Below are positions 1 to 64,000 of a stretch of DNA of 64,000 nucleotides, piece after piece. The notes below the pieces were generated by a model. That model was not told the origin of the DNA, ran no database searches, and saw only the letters and a list, made by a program, of their open reading frames with translations. Source of the DNA: Palleronia sp. THAF1 (GTDB taxonomy: Bacteria > Pseudomonadota > Alphaproteobacteria > Rhodobacterales > Rhodobacteraceae); the NCBI RefSeq assembly GCF_009363795.1, contig NZ_CP045420.1:167001-231000 (forward strand), in the 5' to 3' direction. The position numbers and the translations under genes are program-made. Position 1 is the stretch's first letter, and each line of letters begins with the position of its first letter.

Positions 1-890
1 ATGCCGTTCGCCGCCGTGAACCACACCAGAGCGACCCGGCTGCCATGGGCGTCGATAGCGGGACCGTTCACGGGGCAGCCAGAAATCTCCCAGCCGTCAC
101 CACTGATCCCGACGGGTTCGGACCAGACTCCATCGACCTGGCGCACCAGGGAAATGTCCCTGATTTCGTCCACCGTCCTGTCGCGATAGGCTAGGAGGAC
201 CGTGCCGTCGTCCAGTGCTACTGCCGTAGTCTGGCAACAGGTGCAGGTCCGGTCGTCGAGCAGGACCTCTTTTGCAAGCTCACCGTTGGCGGCAAGCGTC
301 GTGGCGCGCAGCTGCATGGCATCCTCCCCGGCCTCGGCGGCACTCTGGCTGTCGCCGGTGTCGTGGTTTCGCCCGTCGAGCCACATTGCCATGATCCCGC
401 CGGACCCGTCGGGCACCATCGACACGAAGCCGTGCTGTCGCTCCGTCCCGTCCCGTTGCGGGACGATCCCTGCACCCCATGTGGCACCGTTATCTTGCGA
501 CAGGGAAATATTGGTGTCGTAAGCATAGTAGCTGTCGCCGTTCATTCTCGACCAATTGATGGCGAGCGTTCCATCCGGCAACGCCGCTACCAAGGGAAAA
601 TCGGCATAATTGATGAACAGGTCATCACCCTCCACGACCGTGACCGGTTGCGACCATTCAGATCCGTCCAGGATCGCGGTCCTGACGGCGGCGTGAACCG
701 GCCCGTCCGTCTCGATCCAGGACATCAGAACGCGGCCATCGGGCATAATGGCAAGGGACGGACCTTCCGCGTTCAGTGCGGCCGGGGTGTCAATTTCTTC
801 ACTGAACACGAACACTTGTGCCGCAGCCGATACACTGGAAAGCATCAAAAGAAAGACGCCTAGAACGTTAAAAAATACAGGATGACGCAT
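1..890 (-). CDS. Secreted sialidase/BNR-fold protein, C-terminus cut by window edge
   Basis: This frame stays open on the minus strand from an ATG at 890 to the left edge, giving at least 296 residues. The first 24 or so residues form a signal peptide ending near VSAAAQ. Beta-propeller style repeats follow, with Asp-box-like stretches such as SQDNGATWG (around residue 127) and WLDGRNHD. A CTCCQTT cluster near residue 206 resembles a conserved feature of sialidase-superfamily proteins found beside bacterial copper genes. The protein is probably periplasmic or lipid-side exposed. No catalytic sialidase activity can be claimed: the fold assignment rests on repeat style, and the copper link on the neighbouring operon and the Cys cluster. 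It is transcribed away from the copper operon. Confidence 0.7.
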   Translation of the reverse strand, partial: MRHPVFFNVLGVFLLMLSSVSAAAQVFVFSEEIDTPAALNAEGPSLAIMPDGRVLMSWIETDGPVHAAVRTAILDGSEWSQPVTVVEGDDLFINYADFPLVAALPDGTLAINWSRMNGDSYYAYDTNISLSQDNGATWGAGIVPQRDGTERQHGFVSMVPDGSGGIMAMWLDGRNHDTGDSQSAAEAGEDAMQLRATTLAANGELAKEVLLDDRTCTCCQTTAVALDDGTVLLAYRDRTVDEIRDISLVRQVDGVWSEPVGISGDGWEISGCPVNGPAIDAHGSRVALVWFTAANG

Positions 891-958
891 TAGACTGACC
901 ATTCGTATGTCACGGATTATCATAGTCGATAGTTTCGATGTGGACGGAAAATACCACA

Positions 959-1174
959 ATGAACCGCACCGGATCTGACGGAAGCTCCAACTCCTGAGTA
1001 GGACGGAGCATCATGAGCAAGACAACGAACAAGTGTTTCGCCGAGGTGCGCGAGCGCGCGGTCTGGATGGTCCCTGAGCGTGGCATAGAGCAGCAGGTTG
1101 TGGGCGGCATGTATCGCCCGGAGCCTCACTCGATAGGACGCTGCACATCTGTCGGTCGGCTTAGACATCGGTGA
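959..1174 (+). mobile_element. IS3-family orfA remnant
   Basis: A frame from ATG 1013 to TGA 1172 encodes 53 residues. Its first 20 or so (MSKTTNKCFAEVRERAV) match the start of IS3-family OrfA transposases of the MSKTTNKFSPEVRERAVRMV type. The 50 bases before it resemble the left end of such elements. The match fades after residue 21 and no HTH completion or orfB follows, so this is a dead fragment, perhaps a deletion junction. It separates the sialidase-like gene from the copper operon. Confidence 0.55.
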
Positions 1175-1372
1175 AAGGCTTTTGGGTTCTTGGTTTCAGT
1201 AAATTTCGCCGCAGGCGTCATGATGCTAACGCCGTAGAGTGGCACTGGACAGGGAACTGGCAGCATAGCTGTCAGTATCTCGATTCAGTACTTTTGTGGT
1301 AGTCAATGCGCAGACCGGCGAATTTCTTCGCTCCAAGGCAAAATGCCTAGGGCGGTTTTCAGGACGATTTCA

Positions 1373-1420
1373 CATACCTACAGCGGGTATGTTGACAAGG
1401 ATGCATAGCCTTTCTAGATC
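1373..1420 (+). promoter_or_regulatory. Candidate promoter and dyad of the copper operon
   Basis: A perfect 6-bp inverted repeat, CATACC-N7-GGTATG (1373-1391), is followed directly by TTGACA (1392-1397), a 17-bp spacer and TAGATC (1415-1420). This is a credible sigma-70 type promoter with an adjoining operator-like dyad. It does not match the 19-bp-spacer promoters found elsewhere in the island, so it may answer to a different regulator. A transcript starting about 7 nt after the -10 would begin at or next to the ATG at 1428. The assignment is by eye only. Confidence 0.4.
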
Positions 1421-1427
1421 AAAGTCT

Positions 1428-1793
1428 ATGAACACGCTTGTCGCCCTTCTGAAGCTGATCCGCATGACCATGGTACTTGCCGTGGTCACGGTTCTTGCAC
1501 TTGGGGCATTGGCCGCACCCTTGTCGGCCGCGCACGCTTACCATGCCTCGACGTCTGCTGATGATGGGATGACGCACGCTGTTCATGAAGTAGGGACCTG
1601 CTCCGCCGACCACGTGCTAGATTCGCATGATGCAGGCGACGGATCCTGCTGTGTCGGCACTTGCACGACGATCCTTGGAGTTGCTCCGAGCGCGCATGTC
1701 ACTGTTGGCCGGATCAGCGAGATTGAACCGTCCGATAATCGGATTTTCGCGCAAGCCAATACCATCGAATTCATTCGTCCGCCGCGTTTCTGA
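1428..1793 (+). CDS. Small secreted Cys/His-containing protein of copper operon
   Basis: About 121 residues. A long hydrophobic signal peptide (residues 1-34, ending LSAAHA) is followed by a short mature part with H, D and a CCVGTC motif, which could bind metal after export. It resembles small secreted proteins that head copper-resistance operons (DUF2946-like), but the similarity is one of style and no family is proven. The same frame is open upstream to 1296, with other possible starts at 1389 and 1401. The ATG at 1428 is chosen because the signal peptide starts cleanly there and the candidate promoter lies just before it. No Shine-Dalgarno sequence is visible, so translation may be leaderless. 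Confidence 0.55.
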   Translation: MNTLVALLKLIRMTMVLAVVTVLALGALAAPLSAAHAYHASTSADDGMTHAVHEVGTCSADHVLDSHDAGDGSCCVGTCTTILGVAPSAHVTVGRISEIEPSDNRIFAQANTIEFIRPPRF

Positions 1794-1878
1794 TCCCATG
1801 ATCGTGGCCCCCATGGGGCCTGACATCGGATTCTGATCCCGCAACGTCGGGATTTGCTTGAGACGAGCAGGACAGTTC

Positions 1879-2100
1879 ATGACCATCAAGTTACTCACCG
1901 CCGGGGCGATGCCCTTGGTGCTGGCAGCATGCAGTGCCGCCACCCCTTTGCCGGATACCAGCTTTCTGGTCGCGCCCGCAGCCCCGACGGTTGCCCCTCG
2001 ATAAACCGGATATTCCAACCCCATTCGCAACTACACCATGCGGCCTGTGGTCGATCCGGCCGACTGGCGCGAATCCAACCAGTCACAGGAAGGTCAATAA
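1879..2100 (+). pseudogene. Small lipoprotein gene broken by in-frame TAA
   Basis: The frame encodes a lipoprotein signal peptide with lipobox VLAAC (Cys 18) and then a proline-rich region. A TAA at 2002-2004 (codon 42) interrupts it, and it continues in the same frame as TGYSNPIRNYTMRPVVDPADW to a second TAA at 2098-2100. That stop overlaps the ATG of the next gene (TAATG), which shows the original gene ended there and was translationally coupled. With the stop removed it is 73 residues. Small lipoproteins of this kind precede TolC and multicopper oxidase genes in copper operons; the function is unknown. A substitution of a Tyr codon (TAC/TAT to TAA) would explain the break, as would a sequencing error. 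Confidence 0.6.
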
Positions 2101-3560
2101 TGGCGTTCCTGAAAATGACTATCGCTGCGTTACCGTTCGCTCTTGGTGCCTGCGCAGCAACGATACCGGCTGGGATTACGACACCAGGCGCTGGATTTGG
2201 ACTCGTCGCGAGCAAAACGCAGGTCGCGACCGGAAAGCGTTCCGTCTGGTTGCAGAACGCGTCGCAAGCGCAGCAGGTGGCGCGGGACGTCCATGCTATG
2301 ACGCATCGGAAAACCATTTCGGCAGACACTGCCGTACAGGTGGCACTCTTTAACAATCGCGGCCTTCAGGCGTCCTATGCCGCAATTGGGCTTTCGGCAG
2401 CCGAAGTCTGGCAGCAAGCAACACCCGAGAATCCTATCGTATCCGTGGGTCTCCTCGGCATCGGCGCTCCCGAACTCGGGTTGTTCCGGGCTCTTGAATC
2501 CGTGGTTGCCGTGAATCTGCTGGATGCGCCGACGCGGAAGCGGCGGGTCGCGGTCGCGCAAGCCGACTATCAACGCGCGCAGATGCAAGCGGTTGTCGAT
2601 ACCCTGTCTCTGGCGGCCCAGACGCGCACGGCCTGGATTGATGCAGTGGCCGCGTTCGAGACGGTCGCACTTCTGAATGAGGCGTCCAAGACAGCGGATG
2701 CGTCGTCCGAGCTTGCAGCCAGGCTTGGACAGACGGGTGCCTTGAACCGGGCCGGATAGGCGCGCGAGCAGGTCTTTGATGCCGAACTCGCCGCGCAGAC
2801 GGCCGAGGCGCGGCTGGCAGCGGCATCCGCCAAGGAGCAACTGACGCGCCTCATGGGGCTATGGGGGACGGAAGTGGATTACTTCGTGCCCGACGCACTC
2901 CCATCCCTGCCGGGCAGCCTTCGCTCAACCGCCGGAATTGAGGCACGCGCCCTTCAGAACCGGGTCGATCTTGAAGTTGCACGGCTGAGTCTCGCCGCAA
3001 CTGCTGCGGCCTACGGACTAACCGATGCAACCCGGGTTCTTACGGACCTGGAAGTGATCGCCGGGGCGGAACTGGAACGCGAGGCCGAAGACGGCGAGAT
3101 CGAGAAGGAAGTGACGCCGCAGGTCGAGCTGGAATTCCAAATCCCGATCTACGACAGCGGCAAAGCAAGGCTGCGGAAGGCCGAACTTTCCTATCTGCAA
3201 GCGGCGAACGTGCTGGCCGAAACGGCCGTCACAGTGCGCTCGGAGGCGCGGGTCGCCGAAACGCAGTACCGAGGCACTCATGCCATTGCACGACAATACC
3301 GGGATGTCGTCCTGCCCCTTCGCGAGATCATCAACGAGGAATCCCTTCTCGCCAACAATGGCATGATCGCCAGTACCTTCGAGCTTTTGGTCGATGTGCG
3401 CGAAGGCTTGGGAAGCGAACTCGACGCGGCGGAGGCCAAGCATCAGTTCTGGCTCGCTGCGGCCGGTTTGCAGACTGCGATTTACGGCGGGAATGCCGGC
3501 GGTGGCGGCGAGGGAGGCGGTGGCGTCGACCTCGGCGGCGACGGCGGAGCCGGACACTGA
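2100..3560 (+). pseudogene. TolC-family outer-membrane factor, split by in-frame TAG
   Basis: A TolC/CusC-like outer-membrane efflux protein. A signal peptide with LGAC lipobox (Cys 18) is followed by long Ala/Glu-rich helices with heptad character and an internal repeat, as expected for the periplasmic barrel. A single TAG at 2757-2759 (codon 220) interrupts it. Both flanks are in the same frame and without decay (...GALNRAG-stop-AREQVFDAELA), so a CAG (Gln) to TAG change is the simplest history. Read through, it is 486 residues, a normal family length. The C-terminus has an unusual Gly/Asp-rich tail (GGGGEGGGGVDLGGDGG). No inner-membrane RND pump or adaptor is nearby, so its role in the copper operon would be export or structural. 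Confidence 0.75.
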
Positions 3561-3590
3561 ACCCTGACACTTATTCAAAGGAACGAAACG

Positions 3591-4949
3591 ATGCTCAACA
3601 GACGTCAACTTCTCGGTACCGGAGTGGCAGGTGCTACTCTGGTTTCCACTCAGGCCTGGTCCCAGACCTCGAACCGCAGTCTGCCGGAAGCCGCGCTGAC
3701 AAGCGCGTCGGGCACTCAGACCCCCGTCGCCCCCACCACCGGGGTCGATTACAATCCCGTGGTCACACTTAACGGATGGACCCTGCCGTTCCGAATGAAG
3801 GACGGTGTGAAGGAATTTCACCTCGTCGCAGAACCGGTAGAGCGTGAACTGGCCGAAGGCACCACTGCATATCTCTGGGGCTACAACGGGACCTCCACTG
3901 GCCCGACCATCGAGGCCGTGGAAGGCGACCGGGTTCGCATCTTCGTCACCAACCGCCTTCCCGAACCGACCTCTGTTCATTGGCACGGACAGATCCTGCC
4001 CTCGGGCATGGACGGCGTGCACGGCCTGAGCGGTCCGGGCATTCCAACCGGAAAGACCTACGCTTACGAGTTCGACCTGCTGAAGTCGGGCACGTTCATG
4101 TACCACCCCCACGCCGACGAGATGGTGCAGATGGCAATGGGGATGATGGGTATGTTCGTCGTTCACCCCAAGGACCCGACCTTCCGCCGTGTCGATCGCG
4201 ACTTCCTGATCATGCTGAATGCCTTCGACATCGATCCGGGAACCTATGTTCCGCGCATCATGGAGATGACGGATTTCAATCTGTGGACGTGGAACAGCCG
4301 CATCTTCCCCGGAATCGATCCGCTGGTTGTCAGCCAAGGGGATGATGTGCGTGTGCGCGTCGGCAACCTGACGATGACGAACCATCCGATCCACATGCAC
4401 GGATACGACTTCAAGGTCTCTTGCACCGATGGTGGTTGGGTGCCGCCGGAAGTCGCTTGGCCCGAGGTCTCCATCGATATTCCGGTGGGCGCGATGCGCG
4501 CCTTCGATTTCAAGGCGGACCACTTGGGCGACTGGGCGATCCACTGCCACAAGTCGCACCACACAATGAACGCGATGGGACACGATATCCCGACGTTCAT
4601 CGGGGCCGACAAGACGGCCGTGACACAGAAGATCCGTCAGGTGCAGCCCGAATATATGCCGATGGGTACCGCTGGCATGGCCGACATGGGCAAGATGGAG
4701 ATGCCGATCCCCAAGAACACCGTTCCGATGATGAACGGCTGGGGAAAGTACGGGCCGATCGAGATGGGCGGCATGTTCTCGGTCGTGAAGGTTCGCCAAG
4801 GAATTGCGGCGGGCGACTACTCCGACCCCGGCTGGTACGACAGCCCGCCGGAAACCACGGTGGCCGAATGGACCGGCGACGTGCCCGCGCCTGTCGAAGT
4901 TACCGATGCGGCCACCCGTTACACCGATCTGTCAAAGATCAGCGGCTGA
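3591..4949 (+). CDS. Periplasmic multicopper oxidase (CopA/CueO class)
   Basis: 452 residues. The N-terminus NRRQLLGTGVAG is a twin-arginine signal, as expected for an enzyme folded with copper before export. All four copper-ligand motifs are present: HWHG (130-133), HPHAD (172-176), HPIHMHG (265-271) and HCHKSHH with a following Met (318 onward), which together build the type 1 and trinuclear sites. The family oxidises Cu(I) to the less toxic Cu(II) in the periplasm. It is shorter than PcoA/CopA and lacks their Met-rich insert, although the C-terminal part has Met-dense runs (YMPMGTAGMADMGKMEM). It sits between the TolC gene and two cupredoxins, with a 30-nt gap upstream. Confidence 0.92.
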   Translation: MLNRRQLLGTGVAGATLVSTQAWSQTSNRSLPEAALTSASGTQTPVAPTTGVDYNPVVTLNGWTLPFRMKDGVKEFHLVAEPVERELAEGTTAYLWGYNGTSTGPTIEAVEGDRVRIFVTNRLPEPTSVHWHGQILPSGMDGVHGLSGPGIPTGKTYAYEFDLLKSGTFMYHPHADEMVQMAMGMMGMFVVHPKDPTFRRVDRDFLIMLNAFDIDPGTYVPRIMEMTDFNLWTWNSRIFPGIDPLVVSQGDDVRVRVGNLTMTNHPIHMHGYDFKVSCTDGGWVPPEVAWPEVSIDIPVGAMRAFDFKADHLGDWAIHCHKSHHTMNAMGHDIPTFIGADKTAVTQKIRQVQPEYMPMGTAGMADMGKMEMPIPKNTVPMMNGWGKYGPIEMGGMFSVVKVRQGIAAGDYSDPGWYDSPPETTVAEWTGDVPAPVEVTDAATRYTDLSKISG

Positions 4950-4981
4950 GAAACCAAAGAGCAGTAGTGAGGAGTCTTACG

Positions 4982-5482
4982 ATGAAGAAGACACTTGTTG
5001 CGGTCGCCATGCTCGGAGCGCTTGCCGCTCCGGGCATGGCACTTGCAAACGGCTATCACCGGGGCGCCCACGACGGCCCGGTGCTCCACGCCGGAAACGT
5101 GCCGATCGGGTATCCCGGCGAACCCGCGCTGATTGATCGGACCATCCGCGTGTCGATGGTCGATGCCTCCGATCATGTCATGGGTTTCAATCCGGACGCG
5201 ATCGAAATCGCGCACGGCGAGACTATCCAATTCGTCCTTACGAACGAAGGATCCGGGCCCCACGACTTCGTAATGGCGACGCCCGGGGAAATCGCGGATC
5301 ACCGCGATGAGATGCAAGGCTTCGATGACATGCGTCATGAGGCTGACTATGCCGTTCGGGTCGAGCCCGAAGAGACCCGGACACTCATCTGGACATTTGC
5401 GAACGAAGGAGACTTCGAATTCGCCTGCCTGATTCCCGGCCATTACGAGGCAGGAATGCACGGTCCCCTGACCGTCGACTAA
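4982..5482 (+). CDS. Cupredoxin-family copper protein (copy 1)
   Basis: 166 residues with a clear Sec signal peptide (MKKTLVAVAML...ALA). The mature protein is a blue-copper type beta-sandwich. The type 1 ligands are visible as His in GPHDFVM and the C-x4-H-x4-M pattern in CLIPGHYEAGM near the C-terminus. It probably carries copper or electrons in the periplasm, perhaps to or from the upstream multicopper oxidase. It begins 32 nt after that gene behind a GAGG ribosome site, so it is in the same operon. A close paralogue follows immediately. It fits the class annotated as plastocyanin/azurin family or copper-resistance cupredoxin. Confidence 0.88.
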   Translation: MKKTLVAVAMLGALAAPGMALANGYHRGAHDGPVLHAGNVPIGYPGEPALIDRTIRVSMVDASDHVMGFNPDAIEIAHGETIQFVLTNEGSGPHDFVMATPGEIADHRDEMQGFDDMRHEADYAVRVEPEETRTLIWTFANEGDFEFACLIPGHYEAGMHGPLTVD

Positions 5483-5520
5483 CCTCCCAACACAATCCTC
5501 AACATCCAGAAGGAAAAACT

Positions 5521-6000
5521 ATGAGAAAAACGATAATTCTCTCGGCAGCAATGCTGTCACTGACCGCTCCGGTTTTCGCTGCGGGCAAGCATGAGGGCGG
5601 CCACGACGACGCTGAGATGGCGATCGGCATGCCTGCGGATGCGGACCAGGCCAGCCGGACGGTGGAGGTCTCGATGCTCGAAACCGATGATGGCGAAATG
5701 CTGTTCGAGCCGCGTAAGCTCACTTTTTCGGAGGGAGAAACGGTCCGTCTCGTGATCACCAATGATGGAGAGCAGGAACACGAATTCGTCCTCGACACCG
5801 CCGAAGCCAATCAGGAGCACAAGGAACTGATGGCAAGGTTCCCTGAAATGGAACACGACGATCCGAACGCCGTCCGGCTTCAGTCGGGCGAAGAGGGCGA
5901 AATCGTCTGGACCTTTGCGAACGAGGGTGAGTTCGAGTTTGCCTGCCTCATCCTCGGTCACTACGAGGCAGGCATGCACGGTCCCGTCGTGGTCGAGTGA
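5521..6000 (+). CDS. Cupredoxin-family copper protein (copy 2)
   Basis: 159 residues with a signal peptide ending near PVFAAG. It is a paralogue of the preceding gene: the same TRT(V)VEVSML entry strand, His in QEHEFVLD, and CLILGHYEAGM carrying the Cys, His and Met copper ligands. The mature N-terminus is His/Asp-rich (GKHEGGHDDAEM), adding possible copper sites. The two copies differ enough to be an old duplication. It probably acts in the periplasm with the multicopper oxidase and the CusF-like protein. It lies in the same operon, 38 nt after copy 1, behind AGAAGGA. Confidence 0.87.
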   Translation: MRKTIILSAAMLSLTAPVFAAGKHEGGHDDAEMAIGMPADADQASRTVEVSMLETDDGEMLFEPRKLTFSEGETVRLVITNDGEQEHEFVLDTAEANQEHKELMARFPEMEHDDPNAVRLQSGEEGEIVWTFANEGEFEFACLILGHYEAGMHGPVVVE

Positions 6001-6037
6001 ACAACCCTACTTCCCCTATCATACTAAGGAAAACAAC

Positions 6038-6331
6038 ATGAAGAAACTATTCATCTCGACTCTCTCCGCGACCGCATTTGCCGTTGCTGCGACCTCGTCC
6101 ATGTTGCTGGCGGCGGAGCCGACATTCACCAAAGGCAGTGTGAAAGCGCTAGATGCCGAAGCCGGAAAGGTGACGATCATCCACGAAGAACTCGTAGATC
6201 TCGACATGCCCGCCATGACAATGGTGTTTCGCGCGGACGAGGAAACCCTCGCACGCATGGCCGAAGGTCAGGACATCGAATTCGTTGCGGATCGCGTCGA
6301 AGGCAAGCTCACAGTCGTAGAGCTAAAGTAG
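6038..6331 (+). CDS. CusF-like periplasmic copper-binding protein
   Basis: 97 residues with a signal peptide (cleavage near LLAAE). The mature protein is a small OB-fold of the CusF/CusF_Ec type. The copper loop is recognisable as DMPAMTMVFRA, carrying the two Met ligands (M-x-M), with His in IIHEELVDL as a possible third ligand. The Trp that caps Cu(I) in E. coli CusF is replaced here (DMPAM instead of GWPAM), so the cation-pi contact would be missing. It probably hands Cu(I) to another periplasmic partner. It is the last gene of the copper operon, followed 9 nt later by a long palindrome. Confidence 0.85.
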   Translation: MKKLFISTLSATAFAVAATSSMLLAAEPTFTKGSVKALDAEAGKVTIIHEELVDLDMPAMTMVFRADEETLARMAEGQDIEFVADRVEGKLTVVELK

Positions 6332-6339
6332 CAGAAAAA

Positions 6340-6373
6340 GTGCAGGAAGCCGGTCGCGACCGGCTTCCTGCAC
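6340..6373. terminator. Perfect 34-bp palindrome after copper operon
   Basis: A 17-bp arm (GTGCAGGAAGCCGGTCG) is followed at once by its exact complement, 9 nt after the CusF-like stop codon. The hairpin is very GC-rich and suited to termination. The only A/T tract (AAAAA) lies on its left side, so a U-run would follow the hairpin only in minus-strand transcripts. On the plus strand it would act as a U-less hairpin or mRNA-stabilising end. A protein-binding role is also possible because there is no loop spacing. Confidence 0.6.
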
Positions 6374-6841
6374 ATGAAACGAACGTCATCTAGAATGGAC
6401 TTGTCATGCCACGTTCCGGTCATGATGCGATCCGTAAAATTCTGGACCGTTTGAGAGCGTAGTTTTCGGCAATTTTTCCTGGCTGGAAGAGGAGCGGAAT
6501 TCCGCGACGAAGTAACCCGCCATCCTATGGTATCCAACGGAAAGCCAAAGCCGCCATTCATCCGCTCCGCAGCTTCGGTCAAAAAGGGCTCGAAGCCGAC
6601 CTTCGCTGCCCGTCGCTGCAAAGTCAGCTATGCGGAACTTGCCGTCGTTGAGCCAGATTACTCGAATGACCGGTTCAGCAGTCCGAAACAAATACGGAGA
6701 CAATCCCCTTCAATTTATGAGCAACAGTATTGAGATTTCCGAGCGGCGGAAGATATTACTGGATTTCTTTAGATCGGTTCCCAGGGAGATGCGTTCGCAC
6801 ATGTCTCCAGAGAATCCTCACAATTTTCTGATCGCGGAGCC
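6374..6841. other. Intergenic stretch, no supported gene
   Basis: Lies between the palindrome and the promoter of the first L,D-transpeptidase. Short frames are open on both strands (up to about 99 codons on the minus strand, 6404-6703), but none has a ribosome site, recognisable family or good codon pattern. The sequence is less GC-rich than its neighbours. It may be residue from earlier insertions or deletions in the island. Confidence 0.5.
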
Positions 6842-6872
6842 TTGAACCTCTAGCTGGTGTAGGTCCCATCCT
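6842..6872 (+). promoter_or_regulatory. MerR-type promoter 1 (19-bp spacer)
   Basis: TTGAAC (-35), a 19-bp spacer, then CATCCT (-10). The spacer carries the imperfect dyad ACCTCTAG..GTGTAGGT. Spacers of 19 bp are the mark of promoters activated by DNA distortion by MerR-family metal sensors. The element is nearly the same as those at 8038, 18615 and, on the minus strand, 17029. It precedes the L,D-transpeptidase gene at 6935 by 62 nt. Confidence 0.75.
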
Positions 6873-6934
6873 ACTGCAAAGTGTCTCGAATTCTTCGGCG
6901 ACACCGAGCTAAATATTGAAGAGGGAAGCAAAGC

Positions 6935-7600
6935 ATGCTGACAAGACGCCATTTCATTGCAACGAGTTCCGCGCTGTTTTCGGCTGCGGCAGCAGGTCCC
7001 GCTCTTTCGAGCACCCAGCCGACTGCAGCGGAAAAGGCTGCTTGGGACGCGCAGGTGACACCGCCGGGCTTTGATCCGGCGACCTCCAATCCGTGGGGTC
7101 TGGACCCGCGGTTCCTGCCACAACGGGTCGTTGCGAACGACGGGCTGACTCCGGGCGACATCCATGTCGATGCAGTAGCGCGGTATCTCTATCATATCGA
7201 GGAAGGTGGGACTGCGATGCGCTATGGGGTGGCCATCGGGCGGGGCGATCTTTACGAGCCGGGCACCTACACGATCAAGCGCAAGGTCGAGTGGCCGCAC
7301 TGGACGCCAACCCAGTCGATGATCGAGCGCGAGCCCGAAGTCTATGCGCAGTACGAGGATGGAATGGAACCGGGTCCGAGCAATGCCTTGGGGTCGCGGG
7401 CGCTCTATCTCTATGTCGGAGACCGGGATACCTATCTGCGGATCCACGGTACGCCTTATCCACGGTCTATCGGTTCGCGGGCAAGTTCAGGGTGCGTCCG
7501 CATGGTTATGGCACACATCAACCAGCTTTACCCAAAGGTCGAGCTCGGTTCGACCGCGTATCTTTACTCGGCCGACGACAGCGTATCCCCGCGCAGTTGA
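6935..7600 (+). CDS. L,D-transpeptidase (YkuD domain), exported
   Basis: 221 residues. The N-terminus TRRHFIATSSALFSAAAAG is a twin-arginine-like signal. The YkuD catalytic motif is seen at HGTPYPRSIGS followed by SSGCVRM: the His and the active-site Cys (around residue 188) are both kept. Such enzymes form 3-3 crosslinks in peptidoglycan or attach proteins to it. The gene has its own MerR-type promoter (6842) and an AGAGGGAAG ribosome site, and is separate from the copper operon. A second L,D-transpeptidase (10514) lies behind another promoter of the same kind, so wall crosslinking appears to be metal-induced here. The substrate has not been determined. Confidence 0.88.
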   Translation: MLTRRHFIATSSALFSAAAAGPALSSTQPTAAEKAAWDAQVTPPGFDPATSNPWGLDPRFLPQRVVANDGLTPGDIHVDAVARYLYHIEEGGTAMRYGVAIGRGDLYEPGTYTIKRKVEWPHWTPTQSMIEREPEVYAQYEDGMEPGPSNALGSRALYLYVGDRDTYLRIHGTPYPRSIGSRASSGCVRMVMAHINQLYPKVELGSTAYLYSADDSVSPRS

Positions 7601-7682
7601 AGGCGCAAAACCACGGCTTCCGGCGCGAAATGTCGTCGGAAGTCGTCCGATCAGACCGTTGCGAGCCATCCGGTAGTGGTGG

Positions 7683-7958
7683 TCACGTTTCAGAAGGTGC
7701 GCAAATCTGTTGGCCACCCGGCGTGCGAAGCGGGAGTTCTGTTGTTTCGACACGGCCGGAATGGCGATACCAGTAGCACCCGTCTTCGGGTCTCAGCCGC
7801 GCCGAGGCAACATCCTGGTCAGATGCCGCCAAGCCAAAAAGTTGGGCCTGAAGCGCCTCTTGCTGACGTGTCTCGCGGGCTGTGCCATCAAGTGTCGAAC
7901 ACGCACCAAGGGCGAGCGTTGCCACAGCAAAGGTTATCGGTCTGAAGCGCATGGCCAT
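7683..7958 (-). CDS. Small lipoprotein of unknown function
   Basis: 91 residues from ATG 7958, behind GACGGGGA. The signal peptide ends in a lipobox (LALGAC, Cys around residue 18). The mature part (STLDGTARETRQQEALQAQ...) is short, helical and charged, with a C-terminal GCYWYRHSGRVETTELPLRT region. No family is recognised. The same frame is open further upstream to 7997, but those residues precede the signal peptide and are unlikely to be translated. It is convergent with the L,D-transpeptidase and divergent from the P-type ATPase promoter. Confidence 0.6.
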   Translation of the reverse strand: MAMRFRPITFAVATLALGACSTLDGTARETRQQEALQAQLFGLAASDQDVASARLRPEDGCYWYRHSGRVETTELPLRTPGGQQICAPSET

Positions 7959-8037
7959 TTCCCCGTCGTTTTCCGATTTGGAGATAACCTTTTCCATCCT
8001 CGCACTCGATGAACAACGCCAAAAACACGATTGGGTC

Positions 8038-8068
8038 TTGAAGCTCTAGCTACTGTAGGAGCTATCTC
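8038..8068 (+). promoter_or_regulatory. MerR-type promoter 2 (19-bp spacer)
   Basis: TTGAAG (-35), a 19-bp spacer and TATCTC (-10). The spacer holds the dyad AGCTCTAGC..GTAGGAGCT. It lies 33 nt before the start of the CPx-type ATPase and is the best-formed of the set for a Zn/Cd/Pb efflux promoter. It presumably answers to the MerR regulator at 17141. Confidence 0.8.
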
Positions 8069-8101
8069 AATGGCTGAACTCTCAAGTTTAGAGGTCCGCC
8101 A

Positions 8102-10450
8102 ATGCCTTCCGACCCCCATGTTCACGATCACGTCACCGCACATCGGCAAGAGATGGTTGGTTGTTGCGGCAACGCACACGATGACGAAGGGATGGCGACA
8201 ACCGCGACGACCCCGGGCGATGGGCGCAACTTCCAGGTGTTCGGTCTCGATTGCGCAGAGGAGATCGCAATTCTCAATCGCGTTGTCGGACCCGAGATCG
8301 GCGGCAAGGAGCATTTGGCCTTCGACGTCATCAACGGGCGCATGACCGTTCTGGACAGCGCCAAACCCGTCACAGACGACCGGGTTGCGGAACTGGTGGC
8401 AAGCACCGGCATGACGGCCCGGCCATGGGATGCCGAAACGGCTTCGCAAGATCAGGCAGCCCATCTTTCCCGTCAGAAACGATTTACTATGCTCAGCGGC
8501 GGTCTCTGGGCTGCAGGGTTCCTGTGGCACCTGATCGAGACCGGGCTGGGTGGTGCGGTCGGCATATTTTCTGGCCATGGCAATGCTCCGATGCCATTGA
8601 TCGAGGCAGGTCTGTTTGGAATCGCGATCCTGTTCGGTGTCTGGCTGGTTGCGCCCAAGGCTTGGTCTTCAGCGAGAAGGCTTTCGCCGGACATGAACCT
8701 GCTGATGGTCGTGGCGGTCGCGGGTGCGATCGGCCTGGGCGAGTTCTTCGAGGCGGCAACTGTGGCCTTCTTCTTCTCGCTTTCCCTCTATCTCGAAAGC
8801 TGGAGCGTCGGCCGGGCGCGCAATGCGGTCTCGGCCCTTTTGGACCTTGCGCCGCCGACGGCGCGACTGATCCGGGCGGACGGCACCGAGGCGGACGTTC
8901 CGGCGACAGATGTCGCTATCGGGGACCGTTTCATCGTGCGTGGCGGTGATCGCATCGCGCTTGACGGAGAGGTGACAGACGGTGCCGGCGCGGTCGATCA
9001 AGCCCCCATCACCGGCGAAAGCGCGCTGGTCGCCAAGGAACCCGGCGACGAGGTCTATGCCGGCACGATCAATGGCGAAGGCACGCTGACCGTGCGCGCG
9101 ACGAAACTTGCATCTGATACGGTGCTGGCAAAGATCATCCGCATGGTCGGCGACGCTCATGCCCGCCGCGCGCCGGTAGAGCAATGGGTGGCGAAATTCG
9201 CGCGCATCTACACGCCCGTGGTCATGGCAATTGCGGTCGCGATCGCGCTTTTACCGCCGCTTCTCTTCGGTGGCGCCTGGGACTCCTGGTTCTACAATGC
9301 CCTGGTGCTCCTGGTCATTGCCTGCCCCTGTGCTCTGGTGATCTCGACACCTGTGTCGATCGTCGCCTCGCTGACCGCGTCGGCGAGGGCGGGCGTGCTG
9401 ATCAAGGGCGGTGCCTATGTCGAGGCACCGGGCCGGACGACGGCGCTGGCAATGGATAAGACCGGCACGATCACGATGGGCGAGCCGGAGGTGGCGGGCA
9501 TCCACACCATAGGTCAGGTAAGCGAAACCGAACTCCTGTCCCTCGCAGCCGCACTGGAAGCGCGCTCGTCGCACCCGCTAGCGCGCGCGATCCTGGACCG
9601 CGCCGCAAGCGATGGTCTGACCGTCACCGCAGCGGACGAGACGCGTACAGTGCCCGGCCGGGGTCTGGAAGGGCAGTCTGATGGACGGTCGATTTGGCTG
9701 GGCTCCGACCGCTTCGCCGAGGAGAAAGGCCACGGCAAAGCGATCCCCGGCGACTTGCGGACCCGTATCGAAGCCAGCGGATCCACGCTCGTCGCAGTGG
9801 GTGACGATACCGGGGTCGTCGGCGTCCTGGAGCTGCGCGACCGGATCAGGCCGGATGCAAAGGGCGTCATCGCCGCGCTGCATGCGCAGGGCGTGAAGAC
9901 CATCGTCATGCTGACCGGAGACAACGAACGCACCGCGCGTGCCGTCGCGGCCGAAGTCGGGATCGACGAGGTCCGAGCCGAGCTTCTGCCGGAGGACAAG
10001 GTCACGGCCATCGAGGAACTGGTGGCCACTCACGACATGGTTGCGATGATCGGTGACGGTGTGAACGACGCGCCGGCGATGGCGCGGGCGCATTACGGCA
10101 TCGCCATGGGGGCTGTCGGCTCTGATGCGGCAATCGAGACAGCAGATATCGCGCTGATGACCGACGACATCGCCCGGGTTCCGTGGTTGATCGGTCATTC
10201 GCGCCGCACCATGTCGATCATTCATCAGAATATCGGCATTTCTCTGGCGACGAAAGCCGCGTTCGTCGTGGCCACTGCCTTCGGATTAGCGTCGATGTGG
10301 GGGGCCATCGCGGCCGATGTGGGCGTGTCGCTTTTGGTGGTGGCCAACGCCCTGCGACTGCTGAACGCTGCCGAACGCAAGTCACCCCCGAAAGGTGGCG
10401 AGCCGGTGGGCGAACGCATGGCACAGGGCGCGCTGGCGCACGGACATTGA
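8102..10450 (+). CDS. Zn/Cd/Pb-exporting P1B-type ATPase (ZntA/CadA class)
   Basis: 782 residues, start ATG 8102 behind TAGAGG. The landmarks are in family order: His-rich N-terminus with CCG (residues 6-25), a degenerate metal-binding domain with GLDCAEE (48-54) in place of GMDCxxC, TGES (304-307), the CPC membrane metal site (408-410), DKTGT phosphorylation loop (452-456), the SHP nucleotide motif (490-492), GDGVNDAP (around 650), and a last-helix Asp in DVGVSLLVVAN (around 739) typical of Zn(II)/Cd(II)/Pb(II) pumps rather than Cu(I) pumps. It exports divalent soft metals across the inner membrane. It is preceded by MerR-type promoter 2 and followed 63 nt later by an L,D-transpeptidase that is probably co-transcribed. 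Confidence 0.93.
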   Translation: MPSDPHVHDHVTAHRQEMVGCCGNAHDDEGMATTATTPGDGRNFQVFGLDCAEEIAILNRVVGPEIGGKEHLAFDVINGRMTVLDSAKPVTDDRVAELVASTGMTARPWDAETASQDQAAHLSRQKRFTMLSGGLWAAGFLWHLIETGLGGAVGIFSGHGNAPMPLIEAGLFGIAILFGVWLVAPKAWSSARRLSPDMNLLMVVAVAGAIGLGEFFEAATVAFFFSLSLYLESWSVGRARNAVSALLDLAPPTARLIRADGTEADVPATDVAIGDRFIVRGGDRIALDGEVTDGAGAVDQAPITGESALVAKEPGDEVYAGTINGEGTLTVRATKLASDTVLAKIIRMVGDAHARRAPVEQWVAKFARIYTPVVMAIAVAIALLPPLLFGGAWDSWFYNALVLLVIACPCALVISTPVSIVASLTASARAGVLIKGGAYVEAPGRTTALAMDKTGTITMGEPEVAGIHTIGQVSETELLSLAAALEARSSHPLARAILDRAASDGLTVTAADETRTVPGRGLEGQSDGRSIWLGSDRFAEEKGHGKAIPGDLRTRIEASGSTLVAVGDDTGVVGVLELRDRIRPDAKGVIAALHAQGVKTIVMLTGDNERTARAVAAEVGIDEVRAELLPEDKVTAIEELVATHDMVAMIGDGVNDAPAMARAHYGIAMGAVGSDAAIETADIALMTDDIARVPWLIGHSRRTMSIIHQNIGISLATKAAFVVATAFGLASMWGAIAADVGVSLLVVANALRLLNAAERKSPPKGGEPVGERMAQGALAHGH

Positions 10451-10513
10451 TCCGCACGCATTCTTGTGGCTTATCCGACGAAGTAGAGAACCTCGAAAAC
10501 GGGGCATCCATCG

Positions 10514-11026
10514 ATGCAGTATATCAGACTCACGAGACGGATCGCGCTGCTTGGCGCTGCGGCCACGCTTCTGTCGGCCTGTGCGACCAAGTTCCGCAGC
10601 TATGATGGCCCTCAGGTTTCACGCCTGCGGCTTTTCAAGGGAAGACGGTTGCTCGTTCTCGATGGCGCCGAAGGGCCCCTGCGCACCTATCCCATCGGAC
10701 TGGGTTTCGCACCGATCGGTCACAAACAGTTCGAAGGAGACGGACGGACGCCTGAGGGATCGTATGTCATCGACCGACGCAATCCCGACAGCCTGTTCCA
10801 CCTGTCGATCGGTATCTCCTATCCGAACGCGCAGGACCGGGCCTTCGCCGCCACTGAAGGCAAATCGCCCGGGGGCGACATCTTCATTCACGGCGGGCCG
10901 CGGCCCGGGATCGACCCGGTCGACAAGCGCGACTGGACGGCGGGCTGCATTTCGGTGACGGATCGGCAAATCGAGGAAATCTACGCCATAGTGCGGGATG
11001 GAACACCTATCGAAATTTATTCCTGA
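10514..11026 (+). CDS. L,D-transpeptidase lipoprotein
   Basis: 170 residues. The signal peptide ends in the lipobox LLSAC (Cys 23), so the enzyme is probably lipid-anchored. The YkuD core is present: DIFIHGGP with the His, and WTAGCISVTD with the active-site Cys (around residue 147). This is the short L,D-transpeptidase form with an HGG motif (ErfK/YafK-like). It follows the P-type ATPase by 63 nt and probably shares its metal-inducible promoter. Its 3' end overlaps the 3' end of lspA on the other strand by 10 bp. It is only distantly related to the L,D-transpeptidase at 6935. Confidence 0.87.
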   Translation: MQYIRLTRRIALLGAAATLLSACATKFRSYDGPQVSRLRLFKGRRLLVLDGAEGPLRTYPIGLGFAPIGHKQFEGDGRTPEGSYVIDRRNPDSLFHLSIGISYPNAQDRAFAATEGKSPGGDIFIHGGPRPGIDPVDKRDWTAGCISVTDRQIEEIYAIVRDGTPIEIYS

Positions 11027-11511
11027 CCAACCCTCGAGCTGTTCCCGTGCCGCTCGAAGACAGATGCCAAAAGCAGCAGCGCGACGCCGCAGACCACAAA
11101 GACATCCGCCAGATTGAAGGCGGGCCAGTGCATTTGCCCAGCATAGAAATCCAGGAAGTCAGTGACCCCGCCGAAGCGCACGCGGTCGATGACGTTGCCG
11201 AGCGCGCCGCCGATGATCGCCCCATAGGCCAATGCCTCGATCCGGCTGTCCGAGCGGTACAACATGATGGCCAGCCAGAGGCAGATACTCGAGGCAAGAA
11301 GCGAGAGACCCCACCATGGCGTACCGCCAAGCATGCCGAACGTCACGCCGTCGTTGCGCCCGAAGACAAGGTTGAAGCCCGGAAAAACGGCAATTTCGGA
11401 GCCCAAGGCATCGGCATTTGCGACGACAACTGCCTTAGTTGCCTGATCGGCGATGATGGCGGTAATCGCGCTGGTCAGGCCCAGAGCACGCGGGCTGTTC
11501 ATACTCGTCAT
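11017..11511 (-). CDS. lspA: Lipoprotein signal peptidase II (accessory copy)
   Basis: 164 residues, four membrane helices. The two catalytic aspartates lie in GNVIDRV and FNLADVFVVCG, the conserved LspA motifs. It cleaves lipoprotein signal peptides in the inner membrane. The start at 11511 is chosen for the GGATAAG site just before it, which also contains the stop of the ZIP gene; the open frame reaches further upstream inside that gene. It is the last gene of the nine-gene metal operon. Signal peptidase II genes in lead-resistance loci (PbrC) are a known parallel, which supports an accessory role beyond housekeeping. Several lipoproteins are encoded in this same island. Confidence 0.9.
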   Translation of the reverse strand: MTSMNSPRALGLTSAITAIIADQATKAVVVANADALGSEIAVFPGFNLVFGRNDGVTFGMLGGTPWWGLSLLASSICLWLAIMLYRSDSRIEALAYGAIIGGALGNVIDRVRFGGVTDFLDFYAGQMHWPAFNLADVFVVCGVALLLLASVFERHGNSSRVGQE

Positions 11512-11515
11512 GATC

Positions 11516-12298
11516 TTATCCAAGCCAGACATCGAGGAACAGCATGAGAACCAGCCCGACCGACAGGCCAAGGGTCGCGCGGTTCTGGTTGCCGCTTCGG
11601 TGGGTTTCGGGAATGATCTCGTGGCTGATAACGTACAGCATCGCACCGGCCGCGAAGGCGAGACCCCAGGGCAGAAGCGGTTGCGAAAGGCTGATGATGC
11701 CCGCGCCGATAAGCCCGCCGACAGGTTCGACCATCCCGGTCAGAGCAGCGATGCCCCACGCACGCCACTTCGAATAGCCTTCGCCCAGTAGCGAAACCGC
11801 CACCGCGAGCCCTTCGGGCGCGTTCTGCAGGCCGATCCCGAGCGCGAGCGGCAGGCCGCCGGAAAGGCCGTTGGCACCGAAGCCGACCCCGACGGCGAGG
11901 CCCTCGGGGAAGTTGTGGATCGTGATCGCGAAGATGAACAGCCACACACGCCTCAGGGCGACCGCGTCCGGCCCCTCCCGGCCCGTCGAGAAGTGCTCGT
12001 GCGGTAGCTTCTCGTTCAACATAGCGACCGCGCCCATACCGAGCAGGATCGCGACACAGACAATGGCGGCTGGCGCGGCACCGTTCTCGAACTGACCTTC
12101 GGCCGCGTCCAAGGCCGGGATGATCAGCGAGAAGAACGACGCGGCCAGCATGACGCCGGCTGCAAAGCCGAGCGACAGGTCCCTGGTGGCCCGCGATGGG
12201 ATACGACCGAACAGCACCGGTACTGCGCCGATTGCGGTCAGCGAACCGGCCGCGAGGCTTCCGAAGAAGCCTAGCGCTATCGGAGATAGGGATTCCAA
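11516..12298 (-). CDS. ZIP-family metal transporter
   Basis: 260 residues with about eight membrane helices. The family hallmarks are HNFPEGLAVGV in helix 4 and NAPEGLAVAV in helix 5, which form the metal path. A His-containing loop (PHEHFSTGREG) lies between helices 3 and 4. ZIP proteins usually bring divalent metal such as Zn(II) into the cytoplasm, so its place in a resistance operon is notable: it may supply Zn under competition, or act in the opposite direction. It follows DUF411 by 27 nt and precedes lspA by 4 nt. Confidence 0.9.
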   Translation of the reverse strand: MESLSPIALGFFGSLAAGSLTAIGAVPVLFGRIPSRATRDLSLGFAAGVMLAASFFSLIIPALDAAEGQFENGAAPAAIVCVAILLGMGAVAMLNEKLPHEHFSTGREGPDAVALRRVWLFIFAITIHNFPEGLAVGVGFGANGLSGGLPLALGIGLQNAPEGLAVAVSLLGEGYSKWRAWGIAALTGMVEPVGGLIGAGIISLSQPLLPWGLAFAAGAMLYVISHEIIPETHRSGNQNRATLGLSVGLVLMLFLDVWLG

Positions 12299-12325
12299 AT
12301 CAGATTTCCTTCCGAAGGCCTTGGG

Positions 12326-12781
12326 TCAGTTGCCGGGATAGCTGGCAAAAACCTCGGTCGAGCCATCTTTATTGATCAGAAAGACATCGTATGCATCGCG
12401 ACGACTGCCCTGATCCATGCCCGGGGACCCCAGCGGCATCTTTGGTACGGCGAGGCCCACGGCCTCCGGGCGTTCCTCAAGCAATCTGGATATGTCCGCA
12501 GCCGGGACATGGCCTTCGATCACGTAACCATCGATCAGGCCCGTATGGCAGGACACCATCCGCTGAGGAACGCCGTTGTCGAGCTTGAAGCGGACAAGAG
12601 ATCCACCGAACATGTTGTGCCCGGTCGTCTCGAAGCCGTTTTCGTCGAGATGGTTCATCCAGGCGACACAGCAGCCGCAGCTGTTGGTCTTGTAGACCTC
12701 GATCTGCGATTGCTCTGCGGAAACCTTCGCAACGGGAAAAAATGAGAGGGCGAATGACAGGACCATGATCGGTCGTTTCAT
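12326..12781 (-). CDS. DUF411 periplasmic metal-binding protein
   Basis: 151 residues with a signal peptide ending near KVSAE. The mature protein starts with a thioredoxin-like strand and the TNSCGCCVAW motif (around residue 33), the marker of DUF411 proteins found in copper and other metal operons. A second Cys/His pair is in VSCHTGLIDGYVIEGHVPA. It probably binds Cu(I) or another soft metal in the periplasm; the biochemical role of the family is not settled. It starts 3 nt after the M23 peptidase stop. Confidence 0.88.
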   Translation of the reverse strand: MKRPIMVLSFALSFFPVAKVSAEQSQIEVYKTNSCGCCVAWMNHLDENGFETTGHNMFGGSLVRFKLDNGVPQRMVSCHTGLIDGYVIEGHVPAADISRLLEERPEAVGLAVPKMPLGSPGMDQGSRRDAYDVFLINKDGSTEVFASYPGN

Positions 12782-12784
12782 TGG

Positions 12785-14158
12785 TTAAAGCCTTTCGTGT
12801 GAGGTTTCTGCAAGCAAGGCCGCGAGTTGTTCGTTAAGAAGAGCCCGTGCCGCGCCGAGGCGCGCGACGGCGCCGTCGTTCTGCGCTTCTTGCTTTGCGG
12901 CCTGCGCGAGACGTTCGTCTGAAAGAGGGTCGGTGGGCCGTCCGTCGACACGCACCTCGTAGTGCAAGTTGGGACCAGTCGCCGTACCAGTCGCGCCGAC
13001 ACGGCCGATCGTATCGCCCGCCGCCACGCGATCGCCAACCGCCAGCCGGTCTGGAACCGCACTGAGATGCGCGTAGCGGGTCATGGTCTCGGAGCCATGC
13101 GCGATTTCAACGACCCGCCCGTAACCGCCGCGTCGCCCGATGAAGCTGATACGGCCGGGCGCGGTTGCCGAAATCGGTGTTCCGCGCGGTGCGGCGAAAT
13201 CCACCCCAGTATGCATCCGAGTATCGCCATAGACCGGATGCGTCCGGCGACCGAAGACCGAGCTTAGGCGCGCGCCTTCGACGGGTTGAGCAAAGACCCG
13301 CATCACCTCGCCGTCCCGATAGATCGTAGCCTGTCCGGTGCCATCGTCGGGCCACACGATTTCGAATTGCGTATCGCCGAGGTCGAGCACCGCGAAATTC
13401 AGTTCGGGTTGCCCGATCACTCCGCCTTCGACCCGTTGCTCGCGCCACATCAACCTAATGACCTCGCCTCCCGAGAGGTCCCGCCGAAAATTTACCGTGC
13501 CGCCAAGCATCTCTGCCAGATCGACTGCAAAGCGCGCGGGGATACCTGCGTCGGCGAGCGCCCCGAAGACGGAACTCTCGATGTGTGCCTCCGCCGCGAG
13601 GATCACCAGCTCGGGTTCGGGGGAAAGAACGCGGGTCGCTATATTTGGCCCGAAGACGGTTTCGATCTGAACGCCGTCGTCGACATCCAGCAACACCCGT
13701 CGCAAGGCTCCTTTGATCTCCGTCTCGACCGTCAGACCATGTCCTGGACGTAGCCTGCGCAAATCATATTCCGCTGCAAGCGCAAGGGAGACCTCAGCGC
13801 GCTCAGAACCTTCAAGCCCTGCCTCCGCCAGGAGCACGTCGAGTGTTTCGCCAGCGGCGACTTCGCGCGACCAGACCTTTAGAAGCGGCGCGATCACCGG
13901 GGCAGATGTCCCGGCGATCTCAGCGACGGTAAGAACTGGGGTTGTGAAGGTAGGTACTACTTCGTCCTGATCGAATTTCGGATCGAGGGCAGCCGCGCTG
14001 GCAAAGGTGGGCACCTCCATAGGCTCCGGCATCCAGGAAGCGGCGGCGCGAAGCGCGAGCGGAACAGGTTCCTGTCCCGTCTTGTCCAGTAAAAGGATAC
14101 CGCCCGTTACGAAGCCGCCCGCCGCGAATATTCCTGTCACCAGATACCTGATTTTCAT
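12785..14158 (-). CDS. M23-family peptidoglycan peptidase-like protein, membrane-anchored
   Basis: 457 residues. One N-terminal membrane segment (residues 4-26) is followed by an OapA/LysM-like middle part (GETLDVLLAEAGL) and a C-terminal LytM domain. The zinc ligands HTGVD (HxxxD) and the His of LHYEV are present, and YAHLS supplies another active-site His. The first His of the usual HLH motif is replaced by Asn (GPNLHYEV), so activity is uncertain and a regulatory role is possible. Its start overlaps the SCO1 stop by 4 nt (ATGA), showing tight coupling inside the metal operon. The family cuts peptide crosslinks of the cell wall. Confidence 0.87.
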   Translation of the reverse strand: MKIRYLVTGIFAAGGFVTGGILLLDKTGQEPVPLALRAAASWMPEPMEVPTFASAAALDPKFDQDEVVPTFTTPVLTVAEIAGTSAPVIAPLLKVWSREVAAGETLDVLLAEAGLEGSERAEVSLALAAEYDLRRLRPGHGLTVETEIKGALRRVLLDVDDGVQIETVFGPNIATRVLSPEPELVILAAEAHIESSVFGALADAGIPARFAVDLAEMLGGTVNFRRDLSGGEVIRLMWREQRVEGGVIGQPELNFAVLDLGDTQFEIVWPDDGTGQATIYRDGEVMRVFAQPVEGARLSSVFGRRTHPVYGDTRMHTGVDFAAPRGTPISATAPGRISFIGRRGGYGRVVEIAHGSETMTRYAHLSAVPDRLAVGDRVAAGDTIGRVGATGTATGPNLHYEVRVDGRPTDPLSDERLAQAAKQEAQNDGAVARLGAARALLNEQLAALLAETSHERL

Positions 14159-14781
14159 GTCGCCTCTCCCGTTTCTTCTTTCATCGCGCGCCGGATCTTC
14201 GGCACCGCGAATTCCCGCGGTTCGTGATAGTCGATGGTCGTGACGAACCGGCCCTCGACGTCGAACAAGAATACGCTCGCCGTGTGGTTCATCGTGTAGT
14301 CACCGCCCTCTGTCGGTACTTTCTCGTAGTTTGCGCGGAAACCTTCAACCGCACGGGCGATCTGGTCGTCGGCGCCGGTCCATCCCTCGATCGCGGGATG
14401 AAAGTAGTCGACATATTCCGCCATGGCCTCGACCGTGTCGCGGTCGGGATCGACCGTGATGAACACGACATCAAGCCGTTGGGCATCGTCGCCCAGTGCG
14501 TCCAACCAGTCCGAGATATCTGCCAGCGTGGTCGGGCAGACGTCCGGGCAATAGGTGAAGCCGAAGAACACCAGGCTGGGTCGCCCTACCAGCGTGTCCG
14601 GGCCGACATCTTCGCCGTCCTGGTTCGTCAACCGGAACTCCATCTCGTCAAGCGGTAGTGGACGTGTACCGATCTCCGGCGGCGCTCCAGGTCCATCCAC
14701 GCGCCACCAGCCCACAAAAAGCACAAGGCCGACCACCGCGATTGCCGCAGCGGCGTAGGTCAGGAATGGACGACGCCGCAT
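14155..14781 (-). CDS. SCO1/SenC copper-delivery protein (copy 2)
   Basis: 208 residues, one N-terminal membrane anchor (residues 8-27) and a periplasmic thioredoxin fold. The copper and redox residues are present: the Cys pair in YCPDVCPTTL and the distant His in NHTASVFLFD. SCO proteins load copper into the CuA site of cytochrome oxidase and can act as thiol oxidoreductases. The operon carries two SCO genes; this one directly follows a PCuAC gene (TGATG overlap), the partner expected for CuA assembly. Placement in a resistance island suggests keeping oxidase supplied during metal stress. Confidence 0.92.
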   Translation of the reverse strand: MRRRPFLTYAAAAIAVVGLVLFVGWWRVDGPGAPPEIGTRPLPLDEMEFRLTNQDGEDVGPDTLVGRPSLVFFGFTYCPDVCPTTLADISDWLDALGDDAQRLDVVFITVDPDRDTVEAMAEYVDYFHPAIEGWTGADDQIARAVEGFRANYEKVPTEGGDYTMNHTASVFLFDVEGRFVTTIDYHEPREFAVPKIRRAMKEETGEAT

Positions 14782-15230
14782 CAGCCTTCAGGTCCACGCG
14801 CGGCAATGCCGAGGACCGGCACCTCGATTTCGATCTCAACGCCATCCGAGAAGATCAGCGTCATCGGGACGGTTTCGCCCTCTTTCATGGGCTCTTGTAG
14901 CTTCATCAGCATCGCGTGAAGCCCGCCAGGTTCCAGTGAAACGTTTTCTCCCGGCGCAACGGTGATTTCTCCCGCCGGGGACATGGTACTGATACCGCGT
15001 TCGTCCGTTTCGGTCAGATGAACTTCCGCCATCATGGCGACAGGTGTCTCGACGGCCGTCAATGTCACGGGCTCTGCGCCCACGTTGCGCAATGTCAGAT
15101 AGGCTGCACCCGGTCGACTTTTCCCGATTGAGGCTCGCGCCCATGGCTCTTCGACGACGATGTCGTCGGTGCCGGCCGACGCAGTGTTGGACAGGCTTGC
15201 GGTCGCAGCCAGACTAGCCAGAATAGTCAT
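14781..15230 (-). CDS. PCuAC-type periplasmic copper chaperone
   Basis: 149 residues from ATG 15230 (GGAAAG just upstream), with a signal peptide ending TASAG. The mature domain has the PCuAC copper motif: His in EVHLTETD, Met in ISTMSP, and the H-x-M pair in GLHAML. It carries Cu(I) in the periplasm and usually works with SCO1 on cytochrome oxidase. Its stop codon overlaps the start of the SCO1 gene. The open frame extends to 15281, but the extra residues precede the signal peptide. Confidence 0.9.
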   Translation of the reverse strand: MTILASLAATASLSNTASAGTDDIVVEEPWARASIGKSRPGAAYLTLRNVGAEPVTLTAVETPVAMMAEVHLTETDERGISTMSPAGEITVAPGENVSLEPGGLHAMLMKLQEPMKEGETVPMTLIFSDGVEIEIEVPVLGIAARGPEG

Positions 15231-15277
15231 CACTTTCCAAGTCACGTGTTGATCTCTCAATTTTTGGTTCGGTCCAA

Positions 15278-15937
15278 TCACGCGCCAGCCGCCGCGACCT
15301 CTTCGGCAACCAAAGCGCGCAACCCCGCTTCGCCGAACGGCTCGACCGGTTTGCTGTTGACGAAGAAGGTCGGCGTCTGCCGCACGCCAACGGCTTCAAC
15401 ATCGGCGCGATCCTGGTTGAGGATGCCGATCGTCTGCGGCGCCTTCACCTGCATTTCCGCGGCTTCGATGTCCAGACCGGCCTCGGCGGCGATTCCCAGT
15501 ATCAGGCCGGGCTCTGGCGCGCCGTGGGACGCCCACCGGGGCTGCTCGCGTAGGACGGCTTCCAGGACCGGTAGATAAACATCCTGCATCCGAGCCGCTT
15601 CGAGTACCCGCACTGCTTCCTCGGACGCTGCACCATGGAACGGGGTATAGCGAATCACGAGACGCACAGTTCCGTCATACTCGGCCAGGATATCCTTGAT
15701 GATCGGGTGGAACGCTCGGCACGCCTCGCAGGCCGGGTCGAAGAACTCGACGATCGTGACGGGCGCGTCCTCGGCACCCAGCACGGGAGAATACGGACGG
15801 ACCAGCGTTTCAGCGATTTCGGGCGTGACGGCTTGGTTTTGGGCAACCGGCGCGGGCCGCGTTACGAACCAGGCGGCTATAGTGAATAGCACCAGGGCGA
15901 GCGCTAGAACAGAAAGGATCACGGGGCGGCGGGTCAT
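15278..15937 (-). CDS. DsbA-like thiol oxidoreductase, exported
   Basis: 219 residues starting at ATG 15937, which overlaps the stop of the DsbB gene (ATGA). An N-terminal membrane segment or uncleaved signal (residues 5-24) leads into a thioredoxin domain with the CEAC active site in DPACEACRAFHP and the cis-Pro loop TPTFFVN. It belongs to the DsbA/DsbG-like group that oxidises or isomerises disulfides in the periplasm. The neighbouring DsbB-like gene should reoxidise it. It may protect the Cys-rich copper proteins of this operon from metal-driven misoxidation, but that is inference. Confidence 0.9.
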   Translation of the reverse strand: MTRRPVILSVLALALVLFTIAAWFVTRPAPVAQNQAVTPEIAETLVRPYSPVLGAEDAPVTIVEFFDPACEACRAFHPIIKDILAEYDGTVRLVIRYTPFHGAASEEAVRVLEAARMQDVYLPVLEAVLREQPRWASHGAPEPGLILGIAAEAGLDIEAAEMQVKAPQTIGILNQDRADVEAVGVRQTPTFFVNSKPVEPFGEAGLRALVAEEVAAAGA

Positions 15938-16362
15938 GGTTTTCTTTCTTTGAGTGAAGCGACGGACAATGCAGCGATAAACGCGAAAGCCAGAAGCGAT
16001 AGCAGCGGGATCGGCATGCCGAGGATCAACTGGTTTTCGTCCGTGCAGGACGGTCCACTGGCAGTGCAAGGTTGGACACGTTCAGGCAGCAGACCGGTAT
16101 AAAGCCCCAGATGCCACAACGCGATCGCACCACCACCAAGGGACAGAGCCAAGGCATATCGCCCAACACGCAAGTCGTTCCACCAAAGGCCGAGACCCAG
16201 GACAATCGCGATCGGAAACATGAAAGCCCGCTGAAACCAGCACAGATTGCAAGGCGTCTGGCCCAGAACCTCACCGATGAAAAGCACGGCGAGCGAGGAG
16301 AACAACGCAACAACCCAAGCCCCCGAAAGCGCCATTTCTGCGGAGGGTGTCGACCTCGTCAC
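15934..16362 (-). CDS. DsbB-like disulfide bond formation membrane protein
   Basis: 142 residues with four membrane helices. The first Cys pair is TPCNLCWFQR, the second is in the periplasmic loop QPCTASGPSC. It reoxidises DsbA using membrane quinones. The start is taken as GTG 16362, which overlaps the stop of the upstream SCO1 gene (GTGA); a longer frame to 16419 lies entirely within that gene. It forms a coupled pair with the downstream DsbA-like gene. Confidence 0.88.
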   Translation of the reverse strand: MTRSTPSAEMALSGAWVVALFSSLAVLFIGEVLGQTPCNLCWFQRAFMFPIAIVLGLGLWWNDLRVGRYALALSLGGGAIALWHLGLYTGLLPERVQPCTASGPSCTDENQLILGMPIPLLSLLAFAFIAALSVASLKERKP

Positions 16363-16955
16363 GGCAATAGCTCCCGCAGGTCCGCAAGAATGGCTTCGGC
16401 GGGCGTTCCGTAGGCCCAAGTCGTGACAAAGTCGGCATCCGGACCGAAGAGCAGCAGATGCGATGTGTGAGCCATCGTGTAGCCGTCCGGCGCGGCGGCC
16501 TCTTCGATCTTCTCATAGAAGATGGGGAAGTTCCGGGCCGTCCGTTCGATTTGATCGGGTGTCCCGGTAAGGCCGATGATGTCCGCGTCGAACATCGGCA
16601 CGTAATTGGCGAGAGCGACCGGCGTGTCGCGTTCGGGATAGATGGAGACGAAAAGCGGCTGAACCTTATCGGCATCGTCTCCGAGCGTGTCGACGACGAC
16701 CGCGACTTCGGCGAGAGTTGTTGGACAGACATCGGGGCAATTCGCGAACCCGAAGAAAACCAGCATCCATCGTCCCGCAAAATCATCCTGTGTCCGGACC
16801 ATTCCGGTATGATCCGTAAGTTCGAACTCGGCCTGAATCGCATTTCCGGTCTCCCGCGCGGTGTCGAAGCGGTAGTCGACCCAAAGCAGAAGCCACAGAA
16901 AAAAAAGTGCGGCGATACCTACCAGCGTCCAAAGGGATTTCTGCAGAAATGTCAT
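16359..16955 (-). CDS. SCO1/SenC copper-delivery protein (copy 1)
   Basis: 198 residues from ATG 16955, with one membrane anchor (residues 8-26) and the SCO thioredoxin fold. FANCPDVCPTTL carries the Cys pair and AHTSHLLLFG the copper-binding His. The frame is open to 17045, but MerR-type promoter 3 (16999-17029) lies inside that extension, so the start at 16955 is preferred. It is the first gene of a nine-gene operon that runs to lspA with gaps no longer than 47 nt. Two SCO copies may serve different targets. Confidence 0.92.
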   Translation of the reverse strand: MTFLQKSLWTLVGIAALFFLWLLLWVDYRFDTARETGNAIQAEFELTDHTGMVRTQDDFAGRWMLVFFGFANCPDVCPTTLAEVAVVVDTLGDDADKVQPLFVSIYPERDTPVALANYVPMFDADIIGLTGTPDQIERTARNFPIFYEKIEEAAAPDGYTMAHTSHLLLFGPDADFVTTWAYGTPAEAILADLRELLP

Positions 16956-16998
16956 TCTCAATGTGCCTTGGGATCTCTGGGGGGCCTTGTAAGCGCGG

Positions 16999-17029
16999 GA
17001 GATACATCCTGCAGCTGCTAGAGGTTCAA
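16999..17029 (-). promoter_or_regulatory. MerR-type promoter 3 (minus strand, 19-bp spacer)
   Basis: On the minus strand, TTGAAC (17029-17024), a 19-bp spacer and TATCTC (17004-16999). The spacer contains CTCTAGCAGCTGCAGG, the same dyad as promoters 1 and 2. It stands 43 nt before the SCO1 start and would drive the whole operon down to lspA. It is divergent from merR, whose own operator copy begins 74 bp away. Confidence 0.8.
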
Positions 17030-17102
17030 GCCATTTCCATCGCATAAGTCGTTTTGTCGCAAATCTGTGATTGGAGCGAAGAACGCTTGTCAGTCCACGA
17101 TC

Positions 17103-17133
17103 CGGAACCTACTGGAGCTGTAGCTTTAAAGAG
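17103..17133 (+). promoter_or_regulatory. Operator-like copy before merR (degenerate promoter)
   Basis: CGGAACCTACTGGAGCTGTAGC aligns without gaps to the spacer of promoter 4, but the -35 is CGGAAC and the -10 position reads AAAGAG. The dyad is thus kept while the promoter hexamers are poor. This would suit autoregulation at a low constant level, or binding without strong activation. It lies 8-38 nt before the merR start. Confidence 0.55.
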
Positions 17134-17140
17134 GTTGGAC

Positions 17141-17569
17141 ATGCTGACGATTGGTAATCTCGCCAAGAAGACCGGGACCAAGGTCCAGACGATCCGCTAC
17201 TATGAACAGATCGGCTTGATGCCCGAGCCGGGGCGAACGGCGGGCGGTCAGCGTCGCTACGGGGAAGACGAACTCGACCGGTTGGCTTTCGTGCGCCATG
17301 CCCGTCAGCTGGGCTTCACGCTCGAAGCCATCAGGGAGCTTCTAGACCTGAGCGATGAACCCGACCGATCCTGCGAGAACGCTGACGCAATCGCGCGTCG
17401 GCAGCTTCGTCAGGTTGAGCAGCGCATCGCGCGTCTCGAGGCCTTGCGCACCGAGTTGAAACGCATGGTGCGCGAATGCGCTGGCGGACAAACGGCCGAT
17501 TGTCGAGTGCTTGAGGTCCTGCGGGACCATTCGGAATGCTTAACCGATCACGATGAGATTGGTGCATAG
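17141..17569 (+). CDS. MerR-family Zn/Cd/Pb sensor (ZntR/CadR/PbrR type)
   Basis: 142 residues. The N-terminal winged helix has the MerR signature (TVQTIRYYEQIGL, then GGQRRYGEDELDRL). A long dimer helix follows (residues 80-115), then a metal loop. Cys residues lie in DRSCENAD (around 79), VRECAGGQ (around 113) and TADCRVLEVL (around 121); this spacing is that of the ZntR, CadR and PbrR group and unlike CueR, whose loop has C-x7-C followed by no such VLExLxxH segment. It binds operators within 19-bp spacers and activates when metal is bound. Ribosome site AGAGG; ATG 17141. Confidence 0.9.
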   Translation: MLTIGNLAKKTGTKVQTIRYYEQIGLMPEPGRTAGGQRRYGEDELDRLAFVRHARQLGFTLEAIRELLDLSDEPDRSCENADAIARRQLRQVEQRIARLEALRTELKRMVRECAGGQTADCRVLEVLRDHSECLTDHDEIGA

Positions 17570-17635
17570 GCACTGCCATACGGGAACAATGAGGCCGGGC
17601 GATCCGTTCGCCCTTCGCCGCTAGGGAGACACGCG

Positions 17636-18277
17636 TTGAGCGCAAGCATTCAGCCGAAAGACGCGCGTCAACGTCGTATCCTGTGGATCGTGCTCTTGCT
17701 GAATGCGGCGATTGCGGTGGCGTTCTTCATAACCGGCGCGTTCGGCGACTCCACGTCGCTGATCGCCAACGGCCTCGACAACACATCCGACGCGTTCGTC
17801 TATGCCCTGAGCCTGTTCGCGCTGTCCCGGTCGGCCAGATGGAAGCGGATCGCAGCGACCGTTTCCGGGAGTGTGCTGATCCTGTTCGCCATCGGTATTC
17901 TGTTCGACGCCGGCCGCCGTTACCTCGAAGGATCGGAACCGCTGGGCCCTGTGATGATCGTGATGGCGCTGATTGCCGCCGCTGTGAACCTCGTCTGCGT
18001 CGTTCTCTTGCGCAGGATCTCCGATCCGGATGTCAACGTGCGCGCCGCCAACATTTTCACGATGAACGACTTTCTGGCAAATGCCGGCATTATCATCGCC
18101 GGTATGCTCGTCGCTTGGCTGGGGACCAACTGGCCCGATCTGGCGGTCGGTGTCGCCGTGGCTGTCGTGGCCGCCTGGGGCGGGATTGAGATATTGAAGG
18201 ATGCGCATGGAGAGCATCACGAGGCTGTCCACGACGATCCTGTCGGTCAGAAAACTCGCCAGCGAACCCGCGACTGA
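17636..18277 (+). CDS. Short CDF-like cation transporter
   Basis: 213 residues starting at TTG 17636 behind TAGGGAG. Five to six membrane helices are followed by almost no cytoplasmic domain (ends in [11 protein letters not shown]). The CDF-type metal motifs are altered: NGLDNTSD in helix 2 and NDFLANAG in helix 5, where HxxxD or DxxxD would be standard. It is annotated as a cation diffusion facilitator-like protein that would move divalent metal across the inner membrane. It lies 66 nt after merR and overlaps closely with the YnfA-like gene, so these three probably share a transcript. Confidence 0.8.
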
Positions 18278-18278
18278 C

Positions 18279-18605
18279 ATGCACGCAGCTGTTGCTTATC
18301 CCTTAGCTGCATTGGCCGAGATTGCCGGTTGCTTTGCAATTTGGGCGTGGTGGCGTCTTGGGGCCACGTCACTCTGGCTGGTGCCCGGAATCCTATCGCT
18401 TGCAATCTTCGGTTGGCTGCTTGCACAGGTCGAGACCGCTGTCGCGGGACGTGCCTTTGCGGCCTATGGCGGCGTCTATATTGCGGCGTCCGTGCTCTGG
18501 ATGTGGCTGGCCGAAGGCCAACGCCCGGACAGATGGGACCTGGTAGGAACCGCAGTTTGCCTGATCGGCGCAATGATCATTCTAGCAGCGCCGCGGGGGA
18601 CGTGA
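18279..18605 (+). CDS. YnfA/UPF0060-family small membrane protein
   Basis: 108 residues, four membrane helices, of the YnfA (UPF0060) family. The N-terminus [20 protein letters not shown] and the C-terminal [16 protein letters not shown] are typical. The family is related to small multidrug-resistance transporters; its metal role is unproven. The start ATG 18279 follows the CDF stop by 1 nt, indicating coupling. The frame is open to 18201 but that part lies inside the CDF gene. MerR-type promoter 4 begins 9 nt after its stop. Confidence 0.85.
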
Positions 18606-18614
18606 TCAGAGGGC

Positions 18615-18645
18615 TTGAACCTATAGTTGCTGTAGCCCTTACATC
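18615..18645 (+). promoter_or_regulatory. MerR-type promoter 4 (19-bp spacer)
   Basis: TTGAAC (-35), a 19-bp spacer and TACATC (-10). The spacer has CTATAGTTGCTGTAG, close to the classical CTATAG dyad of Pb/Cd/Zn MerR operators. It lies 29 nt before the CzcD-like CDF gene at 18675. Confidence 0.78.
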
Positions 18646-18674
18646 CCTCTTCGAACGATTCGAGGAGTCTTTTT

Positions 18675-19595
18675 GTGCCGCACGATCACAGCCACGCCCA
18701 CCTTGACCCCGATTCCGGCGACCGCCGCGTCTCCATAGCGATTTGGGCCAACGGTATTCTGACGGTCGCGCAAATCGTGGGCGGAATCCTGTCCGGCAGC
18801 CTCGCCCTGATCGCCGACGCGTTGCACAACTTTTCGGATATGGCATCGTTGGTCATCGCGTTCGTGGCACGAAAGATCGCGCGGCGTCCCGCGGATGAAC
18901 GCATGACCTTTGGCTACGGCCGGGTCGAGATCGTCGCCGCTCTCATCAACTACACGACGCTGATCCTCATCGGTTTCTATCTCATCTACGAAGGAGGAAT
19001 GCGGATCATCGACCCGCCGGAGGTCGGCGCCTGGACCGTGGTGATACTCGGCGGGGTGGCACTGGTCGTGGATACCCTGACGGCGGTTCTCACCTACTCG
19101 ATGCAGAAGGGCAGCGTGAACATCCGCGCGCTGTTCCTGCATAACCTGTCGGACGCACTGGCCTCGGTCGCCGTGATCGTGGCTGGGACACTCATCCTGC
19201 TCTACGACATGTGGTGGGTCGATCCTGCAATCACGATCGGAATCGCGCTCTATATCCTCTATCTCGCCGTTACCGAGATCGGTGGCCCGATCCGCACGCT
19301 GATGCTGGGCAGCCCGCCGGACATGGACAACGGGGCGGTCATCGATGCGATGCGCGACGAAGATGGCGTGGCTGATGTCCACCACGTCCATCTCTGGCAG
19401 ATGCAAGAGCATGAGGCCGCTCTCGACTGCCATGTCGTGCTGACCGATGGGGGCTGGGACCGGATCGAAGACATCAAAGCCGCGATCAAAAACCGCCTCA
19501 AAGAGGAATTCGGCATCGGGCATTCAAGCCTCGAATTCGAGCATGAAAACCGCTCGCACGAGAACGCCGACCTCTACGGCCACGGCAAGTCCTAA
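18675..19595 (+). CDS. CDF-family divalent metal exporter (CzcD/ZitB-like)
   Basis: 306 residues starting at GTG 18675 behind GAGGAG. A His-rich N-terminus (PHDHSHAHLD) is followed by six membrane helices. The zinc-site motifs are HNFSD in helix 2 and HNLSD in helix 5 (HxxxD pairs), as in Zn/Co/Cd exporters. A C-terminal cytoplasmic ferredoxin-like domain (VADVHHVHLWQM) completes the standard architecture. It exports Zn(II) or related ions by proton exchange. It has its own MerR-type promoter and is followed by a STAS-like gene. Confidence 0.93.
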   Translation: MPHDHSHAHLDPDSGDRRVSIAIWANGILTVAQIVGGILSGSLALIADALHNFSDMASLVIAFVARKIARRPADERMTFGYGRVEIVAALINYTTLILIGFYLIYEGGMRIIDPPEVGAWTVVILGGVALVVDTLTAVLTYSMQKGSVNIRALFLHNLSDALASVAVIVAGTLILLYDMWWVDPAITIGIALYILYLAVTEIGGPIRTLMLGSPPDMDNGAVIDAMRDEDGVADVHHVHLWQMQEHEAALDCHVVLTDGGWDRIEDIKAAIKNRLKEEFGIGHSSLEFEHENRSHENADLYGHGKS

Positions 19596-19610
19596 AAATA
19601 AGAGAATTCC

Positions 19611-19973
19611 ATGTTTACGGAGATCGAGACGGCGGACAGCAATGTCATCGGCATCGCCTGCCCGGGTAAGCTGAGCGAAAGCGACCTGGAGAGAATGCAT
19701 GGGCCTCTGCACGAGCGGCTCGAAAGGCCAGGCAAACCCGGTCTCGTTCTCGATCTGACCGACTTCGACGGCTACGAGGGCCCGACTGCGATGCTGGAAG
19801 ACCTGGAGATCGACACCGCGCACGCGAACGACTTCAGCCGCGTGGCCGTCGTTGGCGAAGGCGTCTTGATGGAATGGGGCACAAAGCTGGCCGACGCCCT
19901 GACCCGAGCCGAGATGTACAGCTTCGACCCAGCCCAGATGGGAGCGGCAATCGAATGGGTGCGTGGAAGTTAG
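19611..19973 (+). CDS. SpoIIAA/STAS-like protein
   Basis: 120 residues without signal or membrane segments. It resembles the SpoIIAA-like (DUF3478) group: a beta-alpha fold with VLDLTDFDGYEG, and a C-terminal MEWGTKLADALTRAEMYSFD segment typical of the family. The function is unknown; related genes are often next to membrane transporters. It starts 15 nt after the CDF exporter, behind AAGAGAA, and is probably co-transcribed from promoter 4. Confidence 0.8.
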   Translation: MFTEIETADSNVIGIACPGKLSESDLERMHGPLHERLERPGKPGLVLDLTDFDGYEGPTAMLEDLEIDTAHANDFSRVAVVGEGVLMEWGTKLADALTRAEMYSFDPAQMGAAIEWVRGS

Positions 19974-19981
19974 AGTTGTTT

Positions 19982-20740
19982 ATGCAAGAATTGCCCGCAT
20001 CGGAAATCCTCGACCCGAAGACCGGCATCCCGCGTCTCGACATCGTCGATGTCGTTCGAGGGATCGCGATTGCGGGTGTCGTGCTCTTTCACCTGGTTTG
20101 GGACCTCGCCTTCCTCGGTGTCATTCCTCCGGGAATCTCCGTTCACCCATTCTGGTTACTGTTCGGTCGCTTGCTCGCGGGAACGTTCATGGTCTTGGTG
20201 GGCGTAAGTCTCGTGCTCGCAACAGCAGGCGGTTTCCGGCGACAGGCATTTTTACGACGTCTCGTCGTTCTGATTGTGGCCGCGGTGATCATCAGCGTCG
20301 TAACACGCGTGATCTTCCCGCAGAACTTCGTCTATTTCGGCATTCTGCACGCGATCGCGGTCGCGAGCGTGGTGGGCGTTCTCGTTTCACGGCTCTCCAC
20401 ATCCGTCATCGTGGGGCTTGGCTTCGCGACCTATGCGTTGGGCTTTCTCTGGACATCGGAAACCTTCGATCCGCGATGGCTGGCCTGGACCGGCTTCGCG
20501 GCCTATCCACCGCCCAGCAACGACTTCGTTCCCTTTTTCCCGTGGATCGGATTGACGCTGTTCGGCATCGCAGGAACCCGGATCGCTTTCGCGCGAAACT
20601 TGATCCTATACGCTCGCCCGTTGCACGGACACACGGCGCGATCTTTGGCATGGCTCGGCCGACACAGCCTGACGGTCTACCTGATCCATCAACCCATACT
20701 GCTTGGCCTACTGATCCCGATGGTCAATCTTGCAAGATGA
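19982..20740 (+). CDS. DUF1624/heparan-acetyltransferase-like membrane protein
   Basis: 252 residues with about seven membrane helices. The N-terminal segment RLDIVDVVRGIAIAGVVLFHLVWDL is the hallmark of DUF1624 membrane proteins (acyltransferase-3-like). A C-terminal LAWLGRHSLTVYLIHQPILL segment is typical too. The substrate is unknown; an envelope sugar or lipid modification is possible. ATG 19982 is taken as the start because it gives the usual N-terminus; an in-frame ATG at 19955 overlaps the previous gene. It is the last gene before the IS21 element and ends 107 nt from it. Confidence 0.8.
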   Translation: MQELPASEILDPKTGIPRLDIVDVVRGIAIAGVVLFHLVWDLAFLGVIPPGISVHPFWLLFGRLLAGTFMVLVGVSLVLATAGGFRRQAFLRRLVVLIVAAVIISVVTRVIFPQNFVYFGILHAIAVASVVGVLVSRLSTSVIVGLGFATYALGFLWTSETFDPRWLAWTGFAAYPPPSNDFVPFFPWIGLTLFGIAGTRIAFARNLILYARPLHGHTARSLAWLGRHSLTVYLIHQPILLGLLIPMVNLAR

Positions 20741-20847
20741 AGCGGATTTCGCAGGTCCGGGTCGAAAACCAGCTCTGGTGCAGATACACTAGATTGCGGT
20801 GATCGCGAAAGCGGCCCTGCGGCAGAAACCTAGAGCGTCAAAACGGC

Positions 20848-20876
20848 CTGAGAACGGCGGTGGAAAAGTCGGCCAC
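20848..20876 (+). repeat. IS21 left terminal inverted repeat
   Basis: Begins TGAGAACGGCGGTGG and continues to GGCCACG. It matches the complement of the right end at most positions (core AACGGCGG and CGGCCACG shared). Confidence 0.8.
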
Positions 20877-20966
20877 GGGAGCGGCGGGATGAGCTTGCTG
20901 CGGGCGGCGTAAAAGTCGGCCACCTTGACCCTTTCTGATGACAGGGAGGGCGGGAGGATTTTCACC

Positions 20967-22454
20967 ATGGACTTGTATCGGAAGGTTCGGCTGGCCTGTG
21001 CGGAGGGCATGAGCCAGCGAGAGGCGGCGCGGCATTTCAACATCTCGCGCGATAGCGTGGCCAAGATGATGGCGTTCTCGGTTCCGCCCGGATACCGGCG
21101 GACGGCCCCCGTGAAGCGGCCGAAGCTGGACGCGTTCACCGGGATCATCGACGGCTGGCTGGAAGGCGACCGCGAGGTCCATCGCAAGCAGCGGCACACG
21201 GCAAAGCGGGTGTTCGAGCGGCTTCGCGACGAGCATGGCTTCACCGGCGGCTACACGATCGTAAAGGACTACATGCGGGAGCGCGAGCGTCGCGGCCGCG
21301 AGGTGTTCGTGCCATTGGCGCATCCGCCGGGCCATGCTCAGGCCGACTTCGGCGAGGCGGTGGTCGTAATCGGCGGGGTCGAGCAGAAGGCGCATTTCTT
21401 CGTTCTGGATCTGCCGCACAGCGATGCCTGCTTCGTGCGAGCGTATCCCGCGGCGACGGCGGAAGCATGGGTCGACGGCCACGTCCACGCTTTCGCGTTC
21501 TTCGGCAAGGTGCCCGTTTCGGTCGTCTACGACAACGACCGCTGCTTGGTGGCGAAGATCCTCCCGGACGGGACGCGCCGGCGGGCCACGCTCTTCAGCG
21601 GGTTCTTGTCGCATTACCTGTTCCGCGATCGTTACGGCCGCCCTGGCAAGGGGAACGACAAGGGCAACGTGGAGGGGTTGGTCGGCTACTCCCGCCGCAA
21701 CTTTATGGTGCCGATCCCGCGGTTCGCGACTTGGGATGCGTTCAACGCCTACCTGGAGGAGCGGTGTCGCAAGCGGCAGTCGGACGTCCTGCGCGGCCAA
21801 TCCGAGACGATCGGGGACCGGCTCGCCCACGATCTGGCCGCGATGTCCGACCTGCCGGCGGCGCCATTCGATGCCTGCGACCAGGCCACCGGGCGGGTCA
21901 GCTCCCAGGCGCTGGTGCGCTATAAGACCAACGACTACTCGGTGCCGGTGGCCTACGGCCACCGTGACGTCTGGATCAGGGGCTATGTGGACGAGGTGGT
22001 CATCGGCTGCGGTGGCGAGGTCATCGCCCGTCATCCCCGCTGCTACGACCGTGAGGACACGGTCTTCGATCCGGTGCATTACCTTCCGCTCATCGAGCGC
22101 AAGATCAACGCTTTGGATCAGGCTGCGCCCTTGGCTGAGTGGGATCTGCCGCCCGAGTTCGCGACCCTGCGCCGCCTGATGGAGGCGCGGATGATCAAGG
22201 CCGGGCGCCGCGAATACGTCCAGGTCCTGCGGCTGCTGGAGACCTTCGACGTCGACGACCTCCAGGCCGCCGTGAAGAAGGCGCTGCACCTAGGCGCGGT
22301 CGGGTTCGACGCCGTGAAGCACCTCGTCCTCTGCCACGTCGAGAGGCGGCCGCCGAGGCTCGACCTCGACGTCTATCCCTACCTGCCGCGCGCTGAGGTC
22401 GCGACGACGTCGGCGGCCAGCTACATGGCCCTGCTGTCGGGGGATGCAGCATGA
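20967..22454 (+). CDS. istA: IS21 transposase IstA
   Basis: 495 residues from ATG 20967, behind GGGAGGATTT. The N-terminal HTH (MSQREAARHFNISRDSV) is followed by an rve-type DDE domain with HAQADFGEA, VYDNDR and the Glu in GNDKGNVEGLVGYSRR. A C-terminal Mu-transposase-like part follows (FDACDQATGRVSSQALVRYK). It catalyses strand transfer together with IstB. It appears intact. Its stop overlaps the istB start by 4 nt. Confidence 0.95.
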   Translation: MDLYRKVRLACAEGMSQREAARHFNISRDSVAKMMAFSVPPGYRRTAPVKRPKLDAFTGIIDGWLEGDREVHRKQRHTAKRVFERLRDEHGFTGGYTIVKDYMRERERRGREVFVPLAHPPGHAQADFGEAVVVIGGVEQKAHFFVLDLPHSDACFVRAYPAATAEAWVDGHVHAFAFFGKVPVSVVYDNDRCLVAKILPDGTRRRATLFSGFLSHYLFRDRYGRPGKGNDKGNVEGLVGYSRRNFMVPIPRFATWDAFNAYLEERCRKRQSDVLRGQSETIGDRLAHDLAAMSDLPAAPFDACDQATGRVSSQALVRYKTNDYSVPVAYGHRDVWIRGYVDEVVIGCGGEVIARHPRCYDREDTVFDPVHYLPLIERKINALDQAAPLAEWDLPPEFATLRRLMEARMIKAGRREYVQVLRLLETFDVDDLQAAVKKALHLGAVGFDAVKHLVLCHVERRPPRLDLDVYPYLPRAEVATTSAASYMALLSGDAA

Positions 22455-23278
22455 CCGCGGCCCCGAAGATCCTGCTCGCGGATCATCTGAAGACGCTGAA
22501 GCTGCCCACCTTCCTGCGCGAGTATGAGAAGCTGGCGCGCCAGTGCGCCGCCGAGGGGCTCGACCATGTCCAGTTCCTGGCCCGTCTCGTGGAGCTGGAA
22601 CTGATCGACCGCGAACGCAGGATGGTCGAGCGCCGCATCAAGGCTGCGAAGTTCCCGGCCGCCAGGAGCCTCGACAGCTTCGACTTCAAGGCGATCCCGA
22701 AGCTCAACAAGATGCAGGTGCTGGAGCTTGCCCGCTGCGAATGGGTCGACCGACGCGAGAACGTCATCGCCCTTGGGCCCAGTGGCACGGGCAAGACCCA
22801 TGTCGCTCTCGGATTAGGACTGGCCGCCTGCCAGAAGGGGCTGTCGGTCAGCTTCATCACTGCCGCGGCGCTGGTCAACGAGTTGATGGAGGCCCGTGAC
22901 GAACGCCGATTGCTCCGACTGCAAAAGCAGCTGGCCGGCGTCAGATTGCTGATCATCGACGAACTCGGGTTCGTGCCGCTGTCCAAGACCGGCGCCGAGC
23001 TCTTGTTCGAGCTGATCTCGCAGCGCTACGAGCGCGGCTCCACGATGATCACCAGCAACCTGCCGTTCGACGAATGGACGGAGACCTTCGGCACCGAACG
23101 TCTGACCGGCGCTCTGCTCGACCGGCTGACCCACCATGTCACCATCCTCGAGATGAACGGCGACAGCTATCGGCTTGGTCAGAGCCGCGCCCGTAAGGCC
23201 GAAGCCACTACCTGGTCACCCGTCGCAGGATTGGCCCTCCGGGCCAAAGCGCCATGGCACGCGCCAGCTATTTGGTGA
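22451..23278 (+). CDS. istB: IS21 transposition helper ATPase IstB
   Basis: 275 residues. It has an N-terminal helical part, Walker A GPSGTGKTH (around residues 115-123), and Walker B LLIIDELGF (around 175), followed by the sensor-like TMITSNLPFDEW. It directs target choice and activates IstA. The overlap ATGA with istA implies coupled translation. The last 25 residues (EATTWSPVAGL...) run beyond the usual end after YRLGQSRARKA, within the IS right-end region. Confidence 0.93.
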   Translation: MTAAPKILLADHLKTLKLPTFLREYEKLARQCAAEGLDHVQFLARLVELELIDRERRMVERRIKAAKFPAARSLDSFDFKAIPKLNKMQVLELARCEWVDRRENVIALGPSGTGKTHVALGLGLAACQKGLSVSFITAAALVNELMEARDERRLLRLQKQLAGVRLLIIDELGFVPLSKTGAELLFELISQRYERGSTMITSNLPFDEWTETFGTERLTGALLDRLTHHVTILEMNGDSYRLGQSRARKAEATTWSPVAGLALRAKAPWHAPAIW

Positions 23279-23332
23279 GCGCGCGCGCCATGGCGCTCAG
23301 CACCCAGACACTGGCCTGGTTTTGCGCCGCCA

Positions 23333-23361
23333 CGTGGCCGGTTTTTACTCCGCCGTTGACA
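23333..23361 (-). repeat. IS21 right terminal inverted repeat
   Basis: Read on the minus strand it starts TGTCAACGGCGGAGT and ends CGGCCACG, the partner of the left end. The same stretch places the element boundary at the CA at 23360-23361. Confidence 0.8.
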
Positions 23362-23715
23362 AAACCGCATTCATCATAACCAGCGCACCATGGGGAAACG
23401 GCTACTATGAGAGATTCGATGCCCGCTTCTTGGATGAATTGCTGAACGGCGAGGTCGTCACGACGCTGCGCGAGGCCCGGACCCTCATCGAACGCTGGCG
23501 ACGCCACTCCAATGCGTTCAGACCGCACAGCTCTTCGGGCTACCGGCCCCCAGCACCCAAAAGTATCGTCCCGATAGACCAGAAACCGACCGTGTATTTA
23601 CATTCAAACTGAAGCACTCGGTCGGGACACTCCACCATTTGTACCTGACAAAACCGATGCTTTATCCGACCTACCCGACGAAACCAGTCTATCTCGATTG
23701 CACCCGACAAAACCG
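23358..23715 (+). repeat. Three scattered copies of GACAAAACCG
   Basis: Copies at 23358-23367, 23647-23656 and 23706-23715. The first and last share a longer match (GACAAAACCGCAYTCA). A degraded fourth form (GACGAAACCA) lies near 23680. The last three lie in the non-coding space between the IS3 remnant and the relaxase gene. They may be IS-end debris or short binding sites. Confidence 0.4.
23364..23612 (+). pseudogene. IS3-family OrfB C-terminal remnant
   Basis: The frame encodes PWGNGYYERFDARFLDELL, then LREARTLIERWRRHSN and HSSSGYRPPAP, the end of an IS3-family rve transposase including the last catalytic Glu region (NGYYERF). Everything before it is missing, replaced by the IS21 right end at 23361, so it is a truncated copy. 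It may belong with the orfA remnant near 1 kb in family, but the two are not demonstrably one element. Confidence 0.8.
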
Positions 23716-23818
23716 CACTCAGACTAAGTGATCTGGTAGAACCCACCGGTAATTACAGGAGCTTCGAACCGCGCCTGAGTTCCATTGAGATTCTCGTAGT
23801 GGCGGCGCTTGACCTTGC

Positions 23819-24952
23819 TTACATCCCCAGGCCTACTCCATCATCATCTTCAGGGATTTCGATAAGCGCTGCGTTCTCGCGTTCGAGTTCATCGAGCGTG
23901 ATGCCAATCTTGTTTAAGTCCGGGGACACACCGAGGATATCGGCCATCCTGTTCAGGGCCGTCTTCAGCATCGCGAACACCTTCCTGATCTTTCGTTTAT
24001 CATGTGCGATCCGTGCCTCCTGCTCCTCGTAGACACGGGTGCGGATCTGCAAGTTCTCCATTTCCTTGTTCAGGACCTTTTCCCGCTCTGCCAGATCAGC
24101 GGCGTTCCGACGCTGCTCTAACTCTCTCGAGGCAATCTGGTCCATTCTGAGCTTCATCGCCACCCGTTCTTTCTCGTCGGCCGTTCGCTGCGCCTCGAAT
24201 TGGCTCCGTTCCTGGGCCAATGCTTTCCTCTCACGGCGAAGCTCGACGGTTTGCTGTCGGATGTACTCTCTGCCGGAGATTCCCGCAGGGGCATTCGGGC
24301 TCCGATCCTCTCCGTAGACGATGCCGAGGGGGGCCATGGCTTTCGCGAAAGCGGTCCGGAAAATCGTGAACGAATTGGCTTTCTTCCAGTACGAATTACT
24401 GGCGCGCCCTACGGTCCTCTTTGGCGGCGCATCGGACGCCTTCTTGCGTCGGGCGTCGAACTCTTCGTCGGTCTCCCCGGACTTGCGTTTGCCCGGAAGG
24501 CGCGGGCCCTTCATGTAAGTCGGGACGATCAACGCATGGACGTGAGGCGTATCTTCGTCGCAATGAAGCGAGGCGTGGACGAGGTCCTCTCCAACCTCAG
24601 CCCTCAGCCATGACATCGCAGCCTCCAGCCACCGGGTGAGGCGGTCCTCGGAGTAGGTACCGACAGCCTCCGGATCGTCCGGGCGGAAAAACGAGGATGA
24701 GGCACTGAGGACCAATCGTAAGTAGGGCCGCTCCGCCTGGGGAGCCGGGCGGGCCGCGGCGCCGGTATCATAAAGCGCGGTGAGCGCTGCTTGCGGTCCC
24801 TCAGCATTTCCGTGAAGCACCCGATTCAAATGGCTGCGTGAAGGGTCGATTGCGGAGGTTCCATCATGGGTCCGGATCCGCTCGTGAGCGTCCAGCGCAC
24901 GGACATCAGAGGCGGAGCTTGGTTCGATGCTTAGAACGAGTTTGTGTTTCAT
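23819..24952 (-). CDS. MOBV/Pre-type plasmid mobilisation relaxase
   Basis: 377 residues. The N-terminal domain has the Mob_Pre pattern: SHLNRVL near residue 40, and the metal-binding three-His type motif HCDEDTPHVHALIVP around residue 130, in which HxDExTPHxH is the MOBV signature. A strongly helical Arg/Glu-rich coiled coil (residues 235-330) follows, then an acidic tail. It would nick an oriT and drive conjugal mobilisation with help from another element. The gene is intact. A DUF3987 gene lies 93 nt upstream on the same strand. Confidence 0.88.
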   Translation of the reverse strand: MKHKLVLSIEPSSASDVRALDAHERIRTHDGTSAIDPSRSHLNRVLHGNAEGPQAALTALYDTGAAARPAPQAERPYLRLVLSASSSFFRPDDPEAVGTYSEDRLTRWLEAAMSWLRAEVGEDLVHASLHCDEDTPHVHALIVPTYMKGPRLPGKRKSGETDEEFDARRKKASDAPPKRTVGRASNSYWKKANSFTIFRTAFAKAMAPLGIVYGEDRSPNAPAGISGREYIRQQTVELRRERKALAQERSQFEAQRTADEKERVAMKLRMDQIASRELEQRRNAADLAEREKVLNKEMENLQIRTRVYEEQEARIAHDKRKIRKVFAMLKTALNRMADILGVSPDLNKIGITLDELERENAALIEIPEDDDGVGLGM

Positions 24953-24972
24953 GAGTCCGTTTCGTTTGTCCG

Positions 24973-24996
24973 ATGAGTCAGAGTCTCATTGCTCAT
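24973..24996. other. Inverted repeat upstream of relaxase, possible oriT part
   Basis: ATGAG-N7-CTCAT (24973-24989), with a second CTCAT at 24992-24996, inside the 93-nt gap before the mob start. MOBV origins of transfer usually lie just upstream of mob and contain short inverted repeats. No nick-site match could be confirmed. Confidence 0.3.
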
Positions 24997-25045
24997 AAGG
25001 AGACCTCAGGTGGCGCCGGAGCGATCCGCGAGATGAATCATGCGG

Positions 25046-26569
25046 TCAGGTCTTGCCGAGGATGTCGGGGTGAACCTGGAAGTAGGGGCTGGGGCGGCCG
25101 CCTTGCGGACGAAGTGTCCGGTCCGATGTCCAGCGCAATGCGCCGGCACTTTCGAGACGCATGATCGCATCGTCGAGATCATCCTGCTTCGACAATCCCG
25201 CGACACCCGCGCGCATGAGCATCCGCCTGGTCGGACGGGATTCTCCGGTCTTGCGAATGTAGTCGAGCAGCGCCGCGGCACGGCGAAGCTCGGGGGGCTG
25301 CTCGGCAGCGAAGAGGGCGGTCCGTGCGTGTTTCATCAAATATTCACCAAATAATTTACCCGCGCGCTCGACATCTTCGATTTCGATCTGTGCCGGCTCT
25401 TCGGCTTCGTCGGTATGGGCCCAGTCCAGGTAACGAAGGGTCACCGCAAGGCGCACGATCGTGCCCGGCGCCTTGCCAAGGAAGCTGCCGATCGTCCCGC
25501 CCGACTTCTCTTCGCTGACCCGGGCGGCAAGGCGGCACTTCCCCAGAAGCTCCACCGCGGCATCGGAGAAACGGACATCACCGGGCCGATGCGGCCGCAT
25601 CGGATCGGGACACTCCAAGGACATGAGGCGTCGCAACAGCCGAAGAATGTTTTCGTCGTCCGGCGATGGGGCCTTGGTGTTCAGCTCGGCAGGAGATCCG
25701 ACGACGAAAAGAAACCGCGATGCGAGGCCGTCTGCCGCACTGCGCGTGATCAGCTTGGAAAGAATGGCCGGCTGGATCGCGCCGACGAGACCGATCGCAA
25801 GCCGTTCGATCTCGACGGCTTCACTGGATTTCTCACGCCTGTACGGGCTTGCGTCGAACCCGTTCAGGAGCATCCGGCGTATTCGATTCGCGTCCGAGCC
25901 GTTCGATGAAAGAAGGGAGGCGATTTCGTCCAAGTACAAGAGAACACCCCGCGGATTTCGCTGCAGGACGGCCTCGAGTCCAGCCGATGTTGCCTCTTCG
26001 ACGAGAAGCTGCGGCGAGACGGGTTCGGGACCGGCATCGGGCAACGCGCCTTCCGGCAGCCGAATGCCCCTCGCGGCGGCGACCTTCAGCTGCCTGTTCC
26101 GATCTTCGACCTCCGCGCTCGCCTCCCGCCACTCGGCGTGTCGTTCGCCATGGGATTCGCGAAGCTCGTTCTGAAGCTCGAGAACCCGATCCAGTACGCG
26201 TTTCATCGCTGGTGATTTGCCCGTCGAAGGGGGGCCTACCAGTACGGGCCACAGGAAAGTCGGGGCCGTCCATGTGCCGTTCGGACGCGCCTGTCGCGTG
26301 CTTCCGAGCAAGTAAGAGACTACGCTCAGCAGCGTCATCGCGATGTAATCGCGGGGCGTTCCGGTGCAGCCGGCACTCGAAGTGGTCCAAGTGCAAATAT
26401 CTTCCGGTAAGATATCCAAAGGGAATTCAGGCATGCCGTCGGAGGACAGCTCGATACCGGTCAGATCAAGGGGCCATTGGTCGGAAGGATTGTGATCTTT
26501 ATCTTCAGAAGATATCTTAGATTCATCCGAATCGAGGTGTTTGTAAGAGTCTTTGTCGGAGTGATTCAT
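25046..26569 (-). CDS. DUF3987-family ATPase (helicase/primase-like)
   Basis: 507 residues. After a charged N-terminus there is a P-loop GPPSTGKSPAM (around residues 112-122) and a Walker B-like VLLYLDEIASLL (around 215), with the conserved GFVGAIQP-type segment seen as GLVGAIQPAILSKL. DUF3987 proteins are replication-associated ATPases of mobile elements. The C-terminus carries a winged-helix-like part (RPTRRMLMRAGVAGLSKQDDLDDAI). It is followed by the MOBV gene; this pair is common on small integrative mobilisable elements. Confidence 0.85.
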   Translation of the reverse strand: MNHSDKDSYKHLDSDESKISSEDKDHNPSDQWPLDLTGIELSSDGMPEFPLDILPEDICTWTTSSAGCTGTPRDYIAMTLLSVVSYLLGSTRQARPNGTWTAPTFLWPVLVGPPSTGKSPAMKRVLDRVLELQNELRESHGERHAEWREASAEVEDRNRQLKVAAARGIRLPEGALPDAGPEPVSPQLLVEEATSAGLEAVLQRNPRGVLLYLDEIASLLSSNGSDANRIRRMLLNGFDASPYRREKSSEAVEIERLAIGLVGAIQPAILSKLITRSAADGLASRFLFVVGSPAELNTKAPSPDDENILRLLRRLMSLECPDPMRPHRPGDVRFSDAAVELLGKCRLAARVSEEKSGGTIGSFLGKAPGTIVRLAVTLRYLDWAHTDEAEEPAQIEIEDVERAGKLFGEYLMKHARTALFAAEQPPELRRAAALLDYIRKTGESRPTRRMLMRAGVAGLSKQDDLDDAIMRLESAGALRWTSDRTLRPQGGRPSPYFQVHPDILGKT

Positions 26570-27346
26570 TTTTCGACCATTGTAGTTGAGCTGTTATACT
26601 ACTTATCGCTTTACTCGCTATCTGGATAGGCCATGGCAGAGAATTGGCGCCGGTGAAGGATCGAAATTTGTGGATAACACTTCGGGCCCACTGATAGATC
26701 TTCTGATAACGAAAATAGACTGGAAAAAATATTTCCGGTAATTCTATTTCCGATCCGGCCTGCGTGGATTTCGAATTCCGGGTTTGATAGCTGGGGCTTA
26801 AGTCACGTGCCTTCGATCCATATTCATGAACCGATGCCATCCGTTTGCTTGTCTCTGTTATGCCAGCGCGTGGGGTGGAGCCGTCAGCGGCCGGAGCCGG
26901 GGTAGGGGCATCGAACGCAGGCTTCACGTGCCCGTACCGTCCGCTTTTGAGCCTCCGAGGTGACGCGATACCGAAATCGCTTCCATTCCAAATGGCTCGT
27001 GGGCGGGACATCGTCTGCCGGAACGCGGTCCACGGCACGCAGAACCTGTCATAATGCGAGTAGGGATAGCAGAGCTGGAAGCCAGCGCTTGCAAGGACGT
27101 CCGGCTGCGACGGAGCATAGGGGAAGTCGGATGACATGCCGCCGAGGGGCCCGTCATTCGACGACCATTGATCTTCCGCACTATCTCCTCAATCCACAGA
27201 AACTTCTTTCGCGAGCGTATTCCCGGACAACTCGGAGCGAGAGTCGGTGACGCTGATCCGCTATTCTGTCGCGGAATGCGGCCCCTCCGGCCTCTCTATC
27301 AAAATATCGCCTCGCTTGTTCGCGGAGGCGCAGGGAACCTATTGCT
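26570..27346. other. Stretch of 777 bases, no confident gene
   Basis: AT-rich relative to the rest, above all 26570-26780. On the minus strand a 204-codon frame is open (26523-27137) which would overlap the DUF3987 start by 47 nt; its product (MSSDFPYAPSQPDVLASAGF...) has no recognised family, and the codon pattern is weak after the first 110 residues. In related elements a small HTH or excisionase gene sits here, but I cannot identify one. It probably holds the DUF3987 promoter. Confidence 0.4.
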
Positions 27347-27655
27347 TTGCGGCAGACACCGAAGAATGTGACCGAAAGAGAAGGGCCTGATTGGGCGCTT
27401 CGTTCGGACGTGTTTGCTAGTCGGTCCGCTTCCCGAGGATTTTCACCTCTCAATCAAGATCCTTCTGTTCTCGAAGCCCGGATTCTTGGTGCTCTCGAAA
27501 TTCTTGCCCATAAGCTGCAGAGGAACCGCCTGGAGGTTGCGCCGATCTACGAGATGCTCGAGTTGGAACTAAACAAGGTACGAAACAGCCGTGATGTGAT
27601 CCACCGTGCGGAATTGTTTCTGCACCAGCGGCAGAAAGCGTCAACAGGTCGCTAA
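27347..27655 (+). CDS. Hypothetical protein next to integrase
   Basis: 102 residues if started at TTG 27347, or 95 from GTG 27368; no strong ribosome site decides it. The C-terminal half is an even amphipathic helix pattern (VLEARILGALEILAHKL, then APIYEMLELELNKV), which argues for a real protein. No family is recognised. It is convergent with the integrase (25 nt apart) and is the only plus-strand gene between the DUF3987 and integrase genes. It may be island regulatory or accessory. Confidence 0.45.
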   Translation: MRQTPKNVTEREGPDWALRSDVFASRSASRGFSPLNQDPSVLEARILGALEILAHKLQRNRLEVAPIYEMLELELNKVRNSRDVIHRAELFLHQRQKASTGR

Positions 27656-27680
27656 GTGGACTGAACATGACCGGGCGCTT

Positions 27681-28964
27681 TTAGAGAGCGATCGCCAAAA
27701 CCGCCGCGTGACGTACCGCGTCGCCGCCGCCCTCGCCGTAGCGCTCGGAATTCAAGGCGTGTCCGAAAAGATCCCGGCGGACCCGTTCGTCGATGCTCAT
27801 CTCAATCATCCGATCTTCAAAAGCGTGGCGAAGTGAGTACATGGTCGTGTTGGCCTTCTCCTTAAGGCCGTTCTCACGCAGAAATTTATTGACGACATCT
27901 GTTAGCTTGTCTTCACCCGCGTATCGGGGAAACACCCAATCCTCACTCCTGCGTCCGGACTCCTGTGCGACATACAGGGCATCCTGCGCAGCGAGGAGAC
28001 TCACGCCAGCCAGAGGTACCGAGCGTTCGGAATTCTGGTTCTTGAGCGTCCGACCATCCGGAATGATGTCCATCAGAGGTACCGGTCCGTCAAAGTGCAG
28101 GTGCTTTAGCTTGATCCCAGCGATCTCGGACGGCCTGGCTCCGGTGTTCACCATGATCCGAACGATGTCGCGAGCTTCCTGACCCAGGCCATCCAGAGCG
28201 CCATGGGCCAATAGCTTGTCCTGAATCCATGCCCGCGAAAAAGTACCGCGCTTCTTCTTTCTTCCTTCTCTCATCGTAAGGTCCGCAAAGGGTAAAGACA
28301 GCCCGAGCTCCATGTGCCGGTTGATGCCGCGTATCATGCTGATGAAGTAGGTCAGGTTCTTGTTGGCCGTGGCCGCCGTGATCGTTCCGGCGATGACCTG
28401 TTCCACGAGCCGGGCGCGGTAGGACAGCATGTCGGCCCGACCGATCTTCTCGATCGGCTTGTCACCTACGACGCCTACGAAATCGGCGATCACTTTGCTT
28501 CGCGGATTACGGAAGCGACGCAGCTGGTCGCGTGACTTGCCGTGTACCGCTTCCGGGAAGCATTCGAGATATTTCTCGAGGCAATCGGATACGAGGATTG
28601 AGGCGGGCGGTACGAGCCCAAGAACCGCATCCTCAACGTCTGGATCGACCGAAGCTTCGACCCGGTCAAGGATGTCTGTCAATGGAAGACCCGGTATGTC
28701 CTGCACCGGAACGTAATCGAACCCCATACGCTGTGCAGTCTGCATTGCGTGACGAAAACGCTGATCCGCCGACAGCGTATCTCCCGCCAGCTTGTACTCC
28801 CAACTCTGGAGAAGGCTATTCCACGTTTCCTCGGCTTTCCGTGCGGCCGCGGTCAGGGACGACGTCCTAAGACTAAGATCTATGACCCTGCGGGTCTCGA
28901 CCGCCTCGAAGCGCTTTGGAACCCGTTTGCTCAGGTGGTACACGTTACCGCGTTTCTTTAGCAT
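27681..28964 (-). CDS. Tyrosine recombinase/integrase of the island
   Basis: 427 residues from ATG 28964, behind a strong GGAGGCGTGGGGG. A core-binding domain (residues 130-225) is followed by a catalytic domain with Arg in NTGARPSEI, the R-H pair in YSLRHAFEDRM, His in LFGHALNSERYG and the nucleophilic Tyr just after it. DUF6538-like N-terminus (KKRGNVYHLSKRVPKRF). It lies 147 nt inside the 3' end of tRNA-Ser(GCU), the normal place for an island integrase. A longer frame upstream to 29063 is not needed. Confidence 0.93.
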   Translation of the reverse strand: MLKKRGNVYHLSKRVPKRFEAVETRRVIDLSLRTSSLTAAARKAEETWNSLLQSWEYKLAGDTLSADQRFRHAMQTAQRMGFDYVPVQDIPGLPLTDILDRVEASVDPDVEDAVLGLVPPASILVSDCLEKYLECFPEAVHGKSRDQLRRFRNPRSKVIADFVGVVGDKPIEKIGRADMLSYRARLVEQVIAGTITAATANKNLTYFISMIRGINRHMELGLSLPFADLTMREGRKKKRGTFSRAWIQDKLLAHGALDGLGQEARDIVRIMVNTGARPSEIAGIKLKHLHFDGPVPLMDIIPDGRTLKNQNSERSVPLAGVSLLAAQDALYVAQESGRRSEDWVFPRYAGEDKLTDVVNKFLRENGLKEKANTTMYSLRHAFEDRMIEMSIDERVRRDLFGHALNSERYGEGGGDAVRHAAVLAIAL

Positions 28965-29110
28965 CCCCCACGCCTCCTGTAGGCAGAATGTAGGCAGTTT
29001 GTAGGGGTAATGCAGGAAGATCCGATGCCTCTTCCGCCGCGCAGCAACCCTGAAAGCAGCCAATATCGTGTCTTCACAGGGATATAGGTGCAGGGTGGCC
29101 GGTTGGGTAG

Positions 29111-29200
29111 TGGCGGAGACGAAGGGATTCGAACCCTCGAGACGGTTTCCCGCCTACTCCCTTAGCAGGGGAGCGCCTTCGACCACTCGGCCACGTCTCC
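29111..29200 (-). tRNA. tRNA-Ser (anticodon GCU)
   Basis: 90 nt on the minus strand. Acceptor GGAGACG pairs with CGTCTCC, followed by G and an encoded CCA. The anticodon loop CTGCTAA gives GCU. A long variable arm (GGCGGGAAACCGTCT region) and TTCGAAT T-loop identify a class II serine tRNA. Its 3' end is the attachment site of the island. Confidence 0.97.
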
Positions 29201-29323
29201 GCGGGTGGGTCTATCGGCGTGTGGCGCGAGTGACAAGACGGAACTGACGCACGTGTTCGGGGTGGCACGGGGCGTGTCGTGCGGGCTAGGCTTGGGCTGG
29301 TTCGCAACTATGGGAAAAGTGCC

Positions 29324-30427
29324 ATGAAGATCGACGGAGTGCCCTATCGTTCGCTTTGGTGGGACGCCGACGAGGGCGCGCTGCAGATCATCGACCAGCG
29401 CTGGTTGCCCCATGAGTTGCGCATTCAGCAGGTCGATACGCTGGACGACTACGCCGACGCCATCGTCGAGATGCGGGTAAGGGGCGCTCCGCTGATCGGA
29501 GCGACGGCGGCCTACGGCATGGCGCTGGCGATGGCGCAGGATCCGTCGGATGCGAATCTCGATGCAGCGTGGGAGCGCCTCCACGAAACGCGCCCCACGG
29601 CGATCAACCTGCGCTGGGCGCTGGATCGGTGCCGGACGGCGCTGCGCGGGACGCCTGTGGCCGACCGCGTCGATGCCGCGCTGCGCCTTGCGCATGAAAT
29701 CGCGGATGAGGATGTCGAGATCAACCGCGCTATCGGCACCCATGGCCTGCAGATCATCCGCGACATCGCGGCGGCGAAGCCCGCAGGCCAGCCGGTCAAC
29801 ATCCTGACCCACTGCAACGCGGGCTGGATCGCAACCGTCGATTTCGGCACCGCCACCAGTCCGATGTACCAAGCGCATGACGCTGGTATCCCGATCCACG
29901 TCTGGGTGGATGAAACGCGGCCGCGTAATCAAGGCGCGCTGACCTCTTGGGAGCTTGGCAGCCACGGCATCCCGCATACCTACGTGACCGATAACGCAGG
30001 CGGGCATCTGATGCAGAAGGGGATGGTCGATCTGGTGATCACTGGCACCGACCGGACCACGCGGCGCGGCGATGTATGCAACAAGATCGGCACGTATCTC
30101 AAGGCGCTGGCGGCGCGTGACAATGGCGTGCCATTCTACGTGGCATTGCCCTCGCCGACCATCGACTGGACGGTAGATGATGGTGTCGCCGAGATCCCTA
30201 TCGAAGAGCGGCGCGCGGACGAGGTGTCGCACATCATGGGTGTTCTGACAGATGGCAGCGTGGGGCAGGTGCGGGTGACACCGGATGGGACGCCCGCAGG
30301 CAATCCGGCCTTTGACGTGACACCCAATCGGCTGGTGACGGGGCTGATCACCGAACGAGGCGTATGCGACGCGACACCAGAGGGACTTGCCGGGCTTTTC
30401 CCGGATATGGCGCAAGCGGCGGAATAG
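29324..30427 (+). CDS. mtnA: S-methyl-5-thioribose-1-phosphate isomerase
   Basis: 367 residues. It converts methylthioribose-1-phosphate to methylthioribulose-1-phosphate in methionine salvage. The eIF2B-like fold is shown by [16 protein letters not shown] near the N-terminus, the catalytic Cys in [14 protein letters not shown], and the Asp region [13 protein letters not shown] followed by [13 protein letters not shown] 29324 is preferred over an open extension to 29279 because family members begin MKIDG. It is the first chromosomal gene after the tRNA and is followed 40 nt later by a hydroxyacid dehydrogenase. Confidence 0.92.
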
Positions 30428-30467
30428 GCCGCGGTCGCAAGTCAGGAACGAAACAGCGGGGGACATC

Positions 30468-31391
30468 ATGCCTGATATCATTTCCATCGGGGCCTATCCG
30501 AAGGTCGACCGCGCGGCCTTGGCGGGCATGGGCGCCGTGCCGTTCGCGACGCTGGAGGAGGCGCTTGCCATGGATGACCGGGACAGCGTGCGGGCGATTG
30601 CCTGCATTGCCGTTCGCCTCGACGCCGCCACGATGGACGCGTTTCCGAACCTTGGCATCATCGCGAATTGCATGGTGGGCTACGATTCCATCGACGTGAA
30701 GGCGGCCCGCGAACGGGGCATTGCGGTGACCAACACGCCAGACGTGCTGAACGACGATGTGGCCGATCTGGCCGTTGCTCTGCTGTTCGCGCAGGCGCGG
30801 GGCATGGTGCAGGCGGACGCGCATGTGCGGACCGGGGCCTGGGCGACCGAGTTCTTCCCGCTGAACCGGAAAGTCTCTGGCGGCACGGTCGGTATCCTTG
30901 GTCTGGGCCGGATCGGGCAAGAGATCGCGGACCGTCTGGCGGCCTTCAAGATGGATATCCATTACTGGTCCCGCTCGGAAAAAGAGACGCCCGGCTGGAC
31001 CTACCACGCCGATCCGGTCTCGCTCGCCCATGCCGTCGATTTCCTGATCGTCGCCTGCGTCGGTGGGCCGGAGACACGCGATATCGTTTCATCCGAGGTG
31101 ATAGAGGCGTTGGGCAAGGACGGGGTGATCGTCAACATCTCTCGCGGCTCGACCATCGATGAGGCGGCGCTGCTGGATGCCTTGGAAAACGGGCGGCTGG
31201 CCGGGGCGGGCCTTGATGTGTTTGAGAACGAGCCGGCCCCCAATCCGCGATTTACCAAGCTGGATAACGTCGTGCTGCAACCGCACCAAGCGTCCGCCAC
31301 CCACGCCACGCGCGCCGCCATGGGGCAGCTTCAGCGCGACAACATTGCAGCATTTCTGAAAGGGGAGCCGCTGCTGACGCAGGTGAACTGA
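30468..31391 (+). CDS. D-2-hydroxyacid dehydrogenase
   Basis: 307 residues. The NAD-binding motif is GILGLGRIGQEIADRL (around residues 143-158). Catalytic residues are present: Arg in SRGSTIDEAAL, Glu in ENEPAPNP and His in VLQPHQASATH. It is of the glyoxylate/hydroxypyruvate or phosphoglycerate-dehydrogenase-like class; the substrate cannot be told. Ribosome site GGGGGAC precedes ATG 30468. It follows mtnA and may be co-transcribed. Confidence 0.9.
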   Translation: MPDIISIGAYPKVDRAALAGMGAVPFATLEEALAMDDRDSVRAIACIAVRLDAATMDAFPNLGIIANCMVGYDSIDVKAARERGIAVTNTPDVLNDDVADLAVALLFAQARGMVQADAHVRTGAWATEFFPLNRKVSGGTVGILGLGRIGQEIADRLAAFKMDIHYWSRSEKETPGWTYHADPVSLAHAVDFLIVACVGGPETRDIVSSEVIEALGKDGVIVNISRGSTIDEAALLDALENGRLAGAGLDVFENEPAPNPRFTKLDNVVLQPHQASATHATRAAMGQLQRDNIAAFLKGEPLLTQVN

Positions 31392-31394
31392 CGG

Positions 31395-31877
31395 CTATTT
31401 CTTTCCAGCGATCGGGAAGGTCAGATCGTCCATGTCGGCTACCGTCCACGGCAGGCCCGCGCTGCGGAAGATACGCTTTCCAAGACGCGGGTAGTCACCA
31501 ACGTCATGCGCCGCACGCTCTCCGATCACCAGCGCGCGGAACGGCTCTGTTCCGGTGTTCTCGATATGATGCGCGGCGCCGCCTTTCGGATGTCCGATGA
31601 CGTCGCCGGGACCGATAGGTATCTGCGCATCACCGATCACCATCGTCGCGGTGCCGGACAGGACATAGACGCACTCGTCTTCGTGGTAGTGCACGTGATG
31701 CTCGGTCGTCAGATCACCGGGTGACACTTCGATCAAATGCACGCCGATGCCGCTCAGGCCGGTCGCGTCACCGAGCGATTTATTCACCCGCCGCGCGCGG
31801 TCGTTCGGAGAATGGGTTTTGGCTGTGCCTTCCATCGCGGCGATGGCATCGGCGGTCAGCACATGGATGTCTTTCAT
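31395..31877 (-). CDS. Cupin-domain protein
   Basis: 160 residues. One cupin barrel: metal-binding motif 1 HHVHYHEDECVYVLSG and motif 2 GHPKGGAAHHIENTG. Small cupins of this layout are often annotated without a known substrate. ATG 31877 is chosen over 31883 because GGAGGG stands 6 nt before it. It is convergent with the dehydrogenase gene (3-nt gap) and divergent from the thiamine operon. Confidence 0.85.
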   Translation of the reverse strand: MKDIHVLTADAIAAMEGTAKTHSPNDRARRVNKSLGDATGLSGIGVHLIEVSPGDLTTEHHVHYHEDECVYVLSGTATMVIGDAQIPIGPGDVIGHPKGGAAHHIENTGTEPFRALVIGERAAHDVGDYPRLGKRIFRSAGLPWTVADMDDLTFPIAGKK

Positions 31878-31954
31878 CTTCATCCCTCCTTTTTTTGCGT
31901 CGCTTCGCTTCTACCGCGAACCGCTTGCCCTGACATCCTGAACGGCTTACCTCT

Positions 31955-32042
31955 CGCATCACCTCGGGGCGCCCAAGCTGGGCTGAGACGCGTGATGCGG
32001 ACCCGTTGAACCTGAACCGGTTAGAACCGGCGGAGGGAAGGT
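31955..32042 (+). promoter_or_regulatory. TPP riboswitch (THI element)
   Basis: The conserved parts are all visible: TCGGGGCGCCC, CTGAGA, the sequence GATGCGGACCCGTTGAACCTG, and GGTTAGAACCGGCGGAGGGA. It is directly upstream of thiB (46 nt). The riboswitch represses thiamine uptake when thiamine pyrophosphate is plentiful. GGAGGGA overlaps the last stem. Confidence 0.95.
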
Positions 32043-32087
32043 ACATGGCCCAAGCGCCGCCTTTCCCACCCCGAATTGGAGAATGCG

Positions 32088-33068
32088 ATGCGCTACTACG
32101 CCCCCCTCGCCCTTTTGCTCGCCGCGCCCGTCGCGGCACAGGACCGCCCCGTGCTGGAGGTCTACACCTACGACAGTTTCGTCACCGAATGGGGCCCCGG
32201 TCCGGCCATCGAAGAGGCGTTCGAGGCGACCTGCGCCTGCGATCTGCGCTTTACCGCTGCGGGTGACGGCGCGGCGCTGCTGTCACGGCTGAAGCTGGAA
32301 GGCGCGCGGACGGATGCGGACGTGGTCGTCGGGCTGGATTCGAACCTGATGCAAGAGGCGGGCGAGACCGGCCTGTTCGGCGCATCCGGTTTGGCGGATG
32401 TAAACTGGGATCTGCCGATCGCGTGGGAGGATGACACCTTCGTGCCGTTCGACTGGGGCTACTTCGCCTTCGTCCACCGCGCTGATTTCGATGCGCCGAC
32501 GGATTTCCGGGCACTTGCCGAAAGCGACACGTCCATTCTGATCCAGGACCCACGCTCGTCCACGCCGGGACTTGGTTTGCTGCTATGGGTCAAGACGGCC
32601 TACGGCGAAGAGGCAGAGGCGATCTGGGACGGGCTGGCGGACAATATCGTGACGGTTACGCCCGGATGGTCTGAGGCCTACAACCTGTTCCTTGAAGGCG
32701 AGGCGGACATGGTGCTGAGCTACACGACCTCGCCCGCCTACCATCTGATCGCAGAGGAAGACGAGGGCTTCACGGCGGCTGCGTTCGATGAGGGCCACTA
32801 TTTGCAGGTCGAGGTCGCGGCGGCGGTCGCGTCATCGGACCAGACGGAACTGGCGCAGGATTTTCTTGCGTTCCTCAGCAGCGGTGAAGCGCAGAGCATC
32901 TTGCCCACAACCAACTGGATGTATCCCGCGAAGACACCCGAAGGCGGGCTGCCCGCTGGTTTTGACACGCTGATCGCCCCTGAAGTCGCACTACTGGTGC
33001 CCGCGTCCGAAACGCCCGAGACGACCGACGCCGCATTGGCAGAATGGCTGACCGCGCTGGGCCGCTGA
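32088..33068 (+). CDS. thiB: Thiamine ABC transporter, periplasmic binding protein
   Basis: 326 residues. The signal peptide (MRYYAPLALLLAAPVAAQ) precedes a type 2 periplasmic binding fold with VLEVYTYDSFVTEWGPGP, a family start. It binds thiamine, TMP or TPP and hands it to ThiP. ATG 32088 follows GGAGAATGCG; an in-frame ATG at 32076 is less well placed. It is the first gene of thiBPQ behind a TPP riboswitch, which supports thiamine as the substrate. Confidence 0.95.
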   Translation: MRYYAPLALLLAAPVAAQDRPVLEVYTYDSFVTEWGPGPAIEEAFEATCACDLRFTAAGDGAALLSRLKLEGARTDADVVVGLDSNLMQEAGETGLFGASGLADVNWDLPIAWEDDTFVPFDWGYFAFVHRADFDAPTDFRALAESDTSILIQDPRSSTPGLGLLLWVKTAYGEEAEAIWDGLADNIVTVTPGWSEAYNLFLEGEADMVLSYTTSPAYHLIAEEDEGFTAAAFDEGHYLQVEVAAAVASSDQTELAQDFLAFLSSGEAQSILPTTNWMYPAKTPEGGLPAGFDTLIAPEVALLVPASETPETTDAALAEWLTALGR

Positions 33069-34594
33069 CGCTTGCGGGGCTGACCGCCGGGGCGCTTGTC
33101 GTTGCCTTGGTGGTCGGCTCTCTGGCGGCGGTGGCTTGGCGCGCGGGCGACGGTGCGCTGGGGCCGGGCGACTGGGGCGCGGTGCGCTTCACGCTGTGGC
33201 AGGCGGCGCTTTCAGCGGGTCTTTCGATCATCTTGGCGGTGCCGGTGGCCCGCGCGCTGGCCCGTCGTCGGTTTCCGGGGCGCGCGGCGGTGGTCACGCT
33301 GCTGGGCGCGCCGTTCATCCTGCCGGTGATCGTTGCGATCCTTGGCCTGCTGATGGTCTTCGGACGCGCAGGCTGGATCAATGATGCAGGCGGTGCGCTG
33401 GGCTTGCCGCCGGTGTCGATCTACGGCGCACACGGGGTGATCCTGGCCCATGTGTTCTTCAACCTGCCACTGGCGGTGCGCCTGATCCTGCAAGGCTGGC
33501 AAGAGGTGCCCGCCGAAAGTTTTCGCCTGGCCGCGAACCTTGGCTTCGGGGCGCGCGACATGTTTCGGGTGATCGAATGGCCGATGCTGCGCGCCGTACT
33601 ACCGGGCGCCGCACTGGTGATTTCCCTGATCTGCACCTCCAGCTTTGCTGTCGCTCTGGTCCTTGGCGGAGGGCCGCGCGCGACGACAATCGAACTGGCG
33701 ATCTACCAGGCATTTCGCTTCGATTTCGACCTTGGCCGCGCCGCACTGTTGGCCGGGCTGCAACTGGGCGTAACGGTCGGGGCCGGATTGCTGGCCCTGC
33801 GTCTTTCGGTGCCACAGGCGATGGGCGCCGGGCGGGGCAGGGTGGTGGCGCGTTGGGACGGTGGGCGCGGGTGGTTGGACGGCGCGATCATTGCGGCGGC
33901 GATCCTGTTTCTGGCTTTGCCGCTGTTGGCGCTGACCGTGCGCGGACTGCCGGAGTTGCTGTCCTTGCCCGCGTCGGTTTGGAGCGCTGCGGGCCGCTCG
34001 ATCTGGGTTGCGGCGCTGTCAGCGGTTCTGTGCCTTGCCTTGTCGTTGGCGATTGCCGTGGCGGCGCAACGCTTGGCGGGGCGGCGCGCGCGCGGGTTGG
34101 AGCTGGCCGGGATGTTGGGGCTGGCGGCGTCTCCGCTGGTGCTGGGCACGGGGCTGTTCATCCTGATCAATCCGTGGATCAGGCCCGACAGGGTGGCGCT
34201 GGTAATGACCGCTTTGATCAATGCCGTCGCGGCGATGCCATTCGCATTGCGCGCGCTAGTTCCCGCCGTAGCCCGGATCGAGGCGGATTACGGCAGGCTT
34301 GCCGACTCGCTGGGGCTGACGGGTTGGGCGCGGTTGCGACGGCTACTGTTGCCACGCCTGCGCCGACCATTGGGTTTCGCGGGCGGACTGGCGGCGGCGC
34401 TTTCGATGGGTGACCTTGGGGTCATCGCGCTGTTCGCCTCGGCGGATACGGCGACTTTGCCGTTACAGCTGTACAGGTTGATGGGGGCGTATCGGATGGA
34501 CGCGGCAGCCGGGGCGGCGCTTTTGTTGTTGGCGCTAAGCCTCGCGGCCTTCTGGCTGCTGGACCGCGGAGGGCGAATGGATGCTGACGCTTGA
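33044..34594 (+). CDS. thiP: Thiamine ABC transporter, permease
   Basis: 516 residues with about twelve membrane helices in two halves, each with an EAA-type loop (the first around ESFRLAANLGFGARDMF, the second around ADYGRLADSLGLTGWARL). The start ATG 33044 overlaps thiB by 25 nt. It forms the membrane channel of the thiamine importer. Very GC-rich. Confidence 0.94.
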   Translation: MADRAGPLTLAGLTAGALVVALVVGSLAAVAWRAGDGALGPGDWGAVRFTLWQAALSAGLSIILAVPVARALARRRFPGRAAVVTLLGAPFILPVIVAILGLLMVFGRAGWINDAGGALGLPPVSIYGAHGVILAHVFFNLPLAVRLILQGWQEVPAESFRLAANLGFGARDMFRVIEWPMLRAVLPGAALVISLICTSSFAVALVLGGGPRATTIELAIYQAFRFDFDLGRAALLAGLQLGVTVGAGLLALRLSVPQAMGAGRGRVVARWDGGRGWLDGAIIAAAILFLALPLLALTVRGLPELLSLPASVWSAAGRSIWVAALSAVLCLALSLAIAVAAQRLAGRRARGLELAGMLGLAASPLVLGTGLFILINPWIRPDRVALVMTALINAVAAMPFALRALVPAVARIEADYGRLADSLGLTGWARLRRLLLPRLRRPLGFAGGLAAALSMGDLGVIALFASADTATLPLQLYRLMGAYRMDAAAGAALLLLALSLAAFWLLDRGGRMDADA

Positions 34595-35264
34595 TCTAAC
34601 CGTACGGCAGGGCGACTTCGCGCTGCGCGCAGACTGGTCCGTGCCGAAGGGCGTACAGGTTGCCGTCATGGGGCCGTCGGGGGCCGGAAAGTCGACGTTG
34701 GTGTCGGTAATTGGTGGGTTCTTCGACGCGGACGGCAGCATCATCTGGGATGGTGCGCGGATTGATGGGCTACCGCCGGGAAAACGGCCCGTAGCGACGC
34801 TGTTTCAAGACAACAACCTGTTCCCGCACCTTACGGCAGAGCAGAATGTGGCGCTGGGCGTGCGCCCCAGCGGACGGTTGTCAGACGCGGAACGGCGCGC
34901 GGTGAAGGAGATGCTGGCGACCGTCGGCTTGCCAGATTTGGGCGCGCGCAAACCGGGCGCATTGTCCGGTGGGCAACAGGGCCGAGTCGCCTTGGCGCGT
35001 GCGATGATGCAGGATCGTCCCATCCTGTTGCTGGATGAGCCATTCTCGGCGCTGGGTCCGGCGCTAAAATCCGAGATGATTGATCTGGTCACGCGGTTGG
35101 CGTCCGAAGGCGAGCGTACGGTGCTGATGGTGACGCACGATCCTGAGGACGCGCGACGTATGGACCAGACGGTGCTGGTGGCAGACGGAGCAGCTCACCC
35201 ACCGGCACCGACTGGGCTGCTGCTGGACGATCCGCCAGAGGCGTTGCGCGCCTACCTTGGCTGA
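34581..35264 (+). CDS. thiQ: Thiamine ABC transporter, ATP-binding protein
   Basis: 227 residues. Walker A GPSGAGKST (around 33-41), signature LSGGQQGRVALARA (around 127-140), Walker B ILLLDEPFSALGP, and the H-loop in VTHDPEDA. It energises thiamine import. It overlaps the thiP stop by 14 nt and is followed by an intrinsic terminator. Confidence 0.95.
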   Translation: MLTLDLTVRQGDFALRADWSVPKGVQVAVMGPSGAGKSTLVSVIGGFFDADGSIIWDGARIDGLPPGKRPVATLFQDNNLFPHLTAEQNVALGVRPSGRLSDAERRAVKEMLATVGLPDLGARKPGALSGGQQGRVALARAMMQDRPILLLDEPFSALGPALKSEMIDLVTRLASEGERTVLMVTHDPEDARRMDQTVLVADGAAHPPAPTGLLLDDPPEALRAYLG

Positions 35265-35270
35265 AATGAA

Positions 35271-35299
35271 AAGACCCGCGGGGGATGCCGCGGGTCTTT
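35271..35299. terminator. Bidirectional intrinsic terminator
   Basis: AAGACCCGCGG and its complement CCGCGGGTCTT flank a short GGGAT loop, with A-rich sequence before and T-rich sequence after. It serves thiBPQ on the plus strand and petABC on the minus strand. Confidence 0.88.
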
Positions 35300-35320
35300 G
35301 ATCTTTGTCGGTAGTTCGGA

Positions 35321-36133
35321 TCACTCGGCTGGGACGCCGTCCTTTACCTTGCGCTTATGCGGCGCCCAGATGCGCTTGTTCGTCAGGTACAACAGCACCG
35401 CCAAAACGGACAGCATCAGCACACCTGCAAAACCGGCGCGCTTGCGAGCGGCGAGCTTTGGCTCTGCGGTCCACATCAGGAAAGCAGCGACATCTTGTGC
35501 GACCTGTTCCGTGGTCGCTTCCGTGCCGTCTTCATAGGTAACATCGTCGCCATAAAGCTGTGGCGGCATTGCGATCCAACCACCGGGATAGGCCGTGTTT
35601 TCGTAAAGGATCGCGCCGGCTTGCTCCATCTGCTCGCCGGTGTAGCCTTCGAGCAGCGATGTGATGTACTCCGGGCCGCCCATACCGTTGACCAGCTGGC
35701 TGATGCCAAGACCATAGGGGCCGTGGAAACCAGCACGCGCTTTCGCCATCAGCGACAGGTCGGGCGCGTTCGACAGCGAGGACTGCGGGAAGTGGTCCGT
35801 CGGAACGGCGGTGCGAAAGTCACCTTCGCCGTCCAACAGAGCCTCGTCGAACACCTCGTACTGTGCGGCATAGGCGCGGACCTGATTTTCCGGCAGGCCG
35901 GGGCCGCTTTCATCTCCGAGTGTGCGATACGGCACGTATTGCAGGCCGTGGCAGGCGGAACAGATCTCGGTGAAGACCTGCAGGCCGCGCTGCAACTGGA
36001 ACTGGTCATAGGTGCCGAACGGACCTTCGAACGAGAAGTCGTAGTCGTAGACATGACCTTCGCTGCTGGCGGCCTGCGCCGCCCCGGACAAGCCGAGGGC
36101 GATCGCGATCGAGAGGGTAAGTTTCTGGATCAT
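35321..36133 (-). CDS. petC: Cytochrome c1 of the bc1 complex
   Basis: 270 residues from ATG 36133, signal peptide ending AAQAA. The c-type haem site is CSACHGL (around residue 59), the sixth ligand region is [11 protein letters not shown], and a C-terminal membrane anchor ([15 protein letters not shown]) is followed by a basic tail. It passes electrons from the Rieske protein to cytochrome c. The open frame runs up to 36448 but inside petB; the shorter start has GAGAGAGC before it. Last gene of petABC. Confidence 0.96.
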
Positions 36134-36144
36134 CTTGCTCTCTC

Positions 36145-37488
36145 TCATTCGGCGGGGTTGACGACGGTCGAAGTGCCGCCGGTGCTGGAGGAATAATGCG
36201 TCGCATAGTCCTCTTCGATGGTGGTGGGTTGCGGCAGCGGTTTTTCGAAGACGCCCAGCAGCGGCAGGATCACCAGGAAGTAGGCGAACCAGTAGGCCGA
36301 AGCGATCAGCGAGATCGTGGCATAGGGCTCTTCCGCGGGCATGGCGCCGACCCACATCAGGACGAAGAAGTCCACGAACAGCAGGGCGAACCACCACTTG
36401 AACATCGGGCGATAGCGACCCGAACGGACCGACGAGGTGTCGAGCCACGGGGCCAATGCCATCACCGCGATGGCACCGAACATCGCCAGGACACCGAAGA
36501 ACTTGGCGTCGACGATGCCGCCGGTCACGAAGCTGGCGATCTGGACGACCCAGACTTCAGCCGTGAAAGCGCGCAGGATCGCGTAGAACGGCAGGAAGTA
36601 CCATTCGGGCACGATGTGTGCAGGCGTCGCCAGCGGGTTCGCTTCGATGTAGTTGTCGGGGTGACCCAGGTAGTTGGGCATGAAGCCGACGATGGCGAAG
36701 AAGACGGCCAGGATCACGGCCAGCGCGAACAGGTCCTTGATCACGAAGTAGGGCCAGAAGGGCAGTGTGTCTTTCGCGGCGTCTTCCTTACTGGTGCGGC
36801 GCACCTCGACCCCGGTGGGGTTGTTGTTGCCGGTGGTGTGGAACGCCCAGATGTGGACGATCGTCAGACCCGCAAGGATCATCGGCATCAGGTAGTGCAG
36901 CGAGAAGAAGCGCGTCAGGGTGTATTCACCCACCGCCGGTCCGCCCAGAAGCCAAGTCTGAAGCGGCTCGCCGATGAAGGGGATCGCGCCGAACAGGCCG
37001 GTGATGACCGTGGCACCCCAGAAGGACATCTGACCCCAAGGCAGAACGTAGCCCATGAACGCGGTGCCCATCATCAGCAGGTACATAAGGATACCGATGA
37101 TCCACGTCACCTCACGCGGCTCTTTGTAAGAGCCGTAGTAAAGGCTGCGGAAGATGTGCAGGTAGACGGCCACGAAGAACAGCGATGCGCCGTTGGCGTG
37201 CATGTATCGCAGCATGAAGCCGCCGTTCACGTCGCGCATGATATGCTCGACAGAGGCGAAGGCCTGATCGGTCGAGGGAATGTAGTGCATCACCAGCACG
37301 ATGCCGGTGACGATCTGCAAGACCAGAGTGAAGGTCAGCACGATGCCCCAGATCCACATCCAGTTCAGGTTCTTGGGCGTGGGAATCATGATGGTGTCGT
37401 AGAGCAGGCCTACGATGGGCAGGCGCTTGTGCAGCCAGCGTTCGCCCTGGCTGTTCGGCTCGTAATGGTCGTGCGGGATTCCGGCCAT
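36145..37488 (-). CDS. petB: Cytochrome b of the bc1 complex
   Basis: 447 residues, eight membrane helices. The Qo site motif [14 protein letters not shown] is present, as are the four haem His residues in helices B and D (for example [12 protein letters not shown] and [14 protein letters not shown]). A CD-loop motif [16 protein letters not shown] is seen. It carries the low- and high-potential b haems. It lies 12 nt after petA and 11 nt before petC. Confidence 0.97.
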
Positions 37489-37500
37489 GTCAGTCTCTCC

Positions 37501-38064
37501 TTATCCCAGAACGATTTCGGTTTCGCCGTCGAACGCTGCCACCGGGACGGGCAGGTTCGTCGGTGCGGGCCCGCGACGAATGCGGCCTGCGGTGTCGTAG
37601 TGGCTACCGTGACAGGGGCAGAACCAGCCGTTGAAGTCGCCCGCGCCGTCACCCAAGGGCACACAGCCGAGGTGCGTGCAGACGCCCATCATGACCAGCC
37701 ACTCCTCGCCTTCGCCCAGCGTACGGTTCACGTCCACGGCTTCGGCGGTGCCATCAAGGTTGGCATTGCGCGCAATGGGATCGGGAAGCTCGGACAGTTC
37801 GACGGCGTTTGCCTCGTCGATCTCTTCCTGCGTGCGGCGGCGGATGAAGACGGGCTTGCCCAGCCATTGGACGGTCAGCTGCGTTCCAGGCTCGATCCCG
37901 CTGACATCGACGCGGATCGAAGACAGCGCCTGCACGTTCGCAGCGGGGTTCATCTGGTTCACCAGCGGCCAGACGGCCGCACCGGTCACGACGGCGGCGG
38001 CACCGCCCGTCGCATAGAACAGAAAGTCGCGACGCTTTTCGTCGTGATCGTCGGCGTGGGACAC
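37501..38064 (-). CDS. petA: Rieske iron-sulfur subunit of the bc1 complex
   Basis: 187 residues. An N-terminal [17 protein letters not shown] is a twin-arginine signal and anchor. The 2Fe-2S ligands are CTHLGC (around residue 128) and CPCHGSHYD (around 148). It accepts electrons from ubiquinol. It is the first gene of petABC, and the promoter should lie in the 190 bases upstream (38065-38253). Confidence 0.97.
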
Positions 38065-38253
38065 GGGGCGTTCTCCTTACAGGGGGCGGTTCGCGCGTGA
38101 CCGAGTCGTGTCGGCATCGGCAAAGCCCATCTTGCGTCGACGCGTCTTAGCGCCATGGACCGCGGGGGTCCAGCGGACAAAACGGCGCGCTTCTAGTGCG
38201 TTTCAAGCCTGATGACAGGCATTGGTGACGATAAAGTAAAGACTGCTGGAGCG

Positions 38254-38850
38254 CTAGGTTGGCATCGTCGCAGCCATGGACGCGCGGCCCAGAAACGCCT
38301 TTTCCCAAGTGGCCAATCCGTCACGCCCCTGACGCCAGTCGCGCGCACCGTGGCGAAAGTCGAGGTAACCCAGAGCGCAGGCGATGCCGATCTGGCCGAT
38401 GTCGACGGGACCGGAGAGGTGACTAAGCCAGCGATCCTCTATCGCGTCGAGGGCGCGGGTGACTTTGCCCCACTGCGCTTCGACATATGCGGCGAACTGC
38501 TTGTCCTCGGGGCGAACGCGTGCCTCGTAGACCATGAGCACGGCGGCATCCATGATCCCGTCGGCGGTTGCTTCCAGCGTCAGCACCTCCCACTGGCGGG
38601 CGGTTGGGTAAAGTTGGGCTTGGGCGCGGTCGTTCAGGTAGCGGCAGATGACGCGGCTGTCATAAAGAGCGGGGCCGTCGTCCCGCGTCAGGCAGGGAAT
38701 CTTGCCCAGTGGGTTCTGGTTCGCGGCGTTGGGCGTCAGCGGCGTCTGGGCCGATTCCACCAAGGTCACATCGTCGGTCTGGCCGGTTTCATGCAGGACG
38801 ACCCGTACCTTACGGGCGAAGGGAGAGGCTGCGGCGTGATAGAGTTCCAT
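38254..38850 (-). CDS. Glutathione S-transferase family protein
   Basis: 198 residues. An N-terminal thioredoxin-like domain starts MELYHAAASPFARKVRVVLHE with the catalytic Ser in SPFARK, and has the cis-Pro segment GKIPCL; a helical C-terminal domain follows (LLNDRAQAQLYP type). It probably conjugates or reduces with glutathione; the substrate is unknown. It is separate from petABC. Confidence 0.9.
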   Translation of the reverse strand: MELYHAAASPFARKVRVVLHETGQTDDVTLVESAQTPLTPNAANQNPLGKIPCLTRDDGPALYDSRVICRYLNDRAQAQLYPTARQWEVLTLEATADGIMDAAVLMVYEARVRPEDKQFAAYVEAQWGKVTRALDAIEDRWLSHLSGPVDIGQIGIACALGYLDFRHGARDWRQGRDGLATWEKAFLGRASMAATMPT

Positions 38851-38971
38851 GGAAAGCCTCTGGCTTGGGACGCGTTAGCTTAGCGTAGACTTATGAATGC
38901 AAGTGGGCCAGTGCCGTTCGCAGTGGTCAGGTCAGGCAAAATCAGAAGCGCTGAAGAACGGTTGCGGGGCG

Positions 38972-40228
38972 TCAGGCGACCAGTAGGCGCTCACCGTCCA
39001 CAGCGTTGACCGTTGCATCCACGATACATCCCTCGGGCTGATCTGTGGCGAACGTCACTTCTGCGAATTGCTCCGTGCGACCCATCCGGGGGCTTTCCAT
39101 CAGGATGCGATGCCGGCGCCCGACCTGTTTCGCCAGGTGCTTCGACACCGCCGCACTACCCAACGCACGTAATTGCGCGGCACGATCCCGCACCAGAGCG
39201 CCGTCAAGCTGAGGCATCCGGGCGGCGGGCGTTCCGGGGCGGGCGGAGTAGGGGAAGACGTGCAGCCATGTCAGGTCACACTCCTCCACCAGTCGCAGAG
39301 AGTCGCTGAAATGGTCTTCGGTCTCGGTCGGGAAGCCTGCGATGATGTCAGCGCCGAAGGTCATCTCCGGTCGCAGGCGGCGGGCATCCTGACAGAATCG
39401 GATCGCATCGTCGCGCAGGTGCCGCCGTTTCATGCGCTTCAGGATCAGGTCCGATCCGTGCTGAAGCGACAGGTGCAGGTGGGGCATCAGCCGCTCTTCC
39501 TCGGCGATGGCGCGCATCAGGTTGTCGTCGACCTCTATCGAATCGATCGAACTGATCCGCAGGCGCGGCAGGTCGGGCACCAGCTTGAGGATGCGCATCA
39601 CCAGATCGCCCAGACGCGGCGTGCCAGGCAGATCCGCGCCCCAGCTTGTCAGGTCCACGCCAGTAAGCACGATCTCGGCGTAGCCGCGTCCCACCAGCCG
39701 CCGAATCTGTTCAATCACGACGCCTGCAGGGACCGACCGAGAATTGCCGCGACCGTAGGGGATAATGCAGAAGGTGCAGCGGTGATCGCAGCCATTCTGG
39801 ACTTGGACATAAGCACGAGAGCGCGTGCCGAAACCGTCGATCAGATGGCCTGCGGTTTCGGTAACGGACATGATGTCGTCGACCTGAACGCGCTCTGTCT
39901 CTCCCGTGAAGTCGGGGGCCATCTGCACCCATGTGGCGGGCTGCATCTTTTCGGTGTTGCCGATGACGCGCGTGACCTCAGGCATGGCGGCGAAGGTCTC
40001 GGGTTCCGTCTGGGCGGCGCAGCCCGTCACGATCACCGGCGCGCCGGGGTTTTCGCGCGCAAGGCGGCGGATGTCCTTGCGGGCCTTGCGCACAGCTTCA
40101 GCCGTCACGGCACAGGTGTTGACGACGACGGCGTTCTCCAGCCCGGCCTGCGCGGCGAGGTCCTTCATCGCCTCGGTCTCGTACATGTTCAGGCGGCAGC
40201 CATGGTTCGAAAAGACGGGGGCGCTCAT
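38972..40228 (-). CDS. mtaB: tRNA (N6-threonylcarbamoyladenosine(37)-C2)-methylthiotransferase
   Basis: 418 residues. An N-terminal UPF0004 domain with Cys in [15 protein letters not shown] and VTGCAAQ holds an auxiliary 4Fe-4S cluster. The radical SAM motif [15 protein letters not shown] is around residue 145, and a TRAM-like end follows. It methylthiolates t6A37 in tRNA. The HGCR and length fit MtaB rather than MiaB or RimO. It overlaps dapF by 4 nt. Confidence 0.93.
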
Positions 40229-41052
40229 GTGTTGGCCTCCAACCAGTCGGGCGTCAGGACGCCGTCGAACACATGGGCGGTGGGGCCGGTCATCCAGACG
40301 CCGTCGTCGCGCCAGTCGATGACGATGGTGCCACCATCCAGTTCGATGGTGACGGCGCGGCTCGTCAGCCCACGACGATGCGCGGCCACAGCCGTCGCAC
40401 AGGAGGACGATCCCGACGCCAGCGTCACACCGGCGCCGCGCTCCCAGACGCGCATCCGCAGGTGGTCCGGGCCGATCAGATGCGCGACCTGCACGTTGGT
40501 GCGTTCGGGGAACAGCGGATTGTGCTCATGTGCGGGACCGAAGGTGGCAAGGTCCACGCCCTCGGCATTATCCACGAAGAACGTGCAATGCGGGTTGCCC
40601 ATGCCGGTAGCGACGGGATCGCCCGCGATGGGCAGGTGGTCCACATCCATTTCGCGTGCCAGCGGGATCGTGCGCCAGTCCAGAATCGGTGCGCCCATAT
40701 TTACGGTCGTCAGCCCGTCACTTGCGTCGCGCGCCTCTAGCAGACCCCGTTCCGTGCGCAGGTGAACCACGCCCGATGGGCCCATCAGATATCGCGCGAT
40801 GCAGCGCGTTGCATTGCCGCAGGCCGAGGACAATGAGCCGTCTGCGTTCCAGAAGGTCAGCGCCGCGTCCGCGTCCGCGTCGCTGTCGATCACGGCAAGT
40901 TGGTCGAAACCCACACCACGCTGCCGATTCCCGATGGCCCGCGCCAGGGCAGTCGTTACCGGCACGTCGCGCGCGCGACGGTCGATCACGACAAAATCGT
41001 TGCCCAGTCCATGCATCTTCATGAACGGCAGGTGGGGAAGGTCACTGGCCAT
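40225..41052 (-). CDS. dapF: Diaminopimelate epimerase
   Basis: 275 residues from ATG 41052 (the open frame reaches 41076). The two active-site Cys are in [10 protein letters not shown] and [11 protein letters not shown]. It interconverts LL- and meso-DAP for lysine and peptidoglycan synthesis. [12 protein letters not shown] is the family N-terminus. It is followed by mtaB with ATGA-type overlap. dapE and dapD are also in this window but in other transcription units. Confidence 0.95.
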
Positions 41053-41143
41053 GTCGCTGGCATATAGAGATGGCACTGATCAGAGAAAAGCGTTGCGTTT
41101 CGGGTTGACGGGTTCGCGTGCCTTGGCTACGTCCGCCGCCAGT

Positions 41144-41219
41144 GAGCCGATAGCTCAGTTGGTAGAGCAACTGACTTTTAATCAGTAGGTCCAGGGTTCG
41201 AGCCCCTGTCGGCTCACCA
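41144..41219 (+). tRNA. tRNA-Lys (anticodon UUU)
   Basis: 76 nt. Acceptor GAGCCGA pairs with TCGGCTC, then A and an encoded CCA. D-arm TAGCTCAGTTGGTAGAGCA, anticodon loop CTTTTAA with TTT, T-arm with GTTCGAG. No integration signs around it. Confidence 0.97.
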
Positions 41220-41251
41220 CTTCACCCAAAGTCGCGCGGATGGCATCTTTG

Positions 41252-41515
41252 TCAGCCTTTGATCAGTCGCAGGCTAGGGGCTTGAATATCCTGCGGCTGT
41301 TCGCGGACGGCTTGCATCAAGCTTTCCATCTGGCGGGTCAGGTCTGCGTAGACTTGCGTTGCAGCGGCATCACCGCCGGTGGCCAGAAGCATCCCGGCAT
41401 GGTTCATCATATACGTCGACAGGTAGAGGATTGCGTCGGTTCGTTCGGCATCCGGCACGGCTATGATTTGATCCAGCAGCGTTTCGACCGTTTCGGAGAT
41501 CTCTTCGGAAATCAT
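41252..41515 (-). CDS. Small conserved-type hypothetical protein
   Basis: 87 residues, acidic and helical, no signal or membrane segment (MISEEISETVETLLDQIIAV...). It has even helical periodicity and a Met-rich centre (YLSTYMMNHAGMLLATGG). No family is recognised. It lies between tRNA-Lys and the EamA gene. Confidence 0.6.
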   Translation of the reverse strand: MISEEISETVETLLDQIIAVPDAERTDAILYLSTYMMNHAGMLLATGGDAAATQVYADLTRQMESLMQAVREQPQDIQAPSLRLIKG

Positions 41516-41583
41516 GCGACTCTCTTACTCTTACCCCGATTACAGTTGTTTAGCTTGGCAACGCATAAGTTGTTCAGCAAGAA

Positions 41584-42474
41584 TTATCTGTCTTTAATTG
41601 ATCTGGAAGCCGACGGTGCCTTCGATACCTGCACGGCCAGAATTCCTCCCATGATGACCGCGACCCCGACCAAATCCAGGCGAGACAGCGCCTCTTTCAG
41701 CACAATTGCAGCGATCGCGACGCCGAGAAATGGGTTGAGAAAATGAAACGTCGCCGCACGCACCGGGCCGATTCGCCGCACAAGCACGAACCAAACCAGC
41801 GTTGCCATCAGGCCGGGCACCAGCGTCGTGTAGGCGAATGCAACAATCAGGGGCGTGGTCAGATTGATGGCGGGCTCTTCCAGCACGCCGCCCGCGACGG
41901 CTAGGATCGCCGAGCCGACCAGCATCTGAAGGCCCACAACCATCAAGACGTTCCCACCCGATGATGCGCCGCGCACCGATAGCGTGGCGACGGTCAGGGC
42001 CAGCACGCCGCCGACTCATAATGACAGACCGACGATATCGACCCCGCCGGACAGCCGACTGCCCATGATGATCGACACGCCTGCCAGCCCGGCGAACAGG
42101 CCCGCGATCCCCAAAGGCCGCAGTCGTTCGCCCAAGGCCACCCAGCCGAACAGGGCCACAAGAAGCGGCATGGTGGATGCGACGATGGAGGCCAGCCCCG
42201 CATCGATAGAGCGCATCGCGACGAAGTTGAGGCCCAGATACAGCGCGTTCTGGCACAGGCCGAACACGAAGGTCGCCCGCCACTGCGCGCGTGTCAGGCG
42301 CCATGTCTGCCCCATGGCACGCGCGATGGCGACGCCGATCAGGCCGGAGATGGCGAAGCGCAGGGACAAGGACAGCAGGGGCGGGGCGTCGGCCACGATG
42401 AACTTGGCCGAGGTGAACGCAGACGACCACATGACCGCGAAGGCAAGGCCCAAGGCAAGGGCGCGCAGGTCCAT
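41584..42474 (-). pseudogene. EamA/DMT-family transporter split by in-frame TGA
   Basis: Two EamA repeats with ten membrane helices in all would be encoded by one 296-codon frame, the usual size. A TGA at 42018-42016 (codon 153) stops it between the repeats: ...VDIVGLSL-stop-VGGVLALTVATL. Both sides are otherwise intact. One base change such as TGC or GGA to TGA would explain it. The first half alone (five helices) is unlikely to work, though some small DMT proteins do dimerise. The start overlaps the pncA stop by 1 nt. Confidence 0.75.
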
Positions 42475-43076
42475 CAGGCGATGGTCGTCCCGGCGTCGCG
42501 CATCGCGGCCAATGCCGCGTCCTTCGATCCGTTCAGGTCGATGGCCGCTGAAAGGTCAGTGCGGACCGTGGTGTGGAAGCCCAGCTTGGTCGCGTCCAGC
42601 GCCGAAAAGTTGACGCAGAAGTCGAGCGCGAGGCCGACCAAGGTCAGACGCTCGATCCCGCGGGTGCGCAGGTAGCCTTCCAGTCCCGTGGGGGTGGTCT
42701 GATCATTCTCGAAGAAGGCAGAATAACTGTCGATGTCCGGGTTGTAGCCCTTGCGGATAATCAGGTCGCCATCCGTGCGCAATTCCGGCGCAAAGGCGGC
42801 ACCGTTGCTATTTTGGATACAATGATCGGGCCACAGGACCTGCGGGCCGTAGGGCATTTCCGTCATCTCCATCGGCGCCTTGCCGGGGTGGGAAGATGCG
42901 AAAGACGAATGTCCCGCAGGGTGCCAGTCCTGCGTCAAGATCACAGTGGCGAAGTCATCCATCAGCGCGTTGATCGGGTCGACCAGCGTATCGCCGCCGG
43001 GAACGGCCAAGGCCCCGCCCGGACAGAAATCATTCTGCATATCGATAACAAGAAGAGCGTGGCTGCGATCTGGCAT
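42474..43076 (-). CDS. pncA: Nicotinamidase
   Basis: 200 residues from ATG 43076. It hydrolyses nicotinamide to nicotinate in NAD salvage. The catalytic Asp is in DMQNDFCPGG, Lys in IIRKGYNP and Cys in GLALDFCVNFSA; metal ligands are in TQDWHPAGH. VLWPDHCIQNSNGA is typical of the family. It overlaps the EamA pseudogene start by 1 nt, and follows rnr with a short gap. Confidence 0.94.
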   Translation of the reverse strand: MPDRSHALLVIDMQNDFCPGGALAVPGGDTLVDPINALMDDFATVILTQDWHPAGHSSFASSHPGKAPMEMTEMPYGPQVLWPDHCIQNSNGAAFAPELRTDGDLIIRKGYNPDIDSYSAFFENDQTTPTGLEGYLRTRGIERLTLVGLALDFCVNFSALDATKLGFHTTVRTDLSAAIDLNGSKDAALAAMRDAGTTIA

Positions 43077-43134
43077 TTTGGTCTCCGTTTTCTGATGCGT
43101 CGCGCGGGCTGGGGCGAAGATCAACGAAAACCCG

Positions 43135-45399
43135 TCATCCGCGACGGGTGCGTTTGACCTTGCGCGCCTTGGCCTTGGCTTTCGCCTTGGCCTTTCCCTT
43201 CGCGCGGGGTGGTCCGCGCCTGGGCGGTTTGCCGTGTGACGCGCGCCCGGTAGCGGGTGCGTTGCCGTCCACGTCGACCAGGTCCAGCACCAGTCCGCCC
43301 GTGACGGGAACGGCCTCTGCGATGCGGGCCGTTACGCGCTGGCCCAGGCCCAGAACCATGCCGCTGTCGGACCCCATCGCGGTCTGCGTCTCGGCGTCGT
43401 AGTGGAAGTACTCGCCAAGGCTGCGGAACGGCACCAGCCCATCCGCACCAGTGTCGTCCAGCTTCACAAAGACGCCGAAGCGCTGGATGCCAGAGATGCG
43501 CCCGCCGATCTCTGACCCCACACGCTCTGACAGGAAGGCGGCAAGGTAGCGGTCGGTGGTGTCACGCTCTGCCACCATAGAGCGGCGTTCCGTGGTGCTG
43601 ATCCACTCGCCCGTTTCGGACAGACGTTCGGTATCCAGTGGCGTCAACCCGTCGTCGCCCCAGCGATGCGCGGCGATCAGAGCACGGTGGACGATAAGAT
43701 CGGCGTATCGGCGGATGGGTGAGGTGAAATGCGCGTAGTTGCGCAGGGCCAGCCCGAAGTGGCCGAAGTTTTCGGGTGCATAATACGCCTGCGTCATGGC
43801 GCGCAGGGTGCTGATGTTGATCAGCTCGTCGTTGTCTGATCCTTCGGCCTGCGCGAGCAGCTGGTTCAGGTGGCGGGTTTGCAGCACTTGCCCTTTGGCA
43901 AGCGTCAGGCCAGACGCCTGCGCCACTTCGCGCAGCGCCTCCAGCTTCTCGGGCGACGGTTCTTCGTGGACGCGATACAGCAGCGATTGCTTGCGCTTGC
44001 CCAGCTCCTCGGCGGCGGCGACGTTGGCCAGCACCATGAACTCTTCGATCAGCTTGTGGGCATCCAGCCGCTCGCGAAACGCGACAGAGGTGACGCGACC
44101 CTCGGGGCTAAGCTCGATTCGGCGTTCCGGCAGATCCAGTTCCAGCGGCTGGCGACGGGCGCGGGCGGTGCGCAGAGCCTCATAGGCGGCGTAGAGCGGG
44201 GCGATCACGGTATCGGCCAGCGGCGCGGTCTGTTCGTCCGGCTCGCCGTCCTGCGCGGCCTGCGCCTGCTCGTAGGACAGCGACGCGTGGGACTTCATCA
44301 GGCCCCGGTGGAATTGGTGCGCGATCTTGGTGCCGTCTTCGGACAGGACCATCCGCACGGCGATGCAGGCGCGTTCCATGCCCTCGTGCAAGGAGCATAA
44401 ATCGCCCGACAGCGCCTCTGGCAGCATCGGTACGACGCGGTCGGGGAAATAGGTGGAGTTGCCGCGCTTGCGGGCCTCATTGTCCAGGGCAGAGCCGGGC
44501 GGCACGTAGTGGGCCACGTCGGCGATGGCGACCCACAGGATGTGGCCGCCGGGGTTGGCCGGATCGGTATCCGGCGCGGCGTGGACGGCGTCGTCGTGGT
44601 CGCGGGCATCGCTGGGGTCGATGGTGATCAGCGGCACGTCCCGGAGGTCGGTGCGGTCGCCCAAGGTAACGGGTTCGGCGGCTTCGGCCTCTGCGATCAC
44701 CTCGTCGGGGAAGTGGTCGGGGATGCCGTGCTGGTGGATGGCGATCAGCGACACGGCGCGCGGTGCGGTGGGGTCGCCCAGACGATCCACGACGCGGGCG
44801 CGGGGCAGGCCCATGCGGTCCTTCGGCCCTGCGCGTTCAGCCTCGACCAGCTCGCCGTCCTTGGCGCCGTGGGTTTCGCCAGCGCGGACCAGCCACTCCT
44901 TGTCCGAACCCTTGTCGATCGGCACGATCCGCCCGCCATCGCTTTCGGCGCGGTAGATACCCAGCATCCGCGCGACACTGCGCCCGATCTTGCGGATCAG
45001 GCGGCCCTCATAGGCGTGCGTCTCGTTGGTGACCTTTGTCAGCCGCAAAAGCGCCCGGTCACCGGCACCCAGCGCCGGATCGGATCGCCGTTCCACCACC
45101 AAAATGCGCGGCTCTGCGCCGTCGCCCTGCCATTCCAGCGGGCGGGCATGGATGTCGCCGTCGGCGTCCGGGCCGATGATTTCGCACACGGAAACCGGAG
45201 GCAGGCTGTCCGGGTCGCGGTAGGTCTTGCTGCGCTTTTCCAGCCGCCCTTCGGATTCCAGTTCCTTCAGCAACCGCTTCAGGTCGATCCGCGCGGCACC
45301 CTTTATGCTGAACGCGCGGGCGATGTCGCGCTTGGCGGTTTGGGTGGGGTTCTCGGAGATCCAGTTCAGGATGTCCTGCTTGGTGGGTATATTGGCCAT
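43135..45399 (-). CDS. rnr: Ribonuclease R
   Basis: 754 residues from ATG 45399. N-terminal winged helix (TKQDILNWISENPTQTAKRD), cold-shock domains, RNB catalytic domain with IDPSDARDHDDAVHA (around 275), an S1 domain (GSEIGGRISGIQRFGVFV), and a Lys/Ala-rich basic tail (KGKAKAKAKAKARKV). It is a 3'-5' exoribonuclease that opens structured RNA. The open frame goes on to 45462 but the family start is MANIPTKQ. Confidence 0.95.
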   Translation of the reverse strand: MANIPTKQDILNWISENPTQTAKRDIARAFSIKGAARIDLKRLLKELESEGRLEKRSKTYRDPDSLPPVSVCEIIGPDADGDIHARPLEWQGDGAEPRILVVERRSDPALGAGDRALLRLTKVTNETHAYEGRLIRKIGRSVARMLGIYRAESDGGRIVPIDKGSDKEWLVRAGETHGAKDGELVEAERAGPKDRMGLPRARVVDRLGDPTAPRAVSLIAIHQHGIPDHFPDEVIAEAEAAEPVTLGDRTDLRDVPLITIDPSDARDHDDAVHAAPDTDPANPGGHILWVAIADVAHYVPPGSALDNEARKRGNSTYFPDRVVPMLPEALSGDLCSLHEGMERACIAVRMVLSEDGTKIAHQFHRGLMKSHASLSYEQAQAAQDGEPDEQTAPLADTVIAPLYAAYEALRTARARRQPLELDLPERRIELSPEGRVTSVAFRERLDAHKLIEEFMVLANVAAAEELGKRKQSLLYRVHEEPSPEKLEALREVAQASGLTLAKGQVLQTRHLNQLLAQAEGSDNDELINISTLRAMTQAYYAPENFGHFGLALRNYAHFTSPIRRYADLIVHRALIAAHRWGDDGLTPLDTERLSETGEWISTTERRSMVAERDTTDRYLAAFLSERVGSEIGGRISGIQRFGVFVKLDDTGADGLVPFRSLGEYFHYDAETQTAMGSDSGMVLGLGQRVTARIAEAVPVTGGLVLDLVDVDGNAPATGRASHGKPPRRGPPRAKGKAKAKAKAKARKVKRTRRG

Positions 45400-45483
45400 A
45401 TCGGTCGATCTAGCACGCGTGCGGGAAAGGCGACAGGGAGGCGTTGCGGCGTCAACGCGCATACCGTCAATCGGCTTGCAGCG

Positions 45484-45915
45484 TCACTCCGTCCGCAACT
45501 CCAACACCATATCGCGGTGCGGAATGTCCGCATCGTCGTAAATCGGCCCTTCGGGCACGAAGCCCATGCGGCGGTAGAATTCGACCACATGCAACTGCGC
45601 GCCAAGCTTCACACGCTCTACGCCGTCCACGTCGCGCAGGGTGGCCAGCGCGGCGTTGCAAAGTGCGTCCCCCACGCCGGTGCCGCGGTGGGCGGCCAGC
45701 ACGCAGATGCGCCCCATGCTCGCCTGCGGTTTGGTCGCGAACAGGCGCAGCGTGCCGATGGGCTGGCCGGACCACAAGGCCAGCATATGCGCCGCTTCGC
45801 CATCCCGGTCGTCCCACTCATCGGCTTCTGCGATGCCCTGCTCATCGATGAAGACGGCGCGGCGAAGGGCGCGGCAGGTCCCGATGTCGTCGGTGTAAGA
45901 GATCAGTAGGCTCAT
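45484..45915 (-). CDS. GNAT-family N-acetyltransferase
   Basis: 143 residues. The acetyl-CoA binding segment is ICVLAAHRGTGVGDALCNAAL (R-G-x-G-V-G). N-terminal RRAVFIDEQGIAEADEWDD and C-terminal VEFYRRMGFVPEGPIYDD are typical of the ElaA/YjcF-like group. The substrate is unknown. It overlaps the dapE stop by 4 nt. Confidence 0.9.
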   Translation of the reverse strand: MSLLISYTDDIGTCRALRRAVFIDEQGIAEADEWDDRDGEAAHMLALWSGQPIGTLRLFATKPQASMGRICVLAAHRGTGVGDALCNAALATLRDVDGVERVKLGAQLHVVEFYRRMGFVPEGPIYDDADIPHRDMVLELRTE

Positions 45916-47045
45916 TTCGCGAAATACCCACGAATGATGCGGTCATAGATTGCTTTCAGTTGAACGATGTCCTTCACGGCGACGCGTTCGTCCACCTGAT
46001 GCATGGTGGCGCCGACCAGCCCAACCTCGATCACCGGGCAATGGTGGCGAATGAAGCGCGCGTCCGACGTGCCGCCCGTCGTGGACAGGACCGGAACGTT
46101 GCCGGTCACCTCTTCCACCGCTTTCTGCACGGTCTCGCTGAGCCTTCCGGGAGGTGTCACAAAGCTTTCGCCGGACACGGAGACGTCCAGTTCCAGCGGA
46201 ACTTGATGCTCTCGGCGAACCACTTCGGCTTCGGCGTGCAGCCAGTTCGTCAGGTCGACGCCGGTGTGCGCGTCGTTGAAGCGGATGTTCACCATCGCGC
46301 GGCAGGTGGCCGGGATCACGTTGTTCGCGTCGTTGCCTGTGTCGAAGCCGGTCACCTGCAGGGTGGTGCGGTCGAAGTGATCGGTGCCGTCATCCAGATC
46401 GGTGGCAATCAACCGGTCAAGGTAGGCGATCATCGCGTGGATCGGGTTGCGGGCCTGCCGGGGATAGGCCGAATGCCCCTGCAACCCACGCGCCGTGATC
46501 CGCGCGGTCATAGAGCCGCGACGCCCGATCTTGATCATCTCGCCCATGTGGTTGGGACAGGTCGGCTCTCCGACAATACAGGCGTCCATCTTCTCGTTCG
46601 TCTCGGCCATCCAGTCGAGGATCGCGGCGGTACCGTCGATCCCGTCACCCTCTTCGTCGCCCGTGATGGTCAGGACCAGCGATCCCGGGCAAGTCTCTGC
46701 CGCGTCCACCGCAGCTGCCACGAAAGCCGCGACACCCGATTTCATGTCGCAGGCACCGCGCCCATACATCACGCCGTCGCGCAGCTCTGCCCCGAAAGGG
46801 TCGCTCGTCCAGTCATCGGGGTTGCCGACAGGCACCACATCCACATGACCGTTGAAGCCCAGCACCGGTCCGTGTCCGCCAGAGCGCGCATAAAGGTTGG
46901 CGATGCCGTTGCGATCCACGCGCGTGCAGACGAAGCCCGCATCCTGCAGCAGATTGGCCAGCATCGTGATCGGCGCGGCGGCATCGGGTGTGACAGAAGC
47001 GTGTCGGATCAAATCCTGGGTCAGTTCCACCGGGTCCGTTGTCAT
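45912..47045 (-). CDS. dapE: Succinyl-diaminopimelate desuccinylase
   Basis: 377 residues. An M20 metallopeptidase fold: metal ligands are His and Asp in GFNGHVDVVPVG, the GRGACDMKSG aspartate, the Glu pair in TGDEEGDGIDG, and His near the C-terminus (HHCPVIEVGL). It cuts succinyl-LL-DAP in the lysine/DAP route. It is followed by the GNAT gene with overlap. Confidence 0.95.
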   Translation of the reverse strand: MTTDPVELTQDLIRHASVTPDAAAPITMLANLLQDAGFVCTRVDRNGIANLYARSGGHGPVLGFNGHVDVVPVGNPDDWTSDPFGAELRDGVMYGRGACDMKSGVAAFVAAAVDAAETCPGSLVLTITGDEEGDGIDGTAAILDWMAETNEKMDACIVGEPTCPNHMGEMIKIGRRGSMTARITARGLQGHSAYPRQARNPIHAMIAYLDRLIATDLDDGTDHFDRTTLQVTGFDTGNDANNVIPATCRAMVNIRFNDAHTGVDLTNWLHAEAEVVRREHQVPLELDVSVSGESFVTPPGRLSETVQKAVEEVTGNVPVLSTTGGTSDARFIRHHCPVIEVGLVGATMHQVDERVAVKDIVQLKAIYDRIIRGYFAK

Positions 47046-47108
47046 CGCGCGCTCCTACCTGCCTGCGCCCTGACTTAACCGGAAAGCGCGCGGCGGCAAA
47101 CGGTTCGA

Positions 47109-47432
47109 CTAGTCGTCTTCGGGATAGAACGGCGTGGCCTGCGCGACGATGACGGCGTTTTCGGCCAAGGCGCGTTCCATCAGAACGCGCTCGTCGGCGT
47201 CGATCTCATGGCCCTCTGCTTCACGCTCGGCCAACGTGCCGTAGCCGGTCACATCCAGCGGCGACATCTCTGCCTGCTTCAAAACGGCCACGGTTTCGCG
47301 CACCGCCTCTGCCTCGTCCACGCCGCTGGCATAACACAGCAAGGCGGCGCCGGTGGCGCGCTTGGGCAAGCCATCGTCTGGGGAACGGCCGACTTCGACC
47401 AGCAGGGTGAAAACAGATTGCGTGCGTTTCAT
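47109..47432 (-). CDS. Conserved-type hypothetical protein
   Basis: 107 residues from ATG 47432 (MKRTQSVFTLLVEVGRSP). Soluble, acidic, ferredoxin-like alternation of strands and helices. No family is recognised; it looks like a small conserved alphaproteobacterial protein. The open frame further upstream crosses the terminator and is not used. Confidence 0.65.
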   Translation of the reverse strand: MKRTQSVFTLLVEVGRSPDDGLPKRATGAALLCYASGVDEAEAVRETVAVLKQAEMSPLDVTGYGTLAEREAEGHEIDADERVLMERALAENAVIVAQATPFYPEDD

Positions 47433-47470
47433 GGGCTGTGCGTCGGAGATGCGCGCGCCCCTGTCAAGCG

Positions 47471-47499
47471 AAAGGCCGCACCCATGGGGCGCGGCCTTT
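47471..47499. terminator. Intrinsic terminator hairpin
   Basis: AAAGGCCGC and GCGGCCTTT, with an 11-nt loop. It lies between two minus-strand genes (GlsB-like protein and the 107-aa protein). Confidence 0.75.
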
Positions 47500-47521
47500 G
47501 CAAATCGGGATGGAGGCGGCG

Positions 47522-47776
47522 TCAGGCGCGACCGCGTACCATCCGGACGATCCAGATCAGCAGACAGGCGCCGATGAAACCAGCAATCAGGTAACCGATG
47601 CTGAAGCTGGCACCCGCGGCGTAGAGGCCGAGAAGCGTTCCGAAGATGAAGTTGAAGAGGATGGCACCGACGATGCCCAGACCGATGTTCATCAGAAGGC
47701 CCATGTTGGACTTCATGAATTTCTCGGCCAGCCAACCGGCCAGACCTCCGACGATAATAGCTGCAAGCCAGCCCAT
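47522..47776 (-). CDS. GlsB/YeaQ/YmgE-family membrane protein
   Basis: 84 residues, three membrane helices rich in Gly. MGWLAAIIVGGLAGWLAEKF and GLLMNIGLGIVGAIL are the family hallmarks (transglycosylase-associated protein family). It is linked to general stress in other bacteria; the function is unclear. Ribosome site AAAGGAAC. Confidence 0.9.
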   Translation of the reverse strand: MGWLAAIIVGGLAGWLAEKFMKSNMGLLMNIGLGIVGAILFNFIFGTLLGLYAAGASFSIGYLIAGFIGACLLIWIVRMVRGRA

Positions 47777-47862
47777 ACTTAGTTCCTTTCGATGAATTCA
47801 GGCCCGCAAAATGCGGGATGTTGGGGACAGAACGTCGCAACACGCTCGCGGTTCCGTGATAA

Positions 47863-48891
<1,029 letters not shown>

Positions 48892-48988
48892 GACCGCTTA
48901 ACCGTCCCGCGCCGGATCGGTTTCACAAAACCGCCCGATCGCCGTTTTAATCTTCAGCAGAACCTCTGATCATGACGCTCCTCTGCCC

Positions 48989-49046
48989 TTCATCGTTCCC
49001 GAAATACCTCGGGGGAGCCGCGCCAGCGGCGGGGGCAGAGCCCCCA
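48989..49046 (+). repeat. Roseobacter-type intergenic repeat
   Basis: CCTTCATCGTTCCCGAAATACCTCGGGGG, followed by a GC-rich hairpin of GCGCCAGCGGC type and GGGGGCAGAGCCCCC. A shorter relative (TTCATCGTTCTGCTAAATACCT) is at 54788. Such repeats are scattered in this bacterial group; here it lies after the dapD stop. Confidence 0.6.
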
Positions 49047-49050
49047 TCCG

Positions 49051-49875
49051 TCAGTCTCGCAGAAGCTCGTTGATCGCCGTCTTCGAGCGGGTCTTTTCAT
49101 CCACCCGCTTCACGATCACCGCGCAATAGAGGTTCAGGTCGTTCTTCGTCGGCATCGAGCCAGAGACGACCACCGAATAGGGCGGCACCTCGCCGTACAT
49201 CACTTCGCCGGTCTCGCGGTCCACGATCTTGGTGGACTTGCCGATATAGACGCCCATGCCCAGCACCGCGCCTTCACGGACGATGCAGCCTTCGACGACT
49301 TCCGACCGTGCGCCGATGAAGCAGTTGTCTTCGATGATCGTGGGGTCGGCCTGCAACGGCTCTAACACCCCACCGATGCCGACGCCGCCGGACAGGTGGA
49401 CGTTCTTGCCGATCTGAGCGCAGGACCCGACGGTAGCCCAGGTGTCGACCATCGTGCCCTCGTCGACGTATGCGCCCAGGTTCACGAAGGACGGCATCAG
49501 CACCACGCCCGGCGCGATGTAGGCGGACTTGCGCACGACGGCGTTCGGCACGGCGCGAAAGCCAGCCTCGCGCCAGCGCTGGTCGCCCCAACCGGCAAAC
49601 TTGCTGTCCACCTTGTCCCACCAGCCGCCGCCCTGCGGACCGCCCGGCTGCAATTCCATATCGCGGATGCGAAAGCCCAGCAGCACGGCCTTCTTGGCCC
49701 ATTGGTTCACGTGCCATTCGCCATCACGCTTTTCCGCCACGCGCAGTTCGCCGCGGTCCAGTGCGTCCAACGTCTCTTCGATGGCTTCGCGGGTCTCGCC
49801 ACCGGTGGCGGGCGTGATGTCGGCGCGGGCCTCCCACGCGGTTTCGATGGCGTCTTCAAGCTGGGTATGGGCCAT
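49051..49875 (-). CDS. dapD: Tetrahydrodipicolinate N-succinyltransferase
   Basis: 274 residues. Left-handed beta-helix hexapeptide repeats run over residues 110-235 (for example [20 protein letters not shown]), then a C-terminal domain. It adds succinyl groups in the DAP/lysine route. Full length compared with family (about 274). Confidence 0.96.
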
Positions 49876-49959
49876 GGGATCCTCGGGGCTATTGTGTCAT
49901 TCGCTCTGGCCCGATGGCTATAGGGCCGGTATCTGCGCCCTGCAACTGATGGAGCCCCC

Positions 49960-50814
49960 ATGTCCGAGAGTCCCGCATCGTCCCGTGGCCGGTCGCCCTT
50001 CCGCGACGCCCCCACCGACCGCAAGACCGCGGCGGAAATCCCCGACACGCCGCAGACGCGGGCGCCGGCCTACAAGCTGGCCTTCGCGGATGACGAGTTC
50101 CTGTGCAGTCCGGAATTGCGCCCCCTGCGCTTGCAGCTGGAGCTCATGAAGCCAGAGATGATCCTGGCCGAGAAGGGGATCGAATCCACCATCGTTCTGT
50201 TCGGTGGTGCGCGTATCCGCGAAAGCGCCGAAGATGCTCCGAATGAGGCTGTGGGCAAGATGGCGGCCTACTACGCAGAGGCACGCGCCTTCGCCAAGGC
50301 GATGACCGAACTGTCGATGCGAAGCTACGGCAAGCAGAACGTCATCGTGACGGGCGGTGGTCCCGGCGTGATGGAAGCGGGCAATCGCGGTGCTGCGGAC
50401 GCGGGCGGCCAATCCATCGGGCTGAACATCGTGCTGCCGCATGAACAGGCGCCGAATGAATACGTCACCCCCGGCCTGTGCTTCAACTTCCACTACTTCG
50501 CCGTGCGCAAGATGCACTTCCTGCTGCGCGCCCGCGCGGTCTGCGTCTTCCCGGGCGGTTTCGGGACGATGGACGAGTTGTTCGAGTGTCTGACGCTGAT
50601 CCAGACGGGCCGGATGCAGCGTGTGCCCGTGCTTCTGTTCGGACGTGAGTTCTGGGAGTCGGTCGTGAACTTCGAGGCGCTCGCCAAGGCCGGCACCATC
50701 GCGCCCGAGGATCTGGACCTGTTCCGCTTCGTCGAAACGGCGGACGAGGCGATCGCCGCCATCGAGAATTGGGACGGGGTCGGCACCACACGGGACGCCG
50801 TTCCGGGCCGCTGA
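49960..50814 (+). CDS. LOG-family protein
   Basis: 284 residues. The LOG signature GGGPGVMEAGNRGA (around residue 130) and PGGFGTMDELFE (around residue 199) with the catalytic-type Glu. The family contains phosphoribohydrolases for nucleoside monophosphates; this longer form has an 80-residue N-terminal extension. Cytoplasmic. Divergent from dapD. Confidence 0.92.
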   Translation: MSESPASSRGRSPFRDAPTDRKTAAEIPDTPQTRAPAYKLAFADDEFLCSPELRPLRLQLELMKPEMILAEKGIESTIVLFGGARIRESAEDAPNEAVGKMAAYYAEARAFAKAMTELSMRSYGKQNVIVTGGGPGVMEAGNRGAADAGGQSIGLNIVLPHEQAPNEYVTPGLCFNFHYFAVRKMHFLLRARAVCVFPGGFGTMDELFECLTLIQTGRMQRVPVLLFGREFWESVVNFEALAKAGTIAPEDLDLFRFVETADEAIAAIENWDGVGTTRDAVPGR

Positions 50815-50874
50815 TCGGAACCGCACGGGCGGGCTTTCCATTGGAACGCCATCTGATGTGCGAAAGGTTTGCCG

Positions 50875-51519
50875 ATGGCTCTGCTCTCGACCTGGTGGTT
50901 CCTGGCCGGTTGGCTGGTTCTGACGATTCCCAGTCTGGTGATCCTGATCCGGGACCTGCGCAGCAAGAACGCGCATCTGATGTCTCTGATGAAGGTCGTC
51001 TGGGCGCTGACGGTCGTCTACTCCGGCCCTGTCGGACTGGCGGTCTACTGGCTGACGGGTCGCAAGGAGATCTCCGACGATGGCATCTGGCGACGTGGCG
51101 CGCGGTCCGTGGCGCATTGCTACTCGGGCTGCGGGATGGGTGAGATCATCGGCGTCACGGTCGCCGTCGGTGTTATCGCGGCACCCACGTGGGGTGTGGC
51201 GCTGATCACCTTCACACTAGCCTTTACCTTCGGCATTCTGCTGACGGTTGGGCCGATGATGCAGGAAGGCACCAAGTTCCGGCCCGCCCTGAAGGATGCA
51301 CTCATCGCCGAAACGCCTTCTATCGTGGTGATGGAAGCCGTCGCGATCGGGTCCGACATTCTGATTTCCGGAGACGCGACGATCGGCGAGCCATTGTTCT
51401 GGTCCGCACTGATCGTCTCGCTCTCCTTCGGTCTTCTGGCCGCCTATCCCGTGAACGTGATGTTGATCCGCTTCGGTATCAAGGAAGGCATGATGGACCC
51501 GCGTATGACGGGTGATTAG
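50875..51519 (+). CDS. DUF4396-type membrane protein
   Basis: 214 residues with six helices, close to the DUF4396 group (SVAHCYSGCGMGEIIGV, with His, two Cys). A metal or cofactor site is possible. ATG 50875 follows GAAAGG. No operon partner is evident, and the function is unknown. Confidence 0.75.
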   Translation: MALLSTWWFLAGWLVLTIPSLVILIRDLRSKNAHLMSLMKVVWALTVVYSGPVGLAVYWLTGRKEISDDGIWRRGARSVAHCYSGCGMGEIIGVTVAVGVIAAPTWGVALITFTLAFTFGILLTVGPMMQEGTKFRPALKDALIAETPSIVVMEAVAIGSDILISGDATIGEPLFWSALIVSLSFGLLAAYPVNVMLIRFGIKEGMMDPRMTGD

Positions 51520-51522
51520 AGC

Positions 51523-51741
51523 TTAGGCCTTGCGCAATTCGCTGTGCGATTTCAGGACGATGCTGCCGTCGTCCTGCTCCAGCTTGTAGGCCGGTTCGTC
51601 ATCGGATGCGTCGCGCGTGACCTCGTTACCGTCGATCTTCAGCGTGCGCTTCTGGGTATATTTCTGCTTCACGGTCGCCTGCGCGGTGCCGTTGCCCCAG
51701 TCCCATTCGACCGTGTCGCCTTCGGAATAGTGATTGCTCAT
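51523..51741 (-). CDS. DUF2945/HVA1-family small protein
   Basis: 72 residues. GDTVEWDWGNGTAQATVKQKY fits the DUF2945/HVA1 (hypervirulence-associated TUDOR) family. Small soluble beta barrel of unknown role. ATG 51741 with GAAGGACGAAAGAC before it. Convergent with the DUF4396 gene (3-nt gap). Confidence 0.88.
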   Translation of the reverse strand: MSNHYSEGDTVEWDWGNGTAQATVKQKYTQKRTLKIDGNEVTRDASDDEPAYKLEQDDGSIVLKSHSELRKA

Positions 51742-51826
51742 GTCTTTCGTCCTTCGATTGCTTCGAAGGTTCAAAGCCCGTGATGCAGTCTGCGTTCCCG
51801 CGCCAGTTCGCCGCAAAGGTGCGATT

Positions 51827-53023
51827 TCACGCGGCCCCGGTCTCTGCCTCGATCTGGCGTCTGGACTTCCGCTCACGCTCGGTGTCGGATTTCAACTGCC
51901 CGCAGGCGGCCATGATATCCTCACCGCGGGGGGTGCGGATTGGGGACGCATAGCCAGCCTTGTAGATGATGTCGGCGAAAGCGCGGATGCGGTTGTTGGA
52001 AGAACGCTTGTGTTCGGTCCCCGGCCATTCGTTGAAGGGGATCAAGTTGATCTTGGCTGGGATGCCGCGGATCAACTCGATCAAACGATGCGCGTCTTCG
52101 TCGCTGTCGTTCACGCCCGCCAGCATCACGTATTCGAACGTGATCCGTTCGGAGTTCGACAGCTTGGGATAGGCGCGCAAAGCCTCCAGCAGCTTTTCGA
52201 TGTTCCAGCGTTTGTTGATCGGCACAAGGCGGTCGCGCACCTCGTCGGTTGTCGCATGGAAGGACACCGCCAGCAGGCAGCCGATCTCTTCCGCCGTGCG
52301 CGCGATTTCAGGTACCACACCGCTGGTCGACAAGGTGATCCGGCGGCGCGACAGGCTGATGCCTTCGGGGTCCATCGCGATCTTCATCGCGTCGCGCACG
52401 TTCTCGAAGTTGTACAGTGGCTCCCCCATGCCCATCAGAACGATGTTCGACAGCAGGCGCGTCTCGTTCTTCGGGTGGTGCCCGGGTTCGGGCCATTCGC
52501 CCAGATCGTCGCGGGCCAGCATGACCTGGCCGACGATTTCCGCCGCCGTCAGGTTGCGCACCAGCTTTTGCGTGCCGGTATGGCAGAACGAACAGGTCAG
52601 CGTGCAGCCCACTTGGCTGGAGATGCACAGCGTGCCCCTCCCTTCCTCGGGGATGTAGACGGTTTCGACCTCATGCCCGCCAGCGATCCGCACCAGATAC
52701 TTGCGGGTGCCGTCCTCTGACTCTGCCTTGCGCACGATCTCGGGGATGGTGATCTCGAACGTCTCGGCCAGCTCGGCGCGATAGGCCTTGGACAGGTTCG
52801 TCATCTGGTCGAAATCGCGTACGCCCCGTTCGTAGATCCACGCCCAGATCTGGCCCACGCGCATCTTGGCCTGTTTTTCAGGCGTGCCCATCTCGATCAG
52901 GGCCGCGCGCATGGCATCGCGGGGCAGGCCCACAAGGTTGCGCTTGCCACCATCTGGCTGCTTGCGCGGGATAGTTAGCACATCTGGCGTGACGGGCGGA
53001 GTGACGGGCGTTGGCGCGGTCAT
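51827..53023 (-). CDS. rlmN: 23S rRNA/tRNA adenine C2-methyltransferase
   Basis: 398 residues. Radical SAM motif [11 protein letters not shown] (around 146), and the methyl-carrying Cys in DIMAACGQL near the C-terminus. It methylates A2503 of 23S rRNA and A37 of some tRNAs. [13 protein letters not shown] is a family marker. The N-terminal 25 residues are Pro/Thr-rich. Confidence 0.96.
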
Positions 53024-53092
53024 CGGGCTACTCTCGTGTTCGGATCGCCCGCATATAGGCGATCCGTTACATCGGATAAACCCCGGCGCGGT

Positions 53093-53614
53093 TTAGTTGC
53101 AGCGACCCGCCGCTTCGTCCAGCGCGGCGGTAAAGCCGAACAAGGAGAACGTGTCCTGCGTCTGCGTTCCGCGTGACGAGCGCGCCGTCAGTACCGCGTC
53201 TGCTCCGCGCTTCAGCGCCGCCACGATCTGCTGATCTGCTGACGCATCCTGCGGCCAGGCCCATTCGCCTTCGGTGCCCAGTTCGAATTCGGTGCCGCCG
53301 ATGTTCAGGTTCACGGTCGATCCATCAGCAAAAGGATAACCGCCGGTGAACGACACTTCGCCGTTCACATCGGCGCCGGGACGGTAGGTCACGAACAGCA
53401 GGATATCGCCACGCCGGACCGAAACGGTCTGCCCACCGCGCGTATTCACCGTGTTGGTAGGGCTGGACACGCTCCAGCATTCCTTGGGATCGTCCTCGAC
53501 GAACACGCTCCAAGCTGTCTCTACGGCTACCCGGTTGGTGCTTTCGTCCTGCGCAAGCGCCGCGCCTGCCGTCATCGTCAGTGCCACGGCGACCGATCCG
53601 ATAAGTGCTTTCAT
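53093..53614 (-). CDS. IalB-like (invasion-associated locus B) secreted protein
   Basis: 173 residues from ATG 53614. Signal peptide MKALIGSVAVALTMTAGAALAQ, then WSVFVEDDPKECWSVSSP, a typical IalB-family start, and a C-terminal Cys that could pair. The role in non-pathogens is unknown. The long frame beyond the ATG is not used. Confidence 0.85.
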   Translation of the reverse strand: MKALIGSVAVALTMTAGAALAQDESTNRVAVETAWSVFVEDDPKECWSVSSPTNTVNTRGGQTVSVRRGDILLFVTYRPGADVNGEVSFTGGYPFADGSTVNLNIGGTEFELGTEGEWAWPQDASADQQIVAALKRGADAVLTARSSRGTQTQDTFSLFGFTAALDEAAGRCN

Positions 53615-53790
53615 CCGTAAAAGAGCCTCCAGCTCGCAACTGCCTCTGACCGGTTGGATGCACCCTCTTGTCGGGGCGCGCTCTGACACCGGTTCCAATT
53701 CCAATTTCGCGATGCAATCTTAGCGTCAATCAGGCGATTTTTGAAAGCCCTTGCGGCGAAAAATCGCTTTCACGGATAGGAGAGCGAAGT

Positions 53791-54777
53791 TTGGCCGATG
53801 CGACCCCCCTGATCGAGCTTTGGCGCGGTGACCTGAGCGAGAGCATCCATCGCGGCCATGCGGTCGTCATGGACGACACCGGACAGGTCGTTCACGCGTG
53901 GGGCGATCCCGATGCGATCATTTTCCCGCGTTCGTCTTGCAAGATGCTACAGGCGCTGCCGATGGTCGAGGCGGGCGTGAAGCTGTCTACCGAACGCCTG
54001 GCACTGGCCTGCGCAAGCCACGAAGGCGCGCCGGAGCATGTTGCGGCAGTGCGCGACTGGATCACCGAGCAGGGCTACTCCGACGATGACTTCCTGTGCG
54101 GCCACGAAGCGCCGCGCGACCGAGAGGCCAAGCACGCCATGATCCGAGCGGGCGGCAGTCCCGATCAGGCGCACAACCAATGCTCTGGCAAGCACGCCGG
54201 GTTTCTGCATTTCCAGCGGCATCTTGGCGCGAAAGGGGCCTACGTCGATCCCAACGGCCCGGTGCAAAAAGCCGTACGCGCCGCGTTCGAGGAGGTCACG
54301 CAAGAGAACAGCCCCGGCTTCGGCATCGACGGCTGTGCGGCCCCGAACTTCGCCACCAGCGTCAGCGGTCTTGCCCGCGCGATGACGGCCTTTGCTACCG
54401 CAACCGAAGGGCAGGGCGCGCGGCAGTCGGCGATGGCGGCCTTGCGTGACGCGATGATGGCGCATCCGTGGTTGGTGGCCGGAACCGGCAAGGCGACCAC
54501 GCGGCTGATGGAGGCCGCTAAGGGCAAGGCCGCGGTGAAGATCGGCGCCGAAGGCGTCTACGTCGCCATGCTGCCGGAATTGCGCATGGGGGTTGCCCTG
54601 AAGATCGCGGATGGCGCGGGGCGCGGGGCCGATGCGGCGATGGCGGCGATCCTTGTAAAGCTGGGCGTTCTGGCCGCCACCGACCCTGCTGTCACCGATC
54701 TGATCGATGCGCCGATCCTCAACCGCGCGGGTGAACCTGTGGGCGCGATCCGGCGCGCCACTGGTTTTTGCGACTGA
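53791..54777 (+). CDS. Rhizobium etli-type asparaginase family protein
   Basis: 328 residues starting at TTG 53791 behind TAGGAGAG. The PF06089 family motifs are PRSSCKMLQALP, CSGKHAGFLHF and IDGCAAPNF, carrying Ser, Lys and Cys of the zinc-type active centre. It hydrolyses asparagine to aspartate and ammonia. No ATG is available close to this point in the frame, so TTG is well supported by the ribosome site. Confidence 0.9.
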   Translation: MADATPLIELWRGDLSESIHRGHAVVMDDTGQVVHAWGDPDAIIFPRSSCKMLQALPMVEAGVKLSTERLALACASHEGAPEHVAAVRDWITEQGYSDDDFLCGHEAPRDREAKHAMIRAGGSPDQAHNQCSGKHAGFLHFQRHLGAKGAYVDPNGPVQKAVRAAFEEVTQENSPGFGIDGCAAPNFATSVSGLARAMTAFATATEGQGARQSAMAALRDAMMAHPWLVAGTGKATTRLMEAAKGKAAVKIGAEGVYVAMLPELRMGVALKIADGAGRGADAAMAAILVKLGVLAATDPAVTDLIDAPILNRAGEPVGAIRRATGFCD

Positions 54778-54823
54778 CCCGTCTGCTTCATCGTTCTGCT
54801 AAATACCTGCCCCGCAGGGCCGA

Positions 54824-55693
54824 TCAGCCAATTGCGAATTCGTCCGCGCTATAGCCTTGAAGATACAACAAGGCCGTCAGATCGCCGTGGTTGATCCGGC
54901 GATCCACCTCTGCGGCGACGATCGGCTTGGCGTGCAACGCGACACCGGCCCCCGCCAGATGCAACATGCCCAGATCGTTCGCGCCGTCGCCCACCGCCAT
55001 CGCGTCGGAAACGCGTACTCCGCGCATCGCGCAGATCTCTTCCAAGGCGCTGACCTTCGCGTCACGGCCAAGGATCGGGCTGCCGACTGCGCCTGTCAGG
55101 GTTCCGTTCGCCTCGATCAACGTATTGGCGCGGTGCTCGTCGAATCCAAGGCGTTCGGCCACGCGCTTGGTGAACTGCGTAAAGCCGCCAGAGACGAGCG
55201 CGCAGTAGGCCCCATCGCGCCGCATCGTCGCCAGCAGCTCCGGGCCACCCGGCGTCAGGGTGATCCGGTCCTGCCAGACACGCGTGATGATATCCGTGGA
55301 CAGACCCTTCAGGAGCGACACGCGCTCGCGCAGGGCGTCCTCGAAGTCCAACTCTCCGTTCATCGCGCGGGCGGTGATGTCCTTCACCCGCACGCCGACG
55401 CCCGCCACATCGGCTAACTCGTCGATGCATTCCTGACCGATCATCGTGCTGTCCATATCGGCGATCAGCACCGACTTGCGTCGCCCCTTTTCAGGCTGGA
55501 TTACAAGGTCCACACCCATCTTCTGCGCCTCGGCCCAGACGTTCCATTGATTGTCCGGCACGGCGGTCACACGGAATTCCGCCGCGCTCGTTTCGTGCAG
55601 CCAGATCGCATCGCCGCCGCCCCAGGCGTTGCGCAGGGCATCCACGAAAGCGGGATCCAGCCGGGTGGCGGATATCAGGGTGACGACGTGCAT
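54824..55693 (-). CDS. serB: Phosphoserine phosphatase
   Basis: 289 residues from ATG 55693. HAD motifs: IADMDSTMI (around 78), SGGFTQF, and GDGANDLGML. An ACT-like N-terminal part (MHVVTLISATRLDPAFVD) precedes it. Last step of serine synthesis. It is the last chromosomal gene before the prophage integrase. Confidence 0.95.
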   Translation of the reverse strand: MHVVTLISATRLDPAFVDALRNAWGGGDAIWLHETSAAEFRVTAVPDNQWNVWAEAQKMGVDLVIQPEKGRRKSVLIADMDSTMIGQECIDELADVAGVGVRVKDITARAMNGELDFEDALRERVSLLKGLSTDIITRVWQDRITLTPGGPELLATMRRDGAYCALVSGGFTQFTKRVAERLGFDEHRANTLIEANGTLTGAVGSPILGRDAKVSALEEICAMRGVRVSDAMAVGDGANDLGMLHLAGAGVALHAKPIVAAEVDRRINHGDLTALLYLQGYSADEFAIG

Positions 55694-55800
55694 GGGCGGG
55701 CCTTTCCACTCGTTGTGCGGCGCTTGTTCACCCGAAAGCGACAAGCTTCGCAAGTTTGCAGTTGCCGGAACGCAGGGAGCGGCATAGATGCGTCAGCGGG

Positions 55801-55824
55801 ACACCCTTCCCCAACGAAGGGTGT
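55801..55824. terminator. Hairpin at prophage/chromosome border
   Basis: ACACCCTTC and GAAGGGTGT around a CCCAAC loop, followed on the plus strand by GTGTCATTTT. It lies 4 nt beyond the integrase stop. It could end integrase transcription, or mark the attachment region. Confidence 0.45.
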
Positions 55825-55827
55825 GTG

Positions 55828-56853
55828 TCATTTTGAAATTTTCCTTTCATTACTGACAGTTAGTAGGTTGGTATTGGCGTCGTGTGCCAATTCTGTGCCA
55901 AAAAGAACGTCCGTCACGGTGCGGTCGGTCATGGCGTGTGCGTAGTGCTTGAGGACCGTTGCCGGTTCTTTCCAGCCGCCGCGTTCTGCTACGGTCTTCA
56001 CGTCGATCCCGTTGTGCAGCATCGTCGTTGCGAAGCCGTGGCGGCAGGAATGCGGTGTCAGGGCTTCGATGCCCGCGCGTTCTGCGACGTTGCCCCAAAC
56101 TTGGCCGACGCTCTCACCGCTGGCATAGCCGAACACGGTGTCACCGGGGTTCCGGTTCGACGGAACGTTTGCCAGTGCGACGACAACCTCACGCGGTAGG
56201 TGTGCTGTGCGGCGCATCTTGGTCTTGGTCGAGTTGATCGCGGCGGTGCGTTCGTCAAAGTCAACGTCGCCCCATGTCAGGCTACAGGCTTCACCACGTC
56301 GCGCGCCGGTGCCGAACATGAACAGGCACAGAGCTGCCAGATGGGGCAGACCATCGGCCTCAGCCTGTGCTGCGAACGCCTTGACCCATTCTAGCGTCGC
56401 GGGCCTTTTCTCTACACGATCTTCCTGAAACCGCTTGGCCTTCATTGGCGCACACCAGCCCAGATCGGCGGCGTGGTTGATGATGGCGTGGGTCGGCACG
56501 ATCACCTGTCGATTGCGGGTCGCGGCCTTGGCGTCGGGGTAGAGGTTGATCGCAGACTGACGAATAGCGCCGGTCGTGATTTTGCGCAGAAGCGTGTCCT
56601 TCCAATGATCTTCAATACGATCAAGGAAGCGCGTTGGCTTTTCAGCAGCACGATAGGCGATGGCGGCTTGTGCGAACGTCACCCCTGCCTCCGGTCCATC
56701 GAGATGACCTTTCCAGGCGCGCGCTTCGACTTCCGCCGCGATCCTTTGGGCGATCTTTCGGTCCTCTGTGCGCGTAGATCCTCGTATGAGCCTTCCGGCG
56801 ACGGTGCCCCGGTAGTGCCAGACCTTGTTGCGCTGGTGGAGCTTGAGGGGCAT
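55828..56853 (-). CDS. Tyrosine integrase of prophage
   Basis: 341 residues. Phage-type N-terminal arm (NKVWHYRGTVAGRLIRGST), core-binding part, and catalytic domain with Arg in FGTGARRGEACSL, the His-x-x-Arg area TPHSCRHGFATTML, His in ERGGWKEPAT region and the Tyr in VLKHYAHA. It integrates the prophage next to serB. Its first 175 bases also lie within the 3' part of the upstream HTH gene, in another frame. Confidence 0.93.
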   Translation of the reverse strand: MPLKLHQRNKVWHYRGTVAGRLIRGSTRTEDRKIAQRIAAEVEARAWKGHLDGPEAGVTFAQAAIAYRAAEKPTRFLDRIEDHWKDTLLRKITTGAIRQSAINLYPDAKAATRNRQVIVPTHAIINHAADLGWCAPMKAKRFQEDRVEKRPATLEWVKAFAAQAEADGLPHLAALCLFMFGTGARRGEACSLTWGDVDFDERTAAINSTKTKMRRTAHLPREVVVALANVPSNRNPGDTVFGYASGESVGQVWGNVAERAGIEALTPHSCRHGFATTMLHNGIDVKTVAERGGWKEPATVLKHYAHAMTDRTVTDVLFGTELAHDANTNLLTVSNERKISK

Positions 56854-57035
56854 CGGATCGCCTCCATGAAGGTTGCCACATGGTCAGGCCACATGATGAC
56901 TTTCCTACCGCACTTTGCATAAGCGCCTAGCGCGCGAACCTCGTCGCTGACCTTGCGCTCGGACATACCAAGATGCGCAGCCAGATCGGCAGGCGTGGTA
57001 TAGTCTGGCAAAAGGGAAGCGCGGTCAGGCATCAT
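56679..57035 (-). CDS. Helix-turn-helix (excisionase-like) protein
   Basis: 118 residues. The first half is a winged-helix type HTH: TTPADLAAHLGMSERKVSDEV, then CGRKVIMWPDHVATFMEAI, which suits an Xis or AlpA-like DNA-binder. The second half is Ser/Arg-rich and is out of frame with the start of the integrase, so it may be poorly constrained. The start overlaps the stop of the preceding gene (ATGA). Probably controls excision. Confidence 0.6.
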   Translation of the reverse strand: MMPDRASLLPDYTTPADLAAHLGMSERKVSDEVRALGAYAKCGRKVIMWPDHVATFMEAIRCPSSSTSATRSGTTGAPSPEGSYEDLRAQRTERSPKGSRRKSKRAPGKVISMDRRQG

Positions 57036-57520
57036 TCGTCGCCTCGCATATACTTCTGAAATTCGGTGGGTATCGCGCTCGCCAGCACAGGAATGTTCAC
57101 AATGGTGCAAGACGACGCATTGATTTCTTCAAAGGCTGCGACGTTATCCAATTCTTTCCATTGGAGCTGCCAGCCTTCATTAATGATCTTTGGATTGCCC
57201 GCCTCGGTTGTCCAGAAAGCCATAAGCTTCCTTGGCGTATAACCGTCGTCACGAATGCCAGAAACTGTTCGAGATACGTCAATTGAAACCGTCCATCCGA
57301 TCCATAGGCCGTATTGAAGATCGACAGCAGCCGCCATGAGGTGCTGTCCGATTGCCATCGTCAGGACTTCGGTTCCTGAATACAGCCATCTCCCGTTGGC
57401 TTGCTCTTCGCCAAAGCCTTTTAGGATGCCACGATGCCGCCACCCACGTAGGGTGGCGGGTGCAACACTCGCAAAGCGCTCAATATCGCTCGGTGAGAAT
57501 TTCCGCTCTACCATATTCAT
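57032..57520 (-). CDS. MerR-like HTH phage protein
   Basis: 162 residues from ATG 57520; GTG 57535 is the longer option. N-terminal HTH (FSPSDIERFASVAPATLRGWRHRGIL) is MerR/excisionase-like. The rest is unassigned. Possibly a regulator of integration genes. Confidence 0.6.
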   Translation of the reverse strand: MNMVERKFSPSDIERFASVAPATLRGWRHRGILKGFGEEQANGRWLYSGTEVLTMAIGQHLMAAAVDLQYGLWIGWTVSIDVSRTVSGIRDDGYTPRKLMAFWTTEAGNPKIINEGWQLQWKELDNVAAFEEINASSCTIVNIPVLASAIPTEFQKYMRGDE

Positions 57521-57587
57521 CGTAATTCTCGACACACCGTTGATCAGTTAACGGTGTTGTATCGGCAAAGCGTTAAGGGGTCAACAC

Positions 57588-57788
57588 TTACTCTCCGTCT
57601 ATTGCCTCCGCCATCCGATCCACGGCCCAGCCCATCGCTTCGACCGCCCCGATCATGGCGTCCCTGTCGTTACTCGCCAGCGGTTCGTCGGCGACACTTT
57701 GCGCCAGCACGGCAAACGATAAGGCGTCCAGCGTGGCCCGCACGTTCAACAGGTCATTGGTGGCGCGCTCTACTTTGTCCCTACACAT
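57588..57788 (-). CDS. Small phage protein of unknown function
   Basis: 66 residues from ATG 57788, overlapping the stop of the preceding gene by 8 nt. Helical, acidic (MCRDKVERATNDLLNVRATL...). Tight coupling with its upstream neighbour supports it. Confidence 0.55.
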   Translation of the reverse strand: MCRDKVERATNDLLNVRATLDALSFAVLAQSVADEPLASNDRDAMIGAVEAMGWAVDRMAEAIDGE

Positions 57789-57999
57789 CAAGAACGACCT
57801 CCAATCCGCATGACAGTTCATCGGCCATCTGTTCCGCGACGTACATCAGCGCGGCCTGTCCGTTCCTGGTAGCCAGATCGTGCGGGTCGAAGTTGTTAAG
57901 CACAGAAAGCAACCCGTGCAGATAGATGCTTTTGGTATGCAGTTCGGAAGGATCGGGCGCACTTTTCCCGTTCACCGCCGTGGGTGTTGCATCGGTCAT
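57781..57999 (-). CDS. Small phage protein of unknown function
   Basis: 72 residues; ATG 57999 behind AGGAGAACAC. Contains IYLHGLLSVLNNFDPHDL and ALMYVAEQMADELSCGL. No family is recognised. It is divergent from the XRE repressor, so both may respond to the operators between them. Confidence 0.6.
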   Translation of the reverse strand: MTDATPTAVNGKSAPDPSELHTKSIYLHGLLSVLNNFDPHDLATRNGQAALMYVAEQMADELSCGLEVVLDV

Positions 58000-58024
58000 T
58001 GCCGTGTTCTCCTAGTTGGTCTAT

Positions 58025-58066
58025 GATCTCTAGGGATCAATATACAGGATGATCCGTAGGGATCAA
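58025..58066. promoter_or_regulatory. Tandem palindromic operators of XRE regulator
   Basis: Two copies, GATCTCTAGGGATCAA (58025-58040) and GATCCGTAGGGATCAA (58051-58066), 26 bp apart. Each is a near-palindrome with GATC at both ends. They lie in the gap between the divergent phage genes, so they are good operator candidates for the XRE protein starting at 58073. Confidence 0.65.
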
Positions 58067-58072
58067 GGGGCA

Positions 58073-58300
58073 ATGACAGGCAATCAACTGCGCGCCGCGC
58101 GCTCACTCCTAGGATGGACGCAGGCACAGGTTGCGGAAGCGGCCAGTCTATCCATACCTACCGTTAAGCGGGCAGAGGGTGCCGGGGCAGTTCAAGCGTC
58201 AGCCGATGCCGTCGCTGCGATCCAAGCCGCTCTAGAAGCCGCTGGCGTCCAGTTCATCTCCGAAAACGGCGGGGGCGCTGGTGTCCGTCTGCGCAAATAG
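58073..58300 (+). CDS. XRE-family HTH repressor-like protein
   Basis: 75 residues. HTH: MTGNQLRAARSLLGWTQAQV, then EAASLSIPTVKRAE. It is of the short Cro/CI-like type often seen in alphaproteobacteria, with C-terminal AGVQFISENGGGAGVRLRK. ATG 58073 behind AAGGGG. It is the only plus-strand gene in the prophage. The last 69 bases overlap the convergent gene 58232-58552. Confidence 0.82.
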   Translation: MTGNQLRAARSLLGWTQAQVAEAASLSIPTVKRAEGAGAVQASADAVAAIQAALEAAGVQFISENGGGAGVRLRK

Positions 58301-58552
58301 TTCTGAGTAGTAACGCTCTTTGGCGACGTTCTTTAAGTTCCGCCTAGCCGCACTGGCGAGCGTGACGCCGGATGGAAAGCGCACGATAAGCCCGTGGCTT
58401 CTCTTTTCCGGGCGATGCCGCCGCACCAGAACACACCCCTTCACCCGCACGGCACCGACCTGCGCCCGGAACCGCGCAAGGGCTTGGAAGCCCTCCGCGT
58501 TGGGATCTTCGTTCAGTACCTCGAAGTCTAGAACCTGTGGGACGCCCTTCAT
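58232..58552 (-). CDS. Phage hypothetical protein after tape measure
   Basis: 106 residues. ATGA overlap with the tape-measure stop supports it. It is mainly beta-stranded (VLDFEVLNEDPNAEGFQALARF...), and could be a tail-associated or packaging protein. No family is recognised. Confidence 0.6.
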   Translation of the reverse strand: MKGVPQVLDFEVLNEDPNAEGFQALARFRAQVGAVRVKGCVLVRRHRPEKRSHGLIVRFPSGVTLASAARRNLKNVAKERYYSELFAQTDTSAPAVFGDELDASGF

Positions 58553-60192
58553 CGCGCGCCCTCCGATTGCACCCGCGCCGCCGGTCCTACCGATTGGCTC
58601 ACAGCCTGTCCGGTAGCCTCCGCCGCAGACCTTGGGGCGTCCGTCGCTTGCGTCACCGTTTGGTTAACGGTCACGGGTGCGTTGACGTTGACCGACTTGT
58701 CGGAGCTGTCGTTGATCGTCGCCGCCGCGCCTCGTCGCATCATGTTGACGGGATCGGTCAGCTCGACGCCTAGAGCGGGAAGGTTGCGCCCGGCGTTGCG
58801 ATCCAGCGAACGCTGCGCCTGTAGTTGGTTCAATCGGCTGCGGATGCCCTCGGGGTCAAAGCTATTGCCACCGCTCTCACGACCACCAAACACCCCAAGG
58901 TTGGGGATGACCGATCGGTCGAAGCCAGTCATCCCTTCAAACAGGCTGTCTAGGCGCTGCGTCCAGTTGTTGTTGGCGTTGAAAAACCCCATCACATCGC
59001 GCAGGGCGTCCCGCAAGCGTTCTACCGCACCGGCCATTCGGTCGGCGGCTGTCGCGGCCCCGTCCAGTTGCTCGTTCGCGCCGGTCAGGTCGATCCCGGC
59101 CCACCTCTCTAGCCAATCTAGGAAGCTGCCGAACACGCTGTCGCCGCCTGATTTCCACGTCAGAATATCGTCAATCGCCATCGCTATAAGGCCCAACGTA
59201 GCCATGACGGGAAACATCTTGATCCCCAATGCGATGAACAGGCCCGCGAACATTTGCAGGATCGGCTTCCAAGCATCGCTTGCGAACATATCGCGCAGGG
59301 TCGTCATGTGCCGGCCAATGCGCTGCACAGTATCCGATGCCATCCCGGTGGCGAATGTCAGGGCGTCGGAAAACCGCTTCGCCCATCGTTCCAGGGTGCC
59401 GTTCTCATCCATCCGATTGACCCAGCCTAGCAGGCTTTCGAGCTGCGCCTTGACGGTATCGAAGAAACCCGCCTCGCCAACCTTGAGCTGAAAGTCGGTC
59501 CACATGTCGGCCAAGTTCGACACGATGCCGTTGAACGTCCGCGACTGCTTATCCATCGCCCCGGTGAACCGCTCGCCAAAGTTATCGAGTAGGAATCGCC
59601 TGATATGCTCGCCGTTCTTCTGGACAACCTCTTGTAGCTCTTTGCCGTTCTTCGTGTAGCTGAACACCACGTCTTCGCCCGCTTGCTGCGTCGTGATGCC
59701 GAATGCCTTCAATCGCTCGAATTGGAACGTGCTGGCGTCGGTGAAGGCTTCGACGGCGCGCATCAGCGGTTCGTTCATCGCTGACGCCGCATCGCCTAGG
59801 GTCCGCATCGCTTCATCCGCTACAGGGTCGATACCCTGCGACTTGAGGCGCACGAAAGCCTCTGTGATCCCGTCCACTTCGTAAGGCGTCCGCTTGCCAA
59901 ACTCTGTGATCCAATCCAGCGACCGCTGCGCCGCCGTGGCCGATCCTTCGATGGTTTCAAGCTGGACGCGGAAGCCCTCGAATTGCGCGCTGGTCTGCAC
60001 AATCGAACGGCCCGCGACACTCGCACCCGCCGCCAGCGCCCCGGCGGCTATGGTTCCCCACCGGGTCGCGGCGACGGCAAGGTTCGCCATCGAATTGCGG
60101 ATACGGTCCATCCGCTGTTCAAAGCGTTTGGCGTCGGCCTCGCCTCTGACCTCGAACCCCAAAATTGAAATAAGCTCATCCACGATAGGCAT
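58549..60192 (-). CDS. Phage tail tape-measure protein
   Basis: 547 residues. An N-terminal tape-measure domain (FEGFRVQLETIEGSATAAQR, then DWITEFGKRTPYEVDGI) is followed by long helices and a hydrophobic segment (FIALGIKMFPVMATLGLIAMAI). It determines tail length in siphophages and myophages. It is small for a tape measure, implying a short tail or reduced form. It starts within the portal stop codon (TGATG). Confidence 0.85.
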   Translation of the reverse strand: MPIVDELISILGFEVRGEADAKRFEQRMDRIRNSMANLAVAATRWGTIAAGALAAGASVAGRSIVQTSAQFEGFRVQLETIEGSATAAQRSLDWITEFGKRTPYEVDGITEAFVRLKSQGIDPVADEAMRTLGDAASAMNEPLMRAVEAFTDASTFQFERLKAFGITTQQAGEDVVFSYTKNGKELQEVVQKNGEHIRRFLLDNFGERFTGAMDKQSRTFNGIVSNLADMWTDFQLKVGEAGFFDTVKAQLESLLGWVNRMDENGTLERWAKRFSDALTFATGMASDTVQRIGRHMTTLRDMFASDAWKPILQMFAGLFIALGIKMFPVMATLGLIAMAIDDILTWKSGGDSVFGSFLDWLERWAGIDLTGANEQLDGAATAADRMAGAVERLRDALRDVMGFFNANNNWTQRLDSLFEGMTGFDRSVIPNLGVFGGRESGGNSFDPEGIRSRLNQLQAQRSLDRNAGRNLPALGVELTDPVNMMRRGAAATINDSSDKSVNVNAPVTVNQTVTQATDAPRSAAEATGQAVSQSVGPAARVQSEGAR

Positions 60193-61256
60193 CAGTCGTC
60201 TCCATTCCAGTTAACCAGTTTCAGCGCCATGTCGGGATCGACGCCGGATTCCTTCGCCATCGCCAAGGCTTGGATGATTGCACCCATGGCCCGCGCCCGT
60301 CCGGCGGTGTCGAACGCTTGCACCGGACGCATCACGTCCAGCGCGACCGGCCCGCCCAGCTTGTCGCTTGCTTCCTCGGCAATCATCGCGGCGATGGGTT
60401 GCAGCACCCACTGCGCCAGATGGCGTTGGGCTTCCCGCACCATCGGCCCTGTCGTCGCTGGCGAGTTGAGACCGGGCAGGATACCGAACACCCCGTTGAT
60501 CGCGTCCCTAGCCGCTGCCAGTGTCTCGCGCGTCATCGCTTTGGATAGGTCGGGCGTCAGGTCGTGGGGCTTCCAATCCTGCGCCGGGGCAGGTCCACCC
60601 GCCGCCGCGACGTTCACCGACTCGCGCACCATGACGCGGCCCCGGTGGCCCCGGAAGCCGCGCGACATTTGCTCTAGGTCCGTCTCAGGCGTTTCGGGAT
60701 AGGGCAGGATCGTGCTGCCCAGCGGGGCGGTATCGTAAATCTCGGCAAGCGCCGTCTCGACAGAGTTCAGCAGGCCCGCCGTAAGCTGCGCCCGCCGTAG
60801 CGGTGCAGAGCCATACCAAGGCGCGCCCATGTCGCCGCCGATGCGGAAGTGCAGCACCTCAGCGGCCAGGACAGTGAAGGTTCGACCGCCGCCCGCTTCG
60901 GATACGCTGACACGGTAAGCCGTGGGTCGCCCGTTCCGGGTGCGCAGTTCCCAATCGCTACATGGCACCAGCCGATCTTGGATCAGGAACAGGGCTTCGC
61001 CACGCAAGGCCAGTGACCGCGCACAGAGCGCCAGTGACCGCCTGTCCAGCATGTCGGTGCCGTCCACGTCTGCCAGCCCTAGACCGCCTTCCCAGAGCGT
61101 CACAGCGGCTTGAACGGTCGCCGTCAGTTCCGCGATGCCGCGCCGCCCGCTGATATACGCCTCACGCGCGGCCATGATTTCGGCAGTGTAACCCGATCCG
61201 CTGGACCGCGCTTCGACGGGTTCGGCCCGCCGCTTGAATAGGTCGAGTAAGCCCAT
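60192..61256 (-). CDS. HK97-type phage portal protein
   Basis: 354 residues. LWEGGLGLADVDGTDM, the AAEVLHFRIGGD and ILPGLNSPATTGPMVREAQRH regions are typical of HK97-family portals. It forms the dodecameric ring at one head vertex through which DNA enters. Located between the connector-like gene and the tape measure, which is not the standard place. Confidence 0.85.
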   Translation of the reverse strand: MGLLDLFKRRAEPVEARSSGSGYTAEIMAAREAYISGRRGIAELTATVQAAVTLWEGGLGLADVDGTDMLDRRSLALCARSLALRGEALFLIQDRLVPCSDWELRTRNGRPTAYRVSVSEAGGGRTFTVLAAEVLHFRIGGDMGAPWYGSAPLRRAQLTAGLLNSVETALAEIYDTAPLGSTILPYPETPETDLEQMSRGFRGHRGRVMVRESVNVAAAGGPAPAQDWKPHDLTPDLSKAMTRETLAAARDAINGVFGILPGLNSPATTGPMVREAQRHLAQWVLQPIAAMIAEEASDKLGGPVALDVMRPVQAFDTAGRARAMGAIIQALAMAKESGVDPDMALKLVNWNGDD

Positions 61257-61257
61257 G

Positions 61258-61776
61258 TCAGGCCCTCCGATAAGGGCGCAACAGGTCAGCCGCGCCAGAG
61301 TGTTGAAGCGCGCGGCCCAGCCATGCCGGGTTGCGGTCGATCTCTGTCATTTCCTCGCCCACCTTGATTGACACATGGTCCGATCCCGATGGCACCTCTT
61401 GCGCGTCGTCTGTCAGGTATGCGGCCAACCGCTGGACAGCCTGCGCGACCGCCGGGGGAATAGGACCAGTACCCACGCTCGCCACCACGCGCCATGCACC
61501 GCTGCGGGGCAGACAGATGCCGCCAAAGGGCGAAGGGTCAGCATTGGTTTGCACCCACTGACCGCTTTCCCAACATTCGACCGTTTGGATCGTCGCGGGA
61601 GTTAGGGGCGGCATCCAATCGCCTGCGCCCTCGATCAGCCACGTCACGCTGCGTTCGGTGAAGCGATGCGCGATATAGGACTCGATCCGCTGCCAGATCG
61701 CATCTTCAATATCCCCCGCCGTGGTGATCGCCGGATAGGTCGTGTCGGCTTCGATCTGTCGAAGTGTCACCGCCAT
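61258..61776 (-). CDS. Phage head-tail connector-like protein
   Basis: 172 residues. It begins MAVTLRQIEADTTYPAI and has GDIEDAIWQRIESYIAHRF and VAQAVQRLAAYL, in the style of gp6-like connectors. It would join head and tail. The assignment rests on position and size. It starts inside the protease end (10-nt overlap). Confidence 0.6.
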   Translation of the reverse strand: MAVTLRQIEADTTYPAITTAGDIEDAIWQRIESYIAHRFTERSVTWLIEGAGDWMPPLTPATIQTVECWESGQWVQTNADPSPFGGICLPRSGAWRVVASVGTGPIPPAVAQAVQRLAAYLTDDAQEVPSGSDHVSIKVGEEMTEIDRNPAWLGRALQHSGAADLLRPYRRA

Positions 61777-62372
61777 GCGTAGGCCCTCCGCTTGATCGGC
61801 AGGACCGCCGGTTCCACCGCTTGCCAGTTGCGGGCTTCCACCTGCGCTTCCGGGTAGGCTGGACGCGTCACGACTGACAGTTCGTATAGAAGGGCTTGGT
61901 GAACCGTGCGGATCAGCGCCATGCCTTCGGCGGGGTCTTCCTCGGCCACGCTTTCCGCGTCCTTCACAGCCCGTTCGGGCGGGATGCGGAAGCCGGGGGA
62001 TATGCCAAGGATCAGGCCCGCACCCATCGCCGCTAGGAAGTCCCGCACGTAGCTCACGCCGGTCATCTCGGGCGTTATGCGCGCCTCGAACGTCAGGGCG
62101 TCGTCGGTGTCCTGAATGTCCAGCGTCCCGGCACCACGGCTTGCCAGCGGGCGGTCGTAGGAATGCCCGACAAGGAAGTGAATATCTTCCTCGGGCCGGT
62201 CCACGCGGTAGGCGAACGCACGGGGCGCGATCACCTCTTTACGGGGTCGCCCCCTACGCCCGCCATCCGTCAGGACAGCGGGCTTATTGTAGGGGAATCG
62301 ACCAGAGAGACGGGTTGCCCCGTCTCCGCTTCTGCGCAGTTCAAGACTGCCCTGATCGAACCCGTGCAGCAT
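61767..62372 (-). CDS. HK97-family prohead protease
   Basis: 201 residues from ATG 62372. Catalytic His in FLVGHSYDRPLASR and Ser in LYELSVVTRPAYPEA, the HK97 protease pattern. It trims the capsid delta domain during maturation. TAATG overlap with the capsid stop. The frame upstream to 62645 is inside the capsid gene. Confidence 0.9.
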   Translation of the reverse strand: MLHGFDQGSLELRRSGDGATRLSGRFPYNKPAVLTDGGRRGRPRKEVIAPRAFAYRVDRPEEDIHFLVGHSYDRPLASRGAGTLDIQDTDDALTFEARITPEMTGVSYVRDFLAAMGAGLILGISPGFRIPPERAVKDAESVAEEDPAEGMALIRTVHQALLYELSVVTRPAYPEAQVEARNWQAVEPAVLPIKRRAYAWR

Positions 62373-63631
62373 TATTGCAGGCCCGTCAGGATTTCGAGCT
62401 GCGTTCCGCGCGCCACCGTTACGTCCATCGTCGCCAGCGCCGTGATGCGAAGGCCACCCGACTGCGCATCGGTGAACGGATCTCGGATAAGGTCCACAGA
62501 GCCATATCGTCCGACGAAGATAGGCGGGACGCCCCCGGCATTCGTGGTCATCAGCGCTACGCTTTCCGCTGGTGATCCAGCTGGTGCAGCGAGGCCGTTG
62601 GTCGTCAGCACCGTGCGCCCCATCTTCGCCATAAGGCGATCCCATTCGGAGATCGACAGGCCGGTGATCAGTTCGTCCATGCTATCGAAGATTTCGGGAC
62701 GCAGCATCAAGTTCACCGCACCCGTCCCGGTCGCCGTGTTCGCCAACATGAAACGCACCGCCGCCGCCCGGAACGCCGCGTAGGACGCCGCCGCATCCAC
62801 AGCGGTTTCGGTGATGCCGTAGGTCGAAGCGCCGGGAATGACGCCCAGAGGCTCACCATCCGCACCGCTGCCAAGGAACACCACGCGATCCATCTCGATA
62901 CCGATGGCGCTGTTCATGTCGCGCCGCACCGCATCTTCCAGAGCCGCTCCGGATTGCTTTAGGCTCTTGCGGGTCAGCCGCATCTGAACGCCCAGCGTAT
63001 GATCGGGGGCTAGAGCCTTATCGACGGTCTGGAACGCCTGCGGTGCGCCCACGTTGCCGGTTTCGCTCGTCTGCCACGCGACGGTTGCGCCTTGCGTCAC
63101 CACCGGCCATTCGACTTCGCCGCTGTCGATAGTGATCATCTGCGCGCCCATCTGCGCCGCGACAGAGTTCGGGAACAGGCGGTCGATGATGGGACGGGTC
63201 TGGATCGGGTCAGGCGATCCGGCGGCAATGGTTTCGCCAGCGCGCACTTCCAAAGCGGCCCAGGGTACTGGGATGCCAGCACCGCGACCTTCCCCGCGTT
63301 GTTGGCGAAGTTCGTCAACGATTTCGGCAGTCTGTCCATCCATCGGGCGGCCTTCGTCCAAAGAAAGGACAACCTGACGAAGTTCGAACCCGGCCATCAT
63401 GTCCGACCATTCGCGATCCGACCGGGTTTCGAGTTCGGCACCAGCTTCGCGGCGTTCTTCGTCTTCGGCCACCAGCGCCGCGCGGTAGCGGGTTTCGTTC
63501 GACCGATACTCTAGGTCGAGCGCATCCATCTCGCGGATTTCGTCTTCGGAGGGAGCTTCCTTGCCCGCCATCCCCGCCAATTTTTGACGGATTTCCGACT
63601 GACGCCGGGTGATCTTCACAGAGTCCAACAT
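62372..63631 (-). CDS. HK97-family major capsid protein
   Basis: 419 residues. N-terminal coiled scaffold part (residues 1-110: KITRRQSEIRQKLAGMAG...), then the HK97 fold, with VEWPVVTQGATVAWQTSE and FLGSGADGEPLGVI segments. C-terminal GGVPPIFVGRYGSVDLI is typical. It makes the head. The protease gene follows at once. Confidence 0.93.
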   Translation of the reverse strand: MLDSVKITRRQSEIRQKLAGMAGKEAPSEDEIREMDALDLEYRSNETRYRAALVAEDEERREAGAELETRSDREWSDMMAGFELRQVVLSLDEGRPMDGQTAEIVDELRQQRGEGRGAGIPVPWAALEVRAGETIAAGSPDPIQTRPIIDRLFPNSVAAQMGAQMITIDSGEVEWPVVTQGATVAWQTSETGNVGAPQAFQTVDKALAPDHTLGVQMRLTRKSLKQSGAALEDAVRRDMNSAIGIEMDRVVFLGSGADGEPLGVIPGASTYGITETAVDAAASYAAFRAAAVRFMLANTATGTGAVNLMLRPEIFDSMDELITGLSISEWDRLMAKMGRTVLTTNGLAAPAGSPAESVALMTTNAGGVPPIFVGRYGSVDLIRDPFTDAQSGGLRITALATMDVTVARGTQLEILTGLQ

Positions 63632-63634
63632 GGT

Positions 63635-63964
63635 CTACACCTCGTGTTTGTTGGGATTGCGCTGCATGTCGCGCAGCAGGGATTTCCACGCCTCGCGGGC
63701 GGGGTCGGGTCGGCCTAGACCGATCTCGATACGGGTCTTGCGGGCGTGACACCGACCGCAGAGCGTTTGCAGATTGGAAAGCGTCCAAGCCAAATCAGGC
63801 CGCGTTCGCACCGGCTCGATATGATCGACCTCTAGGCGGCGATGGGTGCCGCACTGGACGCACTGCCATTCATCGCGGTCGAGCGCATGGATGCGCAGCG
63901 CCTTCCAACGCCGGGTGCGGGTGATCTTTGCGGAATGCCGCTGATATTCCTTGATCAGCCCCAT
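63635..63964 (-). CDS. HNH endonuclease
   Basis: 109 residues. HNH motif: CVQCGTHRRLEVDHIEPV, then LQTLCGRCHARKT, with two CxxC zinc knuckles. In HK97-like phages such nucleases work with the terminase in DNA packaging. It lies 3 nt before the capsid gene and may overlap an upstream gene end. Confidence 0.92.
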   Translation of the reverse strand: MGLIKEYQRHSAKITRTRRWKALRIHALDRDEWQCVQCGTHRRLEVDHIEPVRTRPDLAWTLSNLQTLCGRCHARKTRIEIGLGRPDPAREAWKSLLRDMQRNPNKHEV

Positions 63965-64000
63965 GCGAACCGGCCCCCCGATGCTTTGGGCGCGCTGGTC
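63955..64000 (-). CDS. Possible 3' end of upstream phage gene
   Basis: A minus-strand frame open at the window edge ends at TGA 63957-63955 (TSAPKASGGRFAWG), overlapping the HNH start by 10 nt. This is the kind of overlap seen elsewhere in this module. Too short to identify. Confidence 0.3.
   Translation of the reverse strand, partial: TSAPKASGGRFAWG

What the first reader, a model, noticed from the sequence alone, without database searches (positions are those of the whole stretch)
6842..18645. Dispersed MerR regulon: four 19-bp-spacer promoters plus one operator copy
Four elements at 6842, 8038, 17029 (minus strand) and 18615 share TTGAA(C/G), a CTCTAG or CTATAG half-site, GTAG or CAGG second half, and an exact 19-bp spacer; a fifth copy at 17103 keeps the dyad but not the hexamers. 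MerR-family regulators activate from 19-20 bp spacers (established for MerR, CueR, ZntR). Only one MerR gene is present, at 17141. The sites drive an ATPase plus L,D-transpeptidase, another L,D-transpeptidase, a CDF exporter, and a nine-gene operon. Control by that regulator is inference.
Basis: partly seen in the sequence, partly recalled or inferred. Interest (0 to 1): 0.8.

Follow-up and report, generated by a model that had tools for sequence, protein, structure and literature searches.

The report
Metal-sensor regulon including cell-wall genes
A single metal-sensing switch protein in a marine bacterium very probably turns on four separate gene groups through near-identical control sites, and besides metal pumps these groups contain cell-wall and copper-handling genes, which such switches are not usually known to control.

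Summary
Four 19-bp-spacer sites lie at 6842+, 8038+, 17029- and 18615+, the only exact matches to their pattern in the 3.34-Mb genome. A matrix trained on related loci (nearest kin L012, L013 left out) ranks them first in the window at 25-40 bits; none of 300 simulated windows reached 25.2. Across 82 related loci the site precedes the same units: SCO operon 70/70 copies, ATPase 15/15, transglutaminase-CDF 48/62, L,D-transpeptidase 10/17; fourteen other cluster gene families give 0/654, LDT2 1/14.

Control by the MerR at 17141 is well supported, unproven. Of four MerR-domain proteins found in the genome only it has the metal-binding cysteine triad. All 18 family genomes with a MerR at least 75% identical carry the site, against 6 of 131 others.

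The fifth copy is a conserved operator over the -10 of merR's own 17-bp-spacer promoter: predicted autorepression.

The mechanism is the known MerR/CadR one. New is the reach: exporters plus two L,D-transpeptidases, M23 peptidase, LspA, DsbA/B and SCO/PCuAC chaperones. Metal and function are untested.

The parts
6842..6872 (+). Activation site 1: TTGAAC-19 bp-CATCCT, dyad in spacer, 93 bp upstream of L,D-transpeptidase 1
   Evidence: site upstream of 10 of 17 LDT1 copies at <=3 mismatches
6935..7600 (+). L,D-transpeptidase 1 (YkuD, SSGC motif, twin-arginine-like leader)
   Evidence: Pfam PF03734, 84.7 bits; leader and motif read from sequence
8038..8068 (+). Activation site 2: TTGAAG-19 bp-TATCTC, 64 bp upstream of the ATPase gene
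   Evidence: 15 of 15 copies, 18 of 18 loci
8102..10450 (+). Heavy-metal P-type ATPase with CPC; Zn/Cd/Pb (P1B-2) type by a recalled signature (K...D in the last membrane helices)
   Evidence: NCBIfam TIGR01525 592 bits, TIGR01512 513 bits; PDB matches 7qbz and 4umv
10514..11026 (+). L,D-transpeptidase 2, lipobox LSAC, DpaA/YafK-like; starts 64 bp after the ATPase, read as same operon
   Evidence: PF03734 65.9 bits; NF040599 37.2 bits, below cut-off 365
11017..11511 (-). LspA (signal peptidase II), ninth gene of the operon
   Evidence: PF01252 121.4 bits
11516..12298 (-). ZIP family metal transporter
   Evidence: PF02535; NF003243 136 bits, below cut-off
12326..12781 (-). DUF411 protein
   Evidence: PF04214
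12785..14158 (-). M23 peptidase
   Evidence: PF01551
14155..14781 (-). SCO1/SenC protein b
   Evidence: PF02630 172.2 bits
14781..15245 (-). PCu(A)C copper chaperone
   Evidence: PF04314
15278..15937 (-). DsbA-like thioredoxin protein
   Evidence: PF13462
15934..16335 (-). DsbB-like protein
   Evidence: PF02600
16359..16955 (-). SCO1/SenC protein a, first gene of the nine-gene operon
   Evidence: PF02630 161.3 bits
16999..17029 (-). Activation site 3: TTGAAC-19 bp-TATCTC, 74 bp upstream of SCOa
   Evidence: 70 of 70 copies at <=3 mismatches, 60-80 bp upstream
17087..17115 (+). merR promoter with 17-bp spacer: TTGTCA (17087-17092), TACTGG (17110-17115)
   Evidence: TTG kept in 31, 33 and 32 of 35 aligned distinct upstream sequences, 17 bp from the TA
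17103..17129 (+). Fifth operator (dyad around CTACTGGAGCTGTAG) over the merR -10: predicted autorepression site
   Evidence: conserved in 35 of 38 distinct upstream sequences; 10.8 bits in window, reached in 5 of 300 simulated windows
17141..17569 (+). MerR-family metal regulator, Cys78/Cys113/Cys121, V15 Q16 T17 in the recognition helix
   Evidence: PF13411, PF09278; below cut-off in every NCBIfam metal-regulator equivalog matched; CadR 96.5 bits among solved structures, 5gpe (recalled as PbrR691) 90.7
17636..18277 (+). Short CDF-family transporter (213 aa), behind merR
   Evidence: PF01545 64.3 bits, no dimerisation domain hit; TIGR01297 85.4 bits
18279..18605 (+). YnfA family membrane protein
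   Evidence: NF002586 127.7 bits, above cut-off
18615..18645 (+). Activation site 4: TTGAAC-19 bp-TACATC, 60 bp upstream of CDF2
   Evidence: in relatives the same site precedes the transglutaminase-CDF2 unit
18675..19595 (+). CDF exporter 2, HD-HD metal site (Zn/Cd type)
   Evidence: PF01545 161.6 and PF16916 33.7 bits; HxxxD in both helices aligned to ZnT8
19611..19973 (+). SpoIIAA-like (STAS) protein, likely same operon as CDF2
   Evidence: PF11964

Best explanation
A MerR-family divalent-metal sensor (17141-17569) controls a regulon of four activated transcription units plus its own operon. At the four sites the dimer sits on a dyad between TTGAA(C/G) and the -10, 19 bp apart; metal binding to Cys78/Cys113/Cys121 distorts the DNA so that sigma-70 polymerase can start (known MerR/CueR/PbrR mechanism; inferred here). 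At the fifth site the dimer covers the -10 of merR's own 17-bp-spacer promoter and represses it, also limiting the CDF and YnfA genes behind merR. The inducer is most likely Cd, Pb or Zn. The products pump metal out (P1B ATPase, two CDF proteins) and repair or rebuild the envelope: two L,D-transpeptidases, an M23 peptidase, LspA, DsbA/B, and SCO/PCuAC copper chaperones. Shown by sequence: sites, spacing, conservation, gene content, cysteines. Inferred: binding, activation, repression, metal, operon limits and the envelope role.
For: Four exact sites in the genome, all here; the matrix from related loci (L012 and L013 left out) ranks them 1-4, and 0 of 300 simulated windows reach the weakest of them. 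Footprint in 82 loci: SCOa 70/70, ATPase 15/15, transglutaminase unit 48/62 at <=3 mismatches (62/62 at <=4), LDT1 10/17; fourteen other families of the clusters 0/654 at <=4; ccmF 13 of 14 within 300 bp. Co-occurrence: site in 18 of 18 genomes with MerR >=75% identical, 6 of 131 others. LDT1 relatives carry the site in 8 of 13 loci from genomes with that MerR and 0 of 17 others; ATPase relatives 18 of 18 loci, 16 of them from such genomes. Only this MerR among the four found has the cysteine triad; Cys78, 113, 121 and V15, Q16, T17 invariant in 39 distinct orthologs. Half-sites favour A5/T14 or C5/G14 where CadR has G5/C14; a published correlation pairs A5 and T14 with Gln at this helix position and G5/C14 with Glu (passages of PMC5045206; CadR consensus from PMC12301328; frequencies). 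Autorepression geometry conserved in 35 of 38.
Against: No binding or expression data. Counts in loci are inflated by near-identical mobile copies (SCOa: 24 distinct 31-mers among 70), and the co-occurrence test is not corrected for ancestry or for site and regulator travelling together. Five of 13 LDT1 loci in MerR genomes and 7 of 17 in the first set have no site at the limit used. The matrix was trained partly on the same genomes. G137 has a site but no MerR at E<=1e-30; in G087 the best MerR match is 42% identical. A 46% ATPase paralog in G006, whose MerR is only 62% identical, also has a site, so related regulators may use similar sites. C5/G14, about half of the sites, is not a pair in the passages I saw. 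By plain identity to the CadR consensus only 17029 reaches 14 of 22, a level also met by chance. Family models place the regulator in no metal class.
Confidence: 0.85

Rival explanations
1. The sites belong to a different MerR-family regulator encoded elsewhere, and the MerR at 17141 controls only its own divergent operon.
For: Three more MerR_1-domain proteins exist in the genome. Six of 24 site-bearing genomes lack a MerR >=75% identical.
Against: The other three proteins lack the cysteine triad. The sites before the ATPase and LDT1 share their core with the one next to merR. Presence of the site follows this MerR, and two of the six exceptions have the site within 30 bp of a more distant MerR homolog (G130, G128).
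Confidence: 0.06
2. The sites are recent copies of one promoter segment carried along with mobile cassettes and are not all active control elements.
For: The cluster is found on plasmids, some loci are near-identical, and 6842 has a weak -10 (CATCCT).
Against: Columns just outside the promoter carry little information apart from an A-rich stretch upstream and a weak A-rich one before the genes, and orthologous sites differ at the free positions while keeping the core, which is what selection on the core gives.
Confidence: 0.06
3. The regulon answers copper rather than divalent Zn/Cd/Pb, since the large operon carries SCO, PCuAC, DUF411 and DsbA/B and lies beside a copper module.
For: PCuAC, two SCO proteins and DUF411; multicopper oxidase, two cupredoxins and CusF at 3591-6331; NCBIfam CueR model scores 119.5 bits, close to the best 120.8.
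Against: A cysteine at the Cys78 position marks +2-ion sensors (PMC3431237 passage) and is invariant in 39 orthologs. The exporters look Zn/Cd type (part recalled). The copper-module genes have no site among the ten best places of the window. The half-site is CadR/PbrR-like, not CueR-like ACCTTCC (PMC1526738).
Confidence: 0.15
4. The fifth site is a fifth activated promoter, giving positive autoregulation of merR.
For: In some relatives a TTGAAG or TTAAAG precedes the dyad at the activation spacing (L090, L080, L084).
Against: No TA at spacer 19; a purine-rich stretch that reads as a ribosome-binding site is there instead. A TTG 17 bp upstream of the TA is kept in 31-33 of 35 distinct sequences.
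Confidence: 0.15

Closest known systems
CadR of Pseudomonas (cadA regulon)
   Same: Closest solved structures by sequence (96.5 bits); metal cysteines line up; dyad in a 19-bp spacer (PMC1526738); P-type ATPase target. The second P. aeruginosa CadR target is a zinc-ribbon protein (PMC12301328 abstract), and a zinc-ribbon gene follows the ATPase in L096.
   Different: CadR half-site is CTGTAG...CTACAG; here CT(A/C)(T/C)AG...CTGTAG is commonest. In P. aeruginosa two targets are named in the abstract and CadR did not affect its own promoter in vitro. Here four activated units and a separate operator at merR. NCBIfam CadR-PbrR model 113.7 bits, cut-off 151.45.
PbrR / pbr lead operon of Cupriavidus metallidurans
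   Same: Divalent MerR-type regulator, 19-bp spacer, P-type ATPase plus a predicted signal peptidase PbrC (PMC1526738; PMC3431237 passages); LspA here.
   Different: PbrR needs C14, C79 and C134; this protein has no cysteine in its recognition helix. No L,D-transpeptidase, SCO, PCuAC or Dsb genes are in the pbr locus as listed.
CueR/HmrR copper regulons
   Same: Several dispersed sites per genome in some species, activated from 19-bp spacers (PMC1526738).
   Different: CueR signal ACCTTCCC-(5)-TGGAAGGT; monovalent sensor (recalled); different recognition residues.
Tn501-type MerR
   Same: Regulator controls its own promoter and activates a divergent operon (PMC1526738).
   Different: In mer the protein binds between two adjacent divergent promoters and contacts both; here each promoter of the divergent pair has its own operator, with about 75 bp between them (17029 to 17103).

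Membership tests
Metal-sensing MerR family (COG0789 type) | MerR HTH and MerR DNA-binding domain | tested here: met
   PF13411 75.4 bits, PF09278 78.7 bits, both over cut-off
Metal-sensing MerR family (COG0789 type) | At least two of three metal cysteines | tested here: met
   Cys78, Cys113, Cys121 aligned to CadR cysteines, invariant in 39 distinct orthologs
Metal-sensing MerR family (COG0789 type) | Dyad within a 19-20-bp promoter spacer | tested here: met
   TA at spacer 19 at 0.96 and 0.98 in 64 distinct training sites
Metal-sensing MerR family (COG0789 type) | Metal-dependent activation of the promoters | not testable with these tools
   needs reporter or in vitro transcription
CadR-PbrR equivalog (NCBIfam TIGR02047) | Score above curated cut-off | tested here: not met
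   113.7 bits against 151.45
CadR | Half-site CTGTAG / CTACAG (G5, C14) | tested here: not met
   G not among the three commonest letters at 5, C 0.08 at 14 in the training set; consensus
CadR-PbrR-like subfamily (as named in PMC5045206) | Gln at helix position 14 with A5/T14 operator letters | tested here: inconclusive
   V-Q-T present; A5 0.43 and T14 0.52, the rest mostly C5/G14. Membership in that domain database could not be tested
Zn-responsive / CueR / MerR equivalogs (NF007069, TIGR02044, TIGR02051) | Score above curated cut-off | tested here: not met
   120.8 of 143, 119.5 of 147.4, 110.8 of 150.85 bits

The most novel reading that the evidence does not exclude
A metal-triggered envelope-repair regulon: one divalent-metal MerR switches on, together with the exporters, spare copies of thiol enzymes and cell-wall enzymes that toxic metals poison (L,D-transpeptidases with catalytic cysteine, DsbA/B, SCO proteins, in relatives also a transglutaminase and CcmF), so that peptidoglycan cross-linking and disulfide or cytochrome assembly continue under metal load.
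Probability: 0.4. Interest if true: 0.72.

Novelty: new variant of a known kind. Interest (0 to 1): 0.55.

Why it matters
MerR-type metal regulons are described as usually few genes, mostly transporter and regulator (PMC1526738 abstract). This one takes in L,D-transpeptidases, an M23 peptidase, lipoprotein maturation and periplasmic thiol and copper chaperones, and it recurs in many marine Rhodobacterales loci and on conjugative plasmids. L,D-transpeptidases are said to be inhibited by copper, and DpaA was shown to be (PMC8263019 passage), so the gene content makes a direct test possible of whether cells defend the cell wall as a metal target. It also gives a natural regulator-operator pair with an altered half-site, useful for testing MerR DNA-recognition rules.

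Tried and rejected
Identity of the window to the published CadR 23-mer did not single out the sites: the best places were two readings of one unrelated 15-of-22 match, and only 17029 reached 14; dropped as evidence. A fold prediction was not run because the domain assignment was clear. DNA similarity of the merR-operon intergenic region against plasmids gave no match. NCBIfam could not place the metal class. The 3-mismatch hits outside the island (6 of 7) were not followed; the matrix was run on the window only (and on upstream stretches of fetched loci), not on the rest of the genome. An apparent merR-upstream hit at 132-139 bp is the reverse reading of site 3 and was not counted for the fifth site. 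One search left 63 of 106 sites without a named target; many proved to lie before a transglutaminase or ccmF gene. An early ccmF count of 2 of 11 was an effect of the 200-bp limit; at 300 bp it is 13 of 14 (one of 15 copies had too little upstream sequence). Rows left out before counts: gene copies with under 200 bp upstream, alignments starting after residue 12 or covering too little; training sites with over 4 mismatches, SCOa hits over 100 bp away, and loci L012 and L013. Searches for earlier descriptions: judged by titles and abstract openings of capped lists (for example 12 of 73 and 8 of 2,137 papers); none of the listed ones described this regulon.
Full report
The finding. I checked the letters first. 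All four are exact at 6842+, 8038+, 17029- and 18615+. A pattern written from them has four exact hits in the whole genome of 3,340,253 bases, all in this island, none at one or two mismatches and seven at three; the reversed control pattern had 47 hits at up to three.

A less circular test. I collected 80 loci around MerR relatives of at least 85% identity (L012-L091; the tool kept the best 80 of 517) and two annotated plasmid loci (L096, L097). From 64 distinct sites in these I built a matrix, leaving out the two nearest-kin loci L012 and L013; L074 and L079, also Palleronia, were not left out. It ranks 8038 (39.8), 17029- (39.3), 18615 (36.9) and 6842 (25.2) first in the window; the best score in 60 Markov-1 windows was 13.9 with a mean maximum of 1.1, and in 300 more 15.5, none reaching 25.2. 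The fifth site scores 10.8, a value reached by 5 of the 300 simulated windows, so it is weak alone. Information is concentrated in TTGAA, the dyad, and TA at columns 26-27; this fixes the spacer at 19 bp.

Which genes carry it. Best match in the 200 bp upstream, 82 loci, gene copies with a full upstream stretch only (windows narrowed): first SCO gene 70 of 70 at up to 3 mismatches, 60-80 bp upstream (24 distinct 31-mers); ATPase 15 of 15; transglutaminase gene 48 of 62 (62 of 62 at up to 4); LDT1 10 of 17; CDF2 4 of 73, since in the gene orders CDF2 mostly follows the transglutaminase gene. The ccmF copies have it in 13 of 14 within 300 bp. Fourteen other families in the same clusters (LspA, ZIP, DUF411, M23, SCOb, PCuAC, DsbA, DsbB, short CDF, YnfA, STAS, Lnt, penicillin acylase, COX assembly) gave 0 of 654 at up to 4 mismatches; LDT2 gave 1 of 14 at 3. 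Many loci are near-identical copies, so raw counts overstate independent events.

Who binds. The genome has four MerR_1-domain proteins at E<=0.001. The other three lack the C-terminal cysteines. The protein at 17141 has Cys78, Cys113 and Cys121, which line up with the CadR cysteines and are invariant in 39 distinct orthologs. In 149 genomes of the family, the 27-base site (up to 1 mismatch) is in 24, with 48 sites against 1 for the reversed control; site 6842 itself falls outside this stricter pattern. All 18 genomes with a MerR of at least 75% identity have it, 6 of the other 131 do; at a 70% limit 19 of 24 against 5 of 125 (Fisher p 2e-18 and 3e-15, not corrected for ancestry or linked transfer). 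Of the six exceptions at 75%, G025 (70%) and G121 (67%) have nearer homologs, G130 and G128 have the site within 30 bp of a 53% or 48% homolog, G087 has only a 42% match and G137 none. In G075, G031 and G049 some sites lie on contigs without a listed MerR match; in drafts this does not prove distance.

A further check uses genes that exist with and without the regulator. LDT1 relatives: site in 8 of 13 loci from genomes with MerR at least 75%, 0 of 17 in the rest (30 loci, one per genome, of 49 listed matches; second copies, for example in G086 and G048, were not tested; p 2e-4). ATPase relatives: 18 of 18 loci carry a site, 16 in such genomes, one in G038 (74% MerR), one a 46% paralog in G006 (62% MerR). 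The matrix in this test was trained partly on the same genomes.

Recognition. A published study of MerR-family site-residue correlations (PMC5045206, passages only) pairs Glu at helix position 14 with G5 and C14, and Gln there with A5 (CadR-PbrR-like) and T14. I fitted its numbering by the selected CadR site AACCCTGTAGTTACTACAGGGTT (PMC12301328). The window protein has V-Q-T at positions 13-15 of that scheme, and the sites have C (0.52) or A (0.43) at 5 and T (0.52) or G (0.37) at 14. A5/T14 fits the table; C5/G14 is not in the passages that I saw.

The fifth site. It ends 11 bp before merR. In 38 distinct merR upstream sequences (window included), 35 hold CTACANNNACTGTAG at up to 4 mismatches, and 17 bp before its TA stands a TTG kept in 31, 33 and 32 of 35. 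The anchor was chosen by eye, so its own letters are conserved partly by construction; the TTG is not. So merR has a promoter of normal spacing whose -10 lies inside the operator: a repression geometry. For CadR systems the regulator gene was described as not regulated or only repressed (PMC1526738, parts 1-2 of 5 read), and P. aeruginosa CadR showed no autoregulation (PMC12301328). Here each promoter of the divergent pair has its own operator, about 75 bp apart, unlike mer, where one protein site contacts both.

What it does. Exporters: an ATPase with CPC and 592 bits to the heavy-metal model (nearest solved 7qbz, which reads SPC, and 4umv), which I place in the Zn/Cd/Pb class by a recalled signature; CDF2 with HxxxD in both helices, aligned to ZnT8; a short CDF protein. 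Envelope: LDT1, LDT2 (YkuD), M23, DsbA, DsbB, PCuAC, two SCO proteins and LspA. Relatives add a transglutaminase, CcmF and a third L,D-transpeptidase type under the same site. The copper module at 3591-6331 carries no site among the ten best places. The genome has ten YkuD genes; two are here. DpaA was shown to be inhibited by copper and other L,D-transpeptidases are said to be (PMC8263019 passages; the original paper seen only as a reference), so the guess is that this regulon keeps envelope chemistry running under metal load. That step is inference.

Judgement. The mechanism is known; the regulator fits the metal-sensing MerR class but none of the named equivalogs. What is new is the breadth and the two-operator layout, conserved over many genera. 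No earlier description appeared in the capped listings, which I judged by titles and abstract openings.

Noticed in passing
window 1854-2759 and 2853-3560: Two adjacent ORFs each match part of an outer membrane efflux protein (OEP), as if one gene were split.
   Followed up: no
window 3591-6331: Copper module: multicopper oxidase, two cupredoxin-type proteins and a CusF-like protein, without the operator.
   Followed up: partly
L096 8264-8551: Zinc-ribbon (zf-TFIIB) gene between the ATPase and LDT2 on a Sulfitobacter plasmid; the second known CadR target in P. aeruginosa is also a zinc-ribbon protein.
   Followed up: partly
L025 2783, L047 2921, L088 2829: A copy of ccmF (cytochrome c biogenesis) with the operator upstream in 13 of 14 relatives' copies.
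   Followed up: partly
L016 13946, L080 13946, L088 13587: A third type of L,D-transpeptidase under the same operator, 35-40% identical to LDT1; the L016 one was confirmed by Pfam.
   Followed up: partly
training alignment, columns -9 to -4 before TTGAA: A-rich stretch upstream of the -35 in the 64 sites, possibly an UP element.
   Followed up: no
G035 contigs C2 and C4: MerR, ATPase, LDT1 and three operator sites occur twice in one genome with identical site sequences.
   Followed up: no
L111 (G006): A 46% ATPase paralog with a similar 19-bp-spacer site in a genome whose MerR is only 62% identical: related regulons with other regulators may exist.
   Followed up: no
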